NCBI GenBank assembly: GCA_037893225.1
Contig: JAZGUH010000272.1
Span: forward strand, 1,302,001 to 1,366,000
Direction: 5' to 3'
Length of the DNA: 64,000 nucleotides
DNA from: Hippasteria phrygiana
Lineage: Eukaryota > Echinodermata > Asteroidea > Valvatida > Goniasteridae
Part shown: positions 1-64,000 of the stretch, one piece after another
How the letters are laid out: the number at the start of each line of letters is the position of its first letter
Numbering within the stretch: position 1 is the stretch's first letter
Position numbers and translations under genes: made by a program
Notes under the pieces: generated by a model
Seen by the model: only the letters and a program-made list of their open reading frames with translations
Database searches by the model: none
Told to the model about the DNA's origin: nothing

Positions 1-1
1 T

Positions 2-3000
2 CTATCGGCCATAAAAAAGAACGAAGCGCTTTATAAAAATTTACGATCAAAGTCTAAAGAATCGTTAGAACATTTAATCGCGGATAAGCATATTCCGCTG
101 GGCGATCCTACCGGAAGAAGGGGTCAGCACATTAAAAAAGATTTAGAATCCGCCATACGACGATACTATAAAAAACCCGACGAAGAACTCGTCCCCTTGA
201 TTTTTAACGAAACAGCTCCGAGACCATTCAGAAATTATTTGCGTAATTACGAGATGAATATCGACAGAATTCTCGTAGATCCTCTAGCATTTTTTAATGA
301 AAACGAGCAAAAAATTGTAGAAACATTGAAAGGTGCGCTAAACGAATTTAGAAGCTTTAAATTTCAACTCGCATTAAAAGCGACGTTGAGAAAATATAAT
401 CTTGCGAACGATACTTTTGTCGAAGACGCGAGCATGTTTTTTGGGTCTCAATCGACCGTATTAAACGAAGACGAAATAGAAAACCAAGTACGAGAACAGA
501 TAGAGTTCATAATCGAAAAAATAGAGCACTTTCAAACAAACGGAAGCGGTTGGGTCATTTACGATTTAAAGGCGCTCTACATCAACGTTTCTAGATATCA
601 GCCGATAAGAGGCAGTTCCTACATTCCACTACCCCCTCACATAGCGCATAAAAAGGCAGTCGTCAATGTTAAAAACGAAGATCAACGATGTATCAGATGG
701 GCGTTGAGAGCCGCTTTAGAGTTATTTAAACCCTCCGTCAAAGAATCGATTAAAAACAACCCCAACTATAATATTCACTACGAAAGGAATTCTATCTTCG
801 AAGAAGATGATGGATTAGATTTTAAGAACGTAGCGTTTCCAACTCCCATCGCGGATATTGGTAAGATCGAAAAACAGAACAATCTCGCCATTAACGTTTT
901 TGGTTACGAAAATAATATTTTCCCTCTGAGATTAACTACTCAACGAAAACCGGCCATCAATCTACTGATGTTTTCAAAAGGAGATAATAATCATTATTGT
1001 TGGATAAAAAACCTCGACCGCTTGTTGTCTAAAGAAACTAAACATAAAGAACGCAAATATTTTTGTACGAGATGCTTGCAACATTTTTCGAGACAAGATA
1101 TTTTAGACAGACACGAGATAGATTGTATAGGCGTTTGCCAAACCCCGGCTTTAGCGGTATTACCCGACTCAACCAACGACGTTCTAAAATTCAAAAACTT
1201 TAAAAATAAACAACCGGCGCCTTTTACTATATACGCCGACTTTGAAAGTATCTTAGTTCCACTCCGCGGTGAAGGCGGGTCCACGAAAAAGACTCACGAA
1301 CACGAAGCTTGCGGTTACGCGTATATAGTAATCGGGCCCGACGGGCGAGTCCTAGGCGATCCTCAAATTTATAGAGGAGCGAACGCGACATCACATTTCT
1401 TAACCCGTTTACTAGGCGAAAAAGACAAGATCAACGAAATATTCTCAAATCCTAAACCCCTCGCCTACACGCCCGAAGATGCCAAAGTTCACAACGACGC
1501 CGACACCTGCTGGATTTGCGAGAGATCGATTTACCCAACACACGCGAGTAATTGTCAATGTTACAAGCCCGTAGAACCCAAAAGTAAAAAAGAACTGAAA
1601 GAATACTCGCACGAAAACAAAAAGGGATACGTCGAGAAAACATGTATGTTATGCCAAAAGAAAATTAACGCGTTTAGAAAAGTCAGAGACCACTGCCACA
1701 TCACCGGCAAGTACAGAGGAGCCGCGCACATGTGCTGTAACTTAAAATTACAGATCGTACCTAACAAAACGACGATACCGGTCATCTTTCACAACTTAGA
1801 AAATTACGACGCCCATTTGATTATGCAGAGTATTTCTGAAACCGACGGAAAACTAAAGTGTATAGCTAAAACGTCCGAAAAATATATTTCATTTTCGATA
1901 GGCCAACTCAGATTTTTAGATTCATTTAATTTCTTATCCACGTCGTTGGAACGATTGGTAGCCGCGTGTCCGATAGACGCGTTTAAGTATATCGATAAAG
2001 CCGTTGTGCCTAGAACCGTCAGCCCCGCGCACGAAGACGTTGACGCGAGTGCTCTAGAGACGGCGATAGATCCAAACGAAGACGAAGTTAACGATTACAA
2101 CGTAATCGGAAAACTGATAACCTACTTGGCGGACGACAAAACAGTTTTAGACGACGAAGTTGACGAGTCCATACCCGACGGAAACGACGAGAGGTTACCC
2201 GACGACAAACGAGATCTTCTTTTGAAAAAGGGTGTATATCCCTACGAGTATATGGACAGCTTTGAACGATTTAACGAGAGAAAACTACCGGCTAAGAAGC
2301 ATTTTTACAGCTCTCTTTCGGACAAACATATAAGCGACTCTGACTATGAACACGCTAAAAAAGTATGGCGAACCTTCGGCATCAAAAACTTGGGCGAATA
2401 TCACGACCTCTACGTATTGACCGATGTACTATTACTATCCAGCGTATTCGAGAATTTTAGAGAAATCTGTAGAGAGAATTATAAGTTGGATCCGTGCCAT
2501 TATTTTACATCGCCCGGCCTAAGTTGGGACGCTTTATTAAAACACTCTAAAGCCAACTTAGAACTCTTGAGGGATATAGACCAACATTTATTCGTAGAGA
2601 AAGGAACCAGAGGGGGAATATCTAGCGTGGGCTCATGTAGATACGCCGAAGCCAATAATAAGTATCTAGCTTCTTACGATCCGAGCAAACCCAACTCGTA
2701 TATTTCGTATCTAGACGCCAACAACCTCTACGGATGGGCCATGAGCCAACCATTACCGATCTCAGACTTTAGGTGGATCGACGAAAAGAAATTAGACCTG
2801 TTTACCGCCGAATATATAGAGTCTCTAGCCGACGACTCTTTTTGGGGCTATATTCTCGAAGTTGATTTAGACTATCCGGACGAACTACACGATCTACACA
2901 ACGGTTATCCTTTAGCGCCCGAGAACCTAATCATACCGCCGGAATCGATGAGTCCTTATCAGCTCGACCTGTTGGAAAAAACGGGAGCGAAACCGTCGAA

Positions 3001-3994
3001 CGAAACTAAGTTGGTAGCGACGGGCGGACCGAGAAAGAATTACGTACTCCACTATAGAAATCTAAAATTTTACCTCGCTCACGGTTTAGAACTAAAGAAA
3101 GTATGTAGGGTTTTAAAGTTTAAACAAACGCCTTGGATGAAATCTTACATCGACAAAAATACCCGATTGAGAACGGAAGCTAAATCCGACTTCGAAAAAG
3201 ACTTTTTTAAATTGATGAACAACTCAGTATTTGGTAAAACTATGGAAGACGTTAGAAAGCGAATGAACACTCATTTATGCAGAGCCCACGAAGAAGATAG
3301 AATTATTCGTTTGGTGGCCAAACCCAGTTATAGCGGTAGAACAATTTTTGAGCGTTGTAATCTTTTGATGATAAACATGTCGAAGACGCGAGTTGTTTTA
3401 AACAAACCCGTCTATTGCGGTATGAGTATTTTAGACTTATCGAAGCTTTTAATGTACGAATTTTATTACGACAAGTTGAAAAAGACTTACGAAGACAAAG
3501 TCGATTTGATTTATACCGATACGGACTCGTTGCTCTTACGTATCGAAACTGAAGACCTTTATCTCGACATGGCGAGCGAGAAAGACGACTACGATTTTAG
3601 CAATTACGAGAAAGACCACTTTTTATACGACGATTCAAACAAGAAAGTTATCGGTAAATTTAAGGACGAATGCGGCGGAAAACCTATCAAAGAAGTGGTT
3701 TGTATCAGATCAAAAATGTACTCCATCTATATGGACGATAAGAAGAACATTAAGAAATCGAAAGGAGTCAAAAGGTACGTCGTTGCCAACGCGATAACTC
3801 ATCAAGATTATAAAGACTGCCTGTTTAACTCTACGGTTTATCGACACGATATGAACACGTTGAGGAGCGACAAACATATCGTGAACTCTTTAACTCAAAA
3901 TAAAGTGTCTTTAAATCCCAGAGACGACAAACGGTATATCTTAGACGACGGAATTCATACCCTGATGCACGATCATTACGCTACACGCGCGTAA
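2..3994 (+). CDS. Type-B DNA polymerase, Polinton/adintovirus type (5' cut by window)
   Basis: The reading frame is open from base 2 and lacks only the first 50 residues present in the complete copy at 10008-14150. The apparent start at 197 is a TTG codon inside the protein, so it is not the real start. All domains listed for the complete copy are present: a C2H2-like finger, the exonuclease motif with YADFES, an endonuclease VII-like Cys/His insert, the LDANNLYGWAMSQPLP motif A, the NNSVFGKT motif B and the YTDTDS motif C. The gene runs towards the element core and ends 240 bp before the zinc/death-fold gene. It has no introns and no disabling change, so it is either recently inserted or maintained by conversion with the other arm. 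Confidence 0.93.
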   Translation, partial: LSAIKKNEALYKNLRSKSKESLEHLIADKHIPLGDPTGRRGQHIKKDLESAIRRYYKKPDEELVPLIFNETAPRPFRNYLRNYEMNIDRILVDPLAFFNENEQKIVETLKGALNEFRSFKFQLALKATLRKYNLANDTFVEDASMFFGSQSTVLNEDEIENQVREQIEFIIEKIEHFQTNGSGWVIYDLKALYINVSRYQPIRGSSYIPLPPHIAHKKAVVNVKNEDQRCIRWALRAALELFKPSVKESIKNNPNYNIHYERNSIFEEDDGLDFKNVAFPTPIADIGKIEKQNNLAINVFGYENNIFPLRLTTQRKPAINLLMFSKGDNNHYCWIKNLDRLLSKETKHKERKYFCTRCLQHFSRQDILDRHEIDCIGVCQTPALAVLPDSTNDVLKFKNFKNKQPAPFTIYADFESILVPLRGEGGSTKKTHEHEACGYAYIVIGPDGRVLGDPQIYRGANATSHFLTRLLGEKDKINEIFSNPKPLAYTPEDAKVHNDADTCWICERSIYPTHASNCQCYKPVEPKSKKELKEYSHENKKGYVEKTCMLCQKKINAFRKVRDHCHITGKYRGAAHMCCNLKLQIVPNKTTIPVIFHNLENYDAHLIMQSISETDGKLKCIAKTSEKYISFSIGQLRFLDSFNFLSTSLERLVAACPIDAFKYIDKAVVPRTVSPAHEDVDASALETAIDPNEDEVNDYNVIGKLITYLADDKTVLDDEVDESIPDGNDERLPDDKRDLLLKKGVYPYEYMDSFERFNERKLPAKKHFYSSLSDKHISDSDYEHAKKVWRTFGIKNLGEYHDLYVLTDVLLLSSVFENFREICRENYKLDPCHYFTSPGLSWDALLKHSKANLELLRDIDQHLFVEKGTRGGISSVGSCRYAEANNKYLASYDPSKPNSYISYLDANNLYGWAMSQPLPISDFRWIDEKKLDLFTAEYIESLADDSFWGYILEVDLDYPDELHDLHNGYPLAPENLIIPPESMSPYQLDLLEKTGAKPSNETKLVATGGPRKNYVLHYRNLKFYLAHGLELKKVCRVLKFKQTPWMKSYIDKNTRLRTEAKSDFEKDFFKLMNNSVFGKTMEDVRKRMNTHLCRAHEEDRIIRLVAKPSYSGRTIFERCNLLMINMSKTRVVLNKPVYCGMSILDLSKLLMYEFYYDKLKKTYEDKVDLIYTDTDSLLLRIETEDLYLDMASEKDDYDFSNYEKDHFLYDDSNKKVIGKFKDECGGKPIKEVVCIRSKMYSIYMDDKKNIKKSKGVKRYVVANAITHQDYKDCLFNSTVYRHDMNTLRSDKHIVNSLTQNKVSLNPRDDKRYILDDGIHTLMHDHYATRA

Positions 3995-4234
3995 TGAGCG
4001 AGTATCGAACAGTCGTATAGGAATACAGGCTGCCTTCTAACATCGTATAGTAATACTCACTTTTTAACGTCGTATATACCACTCGCATTCTAACGTCGTA
4101 TAGGATACTCCCTACGGTCGTAGCTACGCGAGTACATCAGAGGAGCGAACGCGACAGGGAAACCCCTCTTTACGAAAAATGAAATAATAAAAAAAATGAG
4201 AAAAAAAATAATAAAATAATTAAATATATAAATC
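3995..4234 (+). promoter_or_regulatory. Polymerase 3' spacer with short repeats and A-rich leader
   Basis: About 27-30 bp imperfect repeats, each beginning near TCGTATA and often ending TTCTAAC, occupy roughly 4008-4120 (four units). A stretch at 4139-4157 repeats a word also found inside the polymerase gene near 1374. Bases 4180-4234 are almost pure A/T with runs of A directly before the next ATG. This resembles the A-rich early promoters of cytoplasmic DNA viruses in composition only; no defined motif is proven. The same spacer occurs inverted at 9768-10007. Confidence 0.5.
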
Positions 4235-5182
4235 ATGTGCAAGTGGTTAAACATCGGAAAGCTAACTACGTGCGAAAAGGATGGAGACCCGTGGTGCCTC
4301 GATCATTTCTACCTACGAAGCCTAGCGCCTAAACCGTGTTTAATTTGTGGCTGCGGAGTTAGATCAACTACGCAATGTTGTACGAAACATTCTTTAGATG
4401 CCGCGATATCTTTTGATACTCCCGGCGGCGCGAGTACTAGCGCAACGAGACCAACTAATTTAAATGTAAAGGATAAGTATTACGATATTTTTGTGGATGT
4501 AGCTAATAAATGTAGATTGTACGACGATACTATAAAAATGCCAGACGTTATAATCGATCATGAAGAGAATATTTTTCTCATGTTGAACGAAATTGCTATA
4601 ACAGCGATTATACGAGTTGGGTTTGCTCGTATCGCGATCTTTATGGGAATAAATGTAGAATTCTTAGAGTACATCGAGTCGTCTAAGTATAATCATTATA
4701 CAAAAGTTAGAATGATAACGTATATTTGGTATCTCAAGGCATGTTTCGATAAAGACTATAAACAAGACCTCAAGAACATTTTGATCAGCTCCGGACTAAC
4801 TCTATATACTTACAAGTTGAAATTCTTCGAAACTAGATCTAGAAATGTCGCTAACGACGCTGACTATAGCTATGCCTATGGATATATGGGTCCGTTGACG
4901 CCGACTTATTTGATAAGTATAGGTATAATGGGTACTTTAACGAAATTAGCCGATGAATTAGGTATAGATTGGAGACAATTTTGCATGTACGCCGGAATGA
5001 ACTATGATTGCGTAGAACAAATAGATGACGATTATAAAGAAACGACCGAAAAAGCTTTTATGGCCTGTTATAAATTTTATTCAGATCATAGGAATTACGA
5101 CGATATAAATACTATATTTCGTCGCATCATGTATCATATAGGAAGATCGGATTTAGCTATAGCGTATAACGACGTCTTTTGA
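4235..5182 (+). CDS. Zinc-module protein with two predicted death-fold domains
   Basis: 315 residues. Residues 1-52 form a Cys/His module (C2, C13, C21, H24, C35, C38, C40, C48 or C49, H52) that is near-identical to the start of the protein at 9234-9767. After a Gly/Ser/Thr-rich linker (about 55-75) come two helical regions that read as death-fold domains. The first (about 113-190) has the pattern ARIAIFMGINVEFLEYIE. The second (about 222-310) has ELGIDWRQF, then YDCVEQID, and ends HIGRSDLA, the classic DWR...I...GR.DLA layout of death domains. Death domains mediate homotypic assembly in apoptotic and innate immune signalling, so interference with host death signalling is the natural inference; the function is not shown. 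The ATG follows an A-rich leader. The domain calls come from pattern reading only. Confidence 0.8.
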   Translation: MCKWLNIGKLTTCEKDGDPWCLDHFYLRSLAPKPCLICGCGVRSTTQCCTKHSLDAAISFDTPGGASTSATRPTNLNVKDKYYDIFVDVANKCRLYDDTIKMPDVIIDHEENIFLMLNEIAITAIIRVGFARIAIFMGINVEFLEYIESSKYNHYTKVRMITYIWYLKACFDKDYKQDLKNILISSGLTLYTYKLKFFETRSRNVANDADYSYAYGYMGPLTPTYLISIGIMGTLTKLADELGIDWRQFCMYAGMNYDCVEQIDDDYKETTEKAFMACYKFYSDHRNYDDINTIFRRIMYHIGRSDLAIAYNDVF

Positions 5183-5205
5183 AAATATAAACCTCGCATC
5201 AGCTC

Positions 5206-5280
5206 ATCTGCAGTTATCTATAAGTCATCTATCAGTTATCTATCAGTTATCTATCAGTCATCTATAGGTCATCTGGTTAT
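5206..5280. repeat. Short 11-bp repeat array before Rpb5-like copy 1
   Basis: Seven or so units of the ATCTAT-initiated 11-mer separate the death-fold gene from the convergent Rpb5-like gene. The last repeat supplies the stop codon of that gene (TCA at 5269-5271 on the plus strand). Confidence 0.85.
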
Positions 5281-5775
5281 AATTCTATAATATATTTCGT
5301 CGTTTCGTTTTATCCTAATCAATTGTCCGCATTTTGCTCCTATTAATTTTATAATTGGATCGGTAATTAATATTTTTGGTAATTTATCTTCGGCAATATT
5401 ATATTCGGATAGTATATTTTTTTTTTCAGCGTCGGTACAAATCTCGTGCGGTACTACTAGATCGTGACTAAATATATCTATAGATAATTCATCTCTGGTA
5501 AAACATTGTATATTAATATTTCCAATTTTATTTATTGTATCTATGGTATTCTTTGCCCAAGGTGTAGGTTTTTCTTTAGCAACTAAAATGATATAATTTA
5601 ATCCTAGAGCTTTTATTTCTTTATAAATATCTCTGAGATTTACTCCTAGTTTTTGATTTTCTATATCTATATATAGTAAATTTGAATCTATTTTAGATAA
5701 TAAAACGCATTTGTATTTCGAAGGTATTTGTTTACCTGGATAATCATATCCCCTAATTTTGCATAGTCTTTGCAT
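5269..5775 (-). CDS. Rpb5-like RNA polymerase subunit, copy 1
   Basis: 168 residues. The C-terminal half (about 92-168) carries the Rpb5/RPABC1 (archaeal RpoH) signature: FSHDLVVPHE, then LPKILITDPI, then GAKCGQLIRIKR and YYRI. The N-terminal half also fits the eukaryotic Rpb5 jaw-type domain (CKIRGYDYP, KLGVNLRDIYKEI, then TPWAKNTI). It is shorter than cellular Rpb5 (about 210 residues) mainly at the N-terminus. Rpb5 is a shared subunit of nuclear RNA polymerases, and nucleocytoplasmic large DNA viruses carry homologues. The ATG is preceded by an A/T-rich leader with an in-frame stop in this copy. The gene is convergent with the death-fold gene. An identical protein is encoded at 7431-7937, so the gene was duplicated together with its flanking array. 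Confidence 0.88.
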   Translation of the reverse strand: MQRLCKIRGYDYPGKQIPSKYKCVLLSKIDSNLLYIDIENQKLGVNLRDIYKEIKALGLNYIILVAKEKPTPWAKNTIDTINKIGNINIQCFTRDELSIDIFSHDLVVPHEICTDAEKKNILSEYNIAEDKLPKILITDPIIKLIGAKCGQLIRIKRNDEIYYRIITR

Positions 5776-5832
5776 TTTATTTTTTTAAAAAGAAATAATA
5801 AACAATTCTTTTTTTACCTAGATAAACTTGAA

Positions 5833-7433
5833 GGTCATCTATCAGGTATCTATCAGGTAATCTATAGGTCATCTATCAGGTATCTATCAGGTATCTATCA
5901 GTTATCTATCAGTTATCTATCAGTTATCTATCAGGTATCTATAGGTCATCTATCAGGTATCTATAGATCATCTATCAGTTATCTATAGGTCATCTATCAG
6001 GTATCTATCAGTTATCTATCAGGTATCTATAGATCATCTATCAGGTATCTATCAGGTATCTATAGGTCATCTATCAGTTATCTATCAGGTATCTATCAGT
6101 TATCTATCAGTTATCTATCAGGTATCTATAGGTCATCTATCAGTTATCTATCAGGTATCTATCAGTTATCTATCAGCTAGCTATAAGTCATCTATCAGCT
6201 AGCTATAAGTCATCTATCAGCTAGCTATAAGTCATCTATCAGCTAGCTATAAGTCATCTATCAGCTAGCTATAAGTCATCTATCAGTTATCTATAGGTCA
6301 TCTATCAGGTATCTATCAGTTATCTATCAGTTATCTATCAGGTATCTATAGGTCATCTATCAGTTATCTATCAGGTATCTATCAGTTATCTATCAGTTAT
6401 CTATCAGGTATCTATAGGTCATCTATCAGTTATCTATCAGGTATCTATCAGTTATCTATCAGCTAGCTATAAGTCATCTATCAGCTAGCTATAAGTCATC
6501 TATCAGCTAGCTATAAGTCATCTATCAGCTAGCTATAAGTCATCTATCAGCTAGCTATAAGTCATCTATCAGTTATCTATAGGTCATCTATCAGGTATCT
6601 ATCAGTTATCTATCAGTTATCTATCAGGTATCTATAGGTCATCTATCAGTTATCTATCAGGTATCTATCAGTTATCTATCAGTTATCTATCAGGTATCTA
6701 TAGGTCATCTATCAGGTATCTATAGGTCATCTATCAGGTATCTATCAGTTATCTATCAGTTATCTATCAGTTATCTATCAGGTATCTATAGATCATCTAT
6801 CAGGTATCTATAGGTCATCTATCAGGTATCTATAGGTCATCTATCAGGTATCTATCAGGTATCTATCAGTTATCTATCAGTTATCTATCAGTTATCTATC
6901 AGGTATCTATAGATCATCTATCAGGTATCTATCAGGTATCTATCAGTTATCTATCAGCTAGCTATAAGTCATCTATCAGCTAGCTATAAGTCATCTATCA
7001 GCTAGCTATAAGTCATCTATCAGCTAGCTATAAGTCATCTATCAGCTAGCTATAAGTCATCTATCAGTTATCTATAGGTCATCTATCAGGTATCTATCAG
7101 TTATCTATCAGTTATCTATCAGGTATCTATAGGTCATCTATCAGTTATCTATCAGGTATCTATCAGTTATCTATCAGTTATCTATCAGGTATCTATAGGT
7201 CATCTATCAGGTATCTATAGGTCATCTATCAGTTATCTATCAGGTATCTATCAGTTATCTATCAGCTAGCTATAAGTCATCTATCAGCTAGCTATAAGTC
7301 ATCTATCAGCTAGCTATAAGTCATCTATCAGCTAGCTATAAGTCATCTATCAGCTAGCTATAAGTCATCTATCAGTTATCTATAGGTCATCTATCAGGTA
7401 TCTATCAGTTATCTATCAGTCATCTATAGGTCA
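5833..7433. repeat. Array A of 11-bp tandem repeats
   Basis: About 145 units with a strict 11-bp period. Nearly all are one of six words: ATCTATCAGGT, ATCTATCAGTT, ATCTATAGGTC, ATCTATAGATC, ATCTATCAGCT and AGCTATAAGTC. The last two alternate in blocks of five pairs, and larger blocks of the series recur, giving higher-order structure. The word contains TATC (GATA on the minus strand) every helical turn. Since 11 is not a multiple of three, open frames through it are incidental. Confidence 0.95.
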
Positions 7434-7937
7434 TCTGGTTATAATTCTATAATATATTTCGTCGTTTCGTTTTATCCTAATCAATTGTCCGCATTTTGCT
7501 CCTATTAATTTTATAATTGGATCGGTAATTAATATTTTTGGTAATTTATCTTCGGCAATATTATATTCGGATAGTATATTTTTTTTTTCAGCGTCGGTAC
7601 AAATCTCGTGCGGTACTACTAGATCGTGACTAAATATATCTATAGATAATTCATCTCTGGTAAAACATTGTATATTAATATTTCCAATTTTATTTATTGT
7701 ATCTATGGTATTCTTTGCCCAAGGTGTAGGTTTTTCTTTAGCAACTAAAATGATATAATTTAATCCTAGAGCTTTTATTTCTTTATAAATATCTCTGAGA
7801 TTTACTCCTAGTTTTTGATTTTCTATATCTATATATAGTAAATTTGAATCTATTTTAGATAATAAAACGCATTTGTATTTCGAAGGTATTTGTTTACCTG
7901 GATAATCATATCCCCTAATTTTGCATAGTCTTTGCAT
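7431..7937 (-). CDS. Rpb5-like RNA polymerase subunit, copy 2
   Basis: Encodes the same 168 residues as the gene at 5269-5775, including the Rpb5 C-terminal signature (HDLVVPHE, LPKILITDP, GAKCGQLIRIKR). A longer frame beginning with TTG at 7967 exists only because a single T-to-A change removes an upstream stop. The ATG at 7937, shared with copy 1, is the better start. Both copies lack disabling changes. The stop codon again lies in the 11-bp repeat. Having two intact copies suggests a dosage effect or simple repeat-mediated duplication; which one is unknown. Confidence 0.87.
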   Translation of the reverse strand: MQRLCKIRGYDYPGKQIPSKYKCVLLSKIDSNLLYIDIENQKLGVNLRDIYKEIKALGLNYIILVAKEKPTPWAKNTIDTINKIGNINIQCFTRDELSIDIFSHDLVVPHEICTDAEKKNILSEYNIAEDKLPKILITDPIIKLIGAKCGQLIRIKRNDEIYYRIITR

Positions 7938-7995
7938 TTTATTTTTTAAAAAAGAAATAATAAACAATTCTTTTTTTACCTAGATAAACTTGAAG

Positions 7996-9240
7996 GTCAT
8001 CTATCAGGTATCTATCAGGTAATCTATAGGTCATCTATCAGGTATCTATCAGGTATCTATCAGTTATCTATCAGTTATCTATCAGTTATCTATCAGGTAT
8101 CTATAGGTCATCTATCAGGTATCTATAGATCATCTATCAGTTATCTATAGGTCATCTATCAGGTATCTATCAGTTATCTATCAGGTATCTATAGATCATC
8201 TATCAGGTATCTATCAGGTATCTATAGGTCATCTATCAGTTATCTATCAGGTATCTATCAGTTATCTATCAGTTATCTATCAGGTATCTATAGGTCATCT
8301 ATCAGTTATCTATCAGGTATCTATCAGTTATCTATCAGCTAGCTATAAGTCATCTATCAGCTAGCTATAAGTCATCTATCAGCTAGCTATAAGTCATCTA
8401 TCAGCTAGCTATAAGTCATCTATCAGCTAGCTATAAGTCATCTATCAGTTATCTATAGGTCATCTATCAGGTATCTATCAGTTATCTATCAGTTATCTAT
8501 CAGGTATCTATAGGTCATCTATCAGTTATCTATCAGGTATCTATCAGTTATCTATCAGTTATCTATCAGGTATCTATAGGTCATCTATCAGTTATCTATC
8601 AGGTATCTATCAGTTATCTATCAGCTAGCTATAAGTCATCTATCAGCTAGCTATAAGTCATCTATCAGCTAGCTATAAGTCATCTATCAGCTAGCTATAA
8701 GTCATCTATCAGCTAGCTATAAGTCATCTATCAGTTATCTATAGGTCATCTATCAGGTATCTATCAGTTATCTATCAGTTATCTATCAGGTATCTATAGG
8801 TCATCTATCAGTTATCTATCAGGTATCTATCAGTTATCTATCAGTTATCTATCAGGTATCTATAGGTCATCTATCAGGTATCTATAGGTCATCTATCAGG
8901 TATCTATCAGTTATCTATCAGTTATCTATCAGTTATCTATCAGGTATCTATAGATCATCTATCAGGTATCTATAGGTCATCTATCAGGTATCTATAGGTC
9001 ATCTATCAGGTATCTATCAGGTATCTATCAGTTATCTATCAGTTATCTATCAGTTATCTATCAGGTATCTATAGATCATCTATCAGGTATCTATAAGTCA
9101 TCTATCAGCTAGCTATAAGTCATCTATCAGCTAGCTATAAGTCATCTATCAGCTAGCTATAAGTCATCTATAAGTCATCTATAAGTCATCTATCAGCTAG
9201 CTATAGATCATCTATCAGGTATCTATAAGCCATCTATAGA
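7996..9240. repeat. Array B of 11-bp tandem repeats
   Basis: About 113 units from the same six-word set as array A and in the same orientation, starting with the same word order. The right end becomes irregular (runs of ATCTATAAGTC) and runs into the stop codon of the zinc protein gene at 9234. Confidence 0.95.
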
Positions 9241-9767
9241 TCAAAAAATCTGCGCTCTTTACGACTTGGGTGTCGAAATTTTAATACCGAATTTGATTTA
9301 ACGTTATTACTACTATGCTCAATTTTATTACACTTGGTACAATTACCATTTTTAGAAAAAGTACCACAGCCGCAGCGGCCGCAGGGGGTTAAGGCTCTAC
9401 CAATTGTTTTAAAACGATTCGCATGCATATCGCAATATCTGGGGTCACACTTTGAGGTCGGTTTATTGCAGAGTTTTGGGCTACTACAAAGCAACCAAGT
9501 GCATCGACATTTTTCGGGGTTAGATTTAAAGTAGAGTTCTTTTATAACTCTTTTATACTTGGTTTTAGCCAGCTTTTCGACGCGTTCTAGTTGCTGTCTT
9601 TCGTTTAAAGCATGATTCGCACAAAGTTGCGTAGTTGATTTAGTTCCGCAGCCACAAATTAAACACGGTTTAGGCGCTAGGCTTCGTAGGTAGAAATGAT
9701 CGAGGCACCACGGGTCTCCATCCTTTTCGCACGTAGTTAGCTTTCCGATGTTTAACCACTTGCACAT
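9234..9767 (-). CDS. Two-module zinc protein sharing its N-terminus with the death-fold protein
   Basis: 177 residues. Residues 1-41 are identical to those of the protein at 4235-5182 because the inverted repeat arm covers them; the rest differs. Two related Cys/His modules are visible. Module 1 has C13, C21, H24, C35, C38, C40, C49 and H52. Module 2 has C107, C112, H115, C129, C132, C134, C143 and C146. Both contain PC..CGCGT, so the protein arose by internal duplication. A basic helical linker (about 55-85) and a basic tail (about 165-174, RHPSRKERR) suggest nucleic-acid binding, which is inference. I do not recognise the family. The stop codon falls at the edge of the 11-bp array. Confidence 0.82.
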   Translation of the reverse strand: MCKWLNIGKLTTCEKDGDPWCLDHFYLRSLAPKPCLICGCGTKSTTQLCANHALNERQQLERVEKLAKTKYKRVIKELYFKSNPEKCRCTWLLCSSPKLCNKPTSKCDPRYCDMHANRFKTIGRALTPCGRCGCGTFSKNGNCTKCNKIEHSSNNVKSNSVLKFRHPSRKERRFFDL

Positions 9768-10007
9768 GATTTATATATTTAATTATTTTATTATTTTTTT
9801 TCTCATTTTTTTTATTATTTCATTTTTCGTAAAGAGGGGTTTCCCTGTCGCGTTCGCTCCTCTGATGTACTCGCGTAGCTACGACCGTAGGGAGTATCCT
9901 ATACGACGTTAGAATGCGAGTGGTATATACGACGTTAAAAAGTGAGTATTACTATACGATGTTAGAAGGCAGCCTGTATTCCTATACGACTGTTCGATAC
10001 TCGCTCA
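9768..10007 (-). promoter_or_regulatory. Inverted copy of polymerase spacer and A-rich leader
   Basis: Mirror image of 3995-4234. It contains the same degenerate TCGTATA repeats and the A/T-only leader immediately before the zinc gene ATG. Identity with the other arm means both zinc genes share one upstream control sequence. Confidence 0.5.
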
Positions 10008-13000
10008 TTACGCGCGTGTAGCGTAATGATCGTGCATCAGGGTATGAATTCCGTCGTCTAAGATATACCGTTTGTCGTCTCTGGGATTTAAAGACACTTT
10101 ATTTTGAGTTAAAGAGTTCACGATATGTTTGTCGCTCCTCAACGTGTTCATATCGTGTCGATAAACCGTAGAGTTAAACAGGCAGTCTTTATAATCTTGA
10201 TGAGTTATCGCGTTGGCAACGACGTACCTTTTGACTCCTTTCGATTTCTTAATGTTCTTCTTATCGTCCATATAGATGGAGTACATTTTTGATCTGATAC
10301 AAACCACTTCTTTGATAGGTTTTCCGCCGCATTCGTCCTTAAATTTACCGATAACTTTCTTGTTTGAATCGTCGTATAAAAAGTGGTCTTTCTCGTAATT
10401 GCTAAAATCGTAGTCGTCTTTCTCGCTCGCCATGTCGAGATAAAGGTCTTCAGTTTCGATACGTAAGAGCAACGAGTCCGTATCGGTATAAATCAAATCG
10501 ACTTTGTCTTCGTAAGTCTTTTTCAACTTGTCGTAATAAAATTCGTACATTAAAAGCTTCGATAAGTCTAAAATACTCATACCGCAATAGACGGGTTTGT
10601 TTAAAACAACTCGCGTCTTCGACATGTTTATCATCAAAAGATTACAACGCTCAAAAATTGTTCTACCGCTATAACTGGGTTTGGCCACCAAACGAATAAT
10701 TCTATCTTCTTCGTGGGCTCTGCATAAATGAGTGTTCATTCGCTTTCTAACGTCTTCCATAGTTTTACCAAATACTGAGTTGTTCATCAATTTAAAAAAG
10801 TCTTTTTCGAAGTCGGATTTAGCTTCCGTTCTCAATCGGGTATTTTTGTCGATGTAAGATTTCATCCAAGGCGTTTGTTTAAACTTTAAAACCCTACATA
10901 CTTTCTTTAGTTCTAAACCGTGAGCGAGGTAAAATTTTAGATTTCTATAGTGGAGTACGTAATTCTTTCTCGGTCCGCCCGTCGCTACCAACTTAGTTTC
11001 GTTCGACGGTTTCGCTCCCGTTTTTTCCAACAGGTCGAGCTGATAAGGACTCATCGATTCCGGCGGTATGATTAGGTTCTCGGGCGCTAAAGGATAACCG
11101 TTGTGTAGATCGTGTAGTTCGTCCGGATAGTCTAAATCAACTTCGAGAATATAGCCCCAAAAAGAGTCGTCGGCTAGAGACTCTATATATTCGGCGGTAA
11201 ACAGGTCTAATTTCTTTTCGTCGATCCACCTAAAGTCTGAGATCGGTAATGGTTGGCTCATGGCCCATCCGTAGAGGTTGTTGGCGTCTAGATACGAAAT
11301 ATACGAGTTGGGTTTGCTCGGATCGTAAGAAGCTAGATACTTATTATTGGCTTCGGCGTATCTACATGAGCCCACGCTAGATATTCCCCCTCTGGTTCCT
11401 TTCTCTACGAATAAATGTTGGTCTATATCCCTCAAGAGTTCTAAGTTGGCTTTAGAGTGTTTTAATAAAGCGTCCCAACTTAGGCCGGGCGATGTAAAAT
11501 AATGGCACGGATCCAACTTATAATTCTCTCTACAGATTTCTCTAAAATTCTCGAATACGCTGGATAGTAATAGTACATCGGTCAATACGTAGAGGTCGTG
11601 ATATTCGCCCAAGTTTTTGATGCCGAAGGTTCGCCATACTTTTTTAGCGTGTTCATAGTCAGAGTCGCTTATATGTTTGTCCGAAAGAGAGCTGTAAAAA
11701 TGCTTCTTAGCCGGTAGTTTTCTCTCGTTAAATCGTTCAAAGCTGTCCATATACTCGTAGGGATATACACCCTTTTTCAAAAGAAGATCTCGTTTGTCGT
11801 CGGGTAACCTCTCGTCGTTTCCGTCGGGTATGGACTCGTCAACTTCGTCGTCTAAAACTGTTTTGTCGTCCGCCAAGTAGGTTATCAGTTTTCCGATTAC
11901 GTTGTAATCGTTAACTTCGTCTTCGTTTGGATCTATCGCCGTCTCTAGAGCACTCGCGTCAACGTCTTCGTGCGCGGGGCTGACGGTTCTAGGCACAACG
12001 GCTTTATCGATATACTTAAACGCGTCTATCGGACACGCGGCTACCAATCGTTCCAACGACGTGGATAAGAAATTAAATGAATCTAAAAATCTGAGTTGGC
12101 CTATCGAAAATGAAATATATTTTTCGGACGTTTTAGCTATACACTTTAGTTTTCCGTCGGTTTCAGAAATACTCTGCATAATCAAATGGGCGTCGTAATT
12201 TTCTAAGTTGTGAAAGATGACCGGTATCGTCGTTTTGTTAGGTACGATCTGTAATTTTAAGTTACAGCACATGTGCGCGGCTCCTCTGTACTTGCCGGTG
12301 ATGTGGCAGTGGTCTCTGACTTTTCTAAACGCGTTAATTTTCTTTTGGCATAACATACATGTTTTCTCGACGTATCCCTTTTTGTTTTCGTGCGAGTATT
12401 CTTTCAGTTCTTTTTTACTTTTGGGTTCTACGGGCTTGTAACATTGACAATTACTCGCGTGTGTTGGGTAAATCGATCTCTCGCAAATCCAGCAGGTGTC
12501 GGCGTCGTTGTGAACTTTGGCATCTTCGGGCGTGTAGGCGAGGGGTTTAGGATTTGAGAATATTTCGTTGATCTTGTCTTTTTCGCCTAGTAAACGGGTT
12601 AAGAAATGTGATGTCGCGTTCGCTCCTCTATAAATTTGAGGATCGCCTAGGACTCGCCCGTCGGGCCCGATTACTATATACGCGTAACCGCAAGCTTCGT
12701 GTTCGTGAGTCTTTTTCGTGGACCCGCCTTCACCGCGGAGTGGAACTAAGATACTTTCAAAGTCGGCGTATATAGTAAAAGGCGCCGGTTGTTTATTTTT
12801 AAAGTTTTTGAATTTTAGAACGTCGTTGGTTGAGTCGGGTAATACCGCTAAAGCCGGGGTTTGGCAAACGCCTATACAATCTATCTCGTGTCTGTCTAAA
12901 ATATCTTGTCTCGAAAAATGTTGCAAGCATCTCGTACAAAAATATTTGCGTTCTTTATGTTTAGTTTCTTTAGACAACAAGCGGTCGAGGTTTTTTATCC

Positions 13001-14150
13001 AACAATAATGATTATTATCTCCTTTTGAAAACATCAGTAGATTGATGGCCGGTTTTCGTTGAGTAGTTAATCTCAGAGGGAAAATATTATTTTCGTAACC
13101 AAAAACGTTAATGGCGAGATTGTTCTGTTTTTCGATCTTACCAATATCCGCGATGGGAGTTGGAAACGCTACGTTCTTAAAATCTAATCCATCATCTTCT
13201 TCGAAGATAGAATTCCTTTCGTAGTGAATATTATAGTTGGGGTTGTTTTTAATCGATTCTTTGACGGAGGGTTTAAATAACTCTAAAGCGGCTCTCAACG
13301 CCCATCTGATACATCGTTGATCTTCGTTTTTAACATTGACGACTGCCTTTTTATGCGCTATGTGAGGGGGTAGTGGAATGTAGGAACTGCCTCTTATCGG
13401 CTGATATCTAGAAACGTTGATGTAGAGCGCCTTTAAATCGTAAATGACCCAACCGCTTCCGTTTGTTTGAAAGTGCTCTATTTTTTCGATTATGAACTCT
13501 ATCTGTTCTCGTACTTGGTTTTCTATTTCGTCTTCGTTTAATACGGTCGATTGAGACCCAAAAAACATGCTCGCGTCTTCGACAAAAGTATCGTTCGCAA
13601 GATTATATTTTCTCAACGTCGCTTTTAATGCGAGTTGAAATTTAAAGCTTCTAAATTCGTTTAGCGCACCTTTCAATGTTTCTACAATTTTTTGCTCGTT
13701 TTCATTAAAAAATGCTAGAGGATCTACGAGAATTCTGTCGATATTCATCTCGTAATTACGCAAATAATTTCTGAATGGTCTCGGAGCTGTTTCGTTAAAA
13801 ATCAAGGGGACGAGTTCTTCGTCGGGTTTTTTATAGTATCGTCGTATGGCGGATTCTAAATCTTTTTTAATGTGCTGACCCCTTCTTCCGGTAGGATCGC
13901 CCAGCGGAATATGCTTATCCGCGATTAAATGTTCTAACGATTCTTTAGACTTTGATCGTAAATTTTTATAAAGCGCTTCGTTCTTTTTTATGGCCGATAG
14001 AAAGTCTCGTCTGATATGTGTGCCGTCGCGTCCGGTTGGTGGGCCCAACGTAATGGCGTATTTGTCGATGTATTTTTTCAAGCTGTATTTTGGCCAACGT
14101 GTGTAGCCTATCGCTGGTATCATTCTGTTTTCCATCTTTATAATAGCCAT
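10008..14150 (-). CDS. Type-B DNA polymerase, Polinton/adintovirus type, complete
   Basis: 1,380 residues, single frame. The N-terminus carries a twin motif, LGPPTGRDGTHIRRD (about 35-49) and LGDPTGRRGQHIKKD (about 83-97). A C2H2-like finger (CTRCLQHF...H....C) lies near 405. The 3'-5' exonuclease motifs are YADFES (about 458), FHNLENYDAH (about 647) and YHDLYVLTD (about 850). A Cys/His insert with CHITGKYRGAAHMCCN (about 615) resembles the recombination endonuclease VII domain found in this polymerase family. Palm motifs are LDANNLYGW (about 953), NNSVFGKT (about 1122), YTDTDS (catalytic Asp at about 1223 and 1225) and KMY. Such polymerases replicate linear, usually protein-primed genomes of Polintons, adintoviruses and relatives. 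The start is the first ATG after an A/T-rich leader. No accompanying Polinton integrase, ATPase or capsid gene is in view. Confidence 0.94.
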   Translation of the reverse strand: MAIIKMENRMIPAIGYTRWPKYSLKKYIDKYAITLGPPTGRDGTHIRRDFLSAIKKNEALYKNLRSKSKESLEHLIADKHIPLGDPTGRRGQHIKKDLESAIRRYYKKPDEELVPLIFNETAPRPFRNYLRNYEMNIDRILVDPLAFFNENEQKIVETLKGALNEFRSFKFQLALKATLRKYNLANDTFVEDASMFFGSQSTVLNEDEIENQVREQIEFIIEKIEHFQTNGSGWVIYDLKALYINVSRYQPIRGSSYIPLPPHIAHKKAVVNVKNEDQRCIRWALRAALELFKPSVKESIKNNPNYNIHYERNSIFEEDDGLDFKNVAFPTPIADIGKIEKQNNLAINVFGYENNIFPLRLTTQRKPAINLLMFSKGDNNHYCWIKNLDRLLSKETKHKERKYFCTRCLQHFSRQDILDRHEIDCIGVCQTPALAVLPDSTNDVLKFKNFKNKQPAPFTIYADFESILVPLRGEGGSTKKTHEHEACGYAYIVIGPDGRVLGDPQIYRGANATSHFLTRLLGEKDKINEIFSNPKPLAYTPEDAKVHNDADTCWICERSIYPTHASNCQCYKPVEPKSKKELKEYSHENKKGYVEKTCMLCQKKINAFRKVRDHCHITGKYRGAAHMCCNLKLQIVPNKTTIPVIFHNLENYDAHLIMQSISETDGKLKCIAKTSEKYISFSIGQLRFLDSFNFLSTSLERLVAACPIDAFKYIDKAVVPRTVSPAHEDVDASALETAIDPNEDEVNDYNVIGKLITYLADDKTVLDDEVDESIPDGNDERLPDDKRDLLLKKGVYPYEYMDSFERFNERKLPAKKHFYSSLSDKHISDSDYEHAKKVWRTFGIKNLGEYHDLYVLTDVLLLSSVFENFREICRENYKLDPCHYFTSPGLSWDALLKHSKANLELLRDIDQHLFVEKGTRGGISSVGSCRYAEANNKYLASYDPSKPNSYISYLDANNLYGWAMSQPLPISDFRWIDEKKLDLFTAEYIESLADDSFWGYILEVDLDYPDELHDLHNGYPLAPENLIIPPESMSPYQLDLLEKTGAKPSNETKLVATGGPRKNYVLHYRNLKFYLAHGLELKKVCRVLKFKQTPWMKSYIDKNTRLRTEAKSDFEKDFFKLMNNSVFGKTMEDVRKRMNTHLCRAHEEDRIIRLVAKPSYSGRTIFERCNLLMINMSKTRVVLNKPVYCGMSILDLSKLLMYEFYYDKLKKTYEDKVDLIYTDTDSLLLRIETEDLYLDMASEKDDYDFSNYEKDHFLYDDSNKKVIGKFKDECGGKPIKEVVCIRSKMYSIYMDDKKNIKKSKGVKRYVVANAITHQDYKDCLFNSTVYRHDMNTLRSDKHIVNSLTQNKVSLNPRDDKRYILDDGIHTLMHDHYATRA

Positions 14151-14545
14151 TTATTTTATTTTAAAAATAAATATAACTTTTTTTGATCCAAGAAATAGAG
14201 AGAGAGGTTTGGGGTTTTTGGTTTTTTTTTTTTGCAAGAGAATTTTAAGGTGATTATGATACAGGTGGGGCTGTAGGAAAAATAGTTCGATTTTATCGAT
14301 TTTTACAAAAATTTGCTGTGGGTATATACAGCGAAATTTGTTAAAAATCAGAAGAGTCTTAGAACGCTATGTTTTTCCAATTTTTTTTAAATTTTTATAA
14401 AAATTTGGTGTGGGTAGATACAGCGAAATTTGAGAGAAATCGAGAGAGAGAGAGGGAGAGAGAGAGAAATTTGAGGTTTTGAGATTTTAGGGTTTTTTTC
14501 TTCAAATTTTTACAGAAATTTGGTGTGGGTATATACAGCAATTTT
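14151..14545. repeat. Outer flank of the polymerase arm with three related segments
   Basis: An A/T-rich leader (14151-14200) is followed by three copies of a segment containing AAATTTG(G/C)TGTGGGTA and ATACAGCGAAATTT near 14308, 14400 and 14517, plus GA-rich runs. The segments could be part of the element terminus or of the target DNA. No coding potential is seen. LINE coding sequence begins shortly after the third copy. Confidence 0.6.
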
Positions 14546-16292
14546 GAAAGTGGTCCAGTATCCCCCTTCTCTACTACTCCACTTCCCTTTTGAAAAAGGG
14601 ATCAGACAAGGATGTCCCCTTTCTGGTTTACTTTACTCCATAGCTATGGAACCTTTCTTGCATACTCTTAGACGTAAAATTAATAAGTATGGTCTCTGTA
14701 TTCCAGAGAGTGACAATTATCTTGTTACCTCTGCCTATGCAGATGATGTTTCTATTTTTATAACTAATGATAATGGTTTTGATATTGTTAAAGATGTATA
14801 TAATTTATTCAGCAAGTCTTCTGCTGCTTGTTTAAATGAACAGAAATCTCAAGGACTTTGGGTCGGTTCGTGGCTTAATAGAACTGATAAACCCTTAAAC
14901 TTTCAATGGAATAATCAAGGTCTTAACTTCCTCGGAGTTCAATTAGGAAACTCTAACAGTTACATTCAACAAAATTGGCAAATTTGTCTGAAAAAACTTG
15001 AAAATGTTCTCAATCGCTGGAAAGGCCTGTCGAAGTTTCTTTCCTTTAGAGGTAAAGTTTTAATAGCTAACCAATTAGCCACCTCGAAACTTCTTCATGT
15101 ACTTGCTGTCCTTTCCCCTCATAAGGATATCCTAAGTGAACCCCAGAGGAAGCTTATAAATTGTATATGGTCTGATGGCCGACATTGGCTGAAAGAAAAA
15201 ATCTTGTATCAAACTCCTGACAAGGGAGTTTTAGGTTTAACCTGCCTCCATGCACGTACTCTTACCTTTCGTTACAATATCATACAAACATTTCTTAATA
15301 AATCCGCTCATCCTGTTTTTAAATTCACGAGTTACTTTCTACGACAATATCGTAAACTCCATTTTGATCTTAAATTCTTCCTTCTCAAACCTGAGGTCAT
15401 TTTTCTGACCCATCTTCCTGTCTATTACAGTGATACAGTACGTGCATGGAAAACGATGACAGCTCAAATTGTTGTACCACCTGATTCTATTAACTTTGTA
15501 ATGAATTTACCTTTGAATTCTATTTTTTTTGATAATATCACTGAGAATGACCAGCTCCTTTCGCCTCGGCTTCTGTCGTGTAGAATACAAACGGTGGAAG
15601 ACCTGATGGACAAGGAGTCCGGGAAATGGAAAGCTGCGAACGACTTCACTGCAGACAACTTTCTTCGCAGAGCGTCATCCAGACTGTTTCAAGCAGAGCT
15701 CGACAAGGTTTGCCGCTCCCTCATACACATTTTCCCACACTTCTTCAACGCGTCTGGCTATCGACTTCCTATTCGTCACTTACAAGACATCATGGACTTT
15801 TCCGAACTACCACTTCAAGTCGTCATACCTCCGGACACTGACATAACCAACGCCCCTTCTAAACTCATCTACGAAACCATGAATGATGAACTGAACAATT
15901 TGAAGGATCCTGTTAAAACCTACTGGCATGAACAGGAAATCATTCCTCCAACCAAAAGCATTCAATGGAAGGAACTGTATTGTCAGCCGTCTTCCAAAAA
16001 GGAGGGGAACATTCAGTTTCGTTGACTTCATAATATTCTGCCGAGCTTGGCCGTCCTTCATCATATCAACCCCGAATTTTCATCTTCATGTACCTGGTGT
16101 GGCGATAAAGGGACAACAATTCACTTGTTTATAGAATGTCCTGCTATTCAGCCAGCCCTCAACTTCCTGCCCTGTCTACTCAACCGGCTCTTCTCTGACC
16201 TAACACAAAATTTCTACCTCTACTGGTCCCTGCTTCCACACGGCAGAGGTCGAGCAAAGGAGATGGTCCATCTTGCTAATTATTCTTTATAA
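14545..16292 (+). pseudogene. 5'-truncated L1/Tx1-type LINE ORF2 with one in-frame stop
   Basis: The frame starts inside the reverse transcriptase (GIRQGCPLSG, then AYADDVSIF) and continues through the thumb and connection region to a C-terminal Cys/His knuckle (CTWCGDKGTTIHLFIECP) typical of L1 and Tx1 LINEs. It lacks the endonuclease and the first part of the reverse transcriptase, so it is a 5'-truncated insertion. A TGA at 16023-16025 interrupts the frame and reading continues in the same frame to 16292; the stop most simply replaces a Trp codon. The 5' junction abuts the outer flank of the virus-like element. No tail or target duplication was identified. Confidence 0.85.
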
Positions 16293-17100
16293 TCAGCCTC
16301 AAAGCCACAATTTATTCTCTTTATTCACGTTCTTCGTCCTCCGATCCTCTAATGGTGTGGAAACACAGAATAAAGAGTACAATTATGATTGATTTCCATT
16401 ACTATCAATCGAAACACAACATAAATATGTTCAGAAAAAAATGGGATTATAACAATACCCGGTTCACTCTTCTTGATGGAAAACTTGTTTGGCTGATTTG
16501 ATATATTAGCCAGTCTTTATCTAATATTTTGATGTACCGGTACTCGCCTTTTAGTCACTATATCCTTATTTTTGAGAGTAGTTGACTAAATTTCGAGAAA
16601 ATAGTCTTTTTGCCACTACTCTTTTGATCATTATGTGGCATTATGTTTGTCATTTGTCGTCCATTCCTTGTGCTTGCGTAATGCAGGTAAAATAAAAAAA
16701 TATCAAAGTATATTTGACTCCAGGAAGGCACGTAGGGCTGGCAGTTTTCAACGTATTTATGGGTCATTCTGGCGTCAAATACACTCAGAATTAGTGTGTC
16801 TGCGGCTCGTACATTTTTTGTGTGTACGTGCAGTTTAAAGTGAAAGATTTGTTTCTGTCTAAAGACCGACCACAGAAAATTTAACACAAGTGATGAAATA
16901 ATGGCACTGACGCTTATTTGTCTCAGCAGGCAAATGAATTGAAGTGTTTATCGGATTGATTTATGTTCAGACTGACATGAGAGTACCGACAGATCAACAA
17001 CCGTGAACTGTATATACAGGATCTATAACAGGCGATCAACCAATTGATTAGAATGCTAGGCGGACACACCCCGATGGTCACCTTTGATAGAAAAATACAA
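16293..17100. other. No gene recognised
   Basis: Short frames only. The first part may be the decayed 3' tail of the LINE. I see no splice-consistent exons, TIRs or RNA genes here. Confidence 0.5.
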
Positions 17101-17368
17101 AATTGAAATAAGGTGACAATTATGGGGGCTGGTCCGGGAATATGCAACACTCAGCCTGTACCGACAAAACAATAAAACAGAGGATTAGAACACAAATCAT
17201 AGTTCAATTTAACTTATGGTGTCCTGTTTTTGTGTGTCTCTGTCTCTCCTAATATATTCTGTTTCGCTTAATCCGATTGGTTGAAATCTCTAATTTTCAA
17301 TTTCCCGGACAAGCCCCCATAATTGAAATATGGTGACAATTATGGGGGCTGGTCCGGGAATATGCAAC
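17101..17368. repeat. Direct 48-bp repeats around a 195-bp TIR sequence
   Basis: A 48-bp sequence starting AATTGAAATA and ending GGGAATATGCAAC occurs at 17101-17148 and again at 17321-17368 with one mismatch. Between them, GGGGGCTGGTCCGGGA (17124) and TCCCGGACAAGCCCCC (ending 17318) form an inverted pair, as for a miniature DNA transposon of 17124-17318. The right-hand pair also makes a 21-bp-arm hairpin around 17303-17361. Confidence 0.75.
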
Positions 17369-17388
17369 CTGGCCTGCTATACTTTATA

Positions 17389-19221
17389 ATGGCTGCGAAC
17401 GGACAAGACGTGTGTCACATCGGCTCTCCGAGTTTTCTATCAAAACTTGACACTAAGATAGAGCAGATAGTCTCAAAACTACAGAGTACACCGTCTGTGC
17501 CCATAGAGTCACTGTTGAGAAGTAACTGTACTATTGATGAGCTTCTACCTGCAAGGAATTTGATCTTCGAGTCTGCAAAGGAGAAGTACCGTGACGATTT
17601 CCAAGATGGCGACGAGACAAACGACTCTTCAACAAAGCTAAGTACCCAATTTTCTTGTAATTTCTCATTAAAATCCCGTAGGTCCACACAAACAGCGGCC
17701 GATGACATCAAGGAACTATGTCTGTACATTTTTGGTCATCGGAACAGTTTTCCTAGGTCTTGTTTAAGTTCAGCTAATCAGGTTAAACCGAAGCCAACAA
17801 AGCGCACTGCGGATCGAGATTTAACAGGTGCTATAGCCCTCGATCCAGTATCTGAACCCACCCTACAGGTTATTTATCAAGCCATCCTACAGGTTCAGAA
17901 CGACATAAATTTACTTGATCAGAAATTCTCAGACCAAATTGCAACACTTTCTGGCCAGATTTCTTTGTCTTCTTCTTCCCAAAGGGAAACAATTGACCAC
18001 TTGAAGAAGGAATGTGATGCTCTCCATTCTACCATTGATATGCTGATGAGCCCTTCTTCTCGTGAAGCCGATGCCCATTCGAAACGCCAGCCCTGTGCCC
18101 TGAGCCGGAACAACCTGAGTACCACCATGGGTTCAGCCAGTCCAGAGGTATCAACAAGCAACCGCTTTGCTGCATTGGCGACGGAGGATGTCGATCCGGT
18201 CAACATCGAAGACAGCTTTGATGATTCCCGGACCGAAGCCGAGTTCCTGATCGACTCCTACTACGAAGCTATGCAGCCAAAAGTCCAGCCTGGCATGGAA
18301 CAGGAGTCCTGTACACCCCCAAACAAGCCCTGTCCCTCCAAAAACAAGGCCTCTTTTCAAGAGCAGCTCGACCAATACCGGGACAAGCACAAGAAACTGA
18401 CCACTACAAAGCAGAAACCGACACCTACCATGAAAAAACGGCCACCCACACCTAGCGAACACAACCATGCAGATATCCTAATAATCGGTGACTCAATGAT
18501 CAAACGGCTACAACCCAGGAGATTGAGCAGGCAAAAGAAAGTGATGTGCCATACCATGCGTGGAGCAAAAATCGAAGATCTTGCTCCTAACGCCATCCAG
18601 CTGTCGGCCAAACACGACGTCTCTGGAGTAATCCTTCATGTTGGGACCAATAATACTTCTGACAACCCAGAGACTATTGCTGCAAAGATCACTTCTCTTG
18701 GTGAATCACTACAACCAAGATCAGTAACAATCTCGTCGATTATACATCGCAAAAACCAAACAGTGCCAAAACGCAAGAAGGTAGATGACTCTAATAATCT
18801 GCTTAAGTCAATAGCAAGACAAAATAACTGGGGCTTCATTGACAATGGAAACATAAACCCAAATCACCTTGTATCGGATGGCGTGCACCTCAACTCAACA
18901 GGAGTGCGTCTACTTGCCATGAACATTATCCAACACGTCGCAGGACCACATAAGACCACTGCTAGCCGCATCACACACCAGAGGACCCCGTTCGGCAAGA
19001 CCTTGTACTCTGATGTCGTGAAGGAGCGGACTACAGCGAATCGTGATGTCCCGACGGGTTTTCAAATGGCAAATCAGTACTACCCACACCCGTATCAAAA
19101 ACAGCATCCAACCCATCTCCGTCAGCCACTAACCCAGACACACTATCGAGGCCAGGAATGGGACCAATACCTAAAAACGGTCAGAGAGCTGCTCAATCCA
19201 CAAGGCAAAAATCTACGATAG
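17389..19221 (+). CDS. CR1 LINE ORF1 protein with SGNH/esterase domain
   Basis: 610 residues from the ATG at 17389. An in-frame upstream ATG at 17323 lies in the flanking repeat outside the LINE and is not used. A coiled-coil-like stretch spans about 169-219. A Ser/Pro-rich middle follows, then an SGNH hydrolase-like domain (about 358-515) with block I GDSM near 366, block III GTNN near 418 and the C-terminal D-x-x-H block (DGVHLN) near 497. CR1 and related LINEs carry such ORF1 esterases, thought to aid nucleic-acid or membrane interactions during retrotransposition. The C-terminal basic, His/Gln-rich tail overlaps ORF2 by 64 nt in another frame. No stops interrupt it. Confidence 0.9.
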   Translation: MAANGQDVCHIGSPSFLSKLDTKIEQIVSKLQSTPSVPIESLLRSNCTIDELLPARNLIFESAKEKYRDDFQDGDETNDSSTKLSTQFSCNFSLKSRRSTQTAADDIKELCLYIFGHRNSFPRSCLSSANQVKPKPTKRTADRDLTGAIALDPVSEPTLQVIYQAILQVQNDINLLDQKFSDQIATLSGQISLSSSSQRETIDHLKKECDALHSTIDMLMSPSSREADAHSKRQPCALSRNNLSTTMGSASPEVSTSNRFAALATEDVDPVNIEDSFDDSRTEAEFLIDSYYEAMQPKVQPGMEQESCTPPNKPCPSKNKASFQEQLDQYRDKHKKLTTTKQKPTPTMKKRPPTPSEHNHADILIIGDSMIKRLQPRRLSRQKKVMCHTMRGAKIEDLAPNAIQLSAKHDVSGVILHVGTNNTSDNPETIAAKITSLGESLQPRSVTISSIIHRKNQTVPKRKKVDDSNNLLKSIARQNNWGFIDNGNINPNHLVSDGVHLNSTGVRLLAMNIIQHVAGPHKTTASRITHQRTPFGKTLYSDVVKERTTANRDVPTGFQMANQYYPHPYQKQHPTHLRQPLTQTHYRGQEWDQYLKTVRELLNPQGKNLR

Positions 19222-22091
19222 ACTTAACAGATGGCGTTATCTACAACCGAAGCTCCGGGGGATTCTCATTCGCCCATCTTAATGTGAGAAGTTTAATAAA
19301 CAAATTTGACCAATTTAAAATTTTAATGTCTACAAATCCATTCGATATCATCTGTCTAAATGAAACTTTCTGCAATGCCTCAATCTCCGACGATGAAATC
19401 ACATTACCAAATTTTTCCATTGTCAGAAAAGACAGGAACCGGCATGGTGGTGGGGTTGCCATGTACATCCGAAACAATTTAACTTTCACTCGTCGTGAGG
19501 ATCTTGAAACAGATGATGTCGAGTGCATATGGGTTGAAATTAGGTGTAAACAAAGACAGCCTGTGCTTATTAGTTCTATTTATAGGCCACCTTCAAGCTC
19601 TGTTGAATTCATTGATAAACTAAGTGATATTATTAATAAGGCCTCCTGTGAATGTAAAGAAATTATTGCAACTGGGGACTTTAATTATGATGTTTCAGTT
19701 GACGATGATAGTATGAACTCAAACCCAATTATTTCTTGTTTTGGTATATTCCAATTGGCGCAACTCATACATGACACAACACGTGTCACTGAGTCCACTC
19801 AAACAATAATCGATCTCATTTTCAGCTCCCATCCAGAGCTAATAAAGGAATGTGGTGTATTACCAGTCCTAATCAGTGACCATTATCTTGTTTATGGTCA
19901 ACATAGTTGGAAAACACCAAAAATTAAAGGTCGCTCAATAAATTTTCGATGTCTTACAAATATAGACAATGATGCATTTAAAGACGACCTCCTTAATGCA
20001 CCATGGCAAGATGTACTGGACTCTTATGATGTTGATGAAGCGTGGTGCAAATGGCACTCCATATTTATGAGTATTATTAACTTTCATGCGCCAATCAAAA
20101 CTAAACGTATTCGGGGTGCCTCTTTACCTTGGCTCGATTGCGAAATTCTTAAACTTATGAGACAGCGGGATCGTGCACACAAAATCGCAAAACGCTCAGG
20201 CTCACAGATCGATTGGGGCTCTTACAAAAAGCTGCGGAATAATGTAACTAATAGAATCCGCACTAAGAAGAGCGAATACTATACATCAGCCATAGAAGAA
20301 AATAAAAGCAATTCATCTATGCTATGGAAAAAACTAAAGGAGGTACTTCCTAAAAAACAGAAAATTGCTCCAAATTCTATCACTTCCCCAAATGGAGAAA
20401 ATATTGACGATCCCACTGACATTGCTGATACATTAAATGAACACTTTTCTACAATAGGAAAACGTACAGCTAGAAATTGCCCATCGGGCGAACTTGAAAA
20501 CAATGATACCTACGCCTCTATTGTTGATTCTCTGGATGAACTTGAAGAATGCACTGTACCTAATATTACAGAAGAGTTCGTTCAAAAGCAAATATCATCC
20601 ATGTCGGTTGGGAAAGCAACAGGTCCGGATGGCATCAGTGTTAAAATGATTAAAATTGCTTCCCCTTATATTACTAAATCTTTAACTTATATTTTTAACC
20701 TCTCCATAACATGCGAGCAATACCCTAAAGTTTGGAAACACGCCTTGGTAACACCAATTCACAAGGGAGGAGATAAATGTTGTACAGGTAATTATCGGCC
20801 TATTTCTATACTGCCAATTATCTCTAAGATTCTAGAAAGATGGGTGCACTCGGCAGTATATAGCTACCTCGATGATAACAATTTGATACCTAGTTGCCAA
20901 TCGGGATTTAGACCCTTGCACTCAACTGAAAGCACTCTACACGATTTAACAAACAAGTGTTTTGAGGCTATGGAGCAAGGTGAAGTTACAGGTAGCGTGT
21001 TCATAGATCTCAGTAAAGCTTTTGATTGTGTGGATCATGTAATCCTACTAGGCAAATTGAAGAAGCTGAATTTGTCATCTTCTGGAATTAATTGGTTTAA
21101 GTCGTACCTAGACGGTCGTAGTCAGTCTGTAAATATTAAGGGCACAATATCGAAGGTCTTGCCCATAGACATAGGCGTTCCACAAGGGTCGATCTTAGGG
21201 CCACTTTTATTCATTGTTTATAGTAGTGATTTTCCATCCTGTATACCCAAAAATTGCAACTTATTTATGTATGCAGATGACTCCACGTTAACTTGTAGCT
21301 CCTCTAGTATTAACGAAATAGAAAGGAACTTAAATGTAGCTCTTGCTAGTATTCACAACTGGTGCCAAAGAAACAAACTAGCATTAAATGCCAACAAAAC
21401 CAAATGTATGCTTATTGGTTCAAGGCAGAAAATATCCAACGTCGACCTGAACGTGTGCATTGCTGATAAGGTTATCGAAAAAGTGAAATCTTGTAAATGC
21501 TTGGGTGTAGTTGTTGATGAAACATTAAGTTGGGGTACACATGTTGAATACGTAAGGAAGACTGTTTCGTCTAAATTGGGTGTGTTAAACAGAATTCGTG
21601 ATTACGTTCCCCAAAGCAGCCTGCACACACTCTTTGTAAGTTTAGTTATGCCATCTTTAGAGTATTGCTGTACGGTGTGGGGAGGAAGGTACATATCTCA
21701 CGACAATACCCTCAACAAATGTCTCAAAAGAGCCGCACGGATAATCCTTAAATGTACCTTCCTCACCCCCTCAGCTGATATGTTTGCCAGGCTAAATTGG
21801 ATTCCTTTTAAAGAAAGAGTTCAGTCCAAAAAGGCTATCTTTGTTTTCAAAAGCCTTAACAAAATGACTCCTTTGTACATGACAAATCTGTTCACACCAC
21901 TTACAGTGATTCGTGAAACACGACAATCGACCCAAATGGCACTGAAAGTTCCTTTCGCCAAAAAGGAATGCTACGTGACAAGTTTCGCTGTGAGTGGTGC
22001 CAGTATATGGAATAATCTGCCTGAACAAATGAGAACCATAAACTCCTTAAGTACATTTAAATCGGAGCTACGTAAAGCCATCTATCAGTGA
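19158..22091 (+). CDS. CR1 LINE ORF2: APE endonuclease and reverse transcriptase
   Basis: 977 residues. The N-terminal APE-type endonuclease shows HLNVRSL near 35, LNETF near 71, GDFNYD near 173 and SDHYLV near 235. The reverse transcriptase shows ATGPDGIS, TPIHKGGD, GNYRPIS, FIDLSKAFDCVDH, GVPQGSILGPLLF and the catalytic YADD near 704, followed by a CR1-type C-terminal region (LEYCCTVWGG, ASIWNNLPEQ). The product nicks target DNA and copies the element RNA at the nick. The frame is complete with all catalytic motifs, so the element may be or recently have been active, although the missing 5' UTR argues against expression from its own promoter. The start overlaps the ORF1 end. Confidence 0.93.
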   Translation: MGPIPKNGQRAAQSTRQKSTIDLTDGVIYNRSSGGFSFAHLNVRSLINKFDQFKILMSTNPFDIICLNETFCNASISDDEITLPNFSIVRKDRNRHGGGVAMYIRNNLTFTRREDLETDDVECIWVEIRCKQRQPVLISSIYRPPSSSVEFIDKLSDIINKASCECKEIIATGDFNYDVSVDDDSMNSNPIISCFGIFQLAQLIHDTTRVTESTQTIIDLIFSSHPELIKECGVLPVLISDHYLVYGQHSWKTPKIKGRSINFRCLTNIDNDAFKDDLLNAPWQDVLDSYDVDEAWCKWHSIFMSIINFHAPIKTKRIRGASLPWLDCEILKLMRQRDRAHKIAKRSGSQIDWGSYKKLRNNVTNRIRTKKSEYYTSAIEENKSNSSMLWKKLKEVLPKKQKIAPNSITSPNGENIDDPTDIADTLNEHFSTIGKRTARNCPSGELENNDTYASIVDSLDELEECTVPNITEEFVQKQISSMSVGKATGPDGISVKMIKIASPYITKSLTYIFNLSITCEQYPKVWKHALVTPIHKGGDKCCTGNYRPISILPIISKILERWVHSAVYSYLDDNNLIPSCQSGFRPLHSTESTLHDLTNKCFEAMEQGEVTGSVFIDLSKAFDCVDHVILLGKLKKLNLSSSGINWFKSYLDGRSQSVNIKGTISKVLPIDIGVPQGSILGPLLFIVYSSDFPSCIPKNCNLFMYADDSTLTCSSSSINEIERNLNVALASIHNWCQRNKLALNANKTKCMLIGSRQKISNVDLNVCIADKVIEKVKSCKCLGVVVDETLSWGTHVEYVRKTVSSKLGVLNRIRDYVPQSSLHTLFVSLVMPSLEYCCTVWGGRYISHDNTLNKCLKRAARIILKCTFLTPSADMFARLNWIPFKERVQSKKAIFVFKSLNKMTPLYMTNLFTPLTVIRETRQSTQMALKVPFAKKECYVTSFAVSGASIWNNLPEQMRTINSLSTFKSELRKAIYQ

Positions 22092-22445
22092 TATTTCTGT
22101 CATTTACGCTGATCTGCGGAGTTATAAACTTGGTTGCCAAAATACTTTGGAGCCGGATGGGAATTTCCCCTTGTTTTTCACCCTAAAAGGTTTTTTTTTC
22201 GCGGGTTTTTCGCCCATCCCGTAAATCGGCAATAGGCTTCTGAAGAGTTGAAAAGTTAACCGAAAATATATTTATTTGTGTAAACATTACTGTATTTGTT
22301 TAAATATGTTGTATGAATGTGTAAATATTCAGTTTTAACTAATAATATGCAGGGCCCCAATGGAAACCAGTTTTAAACTGTTTGGGCACACCCTGGGTAA
22401 AGAAATGTAATAAATAAATAAAAATACTCAGGTGTCTCGGCTACG

Positions 22446-23024
22446 TTGATACCGGCCACGTACACACACTCAAACACTCACGATCTCTATCCACGAGTTT
22501 CGATCAGAAGTCTAGCACTGACTGATCTGTCACAGCATTTCGTTTTTTACTTGTCACCACACTTGTCAGAACAATATGCCGATGCCGATGCCGATGGCAG
22601 TTTTGGTCACATGGAAAGTTTCAAGAAACCTGCTCCGCAAGGTCATTACCAGCGTAGAAGTGACACCCGCATGCCATACAAACCATTTAATGCGCCCAAA
22701 ACGTCAATCAATACAAACATGCGCACGGAAGACAAGGGCAATTTACGAACTTGCTACATATGCCATAAAGTAGGACACATCGCAAGTAATTGTCGAAGTA
22801 GACCTAAAGACTTCATGAAAGTAGCAAGCATTATAGCCTCCACTTTGACTGGAATTATGGATAATCCCTCTGACACAGACCAATCACCTAGTCGTAGCGA
22901 AAACAACGAATCGGATCAGACCAACACATTACCATCCACACAACATTATGATAGAGTTGCATGTATGATAACACCTCACACCTTAGGTCCTTGTGTACTC
23001 ATGGTGGCTATGTCGAACTAAAAT
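22446..23024 (+). pseudogene. Gmr1-like gag remnant with zinc knuckle
   Basis: The first 40 codons translate the inverted LTR-related segment and are not gag. From about 22570 the frame is gag-like, with a CCHC knuckle CYICHKVGHIASNC near 22753-22794 that would bind genomic RNA. The matrix and capsid parts are missing, and the frame stops at 23022-23024 before the protease frame. A truncated fossil. Confidence 0.7.
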
Positions 23025-23066
23025 GTGGTAACGAATTACCGCATGTCGGGATAAAAACCCACCGCC

Positions 23067-24812
23067 ATGCCAATAACAGAAGGTTTTATTAATGGCAAGA
23101 GAGTCACAGTACTTCGTGATAGTGGTTGTAGCGGTGTCGTGGTCAAGCAAAGTCTAGTCAAAGAAGATCAATTTACAGGTCAAGAGAGAGCATGTGTCTT
23201 AGTTGATGGGTCAATTCGAAAAGCCAAGATCGCAAGGGTCACTGTGGATACACCATACTTCGTTGGGTTATGTGAGGCCTTATGTATGCCTAACCCGGTA
23301 TACGAAGTTATCATTGGTAACATCGTCGATGCAAGAGATCCTGCAGATCCGAACACTGAGTGGGCATACTCTGAAGAGAGTGTGAAGTCCAACACAAACT
23401 CACAAATTTCAGACTTAGTACAGATCAGTGCAGTCGAAACACGATCTCAGACACTCAGGAAGGAAAAACTTCCAAGAAAATTAACCGTGCTTGAAGAGCT
23501 ACCCGAAATTGATAGTGAGCAAATCAAAGTAGCTCAACAGAGTGACCCCTCTCTGTCCCGTATTAGAGAACTCATACATAGCAAACATGAGAAAATCACC
23601 AGGAATGGGTCAACATCAACATTCTTGTGGTCAGATGGTCTGTTATATCGTGAGTTTAAGTCTCCGAGTTATCAGTTTGGTCAGGCTTGTCTCCAGTTAG
23701 TCGTTCCGTCAAAATTCCGAAACTACGTCATGAAAATAGCACACGAGTCTATCTTTACTGGTCATCAAGGTGTACGAAAGACGTCAAATATGATTGAGTC
23801 AATTTTTCTGGCCAGGAGTCCAAGCAGACATAACCAGGTTTTGTAGGTCTTGTGACATTTGTCAAAGAACAGTTCAGAAAGGCAGAGTCACAAAGGTCCC
23901 CCTCGGTCAAATGCCAATAATTGACACACCATTTCAACGTGTAGCGATGGACTTGGTAGGTCAAATTCATCCCATATCGGAAAAGGGAAACAGGTACATA
24001 CTAACGCTCGTTGATTTTGCCACTCGCTACCGCTCGTAGAGCGTTTTAACGGCACCCTCAAGCAAATGCTCAAACGGTTATGTGCAGAAAAACCTCGCGA
24101 CTGGGACAGGTACGTCGGTCCTTTGCTTTTTGCGTATCGAGATTCCCCACACGAGAGTACTGGATTTGCACCATTCGAGTTGTTATATGGCCGTAGTGTC
24201 CGTGGTCCCATATCAATCCTCAAAGAATTGTGGACGGGTTGTAAAACCGACAACGAAGAGGTACGCACTACATACCAATACGTACTAGATCTCCGTGAAC
24301 GTATCGAGGATACTTGTAGAATAGCACACGATGCCCTCAAAACGTCGACCGAACGCAGTACCAAATACTACAACCGCAAAGCAAGAACGCGCACTTTCAA
24401 CCCCGGTGATTTAGTTCTACTCTTATTACCGACGGGTCGTAACAAACTGCTCCTTCAATGGAAAGGGCCATTCCCTGTCCTTGATAAAGTAGGTCCCGTT
24501 GATTATAGAATCGATTTATCTGGGAAGTCGAAGGTATTCCACGCAAACCTACTTAAGAAATATATACCGCGATCAGAAATTACGTCATCTCTCACAGCGA
24601 ACACAGAAACCTTGGATAACAGTGTACTTGAATCCGTATGTGTAGCAGTTATAGAATGTGAGCAAGACTGTGATGATGAAGAACCAGTTGAGGATGCTCG
24701 ATTCGATAATGAGGACATCCTTATACTTCCACCGTTAGAAGCTAAGGAAAGCATCGACGACGTCGAAATATATCCCGATCTTTCACCAGAGCAAATTCGA
24801 GGTACTAGGTAG
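23067..24812 (+). pseudogene. Gmr1-like protease and integrase, frameshifted and deleted
   Basis: The protease region has LRDSGCSG (23112 onward), the aspartic protease active-site type. The integrase starts with the HHCC finger: HESIFTGHQG before a frameshift near 23800, then CRSCDICQ after it. The DDE core begins with AMDLVGQ and breaks at about 24030, where the sequence jumps from DFATRY to VERFNGTLKQ, deleting the middle of the core. The C-terminal part resumes with LLYGRSVRGP and ends with a GPY/F-like module (WKGPFPVLDKVGPVDYRI). A further frameshift near 24795 separates it from the reverse transcriptase. Non-functional. Confidence 0.85.
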
Positions 24813-25240
24813 TTTTCGCGACGTACTCACAGATTTACCAGGACGAACCAATCTAGGGTATCATGACATTAAGGTGAAATCTGAGGAACCGATTCGAAGT
24901 AAACCTTACCCGTTGCCGTACGCGTTAATCGATACCGTGAAGATTGAAGTCACAAACATGCTACAGATGGACATAATCGAACCATCGGAATCGCCGTATT
25001 CATCACCTATAGTGCTCGTAAAGAAACCCGACGGATCGAATCGTTTCTGCATCGACTTCAGAAAATTGAACAAAATATCCATATTCGACGCGGAACCAAT
25101 TCCCAATCAAGAAGAAATCTTTTCGCGTGTGTCAAACTGTCACTATTTCACAAAGATCGATCTTACGAAAGGATATTGGCAGGTCCCTATGAACCCTCTA
25201 AAGGCAAAACTGCATTCACTACACCTAGTGGTCTCTATCA

Positions 25241-26795
25241 TGGGCGGAGATCCCGGGGGGATGGGGGGGATATATCCCCCCCCCACCTTTTGACCTGGGG
25301 GGGATGACCAATGTATTCATCCCCCCACTTTTTGAGGGTAGGCGTACTAACTTGCGCAGAGTCCGTAACTTGCCAATACATGTATTTTTGTTTCGCTATA
25401 CACGTGATGACTTTCCATTGTTCCCTTTAATATAACCCATCCCCATAGACTAAGCACTAGTTTGCCTGTCCTCACTTTTTCCGGAACAAAAAATAAATGT
25501 GAGGACAGTATTGTTCCCTTTGTTATACCCTTTTTTCTGTCCTCGCTTGTAATGCAATACCATGACACCTTGACAGGCCAGCACCACGCAGCCCAGCAAG
25601 TGCGAGTGTCGTTCGTTTACTTTCCCTGCATTGAGTTTAAACGCACTGTGGGCAAGAGCTCGGTATGTACAGGCGCGGATCCAGGGGGGGGGGGGGGGGG
25701 GGGGGGGGGGCCGCGGGGCACGTGCCCCCCCGGTAAATTTAGTCCAAACAAAAAACAAAAAAAGAGAAAAAAAGAAAAGAGGGGGAGGTGAGAGAAAAGG
25801 AGGGGAGGAGGAGGGCAACTCCTTAAAAAACAATACCGCCGCCGATATTAAACATCTGCTGTGTCTACTTGTTGGCATAAAACTACTGAAAAATGCAATA
25901 AGAAAAAAAAAGGTTATCAATCATGCCGTGAAACTGAATCCCTCTTTTAAGAGAAAACCAGAGTATTTCCCGGATCCCTGGGATTTCAACTCTGTCCATC
26001 GATCCCCCTTCAATCCTCCTTGTCGGGTTCGATCCCATATTAATCCCTTTGCCGGATCTAATGTAAACGCGGTGTATCTCAACATATAATCCCCTTGGGG
26101 AGTTTATTACAGGTTAAATGGCCCCAACCAGCAGGAAACAATGGATCACTTGACTGAATGACATACTAAATGTGCCTAAATCCTCTATCATGTCTTGCAG
26201 CCGATCTGCCGATGGTTTTAACACAGGGCAAGGAACAGTCTGAAATCAAGCCCTTTTCTTGAAAACTTCAACTGATTGAACTGAATTAAAACCAAGAAAA
26301 AATCCTGATAAATTAAAAATGAAGGGGAAAAACTGCAAATTAGACGCCAAAAATGGGGAGGGAGAAACTTAGATTTTTGTAGTGATGCATGACATGGCTA
26401 AAAAATTGCCAAAAAATAATGGCTAACATAATGATATATATATTCTCCATATACAATGCAATCTTAACAACTTTCAAAATAAAAAAGTCCCGTGAAAGTG
26501 GTCAGGAATCGCCTGAGATTGCACCACGGAGCATCCAAAATCCAAATTATTGTCATTTGTTGCAATTCAAGCTCAAGAAAAGGTTAAATTTTGACACAAT
26601 TTTGCACCTAAAATTGTGTAAGCCCTAGGGGCTCCAGGGGGCTTTACCTCAACCCCTAGCAAGGGCTTTGCGCCTGCAACCCACCAGGGGGCCCTTAAGC
26701 GGTCCCTTGGACCCCATGCCGTGTCGCGCTCCACACAAGGGTGGCCTTTCAAAAATCATCCCCCCCCCCCACAAGTAACAAGAAATCTCCGCGCA
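25241..26795. mobile_element. 1,555-bp insertion with 11-bp TIRs and an 11-12 bp target duplication
   Basis: The gypsy reading frame TPSGLYQFKV is cleanly interrupted. TGGTCTCTATCA occurs at 25229-25240 and again at 26796-26807. The ends are TGGGCGGAGAT and, reversed, TGCGCGGAGAT, followed by G-rich or C-rich runs. The interior has no recognisable transposase. It includes a nested G-tract region at 25668-25735 that begins like a hAT terminus (GGCGCGGATCCAGG). The duplication is longer than that of the usual cut-and-paste superfamilies. Confidence 0.85.
25682..25710. repeat. Long G homopolymer
   Basis: A run of about 29 G, followed by CCGCGGGGCACG and a C run. Similar G or C homopolymer runs occur at 43043-43106, 44198-44217, 44300-44318, 44580-44597, 50999-51014, 51626-51652, 56296-56312 and 61580-61598. 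Confidence 0.9.
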
Positions 26796-27763
26796 TGGTC
26801 TCTATCAATTCAAAGTTATGCCTTTTGGTCTTGTGAATGCCCCAGCCACCTTCAGCAGAATCATGAGAACCCTAACTAAAGACCTTGAACATGTCGATAA
26901 CTATATTGATGATATTCTCATACACACACCATCTTGGGAAACTCATGTGAGAATACTAGCAACCCTATTGAACAGACTCAGAAAAGCTGGCCTATCCGCA
27001 CGCCCGAGCAAATGTTCTGTTGGCATGAACACTATTGAGTTTCTAGGTCATACTGTAGGCAAACGTACGCTTGCGCCACAACTAGGCAAAATAACCAAAA
27101 TCCAGCAAGCACCTAGACCAGTAACAAAGAAACAACTTCGGTCATTTTTGGGATTGTCAGGATACTATCGAAAATTCATTCCCAACTATGCAGCGATAGC
27201 ATCGCCACTGACTGATAAAACGAAAAACAAAGAACCAAACCAAATCCGATGGACAGAAAGCCAGCAAATGGCGTTTGAAAAACTCAAGCAATGCTTATCA
27301 AATACTCCAATCTTGATGTTGCCAGATTTTAATAAGACATTCATCCTACGCACTGATCTTGGCATAGGAGCAATCCTCTTACAGGAACAGGAGGGTACAC
27401 CTTTCCCTATAGCATATGCAAGTCGAAAACTGCTGAGTCGTGAACAAGCATACTCATCCATAGAAAAGGAATGCCTAGCCCTCGTCTGGGGGGTGCAGAA
27501 GTTTCAAACCTATCTCTATGGCAAACCTTTCATAGTTGAGACTGATCACCAGCCATTGACTTACATACAAAAAGCAAAAGTGGCGAACGCACGTATAATG
27601 CGCTGGGCACTGGCAATGCAACCGTACCGCTTGAGAATAGTCGCAATTAAAGGCAGCGATAATATCGGTGCGGATTTCCTCAGCCGAAATACCTAGATTG
27701 TATATAAGATTGTAAACAAAAACCAGTCAGATATGTTAATTTCTTGAAAAATAGGGGGTGAAA

Positions 27764-28330
27764 TGTTACAACGTATCCTATTTTTTATTATTAGTGCATT
27801 TTCCGCGCGTCCCTTCTTTGCCACCCCTACGCGTATAAATTGAGCACGCCAGACGTTTTTGTCCAATCACCGCCTTTCCCGCAATTTTTACTAAAACCTG
27901 TTAACGATAGGGAGTTCTTTACTGAAGCGTGAACCCTTTGTTATGCTATGACAGTACTGAGACGTAACACCTCTGCTATTATTGTCCATAAATCGGCACC
28001 AGTAAGAGACAATAGACAGTTGCACAGGTACTTCAGTTTGACAGAAAGTGTGGTGACAAGTAAAAAACGAAATGCTGTGACAGATCAGTCAGTGCTAGAC
28101 TTCTGATCGAAACTCGTTGATACAGATCGTGAGTGTTTGAGTGTGTGTACGTGGCCGGTATCAACGTAGCCGAGACACCTGAGTATAGCAGGCCAGGTTG
28201 CATCTCCAAATTGTGAAATACAGTCACAAAATTGAGCATTGCCACAGATCGGCAAAATACAGTGCCGAAATTGTCCAAGCAGTCCCGGTCACTTTGACCA
28301 GCAACACATCACTCAGCCTGTCACCCAAGT
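27764..28330 (+). repeat. Probable 3' LTR of the Gmr1-like element
   Basis: Starts TGTTACAAC right after a polypurine tract and includes a possible TATA-like GTATAAATTGAG near 27832. The right boundary is not determined because no second LTR in direct orientation is available. Bases 28046-28202 recur inverted at 17363-17382 plus 22424-22567. Confidence 0.55.
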
Positions 28331-28849
28331 TCACCACCTAAGAAGCAACCGTGAGTTTTTAGTAGTTTATTCCATGTATTGTAATATCGAATTATTTTAG
28401 TTTAATTTTTCAAACATTAAATTTGTGCCGAAGACCCACGATACAATAAAATAGAACTCTGACGAAACACTGGAAGTGACAGACGGTAGAAATCATTGGC
28501 CATGGTTGTAAATAATTCTGAATATTTAATTTGAAAGGAATCCGCAAGTTTAAGGTTTACGCCATGGATTCCGAAAAGAGTGATTAGCAATCATTTGATG
28601 ATACGAAAGTACTATTAAGAACTTGATTCGTATATTGTATTATAGATGGCCGTATGTTCGGCTTAGAAGCTTAACTGATTGAGAGAAGACTACTACCGTA
28701 TGAGTGTTGATGCAACCAGTGATGTGGAGTGCGTCCGGTTAGACTGGTTGGCGATTTAGACGGTATAGTCCAGACGGTTGATGAGACCGAAGAAGTCTAT
28801 GAGACTACACCCTGATACGGTGAAACTTATGTAAACGCCTTGAAATGTG
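28331..28849. other. No gene recognised
   Basis: AT-rich sequence without coding, RNA or repeat signal that I can name. Confidence 0.5.
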
Positions 28850-28871
28850 GGTTATAACCAGTGTTGGAGGT

Positions 28872-29030
28872 CTCGAGACCGGCCTCGGCCTCGAGGCCGG
28901 CCTCGAGGCCGATTTTTATGGCCTCGGTCTCGGCCTTGGCCTCGGAGTGCAAGGCCTCGGCCTCGGCCTCGGCCTCGGAGCCTTCCGGACTCGAAGATCT
29001 GGTCGAGGCCGGCTCGAGGCCGCCCACTTT
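28872..29030. repeat. GGCCTC-rich simple array, left
   Basis: Degenerate (GGCCTC)n with CTCGAGGCCGG palindromes. Frames through it read Arg-Pro, Ala-Ser-Glu or Gly-Leu repeats, which explains the spurious ORFs here. Confidence 0.9.
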
Positions 29031-29262
29031 GACCAATTTTCCCACCAATTCAGATGTGTTTTCTGTTTCAATTAATTTAAATTGTTTACCGTCATGAAAC
29101 TTTCGAGAAGCTGCCACAGTGAGTTCCGTGAAACGAAATAAAGTTTCAAGCAGATACGCACGAATTAATGAACTGGTATTTGCATTATTGCACCATGGAG
29201 CTATAGATAGCTCCCCGATTGCACGTACTACGTACGTACATTATATGTATTATCTTCTTGTA

Positions 29263-29440
29263 GAACCAGTCTACTCCCGGTAATAGACTACGTGTAGTTC
29301 CTGGTCCAGCACTTCACTCGCCCCATGAACTGCCAATATTGTGTTACACGTACTCAGGTAGCATCTAATATTTTTGTTAGATAATCTGTCTACTCCCGCT
29401 ATAGACTGGTTCCTGGTCCACCACTCGGCCCTGAACGAGT
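29263..29440. repeat. Pair of related ~60-bp direct repeats
   Basis: The words GTCTACTCCCG, ATAGACT, TTCCTGGTCCA and CACT occur in the same order at 29271-29315 and 29388-29425, suggesting an old tandem duplication. Confidence 0.6.
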
Positions 29441-30229
29441 GAACGTTAAAGCGATAATCATAATGGCCGGCAGTGAAGTTGAGGGAACCAACCTGTTATT
29501 CACGCGTGCTCGCGCAACGCGAAGCCTGTCACATGTCTACTAGTCTATGTACCCATAACTGCATGCCCTTGCAAAGACTGTCCTCTCTGTTCCAGCTAGT
29601 CTTGGTTCAAAGACGTTACTATTGTACTTTTGTACTTTCGCAGTTGCAATGCACAGGCAGCGCGATCAGGTACAGTGTAGTTGCAATAGGCCGACAGCGC
29701 GATAAGATTTTGGATCTGTAGTAAAGTCTTGGATAAGTTGGCATTTCGGGGGCGCGACCAGACTGTGGACTGTGATAATGATGGACGGTTATGCAATAGA
29801 CCGATCCAGTGAGGTCGCCTGATGGTGTTCTGACCAGTCACATTCGTGGTTTATGTCCGACATGCGTGCACGCGCATGTGACGCGCGCAGCTGCAGATCA
29901 ATGGTCATGATGCCTCGTCATGTCCTATGTATTTGCATGTAATGAATAATTTATGATAAGGCCCAAACTCGGTCACTGTTTGGATCCCTCGGAAAAGCGA
30001 GGGAGAATCATCGAAAAGTAAAGAAAAAGTTAAGAATTGCCTGCCAACTTATCCAAGACCCTTGTGGCGATCCAAAATCGTGCACGTTTGACAAACACCG
30101 GCTGCGGATTCGGCTGCATTTTGTAAACTACGCATGCGTGAGGCCAGAACGCACGTACGAAGCCGGGATTTCGAGGACACAACGTTAGTGAATCTGGCGC
30201 GCGGGCGCTCCGAAATAACAACACAAGGG

Positions 30230-30375
30230 TCTTGGGCCCAAGACTATGTTCCAGCCAGCAGTGCTCCAGTGGAGCGCATTTTTAGCAGAGGAGGGATTAT
30301 TATGAGGCCACACCGTGCAAAGCTATCCCAATAGATGCTGGAGACCCTTATGTTCTTGAAATGCAATAAACATAT
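30230..30375 (+). pseudogene. hAT transposase C-terminal dimerisation domain fossil
   Basis: The frame reads PASSAPVERIFSRGG, then IIMRPHRAKLSQ, a stop (30332-30334), then MLETLMFLKCN. This is the conserved C-terminal hAT dimerisation region (the P.SSA..ER.FS.GG..... motif, then the LMFLKCN helix). The stop sits between the two halves. No BED finger or catalytic residues are present upstream, so only the tail of the gene survives. Confidence 0.85.
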
Positions 30376-30433
30376 CCTTTAAGGAACCTGCCATTGACGT
30401 GACTTGAAAATAGAATAAAAAATCCAACAATGA

Positions 30434-30707
30434 AGGTAGTGTACACGATTGGTAATCCTCTAATTTGTTTTTACTGAATTATTACGAAATACCTTACTAG
30501 CCTGTAAGTTAATAGTAGTCTCAATCATCGTGTGAAATGATAACACCAGGTGTGCTGTCGTTGTCAAGAAAAGTGAAAATTTATATTGTTTTCAATCGTA
30601 GGAAAACTGCCCTGTAGGTCAGTGGAACGATATTTCCTATAAAATACTAACCCCCAAATCCGCCCATTTCTGAAAATTGCAACAATGACCAATCATACAC
30701 ACTGCCT
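30434..30707. mobile_element. 274-bp TTAA-type miniature element
   Basis: The ends AGGTAGTGTACACGATTGGT and, reversed, AGGCAGTGTGTATGATTGGT form terminal inverted repeats. TTAA follows on the right (30708-30711); the left flank has diverged (AATG). The same family appears in a longer form at 48947-50320, where TTAA is present on both sides. TTAA duplications and these ends suggest a Kolobok-type element (inference). Confidence 0.8.
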
Positions 30708-30749
30708 TTAACCTTGATTGAGTGGATTATTAGTTTATTACGTGTTTAG

Positions 30750-30912
30750 TAACCGGCCTCGGCCTCGGCCTCGGCCTCGGACGTTGTGGCCTCGGCCTCG
30801 GCCTTGGCCTTGGCCTCGGACGTTGTGGCCTCGGCCTCGGTCTCGGCCTCGGAGGTTGTGGCCTCGGAGGTTGTGGCCTCGGTCTTGGCCTCGGCCTCGG
30901 AGGTTGTGGCCT
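30750..30912. repeat. GGCCTC-rich simple array, right
   Basis: (GGCCTC)n interrupted by GGA(C/G)GTTGTGGCCTC units. Same orientation as the left array. Confidence 0.9.
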
Positions 30913-31039
30913 TGACTACAACACTGGTTATAACCAATTGCACCAATTAATGGATTGCGTAGCTATATTGTGAAGACGTCGTCAGAAACACATTTATTAT
31001 TGGGTTTGTTTCAATTTGAATATAGTTTGCTCTATTTTT

Positions 31040-31135
31040 ATGATACAAAAAGGAATCCCCCGATAGAATGATGGGTAAAACGTTAATACGGTAATCTGGA
31101 GGTGGTGAGTTCGAATCCACAGATTCGCCTTTTTC
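31040..31135 (+). repeat. tRNA-like 3' half followed by T run
   Basis: Contains a B-box-like GAGTTCGAATCC with a T-arm-like stem and ends GATTCGCCTTTTT. The 5' half does not fold into a tRNA, so this is at best a tRNA-derived repeat fragment. Confidence 0.35.
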
Positions 31136-31689
31136 GTTTATTCCGTTTTTGTTGTTGTTTTGTGTGTGTGTGTTCGTTTTGCTGTTATTGTTACAAGCGT
31201 CATCCAGATAAATGGAACGAGATAATTCTTTTAATGTTGACTTACTGATAAAGTAGTAAATTGAACAAAAAGATATTGGACGGTCCAGCTTTGAAACGTA
31301 ATTGCCAGAAAACAAAACCAAGTTCTATTTGTGTGTGTATCTTTGGATTAAATTCATTCCAATAAATTAATTAAAGAGATACACTGTATATTTCATAATA
31401 CGAAAGGAAGATACGAAATTAGTGTGAAGTGTGAAGTAAAACAGAATAACTATTTTTGAGGATTACAAAATTGTACAACAAATGGGTACTGCAAGCACTG
31501 GGTACTATCTTCGCGCGTAGTGACAATAATTTAGGATGCACAATGGGCTCCGCATACTGAGAGTTATTCCTTTATGTCTGTGTCCCTCGACGTGCCGCCA
31601 GGTGGCTCGGGCCTAGGTAGCTTGTATCGCACGGTGTTTTTTATATTAAAGTTGGTTTGTGTGTTCTGGAAACCTGTGTCACAAGCTTG

Positions 31690-31860
31690 TAGGGGACCTT
31701 AAACAATAGAGGACAATAGGGTCCCCGATTGATAAAAAGGTCCCCGTTTGAAAATCGTGTACAAAACCAATGGGAGGCTTTCCGAAAAAGTTTTAAGTAC
31801 AAACAAAAGAGGGACAATAGGAGGTCCCCGATTGCACCCGTTTACACACTTGGGTGTGTG
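31690..31860 (-). repeat. Dispersed repeat (copy related to 34486-34880)
   Basis: The reverse complement shares long stretches with the tandem pair at 34486-34880, including words such as AAAATCGTGTACAAAACCAA and TTCCGAAAAAG and a flanking GT/CA run. Family not recognised. Confidence 0.75.
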
Positions 31861-31868
31861 TGTTGTTG

Positions 31869-31886
31869 TTGTTGTTTTTTGTTTTG

Positions 31887-31917
<31 letters not shown>

Positions 31918-31918
31918 T
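31869..31918. repeat. (GTTTT)n microsatellite
   Basis: About nine GTTTT units. Confidence 0.9.
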
Positions 31919-31934
31919 GCTTGTAGGGGCCTAC

Positions 31935-32052
31935 GCCTAAAGTTGCAAACCAGAAAAGCAGAAACCACAGGTCTTATATTGCGCGTATGGGTATAAGAAC
32001 AAAACAAAGTGGTTAAATGGCGCCACCAACGTTGAGAAAATGTGTCCCCCCA
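31935..32052 (+). repeat. Dispersed repeat (inverted partner at 51655-51768)
   Basis: AAAGTTGCAAACCAGAAAAG, GTATGGGTA and GGTTAAATGGCGCCACCAAC occur in the same order as in the reverse complement of 51655-51768. In both copies a C-rich run follows at the same side. Confidence 0.85.
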
Positions 32053-32206
32053 CCCCCCCCCCACCCCCACCCCCACCCCCACCCCCACCCCCACCCCCAC
32101 CCCCACCCCCACCCCCACCCCCACCCCCACCCCCACCCCCACCCCCACCCCCACCCCCACCCCCACCCCCACCCCCACCCCCACCCCCACCCCCACCCCC
32201 ACCCCT
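32045..32206. repeat. (CCCCCA)n microsatellite
   Basis: About 25 hexamer units. It creates Pro-His, Pro-Thr, Gly and Val-Gly frames that are not genes. Confidence 0.95.
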
Positions 32207-32254
32207 GTAAAAAAAATTGGAGTCAACTTTGGGCAAATGTACGAACAAAATCCA

Positions 32255-32305
32255 GAACACCCCCCCCCCCCCCGCAAACAATCCTGGATCCGCCCCTGCA
32301 CATAC
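32255..32305. mobile_element. hAT-type terminus
   Basis: ATCCTGGATCCGCCCCTGCA reverse-complements to TGCAGGGGCGGATCCAGGAT, the terminal sequence seen in many invertebrate hAT elements, followed inward by a C run. The opposite end may lie left of the (CCCCCA)n tract but was not fixed. Confidence 0.55.
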
Positions 32306-32309
32306 CATA

Positions 32310-33500
32310 TTCCTGGGTTAATGTGGAATTTGAAACGGGCTCCTCATATAAAGTAACCAAACAAATTTATCAGAAGTTTACGGCACAATCATCAATATTT
32401 GGAAGTAAATTTCATAGGAAAAGGACTTTCAGTCGTTCTGAAAAACAAAATTCTTCTCTTCTCAGCTTCAATCCATTTCTGAAGATTGGTGTTACTTTTA
32501 CAAACCACGCCCAAAGCAAGCGGATTGATTTATTTTTCCTAAAAGCACTGATTTCCAGATACGTAAAAATGTATTATAAAGGCTGCAATTATACTGGTTA
32601 ATTTCTACAGCAAAACGTACCTCGCTTGAGAAGGTATAAATACCAGAATTGAAGGTTGACATTGTAGTTAATTTTGCTCGGATTGATAATCTATTTAAAA
32701 ATATATCCATCTAATATGCATTAAATACTCTCCTGCGCCCACATGACATGCTTGCTTCATGTACTCACCAATTCCTTGGAACGTGAACTTGGAATTCTTG
32801 TAGGTGAGGTTATGCAGTGTTTCCGAGTCAAACATTGGGTGCCGTGCATTCCTAAAAGAGATCTCTGTCTCGTACAGCTCTCATCACCCTCTACACACTG
32901 CGGTCGTTCTATTCTTGGGTTGAGACGTCATCCTTGATCGGTCGTAGATCGTTTATGTACATCTGCGGGATTGTAGTGCGCCCTCGCATTGTCTACTTGC
33001 ACTGCAGGCCTATATACCCCCATCGAACCCCCATTTACAAGGATCCAGTTTTCCGAATTGTTGTTTTATTGAATTGATAAAGTGGAATGTCTTTTTCTTC
33101 TGTTGTTTGTGTTCTGTGCGATACAAAACTGGTACAAAACTGGTAAATCTGTCACTCCGGCTGGTTTTCAAAATATGTTTGCACGGCCAAAATACATTCT
33201 GGCCCACATTTTCAGGAGAATTTTCGAATTTGGACCGGAATATCTGGATACGCATCCCAGCCCCCGTCGAAATTACTGGCCTGGTTTAGTCATCATCGGC
33301 AGTTTTGAGCTCCCCTCATTTTTAATTGTGTATTCCTTTCTAATAGGAAACTATACTAGGAGGATGATTCGACAAACTTACAACCTTCATTACTCAACTG
33401 TACTGTAAAACAACAACGATCGTAAGATAACCCATTTTATAACTACTCTTATACAATTCGTCAAACAATCCACAAGGGATAAGTTAAAATAAAGTCGTAT
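32310..33500. other. No gene recognised
   Basis: Only short frames without family resemblance. No TIR or RNA signal found. Confidence 0.5.
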
Positions 33501-33504
33501 CCTC

Positions 33505-33745
33505 ATTGAGTGATCCCCACAATGTCGCTTCCCAGGTTGTATCGTATAATTGGGTGTGATCCCTGATTATACGGCATTCTGGGTTTATGACTTCTGACTA
33601 GCACCCACCCGAACAAAGATACTGACAATTTAGGAGACTGCCAACATAGGGCAAGATAGCTCAGTTGGTAGAGCGCCGGTACGGTATTCCGGAGGTCGCA
33701 GGTTCGAATCCCGCTCCTGTCAGTTTTCTTTGTTCACTTTGAAAA
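33505..33745 (+). repeat. SINE-like repeat with tRNA-like module
   Basis: A ~145-bp body is followed by a 73-nt tRNA-like sequence (about 33651-33723) with A box TAGCTCAGTTGG and B box GGTTCGAATCC. The acceptor arms GACAAGA-like and TCCTGTC nearly pair, but the anticodon arm has a mismatch and no T at position 33. The same body and tRNA-like module recur at 58772-58995, so it is a repeat family rather than a single-copy tRNA gene. Confidence 0.75.
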
Positions 33746-34485
33746 TATACTCTTATACAAGTTGAGTACAGTCATACTACATACATTTACATAAAATCTA
33801 CCATAACCATTATACAATACACTTTACGTTTCACCTAATGGTAGGGATGTGTCTACTGTGGTTGAAAAATGGGGTTGTGGATGTGACAAAAATCACCGTG
33901 GTTAATCTTCTTCTTCAAGAGAAGATAAGAACCCCTTTGCCCTCTAATTCTAAATTTCAACACTGCATTTAAAGACAGCCTTCCTAAACAAAATAATTTC
34001 AATTAGTATGGTCAATGTGAGCTATAATCTTGGACAAAACTCGTTGTGCCACCTCCTCTCCTCCAGTTAGTGTTGGCTAGGTATGGTAAAAAATCGACCA
34101 TTGATGAAACTCGTACACATAAAGATATGTCATTGGGTGGGGGTATGGGTATGGTCTACTGTTGAAGTGTCCTTTGAGTTTTGTCCAAGATTTTTTATAC
34201 ACATGAGACTAAAATGCAATCCCGAAGAGACACTTTATTTGTTAACAAGAACGTGTACCATCTGAATAAAATCATGTAGTATGACTAGAATCCTAAAAAT
34301 ATTGAAATTATATTGATAATTATTTGAACTATATATATATTTTCAGGATCTATTATGTACCACTGCATGCATGTAATATTTAACTACAAGAATTCACAAT
34401 CTAAAAAAAGATTTAATTCTTTTAAAACATTGTTAACGTCTATTATGTACATTTTTGTCAGAACCCCCCACCCCCACACACACAA
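33746..34485. other. No gene recognised
   Basis: AT-rich, short frames only. Confidence 0.5.
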
Positions 34486-34880
34486 GTGTGTATATACCTG
34501 CAATCGTGGACGTCCAATTGTTCCTCTTTTGTTTATACTCTTTTGTTTTTCGGAAGGCCTCCCATATGTTTTGTACACGATTTTCAATCGTGGACGTTCG
34601 GTCAAACGTGGACCCTTTGTCTACGCCCGAATTCTTTTGTCCTAGGTCCACGATTGCCGGTATATACATACTCACACACACACACACAGTCACACAAACG
34701 GGTGCAATCGTGGACCTCCCATTGTTCCTCTTTTGTTTATACTCTAACTTTTTCGGAAGGCCTCCCATTGGTTTTGTACACGATTTTCAATCGTGGACGT
34801 TAGGTCAAACGTGGACCCCTTTGTCTAAGCCCGAATTCTTTTGTACTAGGTCCACGATTGCCGGCATATACAAACTCACA
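34486..34880 (+). repeat. Tandem pair of ~200-bp repeats with CA runs
   Basis: Two successive copies share GTTCCTCTTTTGTTTATACT, TCGGAAGGCCTCCCAT, ACACGATTTTCAATCGTGGA and GGTCCACGATTGCCGG, each followed by a CA-rich run. The family is also present inverted at 31690-31860. ATCGTGGACG palindromic words recur within each copy. Confidence 0.85.
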
Positions 34881-34955
34881 CACACCAAACCCCAATAAAT
34901 ATTATAATCAAGCAGATAACACGTTGTGCAGAGATCCATGGCTCTAAATTATTAC

Positions 34956-35236
34956 ACTTGACTCAAGTCGGAATTATGTGGTAATTGTTCATTCTATTGT
35001 CCGTGTTAATTAATATTAATTAATGCGAGACATCGTGCGACAGCACGCCCTCTCGTGCCCGTACCTACATTATGTGAGTTGAGAATCCCGACTTAACGAT
35101 TTGCGAATACGTTTGTACACAACAAACAAATGGGGTCATGCAAAAATGATGTGCGCTTGCGCAGTTGGAACTCCGAAGTGGCTTATACAAAGGCTCTCTA
35201 AAGGATAGATTGAACGAAGTCCGACTTGAGTCAAGT
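34956..35236. mobile_element. 281-bp miniature TIR element
   Basis: ACTTGACTCAAGTCGGA at the left is inverted as TCCGACTTGAGTCAAGT at the right. The word ACTTGA...TCAAGT is itself palindromic. No coding. Target duplication unclear. Confidence 0.7.
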
Positions 35237-35487
35237 CTACTAATAGAAACACACCGAAAATAATCTTTTTGGATCTCTGAAATAATAATTAAGTCTTTTC
35301 TTCACAAAGTAAACTGACTATTCTTGACGATGCGAAGGTCCGGGAGAAGATTTTTTTTGTTCATAAGAATTGCCGGAGTGTTTCTGCGGCTTTGTAAGCT
35401 ACAAGACAGATTCTCGGACTTGTTTTCCCTTGAAATAAAATCCTCCACACCACAATTAGTACAAGAAAAAAGAAAGAAATATAAACA

Positions 35488-35548
35488 GGGCAGACGATTC
35501 GAACCCAAGCCTTGTGCTCCAAAGCCTTACGCTCCACTAATATAGGCC
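35488..35548 (-). repeat. tRNA-derived fragment
   Basis: On the minus strand GGAGCGTAAGGC, then GGTTCGAATC and GTCTGCCC resemble the anticodon-to-acceptor half of a tRNA. The D arm is not recognisable. Probably a SINE remnant. Confidence 0.4.
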
Positions 35549-37318
35549 GACAAAAGCGGTTTACTGCAACCTTATACATTTGTCTGAAAACGTCACTATA
35601 TCCAGCGCCCTCGTGCGATGCTTATTATATAAATTAATTTATCATAAATATGCATGATGGCAATTCTAGTCTTCAAAAATAAATGGCATCCGGTAGCCGC
35701 CAATGTCACTTGATCAAAAAAGAGGAATTCCCGCCTTTTCCCGAAAAAGTCCGAAGTTTTCCGAACTCGTTTTCATCAACATTTGGATATTATCGTTGGT
35801 GTTCGGTAACCAAAATTTAATGTCAAGCCAGATGTCGGTCCTGAAATTTTTGAATTCTTAATTATATCGAAGCTCAAAGATCTATGCCATACTCTTGCCG
35901 TATTTTTTCGACCGGATTTTTCGACCGGAGTATTAATATTGAATGTTGCCACTGACGTCACTCGATGGACATTTAACGTCATGACTACTTTAAACCGCAG
36001 GTAGCGACTACCTGACCTATCAAGGGTCGTCAGGTAATATTGAGGTGGGAACCAGACTGTGTTATTTTTAGACGTATGAGGGCGCAGTTTCTGTGATGTC
36101 AGTTTAGACACTCTCAAGTTTAGGCACTTACTGTATAGCCTCGATTTGGCTCATGGCACCATTATGTCTGTACTTATATCTTGATGGGTGACCGAATATA
36201 GCACTTAATTAACAAAAACACAAACAGTAGATTATACATGTAGAAAAACCCCAAAACAATCTACCACAAGTCATTTATCAGAAGTCATAAAAAACTCCAT
36301 ATCTGGGGCTTGCTGACCCACTTTCTTCTTGAGATATAGTGGATACTAGACTGGTTCCACCCCCCAAATATTCCGACCGATAACCAGTACAGATGTGGCG
36401 CTTTGGACTGGCCCTCGTGTGCGCAAGCCATTCTTAAGTGCTGAATGCAGTTTTCATAGATTCGTAAGTAGGTCTGGATCATCAAAACATGTATTCTGTT
36501 GACTATACATGTGTTTTGACAAGTTTTTGGAGCGGATAAGAACAAAGACATTATTCCAAAGAAAAGTGTAAGGGTGGTAGGGCTGGCGACCTAAAATGTG
36601 GCAACCCCTCCACTTCTGTTGTAGCCCATTATCTAGAGTGGCTTTTAGCCTTTTATTGGGTGACTTCCATAACAAATCGCTATGCATTTCTGGTATATTA
36701 ATATGCAAACCCAACCCTCATTACCATAACCATGCATGAATATACAGCTGGTTTATGCTGATTAGTATTACCCGCTACGGTCCCAATAATCGAAGTCAGA
36801 ACAATAATTGAGGGGCCGAAAGGTTTGTGTCCACTGTATATAGAAAGAGGCTACTGGACCTCTGACATAAAAATTAAGTCTTTCGTTCACAAAGTAAAAT
36901 GTTGATGTTCTTTCTAGTCTGGTTTCCAGAAGGGTTATGTCCACTGCACCTCTAACAGTCTAATGGACCTCTGTCCACGATTGAGTACCCGTGAGTAAAC
37001 CAACGTCAGTGCACTACGAAGAGTTTGCAGAGGAGAAGTCAAATTTTCAAACTTTACGGTTGACTAATCGCTCATGTTATTAGGTTCATTTAAGGCCATT
37101 TCTCAATTTTTTTGTAAAACAGCGTCCACCCCATAAAGCTGCTGATTTCTGTTGCTGAGGAGCGTAAAACCAGACAGACCGGTTTGACTCGGGTCGACAT
37201 TCTCCAATTTTCCAAAATAATATCATGACATCTCCGAGGCAAACTGTTGGTAGCGCACTGTTTTGCAATACCCATATTGATCTAGAGGGTTTACGTTTTT
37301 TTACGATTCCCCGCCGCT
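35549..37318. other. No gene recognised; region downstream of the fibrinogen-domain gene
   Basis: A ~45-bp sequence with TTAAGTCTTT and TTCACAAAGTAAA occurs at about 35280-35320 and 36860-36900, a minor dispersed repeat. Otherwise nothing identifiable. The 3' UTR and poly(A) signal of the minus-strand gene should lie left of 37319, but I could not fix them. Confidence 0.5.
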
Positions 37319-37575
37319 TTAAATACGTCGCATCATCATTTCACACCCTTTAAGAGACACCTGATAGCCCTTCCATGTGACCCACTGTATCCCCATGTAA
37401 TCATTAACTGATGGGATGCTGTTGTACACGCCGTTCAAGTTGCTATCAAGCTTTTTGCACTTCTTGAACCACCAGCCTGCTTGAAATACTTCGCCGCAGT
37501 TCAAACCGCCAGAATTGTCGTTGTCTTGATCTCGTGTTGTAAAAGATCTCAAATGTAAGTTGGTCAAGGAATCAC
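37319..37575 (-). CDS. Fibrinogen-related gene, exon 5 (terminal)
   Basis: The acceptor TTTCACTTTCAG precedes GTGATTCC. With one base carried from exon 4 the frame reads GDSLTN, then TTRDQDNDNSGGLNCGEVF, WWFKKC, SNLNGVY and GIQWVTWKGYQVSLKGCEM, ending TAA at 37319-37321. It carries the calcium-site and second disulphide region of the domain. Confidence 0.9.
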
Positions 37576-40500
37576 CTGAAAGTGAAAGGCATTAGGTGGT
37601 ACAATTGCTGAAAAGCATCGCGCGGTAGGGTGCAGGGAGGGTGCTGCTACCAAACATGAAATAAGTCTGGGGCAAATCTTAGCATTCTAAATGATGGCCC
37701 GGAGATCCTATTAGAAGTGACCCAAATCAATAAAGAGCAGGACGCAATTTTTCCTTCGTATAACGGTTCTAATGTATGTGTGTATTTTCCCCGTACTGTG
37801 CGCTATGTTTTTGGAGAGCGTCGGACTATTGCTTTCTATGTCATCACATCATTAGTTTGTTAAAGAAGTTAAACAAAAAACTGACTAGGTTATGGAATCG
37901 ATTTTGAGAGTAATCAATACAAAGTGAAAGGATGGGATTCGAACCTTTGAGCTAAGGAATCACGCGTCTTATACACTACTCAAAATAATTAAAGAAACAA
38001 GAAACAAATTGTCATGGTCTATTTGGGCTACCGATGAAACAAAGGATATTAAAGAGCAACTAAAACGCCAATTTATTTTTGACTTTTTGGACTTTTCCGA
38101 CAGTTCAAATACTCTTTTAACTGATGGAGATTAGTTTGCAGACGAGAGGGATTTTTTTATTTTAAAAAGGGTTGTTATTCTGAACCACTTATCCTGTTTC
38201 GCGAAAGCTCATTATGTATGTAAATGTATGTACGTGACCCCGTGACGTACACGTGTAGAGTCGGTTGATACTACAGCCAAACACTATGCATGTACGTACG
38301 TGGAGTTGATGCTGCTGGAAGAGTTTTGGTCGACATAACTCCTCCGTTTTCCCGTCTATTTTGTCTAATTTTGATATTATTTCAGTATGAGCATGGTTCT
38401 GAGATAATCATTATGCCTCGATCGTGTGTAGTTGGGGGTTGCACGAGGAACAGCGACAAAAACCCTGACCTAACCTTCCTGCGATTCCCAGTGCTGAATG
38501 GAGTTCAAAGGCTACAGTGCAGGGTCCGCTTTGTAGACAATACAATATCTGATTTTCTGCTGTCGAAATGGTCGAAAATATGTGCAGAACATTTCGCCAA
38601 AGACTGTATTGATGATAGTGTTAGTATGAAAACTTAGCTGGGTTTGAAGGCACAATTCCGTTTGAAGGTTGGAGCCATTCCAACTCTAAAGGCACCGAGC
38701 ATTCCAATCCTGTCCCGGACTCGCGCGCCCCAGAGCACGACGACGTTCCCTGGGGTTGCCGGCTCGAGCAGCCAGAGCCCCGGCCGTCTCCCTGTCCACG
38801 CTCGGTTGACTCAACATGTATTGTACACGCACGGTACCGCATGCGCTGCATGCGGTTGAGTCTGGTATCTTATAACAGAAATTGTGTGTATGAGAAGGTG
38901 CGGGTCCTTAGGACTGCATTAGCAAAGTCGCCAGCCTAGAGTATAGCATCAGCTCACACACAACTCACCGCGCAGGTCCCAATAAAAGCCGACTGCAAAC
39001 AAAGGAAAGTATGACTCATAACTAGCTTTTCAGCAAAAACAAGCCTACAACCCCAATTCTAAATGTGTCTCACAAAGATGTCAACACTTTAAAATATGTT
39101 TACCGTAGTGCTACACCTGAATCATGTGCAAAAAGCACAGCAAGTAATACTAGCCTTAGACGTACAGACTCTACGTAAAACATTGTCGTATAATACAGTG
39201 ACGTAATATGTTTCTACACGATACGTCATCACTCGCGCGATAAGGCACGCAGTTGACCTCGGCCTTTTGTGAATCGAGTCAAAGTGGCTCAGAAGTAAAA
39301 GGCTCAAAAACATTTTTCAGATAAGTCCAAAAAGTCAAAAAAAATTGGCGTTTTAGTTGGTCTTTAAGGTTATGTGAAAGTCATTCAAGTGTGGTCAACA
39401 CCTGGACACATGAGTGTCCATTTACCCTATATAAGGTGCTGATTTTGTGCACTTGTCCTCACTAGCTGTTATCACTTCTTGCAAAAAGGTGAAGGTTCTT
39501 CCAATTTGTTTGTTAGCTGTCTGTCTTCTGGCACTGAGTAGTGGTGTTCGCCATCATTTAACTGAAATTGAGGTTACTATATAGAGCTGTCCAGCTCCTT
39601 GAAGATGGCAATACACAGCGTGAGGAACATGATCTGTACACGAGAGGCCGGGTCAGGGCCGCAGACGTATGACTGTATACCCCTCCTCAGGACCGATACC
39701 CGCGGATCCCGGCACGTCGAAACCGACAAATAAAGTACTGCTAGATCCTTAGCGACAAACTTCCAGAGGGCAACTGTTGTCCATGTATGCAACCAAACAG
39801 TGAGGAATCGTCTGCATGGAGATGGTATGAGAGCCAAACGACCAGCCAGAGACCCCGTTTTTACCTCACTACACCGCCGAAGAGCCCGGCTGGAGTTTGC
39901 CAGAGACCATCAAGCTTGGCAGGTGGACCAGTGGGCGTCAGTACTGTTCTCTAATGAAAGCAAGTTTACTGTTTCAACCAATGACAGACGTGTGAACGTT
40001 TGGAGACGCTCAGGGGAACGATATTCAGACTGTAACATTGTTGAATTTGACCACTATGTAGGTGGATCAGTTATGGTCTGGGTGGGAATATGTCTGGACG
40101 GGCGCACGGACCTCATCGTGATAGCTAGTAGTACACTAAACAGGTCCGAGGTATCGAAATATGATACTGGAGACCGTGGTAAGGCCATTTGCTGGTGCCG
40201 TTCGGGAAAATTGCACATTTGGTACAAAATAATGCTCGTCCACACACTACACAAGTGTCCATGAACTTTCTCGAGGAGGAGGGGATCAACACCATGCCCT
40301 GGCCAGCAAGGTCTCCTGACATAAACCCTATAGAGCATGCATGGGACATGCTTAATTGGCAGATAGGTTGCAGGTCGACAGCAAGCTCCAGATACTGTAC
40401 AGACACTCACAGAGGCTTTGGTTGAAAAGTGGAGAAACATTATTCAGGACTCCATAAGACTAAGCATAAGACTAAAACTAAGCAGTTAATTCTATAATGC

Positions 40501-43500
40501 GGGGATCACACAGTCCCGATTATGGCTCCCGTTGGCGATCAGACAGCGCTACGACACGAAAAGTGAAAAAGTCGGATTACAATCCTCAATGATCTGGAAT
40601 GTCCTATCATTGTCTGAACGCAGTCGTATACGTTCGTAACAGAGTCCTAACAGAGTCCTACAGAGTCCTGCGGATCGGGAAAGGTCCTGAGAGGTCGGCC
40701 AAGCACTCCCGACAGTTAGGTGCCTCCCGTTGTTGTCGGGAAACTCAGCCGATTTTGTCTAGTCGGATTACAATCGTGACTATTTCGTGACAGATTCTGC
40801 TGTATCGGATCAAAATCGTGACAATGTCCTGTGTTGTCTGGACGGTGTCTGGATGGTGTCTGGATGGTGTCCTGTGGATTGGGACGCTGTCGTGATGAAC
40901 TGGAATGATTTGGAGAAATTTTTCATTGCCGTTATTGCCGATTGAGTACAGATTGCATCCACGTGACTAACGATATTCTGTCGGGTCGCTTCCGGCAACA
41001 TCGGCTCACTGTCGTGTCACTGTCCGATCTCGGTCGGATCGCATTCGGGAGAATCGGGACGCTGTCGGGACAGATTCGGTCGTTTTTTACCGTTCGAAAG
41101 ATGCAAATCGGTTCAGATTCGTATTGAGAACGGGAGAATCGGGACGAAATCGGCTGGAAACGTCTGAATCGGGACGCTTCCTGAACAATATCTGATTGTT
41201 GTCGTGATTAAATAGATGTTTCTCAAAATTTTCGAATTTCCCGCCACGATTCTCACGATCTTGATCAGACTTTTGACAAATTTTAATCGGGAATGGTCCT
41301 ATCGAGGACGGCAGTAAAAATCGGGAATGTGTGACTCCAGCTTAAGCATGCCTCGGCGCTGTCAGTAGTGCATACAAGCATGTGGAGGTCATACCTGTTA
41401 CTAGCCATAATATAGGTTTTTCCGGGTAATTTAAACAAAACTTATTTCAATTTAAACAAAATTTATTTCAATTTAATACCCGGCTAATTCAATTTCGTTT
41501 GAAAATGAATGCTCCGTTGAATCAGCATTCAACAGTCAAAAGGAGTAATTCCATTTCAGCAGTTAGCATTCACTGGCCAAATAGGATCATTCAAATTCAT
41601 GAGGTCGCAAAGATCATTCAATTTCGTAAAAGCCAGCAGCAAGAGGCTGGTCAACCATTCAATTTCATCAATTGGCAAACATTTTTCAAATGTTTACATT
41701 CAAATTCGTTTCAATGGTATGTGCTTTCTGATTCGTATTTTAATTTGACGTGGTCCGAACATTAGCAGAATCATAGAAGAAAACATAAAGACCAGTGCAA
41801 ACTATCACAAGGCTATAGCGAAAGATTTTGTTTTCATTTCAAACTTATCACCATAACTTTTTTAACTTTACTTAACAGTCTTCTAGATACAGGGTACAGG
41901 CTTTAACTTTAATCATGGGGTAACAAAGCAAAAGGAACAACTATTGCAATGAAGACAAAACACATGCATATGCCGTAAATTAAATGCAAACAACACGGAA
42001 ACGCATCTAACATAGAAAAACTCAAGTGCCAGTAAAAGAGCTATTGCCAGCTTCCTCGAATAAACAAGCCATAACTCATGTTTAATTTGAACGCACAGAA
42101 TTTGAAATTCATTGCCCATAAACGAAAAAGAAAACAAAAAACTAGCAACAAATTTATGTGCGCTTCGATGAGTCCTAATTTGATTTCATGAATTGTAGAT
42201 AGGTAGTAGAAATTCAACTGAAGATTGGTGAAAATGTGGTCTTGAATGCCTATAAATGAAATATAATGACTAAAACGAACCTGAATGAAAAGAACGAAAT
42301 CATGTGTGCACAAACACGAAATTGAATACAATAGTAGCAAAAAGAAACCCAGGTTAGATTGAATTAGAGGAAATGCGTGAATTCGAATGCATGGTAATGA
42401 AATTGAATTAATGTGTGATGAAATTGGCCGGAAAAACCTATAATTACCTCTGACTTTGTCAAAACGTGGACAGTGTACAGACACTCATGATAACTGTCAG
42501 ATGTTTATGTCCACGTTTGTTTTTCATTCACGTTTTATTCATGCTAACAGGTTACCATATTCACCTTGCACTGTTGACTAGTGTTAGGAAATCAACTGAC
42601 CACACCTGAATGACTTTCACATAACTTTAATAGCTCTTGTTCCAACGGTAGCCCATATAGACCATGACAAAAGAAATGTTGTTCTTGTTCCTTTAATTAT
42701 TTTTAGTAGTGTTTAACATGGAAAGTGGCAGTGTTGGGTCTTGATCCCGGCTACACGGCATCATGAGTTTATCACCTGAGACCGCCAATGTGGGATATGA
42801 AAGCTCATTTCCAGATCGCCGGTTCACAATAACTAAAAATGTACTGTAGCAGAAAGTGTGGAAACTTAGCGGAAAGTGTGCTCAGCGATATCTACGGGGC
42901 TAGTGCGTGCTTTGTGGACAGTGCGTAGCCGGGCGATGCAAGCTTGCCATCGAGCTGTGAAGACGTGTAAGTTTTGGCTGGTCTCGCTGTGTGCATGTTT
43001 CAACGTGCACTCACTTGGGGGTGCATGAGTTGCGTTGGGCTGTCCCCCCACCCCCCCCCCCCCAAGCCCCCCCCCCCCCCCAAGCCCCCCCCCCCCCCCC
43101 CCCCCCATTGATCAGGTCGCGATCCGGCGCATGTGTCGGGCAGAATTATGTAGATAAATCTGTCCTTCTCTAGGTTTTTCTGTCCCTCTGCCCAACGGTA
43201 AATGTGTCCACCTGGTTAATTTTATGGAACCCAAAGTGGCATTTAATGTGATTATCGAATCGGTGATGCACTTTTTACGATCGGAGATGGACTTTTGCGA
43301 TTGGTGATGGACTTTTGCGATCGGTGATGAAATGTTGCGATCTTGTTAGATGCCAAGTTAAACTGTTTTTACGGGCGTAATTTAAAACAAATATTTACTT
43401 TAAATCAATATTTTGTACTAATCAAGCCCTAAAACATCAAGGAAAAATTCTATGTGGTTATTTTTCCCATGTGGCTGCTATCACAAAATTCTAAGTTTCG

Positions 43501-46500
43501 ATAGTCCATGTGTCACTTTTTCGTTAAAGATTTCTGGACATTGGAGGTTTCAGGCTCAGGAGAAAAATGCTTGCTGAGAACGATTGTTGAAATATACCTG
43601 CGTCGGTATTGCTTTCAGAATTATATCCACTGGCATCAAGCATATAATTGTTCCCAGAGATAGTGAACTCATCGTAACGAACTTGCGCCACTTCATTATC
43701 GAACGATGTCATCGTTATCCGCAACTCCCACACGTCTGAGCTTTGATCCGTCATGCTTCGAAGCTTGGCGTTGCCCAGCCAGAACTCCCCGTCCACGGGG
43801 CCGAAACCGTCGTCGTAGTCCTGCCAGGTTCGGTCGAAGCTGACAGAACCATTGATGCGTCTCTGAAATACCTGCGAAATGGGAGAATATTGATGGTGTG
43901 TAATAGGTGTTGGTGGGATTGATGACCAGTCATCATGGAGGGAGACATAGGACAAGTTCGATCCAGAATTATTGTTGGCGATTGTGGACAACTGGTGGAC
44001 TTTGCCGGAACTCTGGCTCGCAAGGTTGTTTTGTTGTAATAAACTGTGACAATTGAAGCGGACCAGCGGTTATACTAGCTATCGTTCGTGCGATTAGACT
44101 AAGAAAGAGTGCATATTTGCATTAAGATGTACACAGCCCACATAGGGTAACCAGACCTTTGTATTATAAAAAGCGCACCCTAGTGTCGTATTGTCACCCC
44201 CCCCCCCCCCCCCCCCGCTTTTCGAATTTGTTACGGTCGGCCGGGATTATGGTCACCACCACCCCCCGCTCATTGGCGTCGCCAGGATTTTGTCTGGAGG
44301 GGGGGGGGGGGGGGGGGTTTAAGGCACTCACCAGAAAGCTGCAAAGGGAGAAATCACCGGCCGTGGAAAAATCGAAAGGGGAGGGGGTGCTGGACGTCAC
44401 TCGACGCTTTGTTCAAGACCGCGATACCTATAGGCATATTGTATATAGCCGCATTTTAGGCCCCTTTCAACAGGTTCGATGAAATATTGACATTCGATTG
44501 AGTACGACATTGACTTCGACCCTGCTGTATTTTTGTATTTTTTATATAGTTGTTTTATTTTCTTATCTTTTGTATTTCCGGGGGGGGGGGGGGGGGTTTG
44601 CCTCCACTCGCCATCCCCCATCCCCCAACTCGCCGACACGGATTTACGCCTCTGCTTCGCACCATACAGCCATGCACTGCCAGAAGTGTGGTGTTAGATT
44701 TATCTTTTGGGTGTTTAAATATGGTGTCAAAATAACACCAGCAACAAGTTTTACAACTGGATGATGGCATCCATTCAAAAGGGCTTTTGGAGTCTGTAAA
44801 GCGTAATAAGTGTTAAGCCGCTGTCACACCAAAAAGAATGAGCCTCCGAACGTTTCTCGAATAAAATTCTTGACATTCGTTTTTGGTTCGAGGTGGGTTC
44901 GAGGAGCGTTCGTCATGTTCTAGGAAGGTTTGGCCAGTTCGTGCTCATTTGGAATGACATTATTTTGCGCAGGTTCAAAATAATTTTTTTGACCTCCCGA
45001 ATAAGACAAATTGCCTCGTTCGGGAAGCGTTCGGGCTGTATTCTAAGAAGAAACGGCCTTTTCGGAAAGGGTTCGGAAAGCATTCGAGGAGGATGGTAGG
45101 AGCATGCGGAAAGCATTTGCCTCCCCTCGTTATCCGGGCTATTTATTTATTTATTTGTTACATTTCTTTACCCAGGGTGTGCCCAAACAGTTTAAAACTG
45201 GTTTCCATTGGGGCCCTGCATATTATTAGTTAAAACTGAATATTTACACATTCATACAAAATATTTAAACAAATACAGTAATGTTTACACAAATAGATAT
45301 ATTTTCGGTTAACTTTTCAACTCTTCAGAAGCCTATTGCTGATTTACGGGATGGGCGAAAAACCCGCGAAAAACAAACCTTTTAGGGTGAAAAACAAGGG
45401 GAAATTCCCATCCGGCTCCAAAGTATTTTGGCAACCAAGTTTATAACTCCGCAGATCAGCGTAAATGACAGAAATATCACTGATAGATGGCTTTACGTAG
45501 CTCCGATTTAAATGTACTTAAGGAGTTTATGGTTCTCATTTGTTCAGGCAGATTATTCCATATACTGGCACCACTCACAGCGAAACTTGTCACGTAGCAT
45601 TCCTTTTTGGCGAAAGGAACTTTCAGTGCCATTTGGGTCGATTGTCGTGTTTCACGAATCACTGTAAGAGGTGTGAACAGATTTGTCATGTACAAAGGAG
45701 TCATTTTGTTAAGGCTTTTGAAAACAAAGATAGCCTTTTTGGACTGAACTCTTTCCTTAAAAGGAATCCAATTTAGTCTGGCAAACATATCAGCTGAGGG
45801 GGTGAGGGAGGTACATTTAAGGATTATCCGTGCGGCTCTTTTGAGACATTTGTTGAGGGTATTGTCATGAGATATGTACCTTCCTCCCCACACCGTACAG
45901 CAATACTCTAAAGATGGCATAACTAAACTTACAAAGAGTGTGTGCAGGCTGCTTTGGGGAACGTAATCACGAATTCTGTTTAACACACCCAATTTAGACG
46001 AAACAGTCTTCCTTACGTATTCAACATGTGTACCCCAACTTAATGTTTCATCAACAACTACACCCAAGCATTTACAAGATTTCACTTTTTCGATAACCTT
46101 ATCAGCAATGCACACGTTCAGGTCGACGTTGGATATGTTCTGCCTTGAACCAATAAGCATACATTTGGTTTTGTTGGCATTTAATGCTAGTTTGTTTCTT
46201 TGGCACCAGTTGTGAATACTAGCAAGAGCTACATTCAAGTTCCTTTCTATTTCGTTAATACTAGAGGAGCTACAAGTTAACGTGGAGTCATCTGCATACA
46301 TAAATACGTTGCAATTTTGGGGTATACAGGATGGAAAATCACTACTATAAACAATGAATAGAAGTGGTCCTAAGATCGACCCTTGTGGAACGCCTATGTC
46401 TACGGGCAAGACCTTCGATATTGTGCCCTAAATATTTACAGACTGACTACGACCGTCTAGGTACGACTTAAACCAATTAATTCCAGAAGATGACAAATTC

Positions 46501-49500
46501 AGCTTCTTCAATTTGCTTAGTAGGATTACATGATCCACACAATCAAAAGCTTTACTGAGATCTATGAACACGCTACCTGTAACTTCACCTTGCTCCATAG
46601 CCTCAAAACACTTGTTTGTTAAATCGTGTAGAGTGCTTTCAGTTGAGTGCAAGGGTCTAAATCCCGATTGGCAACTAGGTATCAAATTGTTATCATCGAG
46701 GTAGCTATATACTGCCGAGTGCACCCATCTTTCTAGAATCTTAGAGATAATTGGCAGTATAGAAATAGGCCGATAATTACCTGTACTATACATTTATCTC
46801 CTCCCTTGTGAATTGGTGTTACCAAGGCGTGTTTCCAAACTTTAGGGTATTGCTCGCATGTTATGGAGAGGTTAGAAATATAAGTTAAAGATTTAGTAAT
46901 ATAAGGGGAAGCAATTTTAATCATTTTAACACTGATGCCATCCGGACCTGTTGCTTTCCCAACCGACATGGATGATATTTGCTTTTGAACGAACTCTTCT
47001 GTAATATTAGGTACAGTGCATTCTTCAAGTTCATCCAGAGAATCAACAATAGAGGCGTAGGTATCATTGTTTTCAAGTTCGCCCGATGGGCAATTTCTAG
47101 CTGTACGTTTTCCTATTGTAGAAAAGTGTTCATTTAATGTATCAGCAATGTCAGTGGGATCGTCAATATTTTCTCCATTTGGGGAAGTGATAGAATTTGG
47201 AGCAATTTTCTGTTTTTAGGAAGTACCTCCTTTAGTTTTTTCCATAGCATAGATGAATTGCTTTTATTTTCTTCTATGGCTGATGTATAGTATTCGCTCT
47301 TCTTAGTGCGGATTTTATTAGTTACATTGTTCCGCAGCTTTTTGTAAGAGTCCCAATCGATCTGTGAGCCTGAGCGTTTTGCGATTTTGTGTGCACGATC
47401 CCGCTGTCTCATAAGTTTAAGAATTTCGCAATCGAGCCAAGGTAAAGAGGCACCCCGAATACGTTTAGTTTTGATTGGCGCATGAAAGTTAATAATACTC
47501 ATAAATATGGAGTGCCATTTGCACCACGCTTCATCAACATCATAAGAGTCCAGTACATCTTGCCATGGTGCATTAAGGAGGTCGTCTTTAAATGCATCAT
47601 TGTCTATATTTGTAAGACATCGAAAGTTTATTGAGCGACCTTTAATTTTTGGTGTTTTCCAACTATGTTGACCATAAACAAGATAATGGTCACTGATTAG
47701 GACTGGTAATACACCACATTCCCTTATTAGCTCTGGATGGGAGCTGAAAATGAGGTCGATTATTGTTTGAGTGGACTCAGTGACACGTGTTGAGTCATGT
47801 ATGAGTTGCGCCAATTGGAATATACCAAAACAAGAAATAATTGGGTTTAAGTTCATACTATCATCGTCAACTGAAACATCATAATTAATGTCCCCAGTTG
47901 CAATAATTTCTTTACATTCACAGGAGGCCTTATTAATAATATCACTTAGTTTATCAATGAATTCAACAGAGCTTGAAGGTGGCCTATAAATAGAACTAAT
48001 AAGCACAGGCTGTCTTTGTTTACACTAAATTTCAATCCATATGCACTCGACATCATCTGTTTCAAGATCCTCACGACGAGTGAAAGTTAAATTGTTTCGG
48101 ATGTACATGGCAACCCCACCATCATGCCGGTTCCTGTCTTTTCTGACAATGGAAAAATTTGGTAATGTGATTTCATCGTCGGAGATTGAGGCATTGCAGA
48201 AAGTTTCATTTAGACAGATGATATCGAATGGATTTGTAGACATTAAAATTTTAAATTGGTCAAATTTGTTTATTAAACTTCTCACATTAAGATGGGCGAA
48301 TGAGAATCCCCCGGAGCTTCGGTTGTAGATAACGCCATCTGTTAAGTCTATCGTAGATTTTTGCCTTGTGGATTGAGCAGCTCTCTGACCGTTTTTAGGT
48401 ATTGGTCCCATTCCTGGCCTCGATAGTGTGTCTGGGTTAGTGGCTGACGGAGATGGGTTGGATGCTGTTTTTGATACGGGTGTGGGTAGTACTGATTTGC
48501 CATTTGAAAACCCGTCGGGACATCACGATTCGCTGTAGTCCGCTCCTTCACGACATCAGAGTACAAGGTCTTGCCGAACGGGGTCCTCTGGTGTGTGATG
48601 CGGCTAGCAGTGGTCTTATGTGGTCCTGCGACGTGTTGGATAATGTTCATGGCAAGTAGACGCACTCCTGTTGAGTTGAGGTGCACGCCATCCGATACAA
48701 GGTGATTTGGGTTTATGTTTCCATTGTCAATGAAGCCCCAGTTATTTTGTCTTGCTATTGACTTAAGCAGATTATTAGAGTCATCTACCTTCTTGCGTTT
48801 TGGCATTGTTTGGTTTTTGCGATGTATAATCGACGAGATTGTTACTGATCTTGGTTGTAGTGATTCACCAAGTAAAAATATTCTATTCAAGAAACGTTCT
48901 GAGACTCATTCTTTTTGGTGTGACAGCGGCATAAATTAAGTATTAAAGGTAGTGTACACGATTGGTAATCCTCCAATTTTGTTTTACTGAATTATTACGA
49001 AATACCTGACTAGACTGTAAGTTAATAGTAGTCTCAATCATCCTGTGAAATTATGGCATCAGGTGTGCTGTCGTTGTCAAGAAAAGTGGTAATTTATACT
49101 ATCGTTTTCCAACGATTTCCAGCTGGAAATCGTTGGGAAAACTGCCCTGTTAGGCCGTGGGCCGAGTCGCAAAAAGTGCTTTAGTTTTTAATTGTCGTTA
49201 CGTACCTGAGCAAGATACCTGCAAACCATATTAAAATGAAGCCAAAAATATACTCAATTGTTCGAACCTTGTTCCTTTTTGTCTTGTTTTGTTTTGTTTG
49301 CGTTTATATAGTAGTAAAAAGTTCGGGCTTAAAAATCCTTCCAAAGCTAAATTTTTTGGCGTACGTGGCTGTCAAAAAAAAGTCGGGTCCCTCTGCTATC
49401 GATCAATGTTAATAATATATTGGAGTGTCTGGAAACAAGATGTTGTGCTGTGCAATCCAAAATGGCGACGTCCGGAGGCGACGGACATGACATGCCTGAG

Positions 49501-52500
49501 GCAGAAAATGATTTCGGTGCATAATTCATGTTACACAATCTACTAAAGTAATAAGTGCTCCCCTTTACTGAAACGTCATGGAACAAGGTGACACACTGTG
49601 TGCAAAGGTGGCAACAACTGGATAGCGATTTTGCTGAAATCGCTCGTGTCGTAGCGGCGACTGTGGATGTCACCGGGACTGTCCCGTCCGTGTTGACAGG
49701 CGCTTGGTTCCATCGGGAATGCTACGCTGGAAACGAAAGCACTGGTGCCTCACACAATGTACATGTACACACGTATTGAGATTTGCAGCCAGGGGTGAGC
49801 TTCAAAGCTTTTCCCAAAATTGAAAATTCAGAAGGCGACACCAAAAACTTTTAAAAACTTTTCTTGCATGCGCCAGTATATGGCATACTGCGGCATTTTC
49901 GAGGCCCTCTAATTTTCTGTAGGCCCTCCAATTTTCTTAGACCCCCTAATTTTTCGTAGGCCCTATGCACAGTGCCTACTTTGCCTATTAGATAATCCGG
50001 CCTTGCACAAATGTTCTCCTGTAGTATTTCAAAATTGCTATAGGGTTGATAAAAGTTATATTCTGTTATCTCACTTATTTAATAACTTTATTACAATTTT
50101 AAGCCAGGCATCTCAACTAATATGATTTCTTAATTAACAAGATATAAAGACTGTCATTCAGTACTAGTAAGTAACATTCGCCGTTTTTCTCGTTTTTTGT
50201 CACCATGCAAGAACGCAAAACTTTGAACAGGTCAATTGAACGATATTTCCTATAAAATACTAACCCCCAAATCCAACCATTTCTGAAAATTGCAACAATG
50301 ACCAATTATGTACACTACATTTAAGTGAAACTGAACTGTTCTAGTAATCCTTTTGTTCATCTTACATGTCTTTGCTTAACCCTAACTACCCCAAGCCTTG
50401 CAAACTCCAACAGCAGGTTTTGTCAAGTTTTGATGGGTTCAATACTGCAGGGCCTTGGCACCATTACTTTACATGGAGCTATGATGCCCCAATTTGTCTA
50501 TACAAGTCCAAAGAATGTGTTATAGGTTTACTGCACGGTTGGATTTTGACAGGTTGAGGGAGCTTCCTAGGAGGTTCGGGTTAAAGATGCTTTCTGTGTT
50601 TCTAGTGTCATTTAATATATTTTAAAAGGAAAACAAATACCTCACTATAAATATTGAACTTGCGCTTCATATCAGAATATTCCTGATAGTTATTTCTTGT
50701 TTATACATGTATACAGAGATGTACATGTACACGCCTGTCATTCTACCTCATCACTGTCAACGGTTTCAATCAAAAAACAATGTAAAATGGTATTCAGTAA
50801 CAATACTTATAAAATAGGCAATTTAAAAAAAGACAATTTAAGTTTGAAGTATTCTCATGAAACTCATCATTTGCAATAGCAGCATGCATTATGAACAAGT
50901 CTGCTAACTTTTAAAGTAGTTTAAATTGTTCTGAAATTTACATTTTTAAACCATTGCATCAGAAAAGTTTGTTCAGTCCCCTGAACAAAAACCTTTGTGG
51001 GGGGGGGGGGGGGGTTGGCAGACAGACTAATCACCCCTTGTAACATCACGCCTGTATTGCAGTAAAATTTGAATTGAGTAAAAAAATTCCTACAAAAATA
51101 TATTCCATCAATTTATTGAAAATATCTTGGAAGTGTTATTTCTCAAATTTCACATGCTGCTCATGGAATGGACAAGAATAAATGTGTTATTATATGAATA
51201 TGTTAACTTTTGTCAGCAATTTCTTTATTTTCGTCTGTTATTAATTGTAATACTAAATGAAACAAGAAGTGATACTGAAAAGTAATTTTAGCCATTGAAT
51301 CTATTCATTAAGTAAGCCGAATTGTTTACCTTTTTCAGTCTTGAATTGGAACTTCACTTCCAACAGCTATTGGAAAGAATTTTGGCACTGACTGTTATCT
51401 TCCAATATTAATTCACAAGTTTTTAGGGAACAGATGGCCACAGTCCACTATTCTTCTCAAACCTTACAGTTCCAGATGAAGAATAGCATATTTCAGTTGT
51501 AAAACAGTCACCGATATTTAAAACTTTGAGTGAATATCACATTAGATTGTTCAAGGCTTTTTAAGGTCCATAAAGGAACAAGACTGAAGAATGAGACGCC
51601 CTGTATTACGTAATGGTTGATGGTTGGGGGGGGGGGGGGGGGGGGGGGGGGGGTTGGACACCCTTTCTTAACGTTGGTGGCGCCATTTAACCTCTTAGTT
51701 TTGTTCTTACCCATACACGCAAAATAGGACATGTGGGGTTTCAACTTTTCTGGTTTGCAACTTTGAGCCCCGATCCCACTTACGCGAATTTGACGACGAA
51801 TCAGTGCGACATGAAATTCGTTGTGATTCGTTGCGGGGTGGCCACTAGAGCGCATTTTATACGAAACGGATACAAAACGGTTACGAAACGGTTACAACTC
51901 TCACGATTTGATTGCGAACCAATACGAAACGGTTACAATACAAATACGAAATGTGACGAATTGTTTACGAAACAGACCGAAAGTGTTACGAATAAACATG
52001 ACATGTTACGCGGTATTAACGACTTCACGACGCGTATACGACGCATTTACGACATTTTGCGATATATATACGAACTTGTTGCGACTGACTTAACGTCACG
52101 TGGTGACGCGCGCGTTGAGAACCTGTACTTGTATTTTCTCATTTTGCATCATGTTCACCAACTCTGATATACTGGAAGCGGCTGCTGTTGAAGAGGAAAT
52201 TAACCTCCTACTGGCGGCTGCGGTTCTCGTTCTTCAAAGATCCGGCGACGACAACAACAGAGACGTCCGAAGAAGCGGCGAAAGTGAAGACAAAACGCCG
52301 CGAACCGCTGATTCATCACGTGTTTCCCACGTGTTCTTGTTGGCGTCGTCACTTGTTTCGAACCACGTCGGCAAGTTCGTAACCGCGTCGTAAGTGCTTC
52401 GTCAAAGTCGCAAACGCTTCATAACTGATTCGCAATGTCGTAATGGTTTCGTGAATTAATTCTCATCAATTCGTAACCAAATTCGTAAACGGTTCGCGCC

Positions 52501-55500
52501 AAAACACAGGTGTTACGGTCTGAAAATCTCCAGACTATCCGTTAATATAAATTACTAGAAAAAGCATGAATTTTCCCAGATGCAACAAAGAAATAAAACA
52601 AGATCACACTGATATAAAGAACAAAGAAACAATGTGATTTAAAAATGAGAATATTCAAGAATCAATAGGGTTTAACAAGTGTAGAATTAAGAAAAGATCG
52701 TATACAATATATAACTTAACAGATCTTACGGGCAGGACTTATATAGGCGAGGGCTCAGACGACTTAGGCAGCTCTGCAATGGGCGAGGACTTGGGCGAGG
52801 ACTTGGGCGAGGACTTGGGCGAGGACTTGGGCGAGGACTTGGGCGAGGACTTGGGCGAGGACTTGGGCGAGGACTTGGGCGAGGACTTGGGCGAGGACTT
52901 GGACGACTTGGGCACTCAGCAACGGACGAGGACGACTCCAATAATGCGAGCGAATACAGTTCTTTGACGAGCTGGAACACGGGGCGAATTCACCTCCAAA
53001 ACAGCCGAAGAGAGACGGAAACAGTGGGGGACGACACAAACTGGCCACCGTCGCGAAAGTATGGTGATATGAGACCCCAAATAATGAACCAACAACAGTT
53101 CACAAATAAATGTCTCTTTTCTGGAAATAGAACTCAGCCCCAACTCTCTCCAGACGCTTCTACGCAGACGAGTCATATACAGGTCACAGGTCCGAATAAA
53201 ACGGCTCGATGAACTCGATAACGAAAATCCCAACGAAATTCTCTGTCCGTCTACACCGTCTAAAGTCCTGATTTTGTTGTGAAGTTAGCCCGTTATAAAG
53301 AAATTTCATACATTCCAGAAATTACTAAAATCTAGAAGTATCTTACAAATCACGTCAGCTTCCAAATATAATCTTACAGAATTACGTCACATCTAAAAAT
53401 AATATTTTAAACAGCTTCTCGAAAGACCTAGCGTACACGAGATTTATACACCGAACCTTCTGTCACATGTATATCGCTGCGTCCGTATCGCTTGTCTAGG
53501 GCTATTGTCTAGGTGTTCGTCCATTACAACTACGCGTGACGTAGCCGTAGCTGTAGCTCTAGACGCCCATTTCGGACACGGCCTAAGGCTTGGCGTAAAC
53601 AACTTTGACCCAAAACTTATAACTTTGACCATTTATTCACAGCTTAGGGTCAAACGCGGGTCACCCACGTGCGTGAACAAAAGATGCGCGTGCGGCCACA
53701 ACAAAGGCTCCGCCCACACGTTCTGTGTACATCTCGTGAAAGGAATACATAACACTGATACATGTACTTCGTGTACATAGCACAGGTGTTTCGTGTTGAA
53801 GCTACTTTTTCGGCTTGGTTCGTAACCATTTCGTAAATACTTCATCACCATGTCGTAAACTTCGTGGCGTGTTGTAACTGCTTCGCAACTACTTCGTGAA
53901 CTGTCGTGACACTTCGTCGAGGGAAAATTTTGCCGAACCAGCCAGATATGGTTAAGAAAGATTACGATGCATTCGCGAAGCAATTACGACAAGTTACGAC
54001 ACTGTTGCGACATATTGCGAAGGCTTACGAAATCGTAACGCTTCGTAAAAGTAAAAAATAATCAAAACTGGCACCACGACTAAAGCCCCGATCCCACTTA
54101 CGCGAATTTGACGACGAATTAACGCGAAGTCGATTCGTGTCATTTCGTAATGAATCGCAAACGTGTCGTAAATACTTCGTAATTGATTTCGTTGAGTGTC
54201 GTAATTATTCGCAAGACTTCGTAAACACCTCGTATTGTCGCGTAAGTACGAATGCCGTACGACTTGAAAAACCAGCCGATCACTACCTACAGTTTTGAAC
54301 ATGTTTAAGACAGTCGGAAGCCTATCCCGATGACCCACGAACACTCAAGAATACTGGCGACACCACTACGACGGTACTACGAAAGCTGCCGAATTTTCCG
54401 ATCGTGGCTAGTCGGGAGCAAAATACTGACAGTGAGACTGGGGCTTAAGATAAGCAGGACTGGTTGTAGATTTTCATAAGAATAGCACGAATTCAGCAAG
54501 AAACATACGACTGCCCACCCGACTTGTCGGGGATCTATGCACATCCTACGCGACACTGTAATGACTGACCCGTCCAGGACACCCACACGTGCTGTAAGAT
54601 TTATGCGATTCTAACAAGTAAGTAGTAGGAAGGAAGTAGGAACAACAAGACGCTCACAGGAGTGTAGGACGATTGTGACGTCCTGGACGATTTGTCGCAC
54701 GGAAACTGAGGCGGAATTATGCAGTTCGAAGCGTGGCCCGTTCTATACGATTCGCGCATGCCCGTCGGGAAGAACGTTACGCAATCGTTTTATGTCCATT
54801 ACGTGCTAGGCGTGCGAGTATACATGGAACTAAAACGCGGCGGACACAAAACGGACCGTAAAACGCAGCAATGGAAAGCCAGATTCCCAGTGTAGGCTGC
54901 AGTAGTGGTGGGTAAGGTGGTGGGGGTAATCACCCGTGCAATGGTAGTCATAACTTACAGGGTGTCTTTAAAAATGGAAACCGAGATTTAACTAAATATT
55001 TTTCGGACACTGCTATTTTTTGGGGTAAATTGTTACCACCGTCTATTACATAATTATGTAATCATCTCTCTTATAACACCAAAAAATCCAAGCTACCGTC
55101 ACGGATGACCGTGCATAAATGGTTTCCAGAGGTAATATCAGAAATGACCTTGCACCAGATTGAATGTCATGTTTTCGATCCTGAGCTGCCTAGTGCAGTC
55201 CTCAGGTGGCTTTTTGTGGCCCTGAATTACGCAATGTTGGCATGCGTATCAATTTGATGGCACCCTTTTAAAAATTTGAAAAGTTGTTCACCTGCTTAAA
55301 CCACTTAAAACATTGCAAGATGCAGCTAACAACAGCTGACAACCCGATTTAGGCAACTTTTAACATGAGAGTAATTGCTTTGAACGATGAGGTTGAGTGG
55401 CCCCTAATATATCTCCGGACCTCTTCAATCCCTGCGGCTTCTTTTTTGTGGAAACACCTCAAGAACAAAGTTTACACGTCACCACCCAGAGAAATCAACG

Positions 55501-58500
55501 AGCTACGTGCTAGAATCGTGGCTGAAGTTGTAAGAGAACAGAGAGACATGATACGGGATGCAATCAGAGGGATGAGAAACGGGGCAGAAGCTTGTTTTGA
55601 AAGAAATGGGGGGATGTTGAAGGACATTGGGGTTAGGTTGGGACAGGGGTAAGCTACAAACTGTGCAAATGAAAGACTAATAAAAGATTAATAAAGGATT
55701 CTGAGTACAGATTATAGACATGCTGAACACTGTGCGAATAGACCTGTCCTTAATCTGGTGTCCAAAGACATATCTGGCATAGTTTATTGGAACAATTCAT
55801 GTTCGGGCATCCGTGATGGTGGCTTGGATGTCTTGGTGTAATAAGAAAGGGGAAATAATTATTATGTAATAGATTGTAGTTACCATTTTTCAAAAAACCT
55901 AGCAGTGTCCGATAAATAAAAGCACTTTAATATCGGTTTCCTTTAGAAAAGGGTCGCGAACTTACTATGTATCCGGCACCCGACTCCATCCGGCAGTAGA
56001 CCTGCACGGACTGGTTTTTATGCAGGATGGTGTACACTCCGCTTGACGTACATCCACCATCGTAGATCGCCTGGCAATCTGCACCGGGCTCCGGCTCCAT
56101 TGGTTCCGAAACGGTAGTAGCAATTGCTGTTGTCTTGATATCGGGGGCTGTCGTGGGCACAATTGGCGTCGATTCTGAAATAAACCAAAACAAATATTAC
56201 GCAACAAATTAGTCTCGACAGAATCCCTTTGATAGACCAATACCAGTGCCAGTGTTTTACCTCACATACTGTATGTATGTCGTAATCAGGTTCTGGGGGG
56301 GGGGGGGGGGGGTAAGGGGATTGGCTTTTTAAATAGGGGGTGGAGCAAGTCTAATTGTCAACAATTTCAGGACCAATTTCTAAAACTTTCGTTAAAAAGT
56401 GTCCTCGGTTTTTTTACCCAACAAAATATTTTGGAAAGTGGTTGGGTGGTGGTGTGGTGGGGGAGGGTTTGTTTCCAGTTTTTCATGGGCGACGTTGAAC
56501 ATATGAAACATACAATACAAGACGATGTCTGGGCTTCATCCCTTCCACAGATTACAAACAAAAACAAAAACAAAAAAACAAACGTTACTAAAGTATGTTT
56601 TCCTTATCAAATGACACGATTTTTTTAAGACCCCACCCCCCCAACAAAAAGCACAGAATCTGCATCTTACCCAAACCACTGTGCACTATTGTCACATGGG
56701 TCATGTGTTTTCATAATTGCTTTAATCACAAATTAACATCACAGTGTTGTTATTTGTTAATTTAAGTAAGGTTAGCAAATATGAAAATTAAGTTCAACAA
56801 ACGTGAAATCACTGTTTATAATCCCAAATTCCGCCTTTATAACGCACTCCCACTGTGTAGAATCACACATTTTAGATTTTGTTTAGATTGTAGTACCTCC
56901 ATAATCTGGCTCTTAATTTAATCCTGCCCAACACTAACTCACCTCGTGGAATCCCAGTGGAAACTGCGCCGTCTTTGTTGGGCGTACAGTGAAAATGTTT
57001 GCGAATCGCGTCCGCAGTCAAAGCTGGCAGATCACATAGGGCGATAGAAAGCATTTCGCTCGGCGGCGCGTAGGCTTGGTGACCGCCCAGCCGGACCTTG
57101 CTACAGGTGCACGGATCGCTTGTCGGTAGGACGAATTTAACCTTGCCACCGGCGGCCGGGTCTGGTTCAGTCCCAAGCACGCAGACCCTGGCTGAGACTA
57201 AGGTACATTTTGGTTGGGAAAAAATCATAGTATTAGAACTCTATTTTGACCTTAATGAAGCACTTGGGGATCATAAAAAAACAGAAAGGCTGCAATGATA
57301 GGCCATGAAATATTAACCATTAAAAGCTAATTGGCAAATGCTATTTGTCAAAAAACACACTCAAACATAGATTTTTAAAGAACTGAAACCCATGTTCCCT
57401 GAATATGTTTCGTGTGTTCATAATGCTGCCCCATTCGAAAGTTAGGATTGTCCCCGCAGACGTAACAAAATCCCCACCCCATTGGGCACCATCACATGTG
57501 CAAACCTATAGACATTTTTCTGTGACGTCACACAGGACTGCATCCGAATGCAGATAGATGGAGGTCTATTTAAAATGCGATTTAGGGAGCTGTCTTTGGT
57601 TTTCGTAAGGAAAAATTGCCACCGCCTTGTTCTGCATTTGCATCAGTGAATATCTGATTGTTGAGTCTAACAGACGAATTCCCCCACCCATCCTGCATGA
57701 AAGTATTCACAATAGGAACTGATGAGCCTTTTGTAAGCATCCATAGTTTGCTCGGTGAATGTAGAACTATAGATGCCTGAGTGATGTAGTCCAATACACA
57801 TTTCACGATTACACATTCACATGCCACAACCAGGTAAACCTACGAAAATAATGCTGTTGAATTAAATATGAATCCGATATCTTCACTGCCTTCGATTTCG
57901 ACAAATACCTGCAAATCTCTCTATTTTGAAGATGGTAATGGTATAGAATGATTTCTAACGTTAACCACCCCCAGGAAAGACAAAAACAACCAAAATACAA
58001 AAAACAAAACAAAACAAAAACCAAAAAACCAAAAACCAGTAACCAATAAAACCCAAAACCCCCGAAATATGAGCAATGGGCAATGAGCAATGCGCAGTGG
58101 TGTATGTACGTATACGTATGTCGGGAACCGTGCAAAAATTATAGAAAGACGTCAGTTGGTGCGACAACTGGCTCTAAACAAATGGAGATTTCGACTGTTC
58201 CTTTGTTAACAGCCAGTCATGGAAGCACATTGACACAAAATAACAAAAGTATTCTGGTTCTAAACTTGCATTGACGTCATCACTTCGGTAATCTACACTA
58301 CATGCCTTCTACAGATTTCCGGAAGTTTGAGGTCATATTTCTCTTTCGATTCGGCTGATTTTGAAGTTTTTACAAATTTATATGGTAGAAACAATTTTGT
58401 AAAGGCCATTTCAGTGGGTGAATTTCTTTAACCTCAATGAATAAAAAGAAATTGAAAACACTGGGAATTGTACTCGCTAATTTTCCTATTCAAGGTCTCC

Positions 58501-59194
58501 GGATGCGCTCCCCCAGGGGTGAACTTCTTATACCGACGTCCTGAGGTTGGGGGAGCGGGTATGAAAAACGCCAAACTCCATATTCGCTCCACCCGCGGTA
58601 GCTTTTTGAAAAATGTTTTCTTTGGCGGAAAGAAAACAAAATATATAAATACAATAAATAATTCATCAAAACGAAAAACCACAAGGGAAACTGACTAGGT
58701 AAATTTAAATACATTGAACAAAGAAAACTGGCAGAAGCAGGATTTGAACCCGCGACCTCCGGAATGCCCTATTGAGTGATCTCCACAATGTCGCTTCCCC
58801 GGGTTGTATCGTAAAATTGGGCGTGATCCGATTATGGGTTTATAACTTCTGACTAGCTCCCCCGAACAAAGATACTGACAATTTGGGAGACCGTCAACAT
58901 AGGACAAGATAGCTCAGTTGGTAGAGCGCCGGTACAGTATTCAGTAGGTCGCAGTTTGGAATCCGCTCCTGCCAGTTTTCTGTGACTGTTCACTTTGAAA
59001 ATATAATCAATTAAAATAAAAATGAAAACAAATACACAAATTAACATATCAATTGGAAGGCCTGCACTGCGCTGTATTCACTCACACTACAGACAAAACT
59101 GACGTGAATTTATACACGTAACAACGCAAGCAGGCTTATACGTACCTAAACCAACTAGAGCTAGGGCGAATACAAATGAAGTCCATGGCGCCAT
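37319..59194 (-). CDS. Secreted fibrinogen-related protein, five exons (spliced CDS 1,044 nt, 347 residues)
   Basis: Exons on the minus strand are 59194-59146, 57197-56943, 56174-55966, 43871-43598 and 37575-37319, with phases 1, 1, 0 and 1, all compatible and all bounded by GT/AG. The product has a signal peptide (MAPWTSFVFALALVGL, likely cleavage after VSA at 19), a segment with five Cys (20-102) not matched to a known domain, a Thr/Pro-rich linker (103-133) and a fibrinogen C-terminal domain (134-347). The domain shows VFQRR, EFWLGN, a DQDND calcium-site motif, paired Cys (NCG...WWFKKC) and LNGVY. Such domains bind acetylated sugars or other ligands in invertebrate immunity and matrix proteins. 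The gene spans 21.9 kb because its introns are filled with transposons. The model is inferred from sequence; transcript evidence is lacking. Confidence 0.85.
37576..37970. other. Intron 4, distal part; tRNA-like fragment near 37935
   Basis: Contains GGGATTCGAACC at about 37933, a B-box-like word on the minus strand, in poorly conserved tRNA-like context. Otherwise nothing identified up to the Tc1-like element. Confidence 0.4.
38053..39363. mobile_element. Kolobok-like element with TTAA duplication and THAP reading frame
   Basis: Flanked by TTAA at 38049-38052 and 39364-39367. The inverted ends share ACTAAAACGCCAATTT followed by TTGACTTTTTGGACTT over about 45 bp. It interrupts the left terminal region of the Tc1-like element exactly. 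The interior carries a THAP-domain frame. TTAA duplication plus a THAP domain is typical of Kolobok transposons. At 1,311 bp it lacks the catalytic part of a transposase. Confidence 0.85.
38413..38859 (+). pseudogene. THAP zinc-finger frame with one in-frame stop
   Basis: From ATG 38413 the frame reads MPRSCVVGGCTRN, then LTFLRFP, then WSKICAEHF, giving the C2CH residues of a THAP DNA-binding finger. The usual Trp after the basic segment is not seen (RLQCRVRF). A TAG at 38635-38637 interrupts, then the same frame resumes with LGLKAQFRLKVGAIPTL, which matches the usual THAP C-terminal boundary, and a Ser/Pro-rich tail to 38859. This fits the N-terminal DNA-binding part of a Kolobok-type transposase left in a deletion derivative. 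An independent host THAP exon is less likely because the frame lies inside the TTAA-flanked unit. Confidence 0.8.
39600..40470 (+). pseudogene. Tc1-like transposase fossil
   Basis: Recognisable blocks, in several frames, are NRLHGDGMRAKRPARDP (DNA-binding region), WASVLFSNESKF, GGSVMVWVGICLDGRTDL, QNNARPHT and MPWPARSPDINPIEHAWDML. The DD34E signature is damaged: the first catalytic Asp is Asn (FSNES instead of FSDES) and the second is Asn (NNARPH instead of DNARPH), while the Glu block (NPIEHAWD) survives. There are frameshifts near 40100-40190 and many losses upstream of 39780. It lies in the middle of the Tc1-like element and matches its ends in type. Confidence 0.88.
40498..41342. mobile_element. 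TIR element with TAA duplication and degenerate-word interior (type CGGGA)
   Basis: TAA at 40495-40497 and 41343-41345 flank the ends TGCGGGGATCACACAGTCCC and, reversed, AGCTGGAGTCACACATTCCC. The interior is made of degenerate 10-12 bp words such as CAGAGTCCTA, TGGATGGTGTC and ATCGGGACGCTGTC. A 3-bp TAA duplication points to PIF/Harbinger mobilisation (inference). No transposase. Confidence 0.75.
41412..42441. mobile_element. TIR element with AAT duplication and degenerate-word interior (type ATTCAATTTC)
   Basis: ATAGGTTTTTCCGG(G)TAATTT at the left is inverted at the right. AAT precedes and follows. The left half is full of ATTCAATTTCG-like words, and the right half of their reverse complement (GAAATTGAAT). 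Non-coding. Confidence 0.7.
42735..42840 (+). repeat. Possible relative of the SINE-like body at 33505
   Basis: Shares TTGGGT.TTGATCCC..., ACGGCAT and GTTTAT in the same order as the bodies at 33505 and 58772. The tRNA-like part is eroded. Confidence 0.4.
43033..43106. repeat. C homopolymer cluster
   Basis: Three C runs separated by CAAG. Produces spurious Gly- or Pro-rich frames. Confidence 0.9.
43598..43871 (-). CDS. Fibrinogen-related gene, exon 4
   Basis: The acceptor CCCATTTCGCAG precedes GTATTTCAG, reading VFQRRINGSVSFDRTW, GEFWLGNAKLRSMT, ELRITMTSFDNE, YDEFTISG and ending NTDAG at the donor GCAG|GTATAT. 274 nt, phase 0 in and phase 1 out. It encodes the core of the fibrinogen domain. 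Confidence 0.93.
44158..44816. other. Low-complexity stretch with G and C runs
   Basis: Three homopolymer runs and a hAT-like word (GGCGTCGCCAGGATTTTG) near 44276. Termini of old elements are likely, but no pair could be matched. Confidence 0.45.
44817..48931. mobile_element. TIR element interrupted by the dead CR1 copy
   Basis: GCCGCTGTCACACCAAAAAG followed by AATGAG at the left is inverted at the right end, and TAA borders both sides (44814-44816 and 48932-48934). Without the 3.7-kb LINE insertion the element is about 390 bp. Its left part is built of GTTCGAGG-AGCGTTCG-like words. Same design as the elements at 40498 and 54084. Confidence 0.8.
45141..48872 (-). pseudogene. CR1-type LINE, 5'-truncated and inactivated copy
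   Basis: Matches 18695-22423 of the intact LINE from within the ORF1 esterase region to the same TAAATAAATAAA tail. ORF2 is broken by a TAG replacing an Arg codon at 48025-48027, a one-base deletion near 47215 (KKQK becomes KNRK), a two-base insertion near 46795 and a TAG replacing Lys at 46428-46430. The C-terminal 310 residues differ from the intact copy at only a handful of positions, so the copy is young despite its defects. It sits inside the TIR element at 44817-48931, within intron 3 of the fibrinogen-related gene. Confidence 0.93.
48947..50320. mobile_element. 1.37-kb TTAA element, long form of the 30434 family
   Basis: TTAA at 48943-48946 and 50321-50324. Ends AGGTAGTGTACACGATTGGT and, reversed, ATGTAGTGTACATAATTGGT. 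The outer ~200 bp left and ~100 bp right match the miniature copy at 30434-30707, and the 1.07-kb middle is unique to this copy. A short hairpin CCAACGATTTCCAGCTGGAAATCGTTGG (reading across 49109-49137) sits at the left junction. Probably closer to an autonomous ancestor. Confidence 0.85.
49555..49779 (+). pseudogene. Coding fragment inside the TTAA element (FTETSW ... FHRECY)
   Basis: The frame reads LPFTETSWNKV, CVQRWQQLDSDFAEIA and AWFHRECYAGN, then loses coherence. The layout (F.E.SW, then a hydrophobic helix, then H-R-x-C-Y) resembles an N-terminal module I have seen in uncharacterised invertebrate transposon-related proteins. No catalytic domain is visible. An upstream frame at 49464-49526 starts MATSGGDGHDMPEAEN. 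Function unknown; possibly the remnant of the element's own gene. Confidence 0.45.
50330..51590. other. Intron 3 sequence, nothing recognised
   Basis: AT-rich with one G run (50999-51014). No coding or repeat signal that I can name. Confidence 0.5.
51655..51768 (-). repeat. Dispersed repeat (partner of 31935-32052)
   Basis: Reverse complement of the sequence with GGTTAAATGGCGCCACCAAC and GTTGCAAACCAGAAAAG. Preceded by a 26-base G run, where the partner has (CCCCCA)n. Confidence 0.85.
51765..52510. mobile_element. Degenerate-word element (type TACGAAACGGT), left end and part of right half
   Basis: Begins AGCCCCGATCCCACTTACGC, the same 40-bp end as the element at 54084. Bases 51850-52090 consist of TACGAAACGGT-like words at about 11-bp spacing. 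Bases 52385-52500 consist of the complementary TTCGTAA-like words. Between them is a short frame (52150-52393, MFTNSDILEAAAVEEEINLLLAAA) that might be a transposase N-terminus but is too short to assign. The right terminus was not found. Confidence 0.65.
52779..52906. repeat. 12-bp minisatellite GGCGAGGACTTG
   Basis: About ten near-perfect units. The plus frame reads Gly-Glu-Asp-Leu repeats. In intron 3, not part of an exon that I can support. Confidence 0.95.
52910..53795. other. Intron 3 sequence, nothing recognised
   Basis: Short frames only. Confidence 0.5.
53805..54060. repeat. Degenerate TTCGTAA / TTACGAA word block
   Basis: Bases 53815-53930 are TTCGTAAC-type words, and 53955-54050 are TTACGACA-type words. 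Probably the interior of another degenerate-word element whose ends are lost. Confidence 0.6.
54084..54445. mobile_element. 362-bp TIR element with TAA duplication and degenerate-word interior
   Basis: TAA at 54081-54083 and 54446-54448. Ends AGCCCCGATCCCACT and, reversed, AGCCCCAGTCTCACT. The interior is TTCGTAA-type words about every 10-12 bp. Its left 40 bp match the element end at 51765. Confidence 0.85.
54990..55922 (+). mobile_element. Mariner-like element remnant
   Basis: TCGGACACTGCTA...TTTTTTG...TGGTAAC...TCTATTACATAAT occurs at the left (about 54997-55060) and inverted at the right (about 55861-55920). The right end stops 45 bp short of exon 3 of the fibrinogen-related gene. Contains the transposase tail listed next. 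Confidence 0.75.
55380..55652 (+). pseudogene. Mariner-type transposase C-terminus
   Basis: The frame reads FLWKHLKNKVYTSPP, INELRARIVAEV, MIRDAIRGM and CFERNGGMLKD. This is the well-known C-terminal block following the last catalytic residue in a widespread insect/invertebrate mariner-related family (FLWGHLKNKVY...VERNGG). The catalytic core is absent or scrambled upstream. A fossil, 3' part only. Confidence 0.8.
55966..56174 (-). CDS. Fibrinogen-related gene, exon 3
   Basis: The acceptor GGTTTATTTCAG precedes AATCGACGCC. The exon encodes the Thr/Pro linker STPIVPTTAPDIKTT and the start of the fibrinogen domain (DCQAIYDGGCTSSGVYTI, VYCRMESG), ending at the strong donor ACATA|GTAAGT. 209 nt, phase 1 in and phase 0 out. 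The usual GGWTV before VFQRR is GAGYI here. Confidence 0.92.
56943..57197 (-). CDS. Fibrinogen-related gene, exon 2 (five-Cys segment)
   Basis: The acceptor AAATGTACCTTAG precedes TCTCAGCC and the donor CCACGAG|GTGAGT follows. 255 nt, symmetrical phase 1-1. Encodes VCVLGTEPDPAAGG, PCTCSKVRLGG, LSIALCDLPALTADAIRKHF, HCTPNKDG. Five Cys are present, no known domain is recognised, and there is one amphipathic stretch. A symmetrical exon of this kind can be added or skipped without breaking the frame. Confidence 0.85.
58731..58995 (+). repeat. SINE-like repeat, second copy, with inverted tRNA half at its left
   Basis: Body and tRNA-like module match 33505-33745; the B box is damaged (AGTTTGGAATCC). 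At the left (58731-58770) an inverted tRNA 3' half reads, on the minus strand, CCGGAGGTCGCGGGTTCAAA. The copy therefore has tRNA-like sequence at both ends in opposite orientation. Confidence 0.7.
59146..59194 (-). CDS. Fibrinogen-related gene, exon 1 (signal peptide)
   Basis: ATG at 59194 followed by APWTSFVFALALVGL and the donor GGTTTAG|GTACGT. 49 nt, phase 1 out, which matches exon 2. A hydrophobic signal peptide completed by VSA from exon 2. An acceptor-like TTTTCAG lies 33 bp upstream, so a 5' UTR exon may precede. Confidence 0.8.
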
Positions 59195-59958
59195 ATCTCG
59201 TTTGCTTTTTCAGTTAGAAATCTGAAAAGAACACAATGACACGAGTAACTTTTCATTTCGAATTAATATGCTGCTGCTTGCCAACTGAAATTAAATGAAT
59301 TGTTGGAAGGGCGTGATGCTATTATCATTTTTTATGGGTGGGGCGTGGCACCCCATCAGTTGATTTTCTCGGCAAATTCGTATCGATGCGCAATGTATGA
59401 TATAGGCCTACCGGTACTTCGTTAGTATTTGAGATTTATCACAAACATTTAATGGCACCCCAACGTCATAAAACTGCTGTTTCCTCTCCTCAATCGTCGG
59501 CAAGGTTGTGATGACACACCCCACCATTCCAAAATGGTCTAGCGACGCCCCTGTTTCTAATCCCCTAGTCTGTACATTCTGCCTCGAATGGTGCTCATAA
59601 CTAGCATTTAAACATTGCATTACCGGTAATAATTATTTCTATAATGCGGCCATCCTTTTCATTCAAACCATTGCAAAATTCATACTCAGTCTGTTGATCG
59701 CCTGCTAGTGATGCCTTGTAACCATAACGACCAAACCCACTAACAAGCTGACTATTCACGGCGGCTGGGATAATATATAGCCTAGTATGAAAACATTCAT
59801 TAGCGAAGATCATCGCGTTCGCTAGAAAACCCACTTTGCGAGAGATACAATTGTCAATCGCCATTTTCGCATATTTAATTGTGTGCACAGCACAAATAGT
59901 CTGAAAGGCTGTTGAATAATTGTGTAAATTACGTCGCGATAAACCTAACCTAAATTTA

Positions 59959-60240
59959 ATGGGGAATCAGGTTGGCGCAGTGGTTACTGTTCCCGCCTTT
60001 CACCGCTGTGGCCCGAGTTCAATTCCTACTAGTTTACATGTGGATTGGGTTTTCAGTCCCTACCTGATTCCGTGGGTTTTCCCCAGAATATTCTTCTGGG
60101 GTTTTCCTCCCACCTCTAAAACTGTAACTTCTTCTCAATGTCTTCTCTCTACTGGTTTCTTCAGGCTTTCTTCAGCTTTCGAGCTACAGTTTTGAGGAAT
60201 CCTTGGTTTCATTACCAGAAAGAAATAATAATGTTTATCT
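59959..60240 (+). repeat. tRNA-derived SINE, plus orientation
   Basis: tRNA-like head (GGCGCAGTGGTTACTG, later CGAGTTCAATTCC) followed by a conserved tail with TGTGGATTGGGTTTTCAGTC, CCTACCTGATTCC, TTCTGGGGTTTTCCTCCCAC. The same tail is found inverted at 62830-63065. Confidence 0.85.
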
Positions 60241-60375
60241 AATCGTTATTCAACGTTGAATTAACGTAGACTTTTCAACATTGAATCAACACGGACATGT
60301 CTACGTTGATTTAACGTTGTGATTTAAACGTTAGATCAATTTGCAAATAATTATTCAACGTCAGTTCAATGTATT
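60241..60375. repeat. Palindromic CAACGTTGAAT words
   Basis: Repeated TCAACGTTGAATTAACGTAG-like words in both orientations, directly following the SINE tail. Confidence 0.7.
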
Positions 60376-60399
60376 TTGCCCGAGTGGTAGTTCTCGAAA

Positions 60400-62825
60400 G
60401 ACAGAAGGATTCAGGAAAGGACACCACGAGGGTCCACTGTCGCTCGAATATGGCAACGCTGTCCAGTACAGAGAACTAGTTTGATAGTTTTCTGGCAACT
60501 TGGTCACAGGGTAACAACTGTGTGAGAATGTTGTAAGGGCGATGTTGTAATACATGGCATTCGTTTTGATGCGCATAGTGAGGCAAAAATTATTTGCATA
60601 TCCATTGGCTTCAACTGTTCTAGGAATCTACTATGTCTCGGTTCCCCAAGGAGTTCTACATGCAGTATTAGCATCAGATATGCTAATGTGTTCTCCTTCC
60701 TTTAGGTGGTTATAATAATAATATAATAATAATAATAATAAGTATAATAATAATTAAGGCATTTATATAGCGTTCTTACACAAGTGGTATCACAACGCTT
60801 TACATCGAAAAAAAAAACAGAATTAATAAGATGCCTATCAAACAAATGACTGGAATACAGGGGCGTCAATCCCATTTCAAATGTGGGGGGACATTACTGA
60901 AGTCAAGAATTACGTGAGGCGCACACGGCGAGGGTCTTGGCGCGAAGCCCTTAATGTAGTGCATAGAGTAGTGCATACGGTCTGTCTAATCGGTATGACG
61001 TCATCAATTTTGGCCTCTCGGCCAATCAGAAGCCTGCATTTGGTCTTATTAGCATAACTCATGAGCACAGTTTGAGGAGCGCTATTTTCGATTTGTCGCA
61101 GAAGGAACACCTAGACAAAACCCTGCAACAAAGTTCTGAAGAAATGGATTATATACCAACTATTAATGTGGAAAAATTCCTCCCTTCACAGTTATCGTGT
61201 CACAAGAGAGTAATGTGCAATGATCGCCGACGGATGACATTTAAAATATTATTAATGAAATGTTACATTTCGCGTGTGAGAACATTTTTTCACCTTCAAG
61301 GAACCATACAACCAGTGTTTACTTTAGCTTGTTTTACACATTTAACCACGTTTTACCAATCCTCGCGGTTTTCACGAAGTGACGAATCCTTGTTGCCAAT
61401 TCCGGAATGCCTTTGTTGTGACTACAAAATGTATGAAATGCATCGAAACCAAACAAATAGCGCCAACATGCAAACACGTTATTTTATTGCCTTTTTTCTA
61501 GCTCTGGCGTAGACATAAAGTTTATGCAGATGATGCGTGTTTTTCTCCTACACTTATGATATCATCACAATTTGTACATGGGGGGGGGGGGGGGGGGGTT
61601 AAACATTTCCCAGCTTTCAAACCAATTTCGACATTCGTGGACTGTTGGGCGAATTTGTATCGAGGTGGAATCTACATAGCTATTTGTTCCTTTGTCAAAG
61701 CTGTCATTTAATTCTCGCAAGCAAGCTGTCACAGTACAATTTGTCATTTAGGTTAAAAATTCATAAACTGTGACATCAAGAAAATTGATTAAGCCACCAA
61801 TGCCTCATTAGATCCACGGCCAAATACTCAAATATTAATGTACGTTTCCTGGCTACCAATACATGTATTACTATGAGACGGCTCCATCAGAACAAAAAGG
61901 CTGCAGAACAATCTATTTAAATTATTCCACGCTCGGGAGAGTTAATGTGTATTAAATTACTCATAACTATGCCCTATGGACGACTTCAATAAAGCCAACA
62001 TCACTCTTCAAATTAATGCCACCCCGCCCTAATTTACCTATGGTGAATTCCATGAATGCTTGTACGTTGCTGTCACTAATTTCCGTAAGTGGCATTAAAG
62101 TTTCAAACTGGTCTGGCAAGTTTTCGGTAATATTAGAAGTATATTATACAGTATACACAAGTCTCTTAGTACTAGTCTACACCTGCATTTCTCACAATAA
62201 ACGCTAGCGGTATTTATCAAATTGAAACCATAATGCGCGGGCATCGGCAGTTGACTTTGTACACATGAGTAATTTCATTGCTGTGGTCAGGGGTGAGTTT
62301 GGCCGAAAATGAAAAATCCACAAAATCTGCAGTGTTTGGGGGTCGCCGAGGACCCCAGAGCAGTGTAGGGTCACTAAGGTCTAGGGTTTGTATTTGCCTA
62401 CCTCCCTCTATTGGTCTATATCCACTTTTACAGGAATTCTAGATTTCACAAGAGATTCTTTAAAAATTCTGAAATTAGTAAAATTCCTGAAATCAGGAAA
62501 AATCCTGACAAATCTCACCCCTGTGTGGTGGTTGCTTATAAAATGCTGTCGGAATAGCAGTGCGCATGATCAGAAATGAAAACAAACTTGGATAAACAAA
62601 ATTTTGGCTTTACTTTTATCCGATCTGTATTTTTTGTTTGTTAGGTAACTTATAATTAATTGTTTTAATCTGTCTTTCTCGGTGGGGGGTTAAGGGGGAT
62701 TCGAGCAATGTTTATCCGTAAGTTTATCCGAAAGTGGCCAGCGATCGGCCTACTTACTACACATACATAGTAAAGTTATGTATTTGTAATTCCCAGTTGG
62801 CTTATTTGAATCACTTGGTTTCCTC
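60400..62825. other. No gene recognised
   Basis: Contains a (TAA)n microsatellite (60712-60755) and a G run (61580-61598). The 146-codon frame at 61072-61512 has no family resemblance and no supporting splice signals. Nothing else stands out. Confidence 0.5.
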
Positions 62826-62829
62826 TAAC

Positions 62830-63065
62830 ATTGAACCCGTGCTCAAAGTTTTGGTGTTCTCCCTCAGAGCCTAGTGTGAATTGAGAGAAGATGCCGAAGA
62901 AAATGTGTTTTAGTAGTGGGAGGAAACCCCAGAACAAATTATTCCTGGGGAATCAGGTAGGGACTTAAAACCCAATCCACATAGTGCACCTGGATGGGAA
63001 TCGAACCAGGGTCACCAGAGGTAGAAGGCGAGGAAAGAACCACACCAGCTTGACCGCCCAAGAAT
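62830..63065 (-). repeat. tRNA-derived SINE, minus orientation
   Basis: On the minus strand the head reads GGGCGGTCAAGCTGGTGTGG, with B box TGGTTCGATTCC, then GTGGATTGGGTTTTAAGTCC, CTACCTGATTCC and CTGGGGTTTCCTCCCAC. Same family as 59959-60240. Confidence 0.85.
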
Positions 63066-63194
63066 TGCTCATTTTTATCGAAACAAAAACGATCTAGAGA
63101 AAATACATCCATTGTGTAAAAGATCGCCACGTGAATTTTTATGATCAGTATTGCACACACACAAAATGAATAGTAAAACAATTATCGGTAAAAA

Positions 63195-63425
63195 CAGTTT
63201 GGTAAAATATTACACAAGTTAAGTAAATTAGGACCAACATAAAATACGCAACTATTCTGTAAGTTTAAAATATCTTGTTTTAAATGTAATTTAGGTTTTT
63301 TACACAAGTTATGTAATCTTGCTCAAGTTTTCATAGCGACCACGTAAGTTTTACACAATTCGATGTGAAATCTGTCACGCGTTGAGTAAATATTACTTAG
63401 TTAAGGGGTATTCGACGCCATGTGC
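63195..63425. repeat. TTACACAAGTTA/TAAG word repeats
   Basis: Words such as TTACACAAGTTAAGTAA, TACACAAGTTATGTAA and GTAAGTTTTACACAA recur in both orientations at irregular spacing. May be another degenerate-word element; no ends found. Confidence 0.45.
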
Positions 63426-63837
63426 ATGCTTCGCATTGATTCATAACGGACGTGTCGTCTACAACGATCTTCGACAAAAAACATGAAGAAACGCCTGTCC
63501 AAGTGGGGTTTTGATCATCTGATACGGACATTCGAAGGTAACAATAACATAGGCCAACATGCCATTTTGGTACAGTAATTTGTCAGTGTAGAGCTACTGA
63601 TTTTGTAAAACATGGGCAGCGGCAGGGACGCCGGTGAAAGTGTTTTAGAAAGTCAATGTAGGCTACGATGTAGGCCTAGCCTATACATTAACATGCAGGC
63701 CTGCCACACACTGTAGGCTGCGATGGTTGTGGTACACAAATAGCATACACGGTTTATAAATCAGTGGCGCGGACTGTCAAAAACGGATTCCTCTGGCTAA
63801 AATACTGGCATTCCTTCGTATATTGTAAGTTTTTTGT

Positions 63838-63945
63838 TATACGCAGTTGCTATTTTTACGGCAGCCGTAACGCGACTTTCAAATGCTATTGTTACAATAG
63901 GCAGTTCCGTAACGAGGGCTGCCGTAACAATAGCCACTGCGTTTA
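63838..63945. repeat. GCTATTGTTAC / CCGTAAC inverted words
   Basis: GGCAGCCGTAACG, GCTATTGTTAC, TTCCGTAACG and CTGCCGTAACAATAGC form direct and inverted pairs within about 100 bp. Confidence 0.6.
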
Positions 63946-64000
63946 TTATATTTTTGAAGCCCAGAAATGTCGGAGCTGTTGCAAAGTATGTTTTTCTGTT

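What the first reader, a model, noticed from the sequence alone, without database searches (positions are those of the whole stretch)
1..14545. Virus-like element combining inverted polymerase genes, Rpb5-like subunit and death-fold protein
Two identical inverted arms each carry a full Polinton/adintovirus-type DNA polymerase gene. They flank a core with an RNA polymerase subunit homologue (Rpb5), a protein with two predicted death-fold domains, a paired zinc-module protein and 2.9 kb of 11-bp repeats. Rpb5 is known from nucleocytoplasmic large DNA viruses, which use a different polymerase lineage; this polymerase type belongs to Polinton-like elements, which are not known to encode RNA polymerase subunits. 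The gene content therefore looks like a chimeric or undescribed lineage. Capsid, ATPase, protease and integrase are missing, so it may be a fragment, a satellite-like derivative, or the fused ends of a larger genome.
Basis: partly seen in the sequence, partly recalled or inferred. Interest (0 to 1): 0.92.

Follow-up and report, generated by a model that had tools for sequence, protein, structure and literature searches.

The report
Capsidless satellite of virus-like transposons
A family of virus-related jumping genes in what seems to be an animal genome carries its own DNA-copying enzyme and borrowed gene-reading parts, but no shell or insertion enzyme, and seems to use those of a fuller relative living in the same genome.

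Summary
The window holds all but 576 bp of a 15,155-bp element with 4,934-bp terminal inverted repeats (TIRs), each carrying an adintovirus/Polinton-type polymerase (PolB) gene. It interrupts a LINE reverse-transcriptase ORF and has a 5-bp target duplication. It is one of at least 33 Rpb5-bearing loci in a 944-Mb genome. In 10 of 10 copies whose ends I read, both tips, a duplication and nearly identical outer TIRs are present. Misassembly, fragment and 'fused ends of a larger genome' are excluded.

The element lacks integrase, capsid candidate and ATPase. The same genome holds fuller Polinton-like elements with these genes, and sister satellites carrying VLTF3-like and PCNA-like genes. Tips (AGTAGTA) and 5-bp duplications are shared. 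In the loci searched, cargo genes and helper genes never occurred together. One hybrid with a helper-type left end and a satellite-type right end sits between copies of one duplication. I conclude these are self-replicating Polinton satellites, integrated in trans by the helper integrase (suggested, not shown). Rpb5 is certain; its role is inferred. One death domain is supported, the second is not.

The parts
1..4357 (.). Left TIR (inner 4,357 bp; its outer 577 bp lie left of the window, tip at C272:1301424)
   Evidence: identical to 9645-14001 reverse complement, first mismatch 4358; left tip in L026
9645..14578 (.). Right TIR, 4,934 bp, ending ...TACTACT-3'
2..3994 (+). PolB gene, left copy (start lies outside the window)
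   Evidence: homologues
10008..14150 (-). PolB gene, right copy, 1,380 aa, with an endonuclease-VII-like zinc region and invariant polymerase and exonuclease residues
   Evidence: Pfam only Endonuclease_7 at 21.5 bits, below cut-off; motif names recalled
4235..5182 (+). Zinc module + helical region + death domain protein, 315 aa
5269..5775 (-). Rpb5-like gene, copy 1
7431..7937 (-). Rpb5-like gene, copy 2, identical protein (duplicated block 5204-7086 / 7365-9237)
5832..9237 (.). 11-bp tandem repeats, interrupted by Rpb5 copy 2
9234..9767 (-). Protein with two CGCG zinc modules, 177 aa; N-terminal part identical to that of the death protein
14291..14550 (.). Sub-terminal repeats (GTGTGGGTATATACAGC...) in the TIR
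14579..14583 (.). Right copy of the 5-bp target duplication CCACT
14579..16025 (+). Host LINE reverse-transcriptase ORF interrupted by the element
   Evidence: Pfam RVT_1; flanks joined without the element read as a 626-aa open frame across the junction

Best explanation
The element is a member of a dispersed family of capsidless, integrase-less Polinton satellites. Shown: units of 12.2-15.2 kb with shared tips and 5-bp target duplications; in the window copy two 4,934-bp TIRs that each hold a PolB gene; in ten copies outer TIRs nearly identical within a copy but different between copies. Shown: fuller Polinton-like elements with rve integrase and A32-like ATPase in the same genome, with the same tip and duplication length. 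Inferred: the satellite replicates its own linear DNA from the tips with its own PolB, and replication keeps the two TIRs identical. It is inserted by the integrase of the fuller elements acting in trans, and may also borrow their capsid (it is somewhat smaller than they are). The long TIR arose when the PolB-bearing end of a Polinton was copied onto the other end, replacing the capsid and integrase half. The cargo (Rpb5, VLTF3-like and PCNA-like genes in varying sets) directs transcription or replication to the element. For Rpb5 the most likely route is entry into the host's RNA polymerases through its intact assembly domain, with a shortened jaw part. The death-domain protein, shared with the fuller elements, most likely blunts a host death-domain pathway.
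For: At least 33 Rpb5 loci, 28 of them with a stop-free match over residues 1-167 or 1-168. 10 of 10 copies read have both tips, a 5-bp duplication (one ambiguous, 5-7) and outer-TIR identity 99.8-100% over 1.1-1.6 kb, against 90.2-99.8% between copies. Tip AGTAGTA and 5-bp duplications also in the two fuller elements found at both ends (C728 15,954 bp; C643 17,795 bp) and the two VLTF3/PCNA satellites found at both ends (C20, C607). Hybrid C92: helper-type left tip and PolB, satellite-type right tip and PolB, one duplication CGTAG. Clean split of genes: Rpb5, VLTF3 and PCNA in 0 of 12 helper pieces; integrase, ATPase, capsid candidate and two more helper proteins in 0 of 15 VLTF3/PCNA-satellite and hybrid pieces, 0 of 36 Rpb5-satellite pieces and not in the window element. 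rve and A32 above Pfam cut-offs in the fuller elements tested. Over PolB residues 780 onward satellites are 91% or more identical to each other and 60-62% to helpers, while the death protein is 70-90% identical between satellites and helpers, so genes are exchanged. pN/pS 0.22 for Rpb5 and 0.45 for the death gene in 8 copies each. CpG o/e 1.3-1.8 in element genes versus 0.5-1.1 in most flanks.
Against: No experiment. No sight of replication, excision or particles. The helper's capsid was not confirmed (0 Pfam families for the candidate; PDB matches only at E>=0.59 and unrelated). The window PolB itself misses Pfam's PF03175. The duplication is 5 bp, not the 6 bp recalled for Polintons. Trans use of the integrase rests on shared tips and one hybrid, which could have formed in other ways. 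Full TIRs were read only in the window copy, and the interiors of the other nine type-A copies were not read in full, so an integrase in an unread part is not excluded there. The 10 copies were chosen because their gene spacing looked complete; the 8-copy pN/pS sets are the best-matching copies. Some ends were not found (C182 none, C881 none, C883, C70 and C257 one). One flank bin has CpG 1.29 and the AT-rich tip region only 1.02. The Rpb5 role rests on homology alone.
Confidence: 0.74

Rival explanations
1. Decayed Polintons: simple deletion derivatives that lost their structural half and persist passively, with the cargo genes as debris.
For: Integrase and capsid candidate are absent; 5 of 33 Rpb5 loci have a shifted frame; some death-gene rows are fragments.
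Against: 28 of 33 Rpb5 loci are stop-free over the whole query; Rpb5, VLTF3-like and PCNA-like genes have no match in 12 helper pieces, so they are gains, not leftovers; substitutions lean to silent sites; outer TIRs are near identical, so these copies moved recently.
Confidence: 0.12
2. An independent virus lineage with its own, unrecognised integration enzyme, unrelated in mobility to the co-resident Polintons.
For: PolB of satellites and helpers is only 60-62% identical over residues 780 onward; the zinc and helical parts have no known function.
Against: Shared tip and 5-bp duplication, the C92 hybrid, and exchange of the death gene; no integrase-like ORF in the window element.
Confidence: 0.1
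3. A satellite of a giant virus rather than of the Polintons (virophage- or transpoviron-like), carrying Rpb5, VLTF3-like and PCNA-like genes so as to be transcribed in a cytoplasmic factory.
For: The cargo is typical of large DNA viruses (Pfam VLTF3 4.5e-25, PCNA_N 4.7e-8; megavirus encodes RPB5, PCNA and TBP, PMC11464507, passage seen); the one outside Rpb5 match (P0001) lies on a 463-kb contig of unknown kind; the element's Rpb5 is only 42% identical over 31 aa to the host Rpb5 exon found.
Against: Five pattern-based scans of viral contigs gave no relative of PolB or Rpb5 (patterns can miss); the window Rpb5 scores lower with the ASFV subunit (16 bits) than with plant or animal ones; the mobility marks tie it to the Polintons.
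Confidence: 0.15
4. Assembly artefact (palindromic or chimeric contig).
For: Long identical inverted arms are a common artefact (general knowledge).
Against: 10 of 10 copies on nine contigs with different flanks and duplications; empty site reads open.
Confidence: 0.01

Closest known systems
Polinton/Maverick transposons
   Same: PolB of the adintovirus/Polinton kind, TIRs beginning AG, target duplication; co-resident relatives have rve integrase and A32-like ATPase
   Different: No integrase, capsid candidate or ATPase in the satellite; PolB lies inside ~4.9-kb TIRs and is therefore present twice; 5-bp instead of the recalled 6-bp duplication; Rpb5, death-domain and zinc genes
Adintoviruses (Adintoviridae)
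   Same: Related PolB (an OTU-like N-terminal domain defines theirs, PMC11071296, passages; here only inferred from a conserved Cys and His); adintovirus-like contigs L005/L008 carry TBP and TFIIB; Amoebidium adintoviruses carry VLTF3 (PMC11244446, passages)
   Different: No hexon, penton, protease or integrase found in the satellite
Transpovirons and virophages
   Same: Parasites that live with and depend on a larger virus (PMC11464507, abstract and passages; partly recalled)
   Different: Here the presumed helper is an endogenous Polinton, and the parasite keeps its own PolB
Phage satellites (P4, PICI)
   Same: Own replication genes, borrowed packaging (recalled, not tested)
   Different: Eukaryotic genome, TIR-ended element
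Inverted-end defective genomes of adenoviruses
   Same: One end of a protein-primed linear genome copied to the other end (recalled, not tested)
   Different: Here inherited and multiplied as a family

Membership tests
Polinton/Maverick (autonomous) | Protein-primed-type family B polymerase | tested here: met
   1,206 homologues at E<=1e-3 among 7,992 scored, many of the 120 listed with PF03175 or PF02945; conserved residues. Against: the window protein itself gives no PF03175 match
Polinton/Maverick (autonomous) | rve integrase | tested here: not met
   absent from the window element; present in co-resident fuller elements
Polinton/Maverick (autonomous) | TIRs with AG start (recalled) | tested here: met
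   10 of 10 copies begin AGTAGTA
Polinton/Maverick (autonomous) | 6-bp target duplication (recalled) | tested here: not met
   5 bp in 9 of 10 type-A copies, the tenth ambiguous (5-7) in a C run; 5 of 5 others 5 bp
Polinton/Maverick (autonomous) | A32-like ATPase and capsid proteins | tested here: not met
   no such ORF or match in the window element; ATPase in fuller elements, whose capsid candidate is unconfirmed
Adintovirus | PolB with OTU-like domain plus BLAST-recognisable hexon and chromodomain integrase (PMC11071296) | tested here: not met
   related PolB; integrase and capsid candidate absent; OTU-like domain not tested by profile
Nucleocytoplasmic large DNA virus | Own lineage of family B polymerase, major capsid, primase-helicase | tested here: not met
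   of the usual genes only Rpb5 here, VLTF3/PCNA in sister satellites
Non-autonomous transposon using a partner's integrase | Shared ends and duplication length with an autonomous partner | tested here: met
Non-autonomous transposon using a partner's integrase | Integrase shown to act in trans | not testable with these tools
   suggested only by hybrid C92
Rpb5 family | C-terminal assembly domain | tested here: met
   PF01191 9.1e-20, residues 100-165 of 168, above cut-off
Death domain | Six-helix death fold | tested here: inconclusive
   second domain: Pfam Death in 9 of 9 relatives, best 6.1e-6, window copy below cut-off, best PDB match 0.15; first domain no match

The most novel reading that the evidence does not exclude
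These are true molecular parasites of endogenous viruses in an animal: capsidless satellites that keep their own replicase in duplicate inside giant TIRs, steal the integrase (and perhaps the capsid) of Polintons, swap genes with them, and carry a changeable cargo of transcription and replication parts (Rpb5, VLTF3, PCNA) with which they compete for the polymerase, a eukaryotic counterpart of phage satellites.
Probability: 0.45. Interest if true: 0.94.

Novelty: new variant of a known kind. Interest (0 to 1): 0.86.

Why it matters
It offers a multi-copy, recent and largely intact case of a satellite-helper pair among Polinton-like elements, with a natural hybrid that tests end recognition. It places an RNA polymerase subunit, a poxvirus-type late transcription factor and a sliding clamp in elements with adintovirus-type polymerase, which bears on the debated link between Polintons and large DNA viruses. 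If TIRs are identical at insertion, as the data suggest, each copy can be dated much as LTRs are.

Tried and rejected
Viral contigs: five pattern-based scans (PolB alone, PolB alignment, Rpb5 alone, Rpb5 alignment, P0001) found no relative. PolB versus the phage collection: no match. Death protein versus 5.8 billion proteins: none at E<=0.01 among 605 candidates. Structure of the death protein: pLDDT 34, not used. Misassembly, fused ends and fragment: rejected. Recent host retrocopy as source of Rpb5: unlikely, 42% identity over 31 aa to the host exon found. My first reading that Rpb5 and VLTF3 belong to two separate satellite types was too neat: a late check found VLTF3 beside Rpb5 in C464 and C76. 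PolB and VLTF3 copy counts in the genome could not be made (tool not answered). Starrett et al. 2021 and the Krupovic-Koonin 2015 review are not held; what I say of Polinton tips and 6-bp duplications is recalled.
Full report
What is there. The inverted arms are terminal inverted repeats of 4,934 bp without a mismatch: 4,357 bp inside the window and an outer 577 bp, on the left outside it (L026). The element runs from C272:1301424 to 1316578, 15,155 bp. Its tips read AGTAGTA...TACTACT, and it is flanked by CCACT on both sides. The flanks joined without the element, keeping one CCACT, read as one 626-aa open frame of a LINE reverse transcriptase. The element is therefore a complete insertion, not a fragment or a misassembly.

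Genes. PolB is 1,380 aa and intact, with 1,206 relatives at E<=1e-3 among 7,992 scored candidates; the 120 listed include named entries from a sea slug, a coral, an anemone and a snake. Pfam gives it only a sub-threshold Endonuclease_7 match (21.5 against 23.6 bits) and no PF03175, though many listed relatives carry PF03175. In trees it falls with P0002, P0003 and the other PolB types of this genome in a clade with full support, apart from the other relatives sampled (74 of the 120 listed, 19). Rpb5 is beyond doubt and lies twice in this copy, with identical proteins. The only outside match in a word-limited search of 5.8 billion proteins (33 candidates scored) is P0001 (37% identity). The death protein carries a zinc module and a C-terminal death domain; the domain is matched in 9 of 9 relatives, but the window's own copy is below Pfam's cut-off (19.1 against 22.6 bits). 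A second death domain is not supported. The zinc protein has two CGCG modules, the first shared with the death protein. Beyond base 4357 the two genes continue as diverged relatives of each other for some 40 bp, which suggests that the arms are kept alike by copying up to a point inside homologous genes. The same module precedes an adintovirus-type PolB in L009, an independent contig.

A family. The Rpb5 query gave 39 rows in the genome: 29 stop-free rows over residues 1-167 or 1-168 (28 loci, since the window's element has two; two of the 28 are some residues shorter) and 10 partial rows that make 5 further loci with a shifted frame (my count). The death query gave 126 scored rows of 292 candidates, of which 31 match only the zinc module (my count), so these are lower bounds. 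I fetched both ends of 10 copies whose spacing looked complete. All 10 have both tips and a duplication (5 bp in nine; 5-7 bp, ambiguous, in a C run at C103a). Sizes are 12,193-15,155 bp. Outer-TIR identity within a copy is 99.8-100% over 1.1-1.6 kb, against 90.2-99.8% between copies. Full TIRs were compared only in the window copy.

Relatives in the same genome. I fetched ten death-gene loci without an Rpb5 row. Five (C728, C643, C881, C70, C257) are of the fuller, helper type: integrase, capsid candidate and two further virus-like proteins are found in them by tblastn, and the A32-like ATPase in C728, C643 and C881, whose further pieces were fetched. The integrases of C728 and C70 pass Pfam's rve cut-off, and the ATPases of C728 and C881 that of Pox_A32. 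C728 (15,954 bp) and C643 (17,795 bp) were found at both ends: TIRs of about 230 bp, tips AGTAGTATAG, duplications CACTG and AAAGT. C70 and C257 show the tip at the one end fetched. For C881 no outer end was found; its two pieces show the gene set twice in opposite directions. The other five (C20, C607, C182, C883 and the hybrid C92) carry VLTF3-like genes (Pfam 3.2e-24 to 4.5e-25 in the three tested) and PCNA-like genes (2.2e-8 and 4.7e-8 in the two tested). C20 and C607 have tips and 5-bp duplications at both ends and PolB toward each end; C883 shows its left tip; in C182 neither fetched end piece showed a tip. C883's death gene is interrupted by a retroelement.

Split of genes. Of 12 helper pieces, none matches Rpb5, VLTF3 or PCNA. 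Of 15 pieces of the VLTF3/PCNA group, 36 pieces from Rpb5-bearing copies and the window element, none matches the helper integrase, ATPase, capsid candidate or two further helper proteins (tblastn, E<=1e-4). Against a neat division among satellites, two Rpb5-bearing loci (C464, C76) also hold a VLTF3-like gene, and C149 a 29-aa stretch of one in its piece. The pieces do not cover the interiors of all copies.

The hybrid. C92:144564-157356 has at its left a helper-type tip, PolB (94-96% to helpers) and death gene, and at its right a satellite-type tip, PolB (91-97% to satellites), zinc, PCNA-like and VLTF3-like genes. It is flanked by CGTAG on both sides. Whatever enzyme inserted it seems to have accepted one end of each kind. 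With the shared tip and duplication length this is the best evidence for integration in trans.

Gene exchange. Over PolB residues 780 onward, satellites are 91% or more identical to each other and 60-62% to helpers; over the full length the window and C20 PolB are 83% identical. The death proteins are 70-93% identical with no such split; the low values come mostly from alignments that include the variable N-terminus. The death gene has probably moved between the types.

Age and selection. TIR identity says that the copies read are young. pN/pS over 28 pairs of 8 gene copies is 0.22 for Rpb5 (52 silent and 45 replacement differences summed; both window copies included) and 0.45 for the death gene (107 and 196). 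These are the best-matching copies and the pairs are not independent. CpG observed/expected is 1.3-1.8 in the genes, 1.02 in the AT-rich tip region and 0.16 in the 11-bp array; flanks gave 0.51-1.11, except one bin of 1.29. The element's make-up is unlike the host's.

How it probably works. PolB in each TIR with both tips present fits protein-primed replication of linear DNA, which would explain identical TIRs (inferred; no terminal protein was identified). Insertion by the helper's integrase is suggested strongly. Packaging in helper particles is only compatible with size. Rpb5 keeps its assembly domain (residues 100-165) and has a shortened N-terminal part, so entry into host polymerases is my first guess; service in a viral factory is the rival. 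The host Rpb5 exon found is 42% identical over 31 aa, so the gene is not a recent host copy.

Known context. L005 and L008, contigs binned with bacteria but carrying chromodomain integrase and adenain-like protease (the protease of L008 below the cut-off), each encode TBP and TFIIB homologues above Pfam cut-offs. VLTF3 in adintoviruses of Amoebidium is published (PMC11244446, passages seen). PMC11071296 (passages seen) describes genomes joining adintovirus-like PolB with poxvirus-like capsids. In the held library no paper combined Rpb5 with adintovirus, or adintovirus with TFIIB. The one paper with adintovirus and 'RNA polymerase subunit' speaks of a poxvirus there. Of the seven papers listed two were opened; the one that names both Polinton and Rpb5 speaks of a giant virus's own RPB5. 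One search listed 10 of 49 papers, none of the 10 with Rpb5. Most subscription papers are not held, so novelty is claimed only against these searches.

Noticed in passing
L005:8684-9906 and L008:5212-6479: Adintovirus-like contigs binned as bacterial MAGs encode neighbouring TBP and TFIIB homologues; no paper with adintovir* and TFIIB in the held library.
   Followed up: partly
L009:127-414: The CGCG zinc-module gene sits directly before an adintovirus-type PolB in an independent contig.
   Followed up: partly
L002:5471-6339: Contig with adintovirus-type PolB also carries a Bro-N and a VRR-NUC-like ORF (the latter below cut-off).
   Followed up: no
L010 (C464) and L015 (C76): Rpb5-bearing copies that also hold a VLTF3-like gene, unlike the window copy.
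   Followed up: partly
L055 and L068 (C881:186001-206000): Helper-type gene set occurs twice in opposite directions within 20 kb.
   Followed up: no
C326:626258-638072: Two Rpb5-bearing copies in opposite directions with only 5.6 kb between their zinc genes, too little for two full PolB arms.
   Followed up: no
C272:1442435-1444565: Another death/zinc-gene locus about 76 kb beyond the window's right end on the same contig.
   Followed up: no
L048:4281-7280 (C883): A death gene of a VLTF3/PCNA-type element runs into a reverse-transcriptase frame (1,000-aa open frame); its remainder lies further on.
   Followed up: partly
window 17323-22091 and 45477-48905: Two copies of a LINE with a GDSL-like first ORF, the second spread over several frames.
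   Followed up: no
window 43524-44069: Exon of a fibrinogen-domain gene.
   Followed up: no
window 33650-33722: tRNA-Thr (GGT).
   Followed up: no
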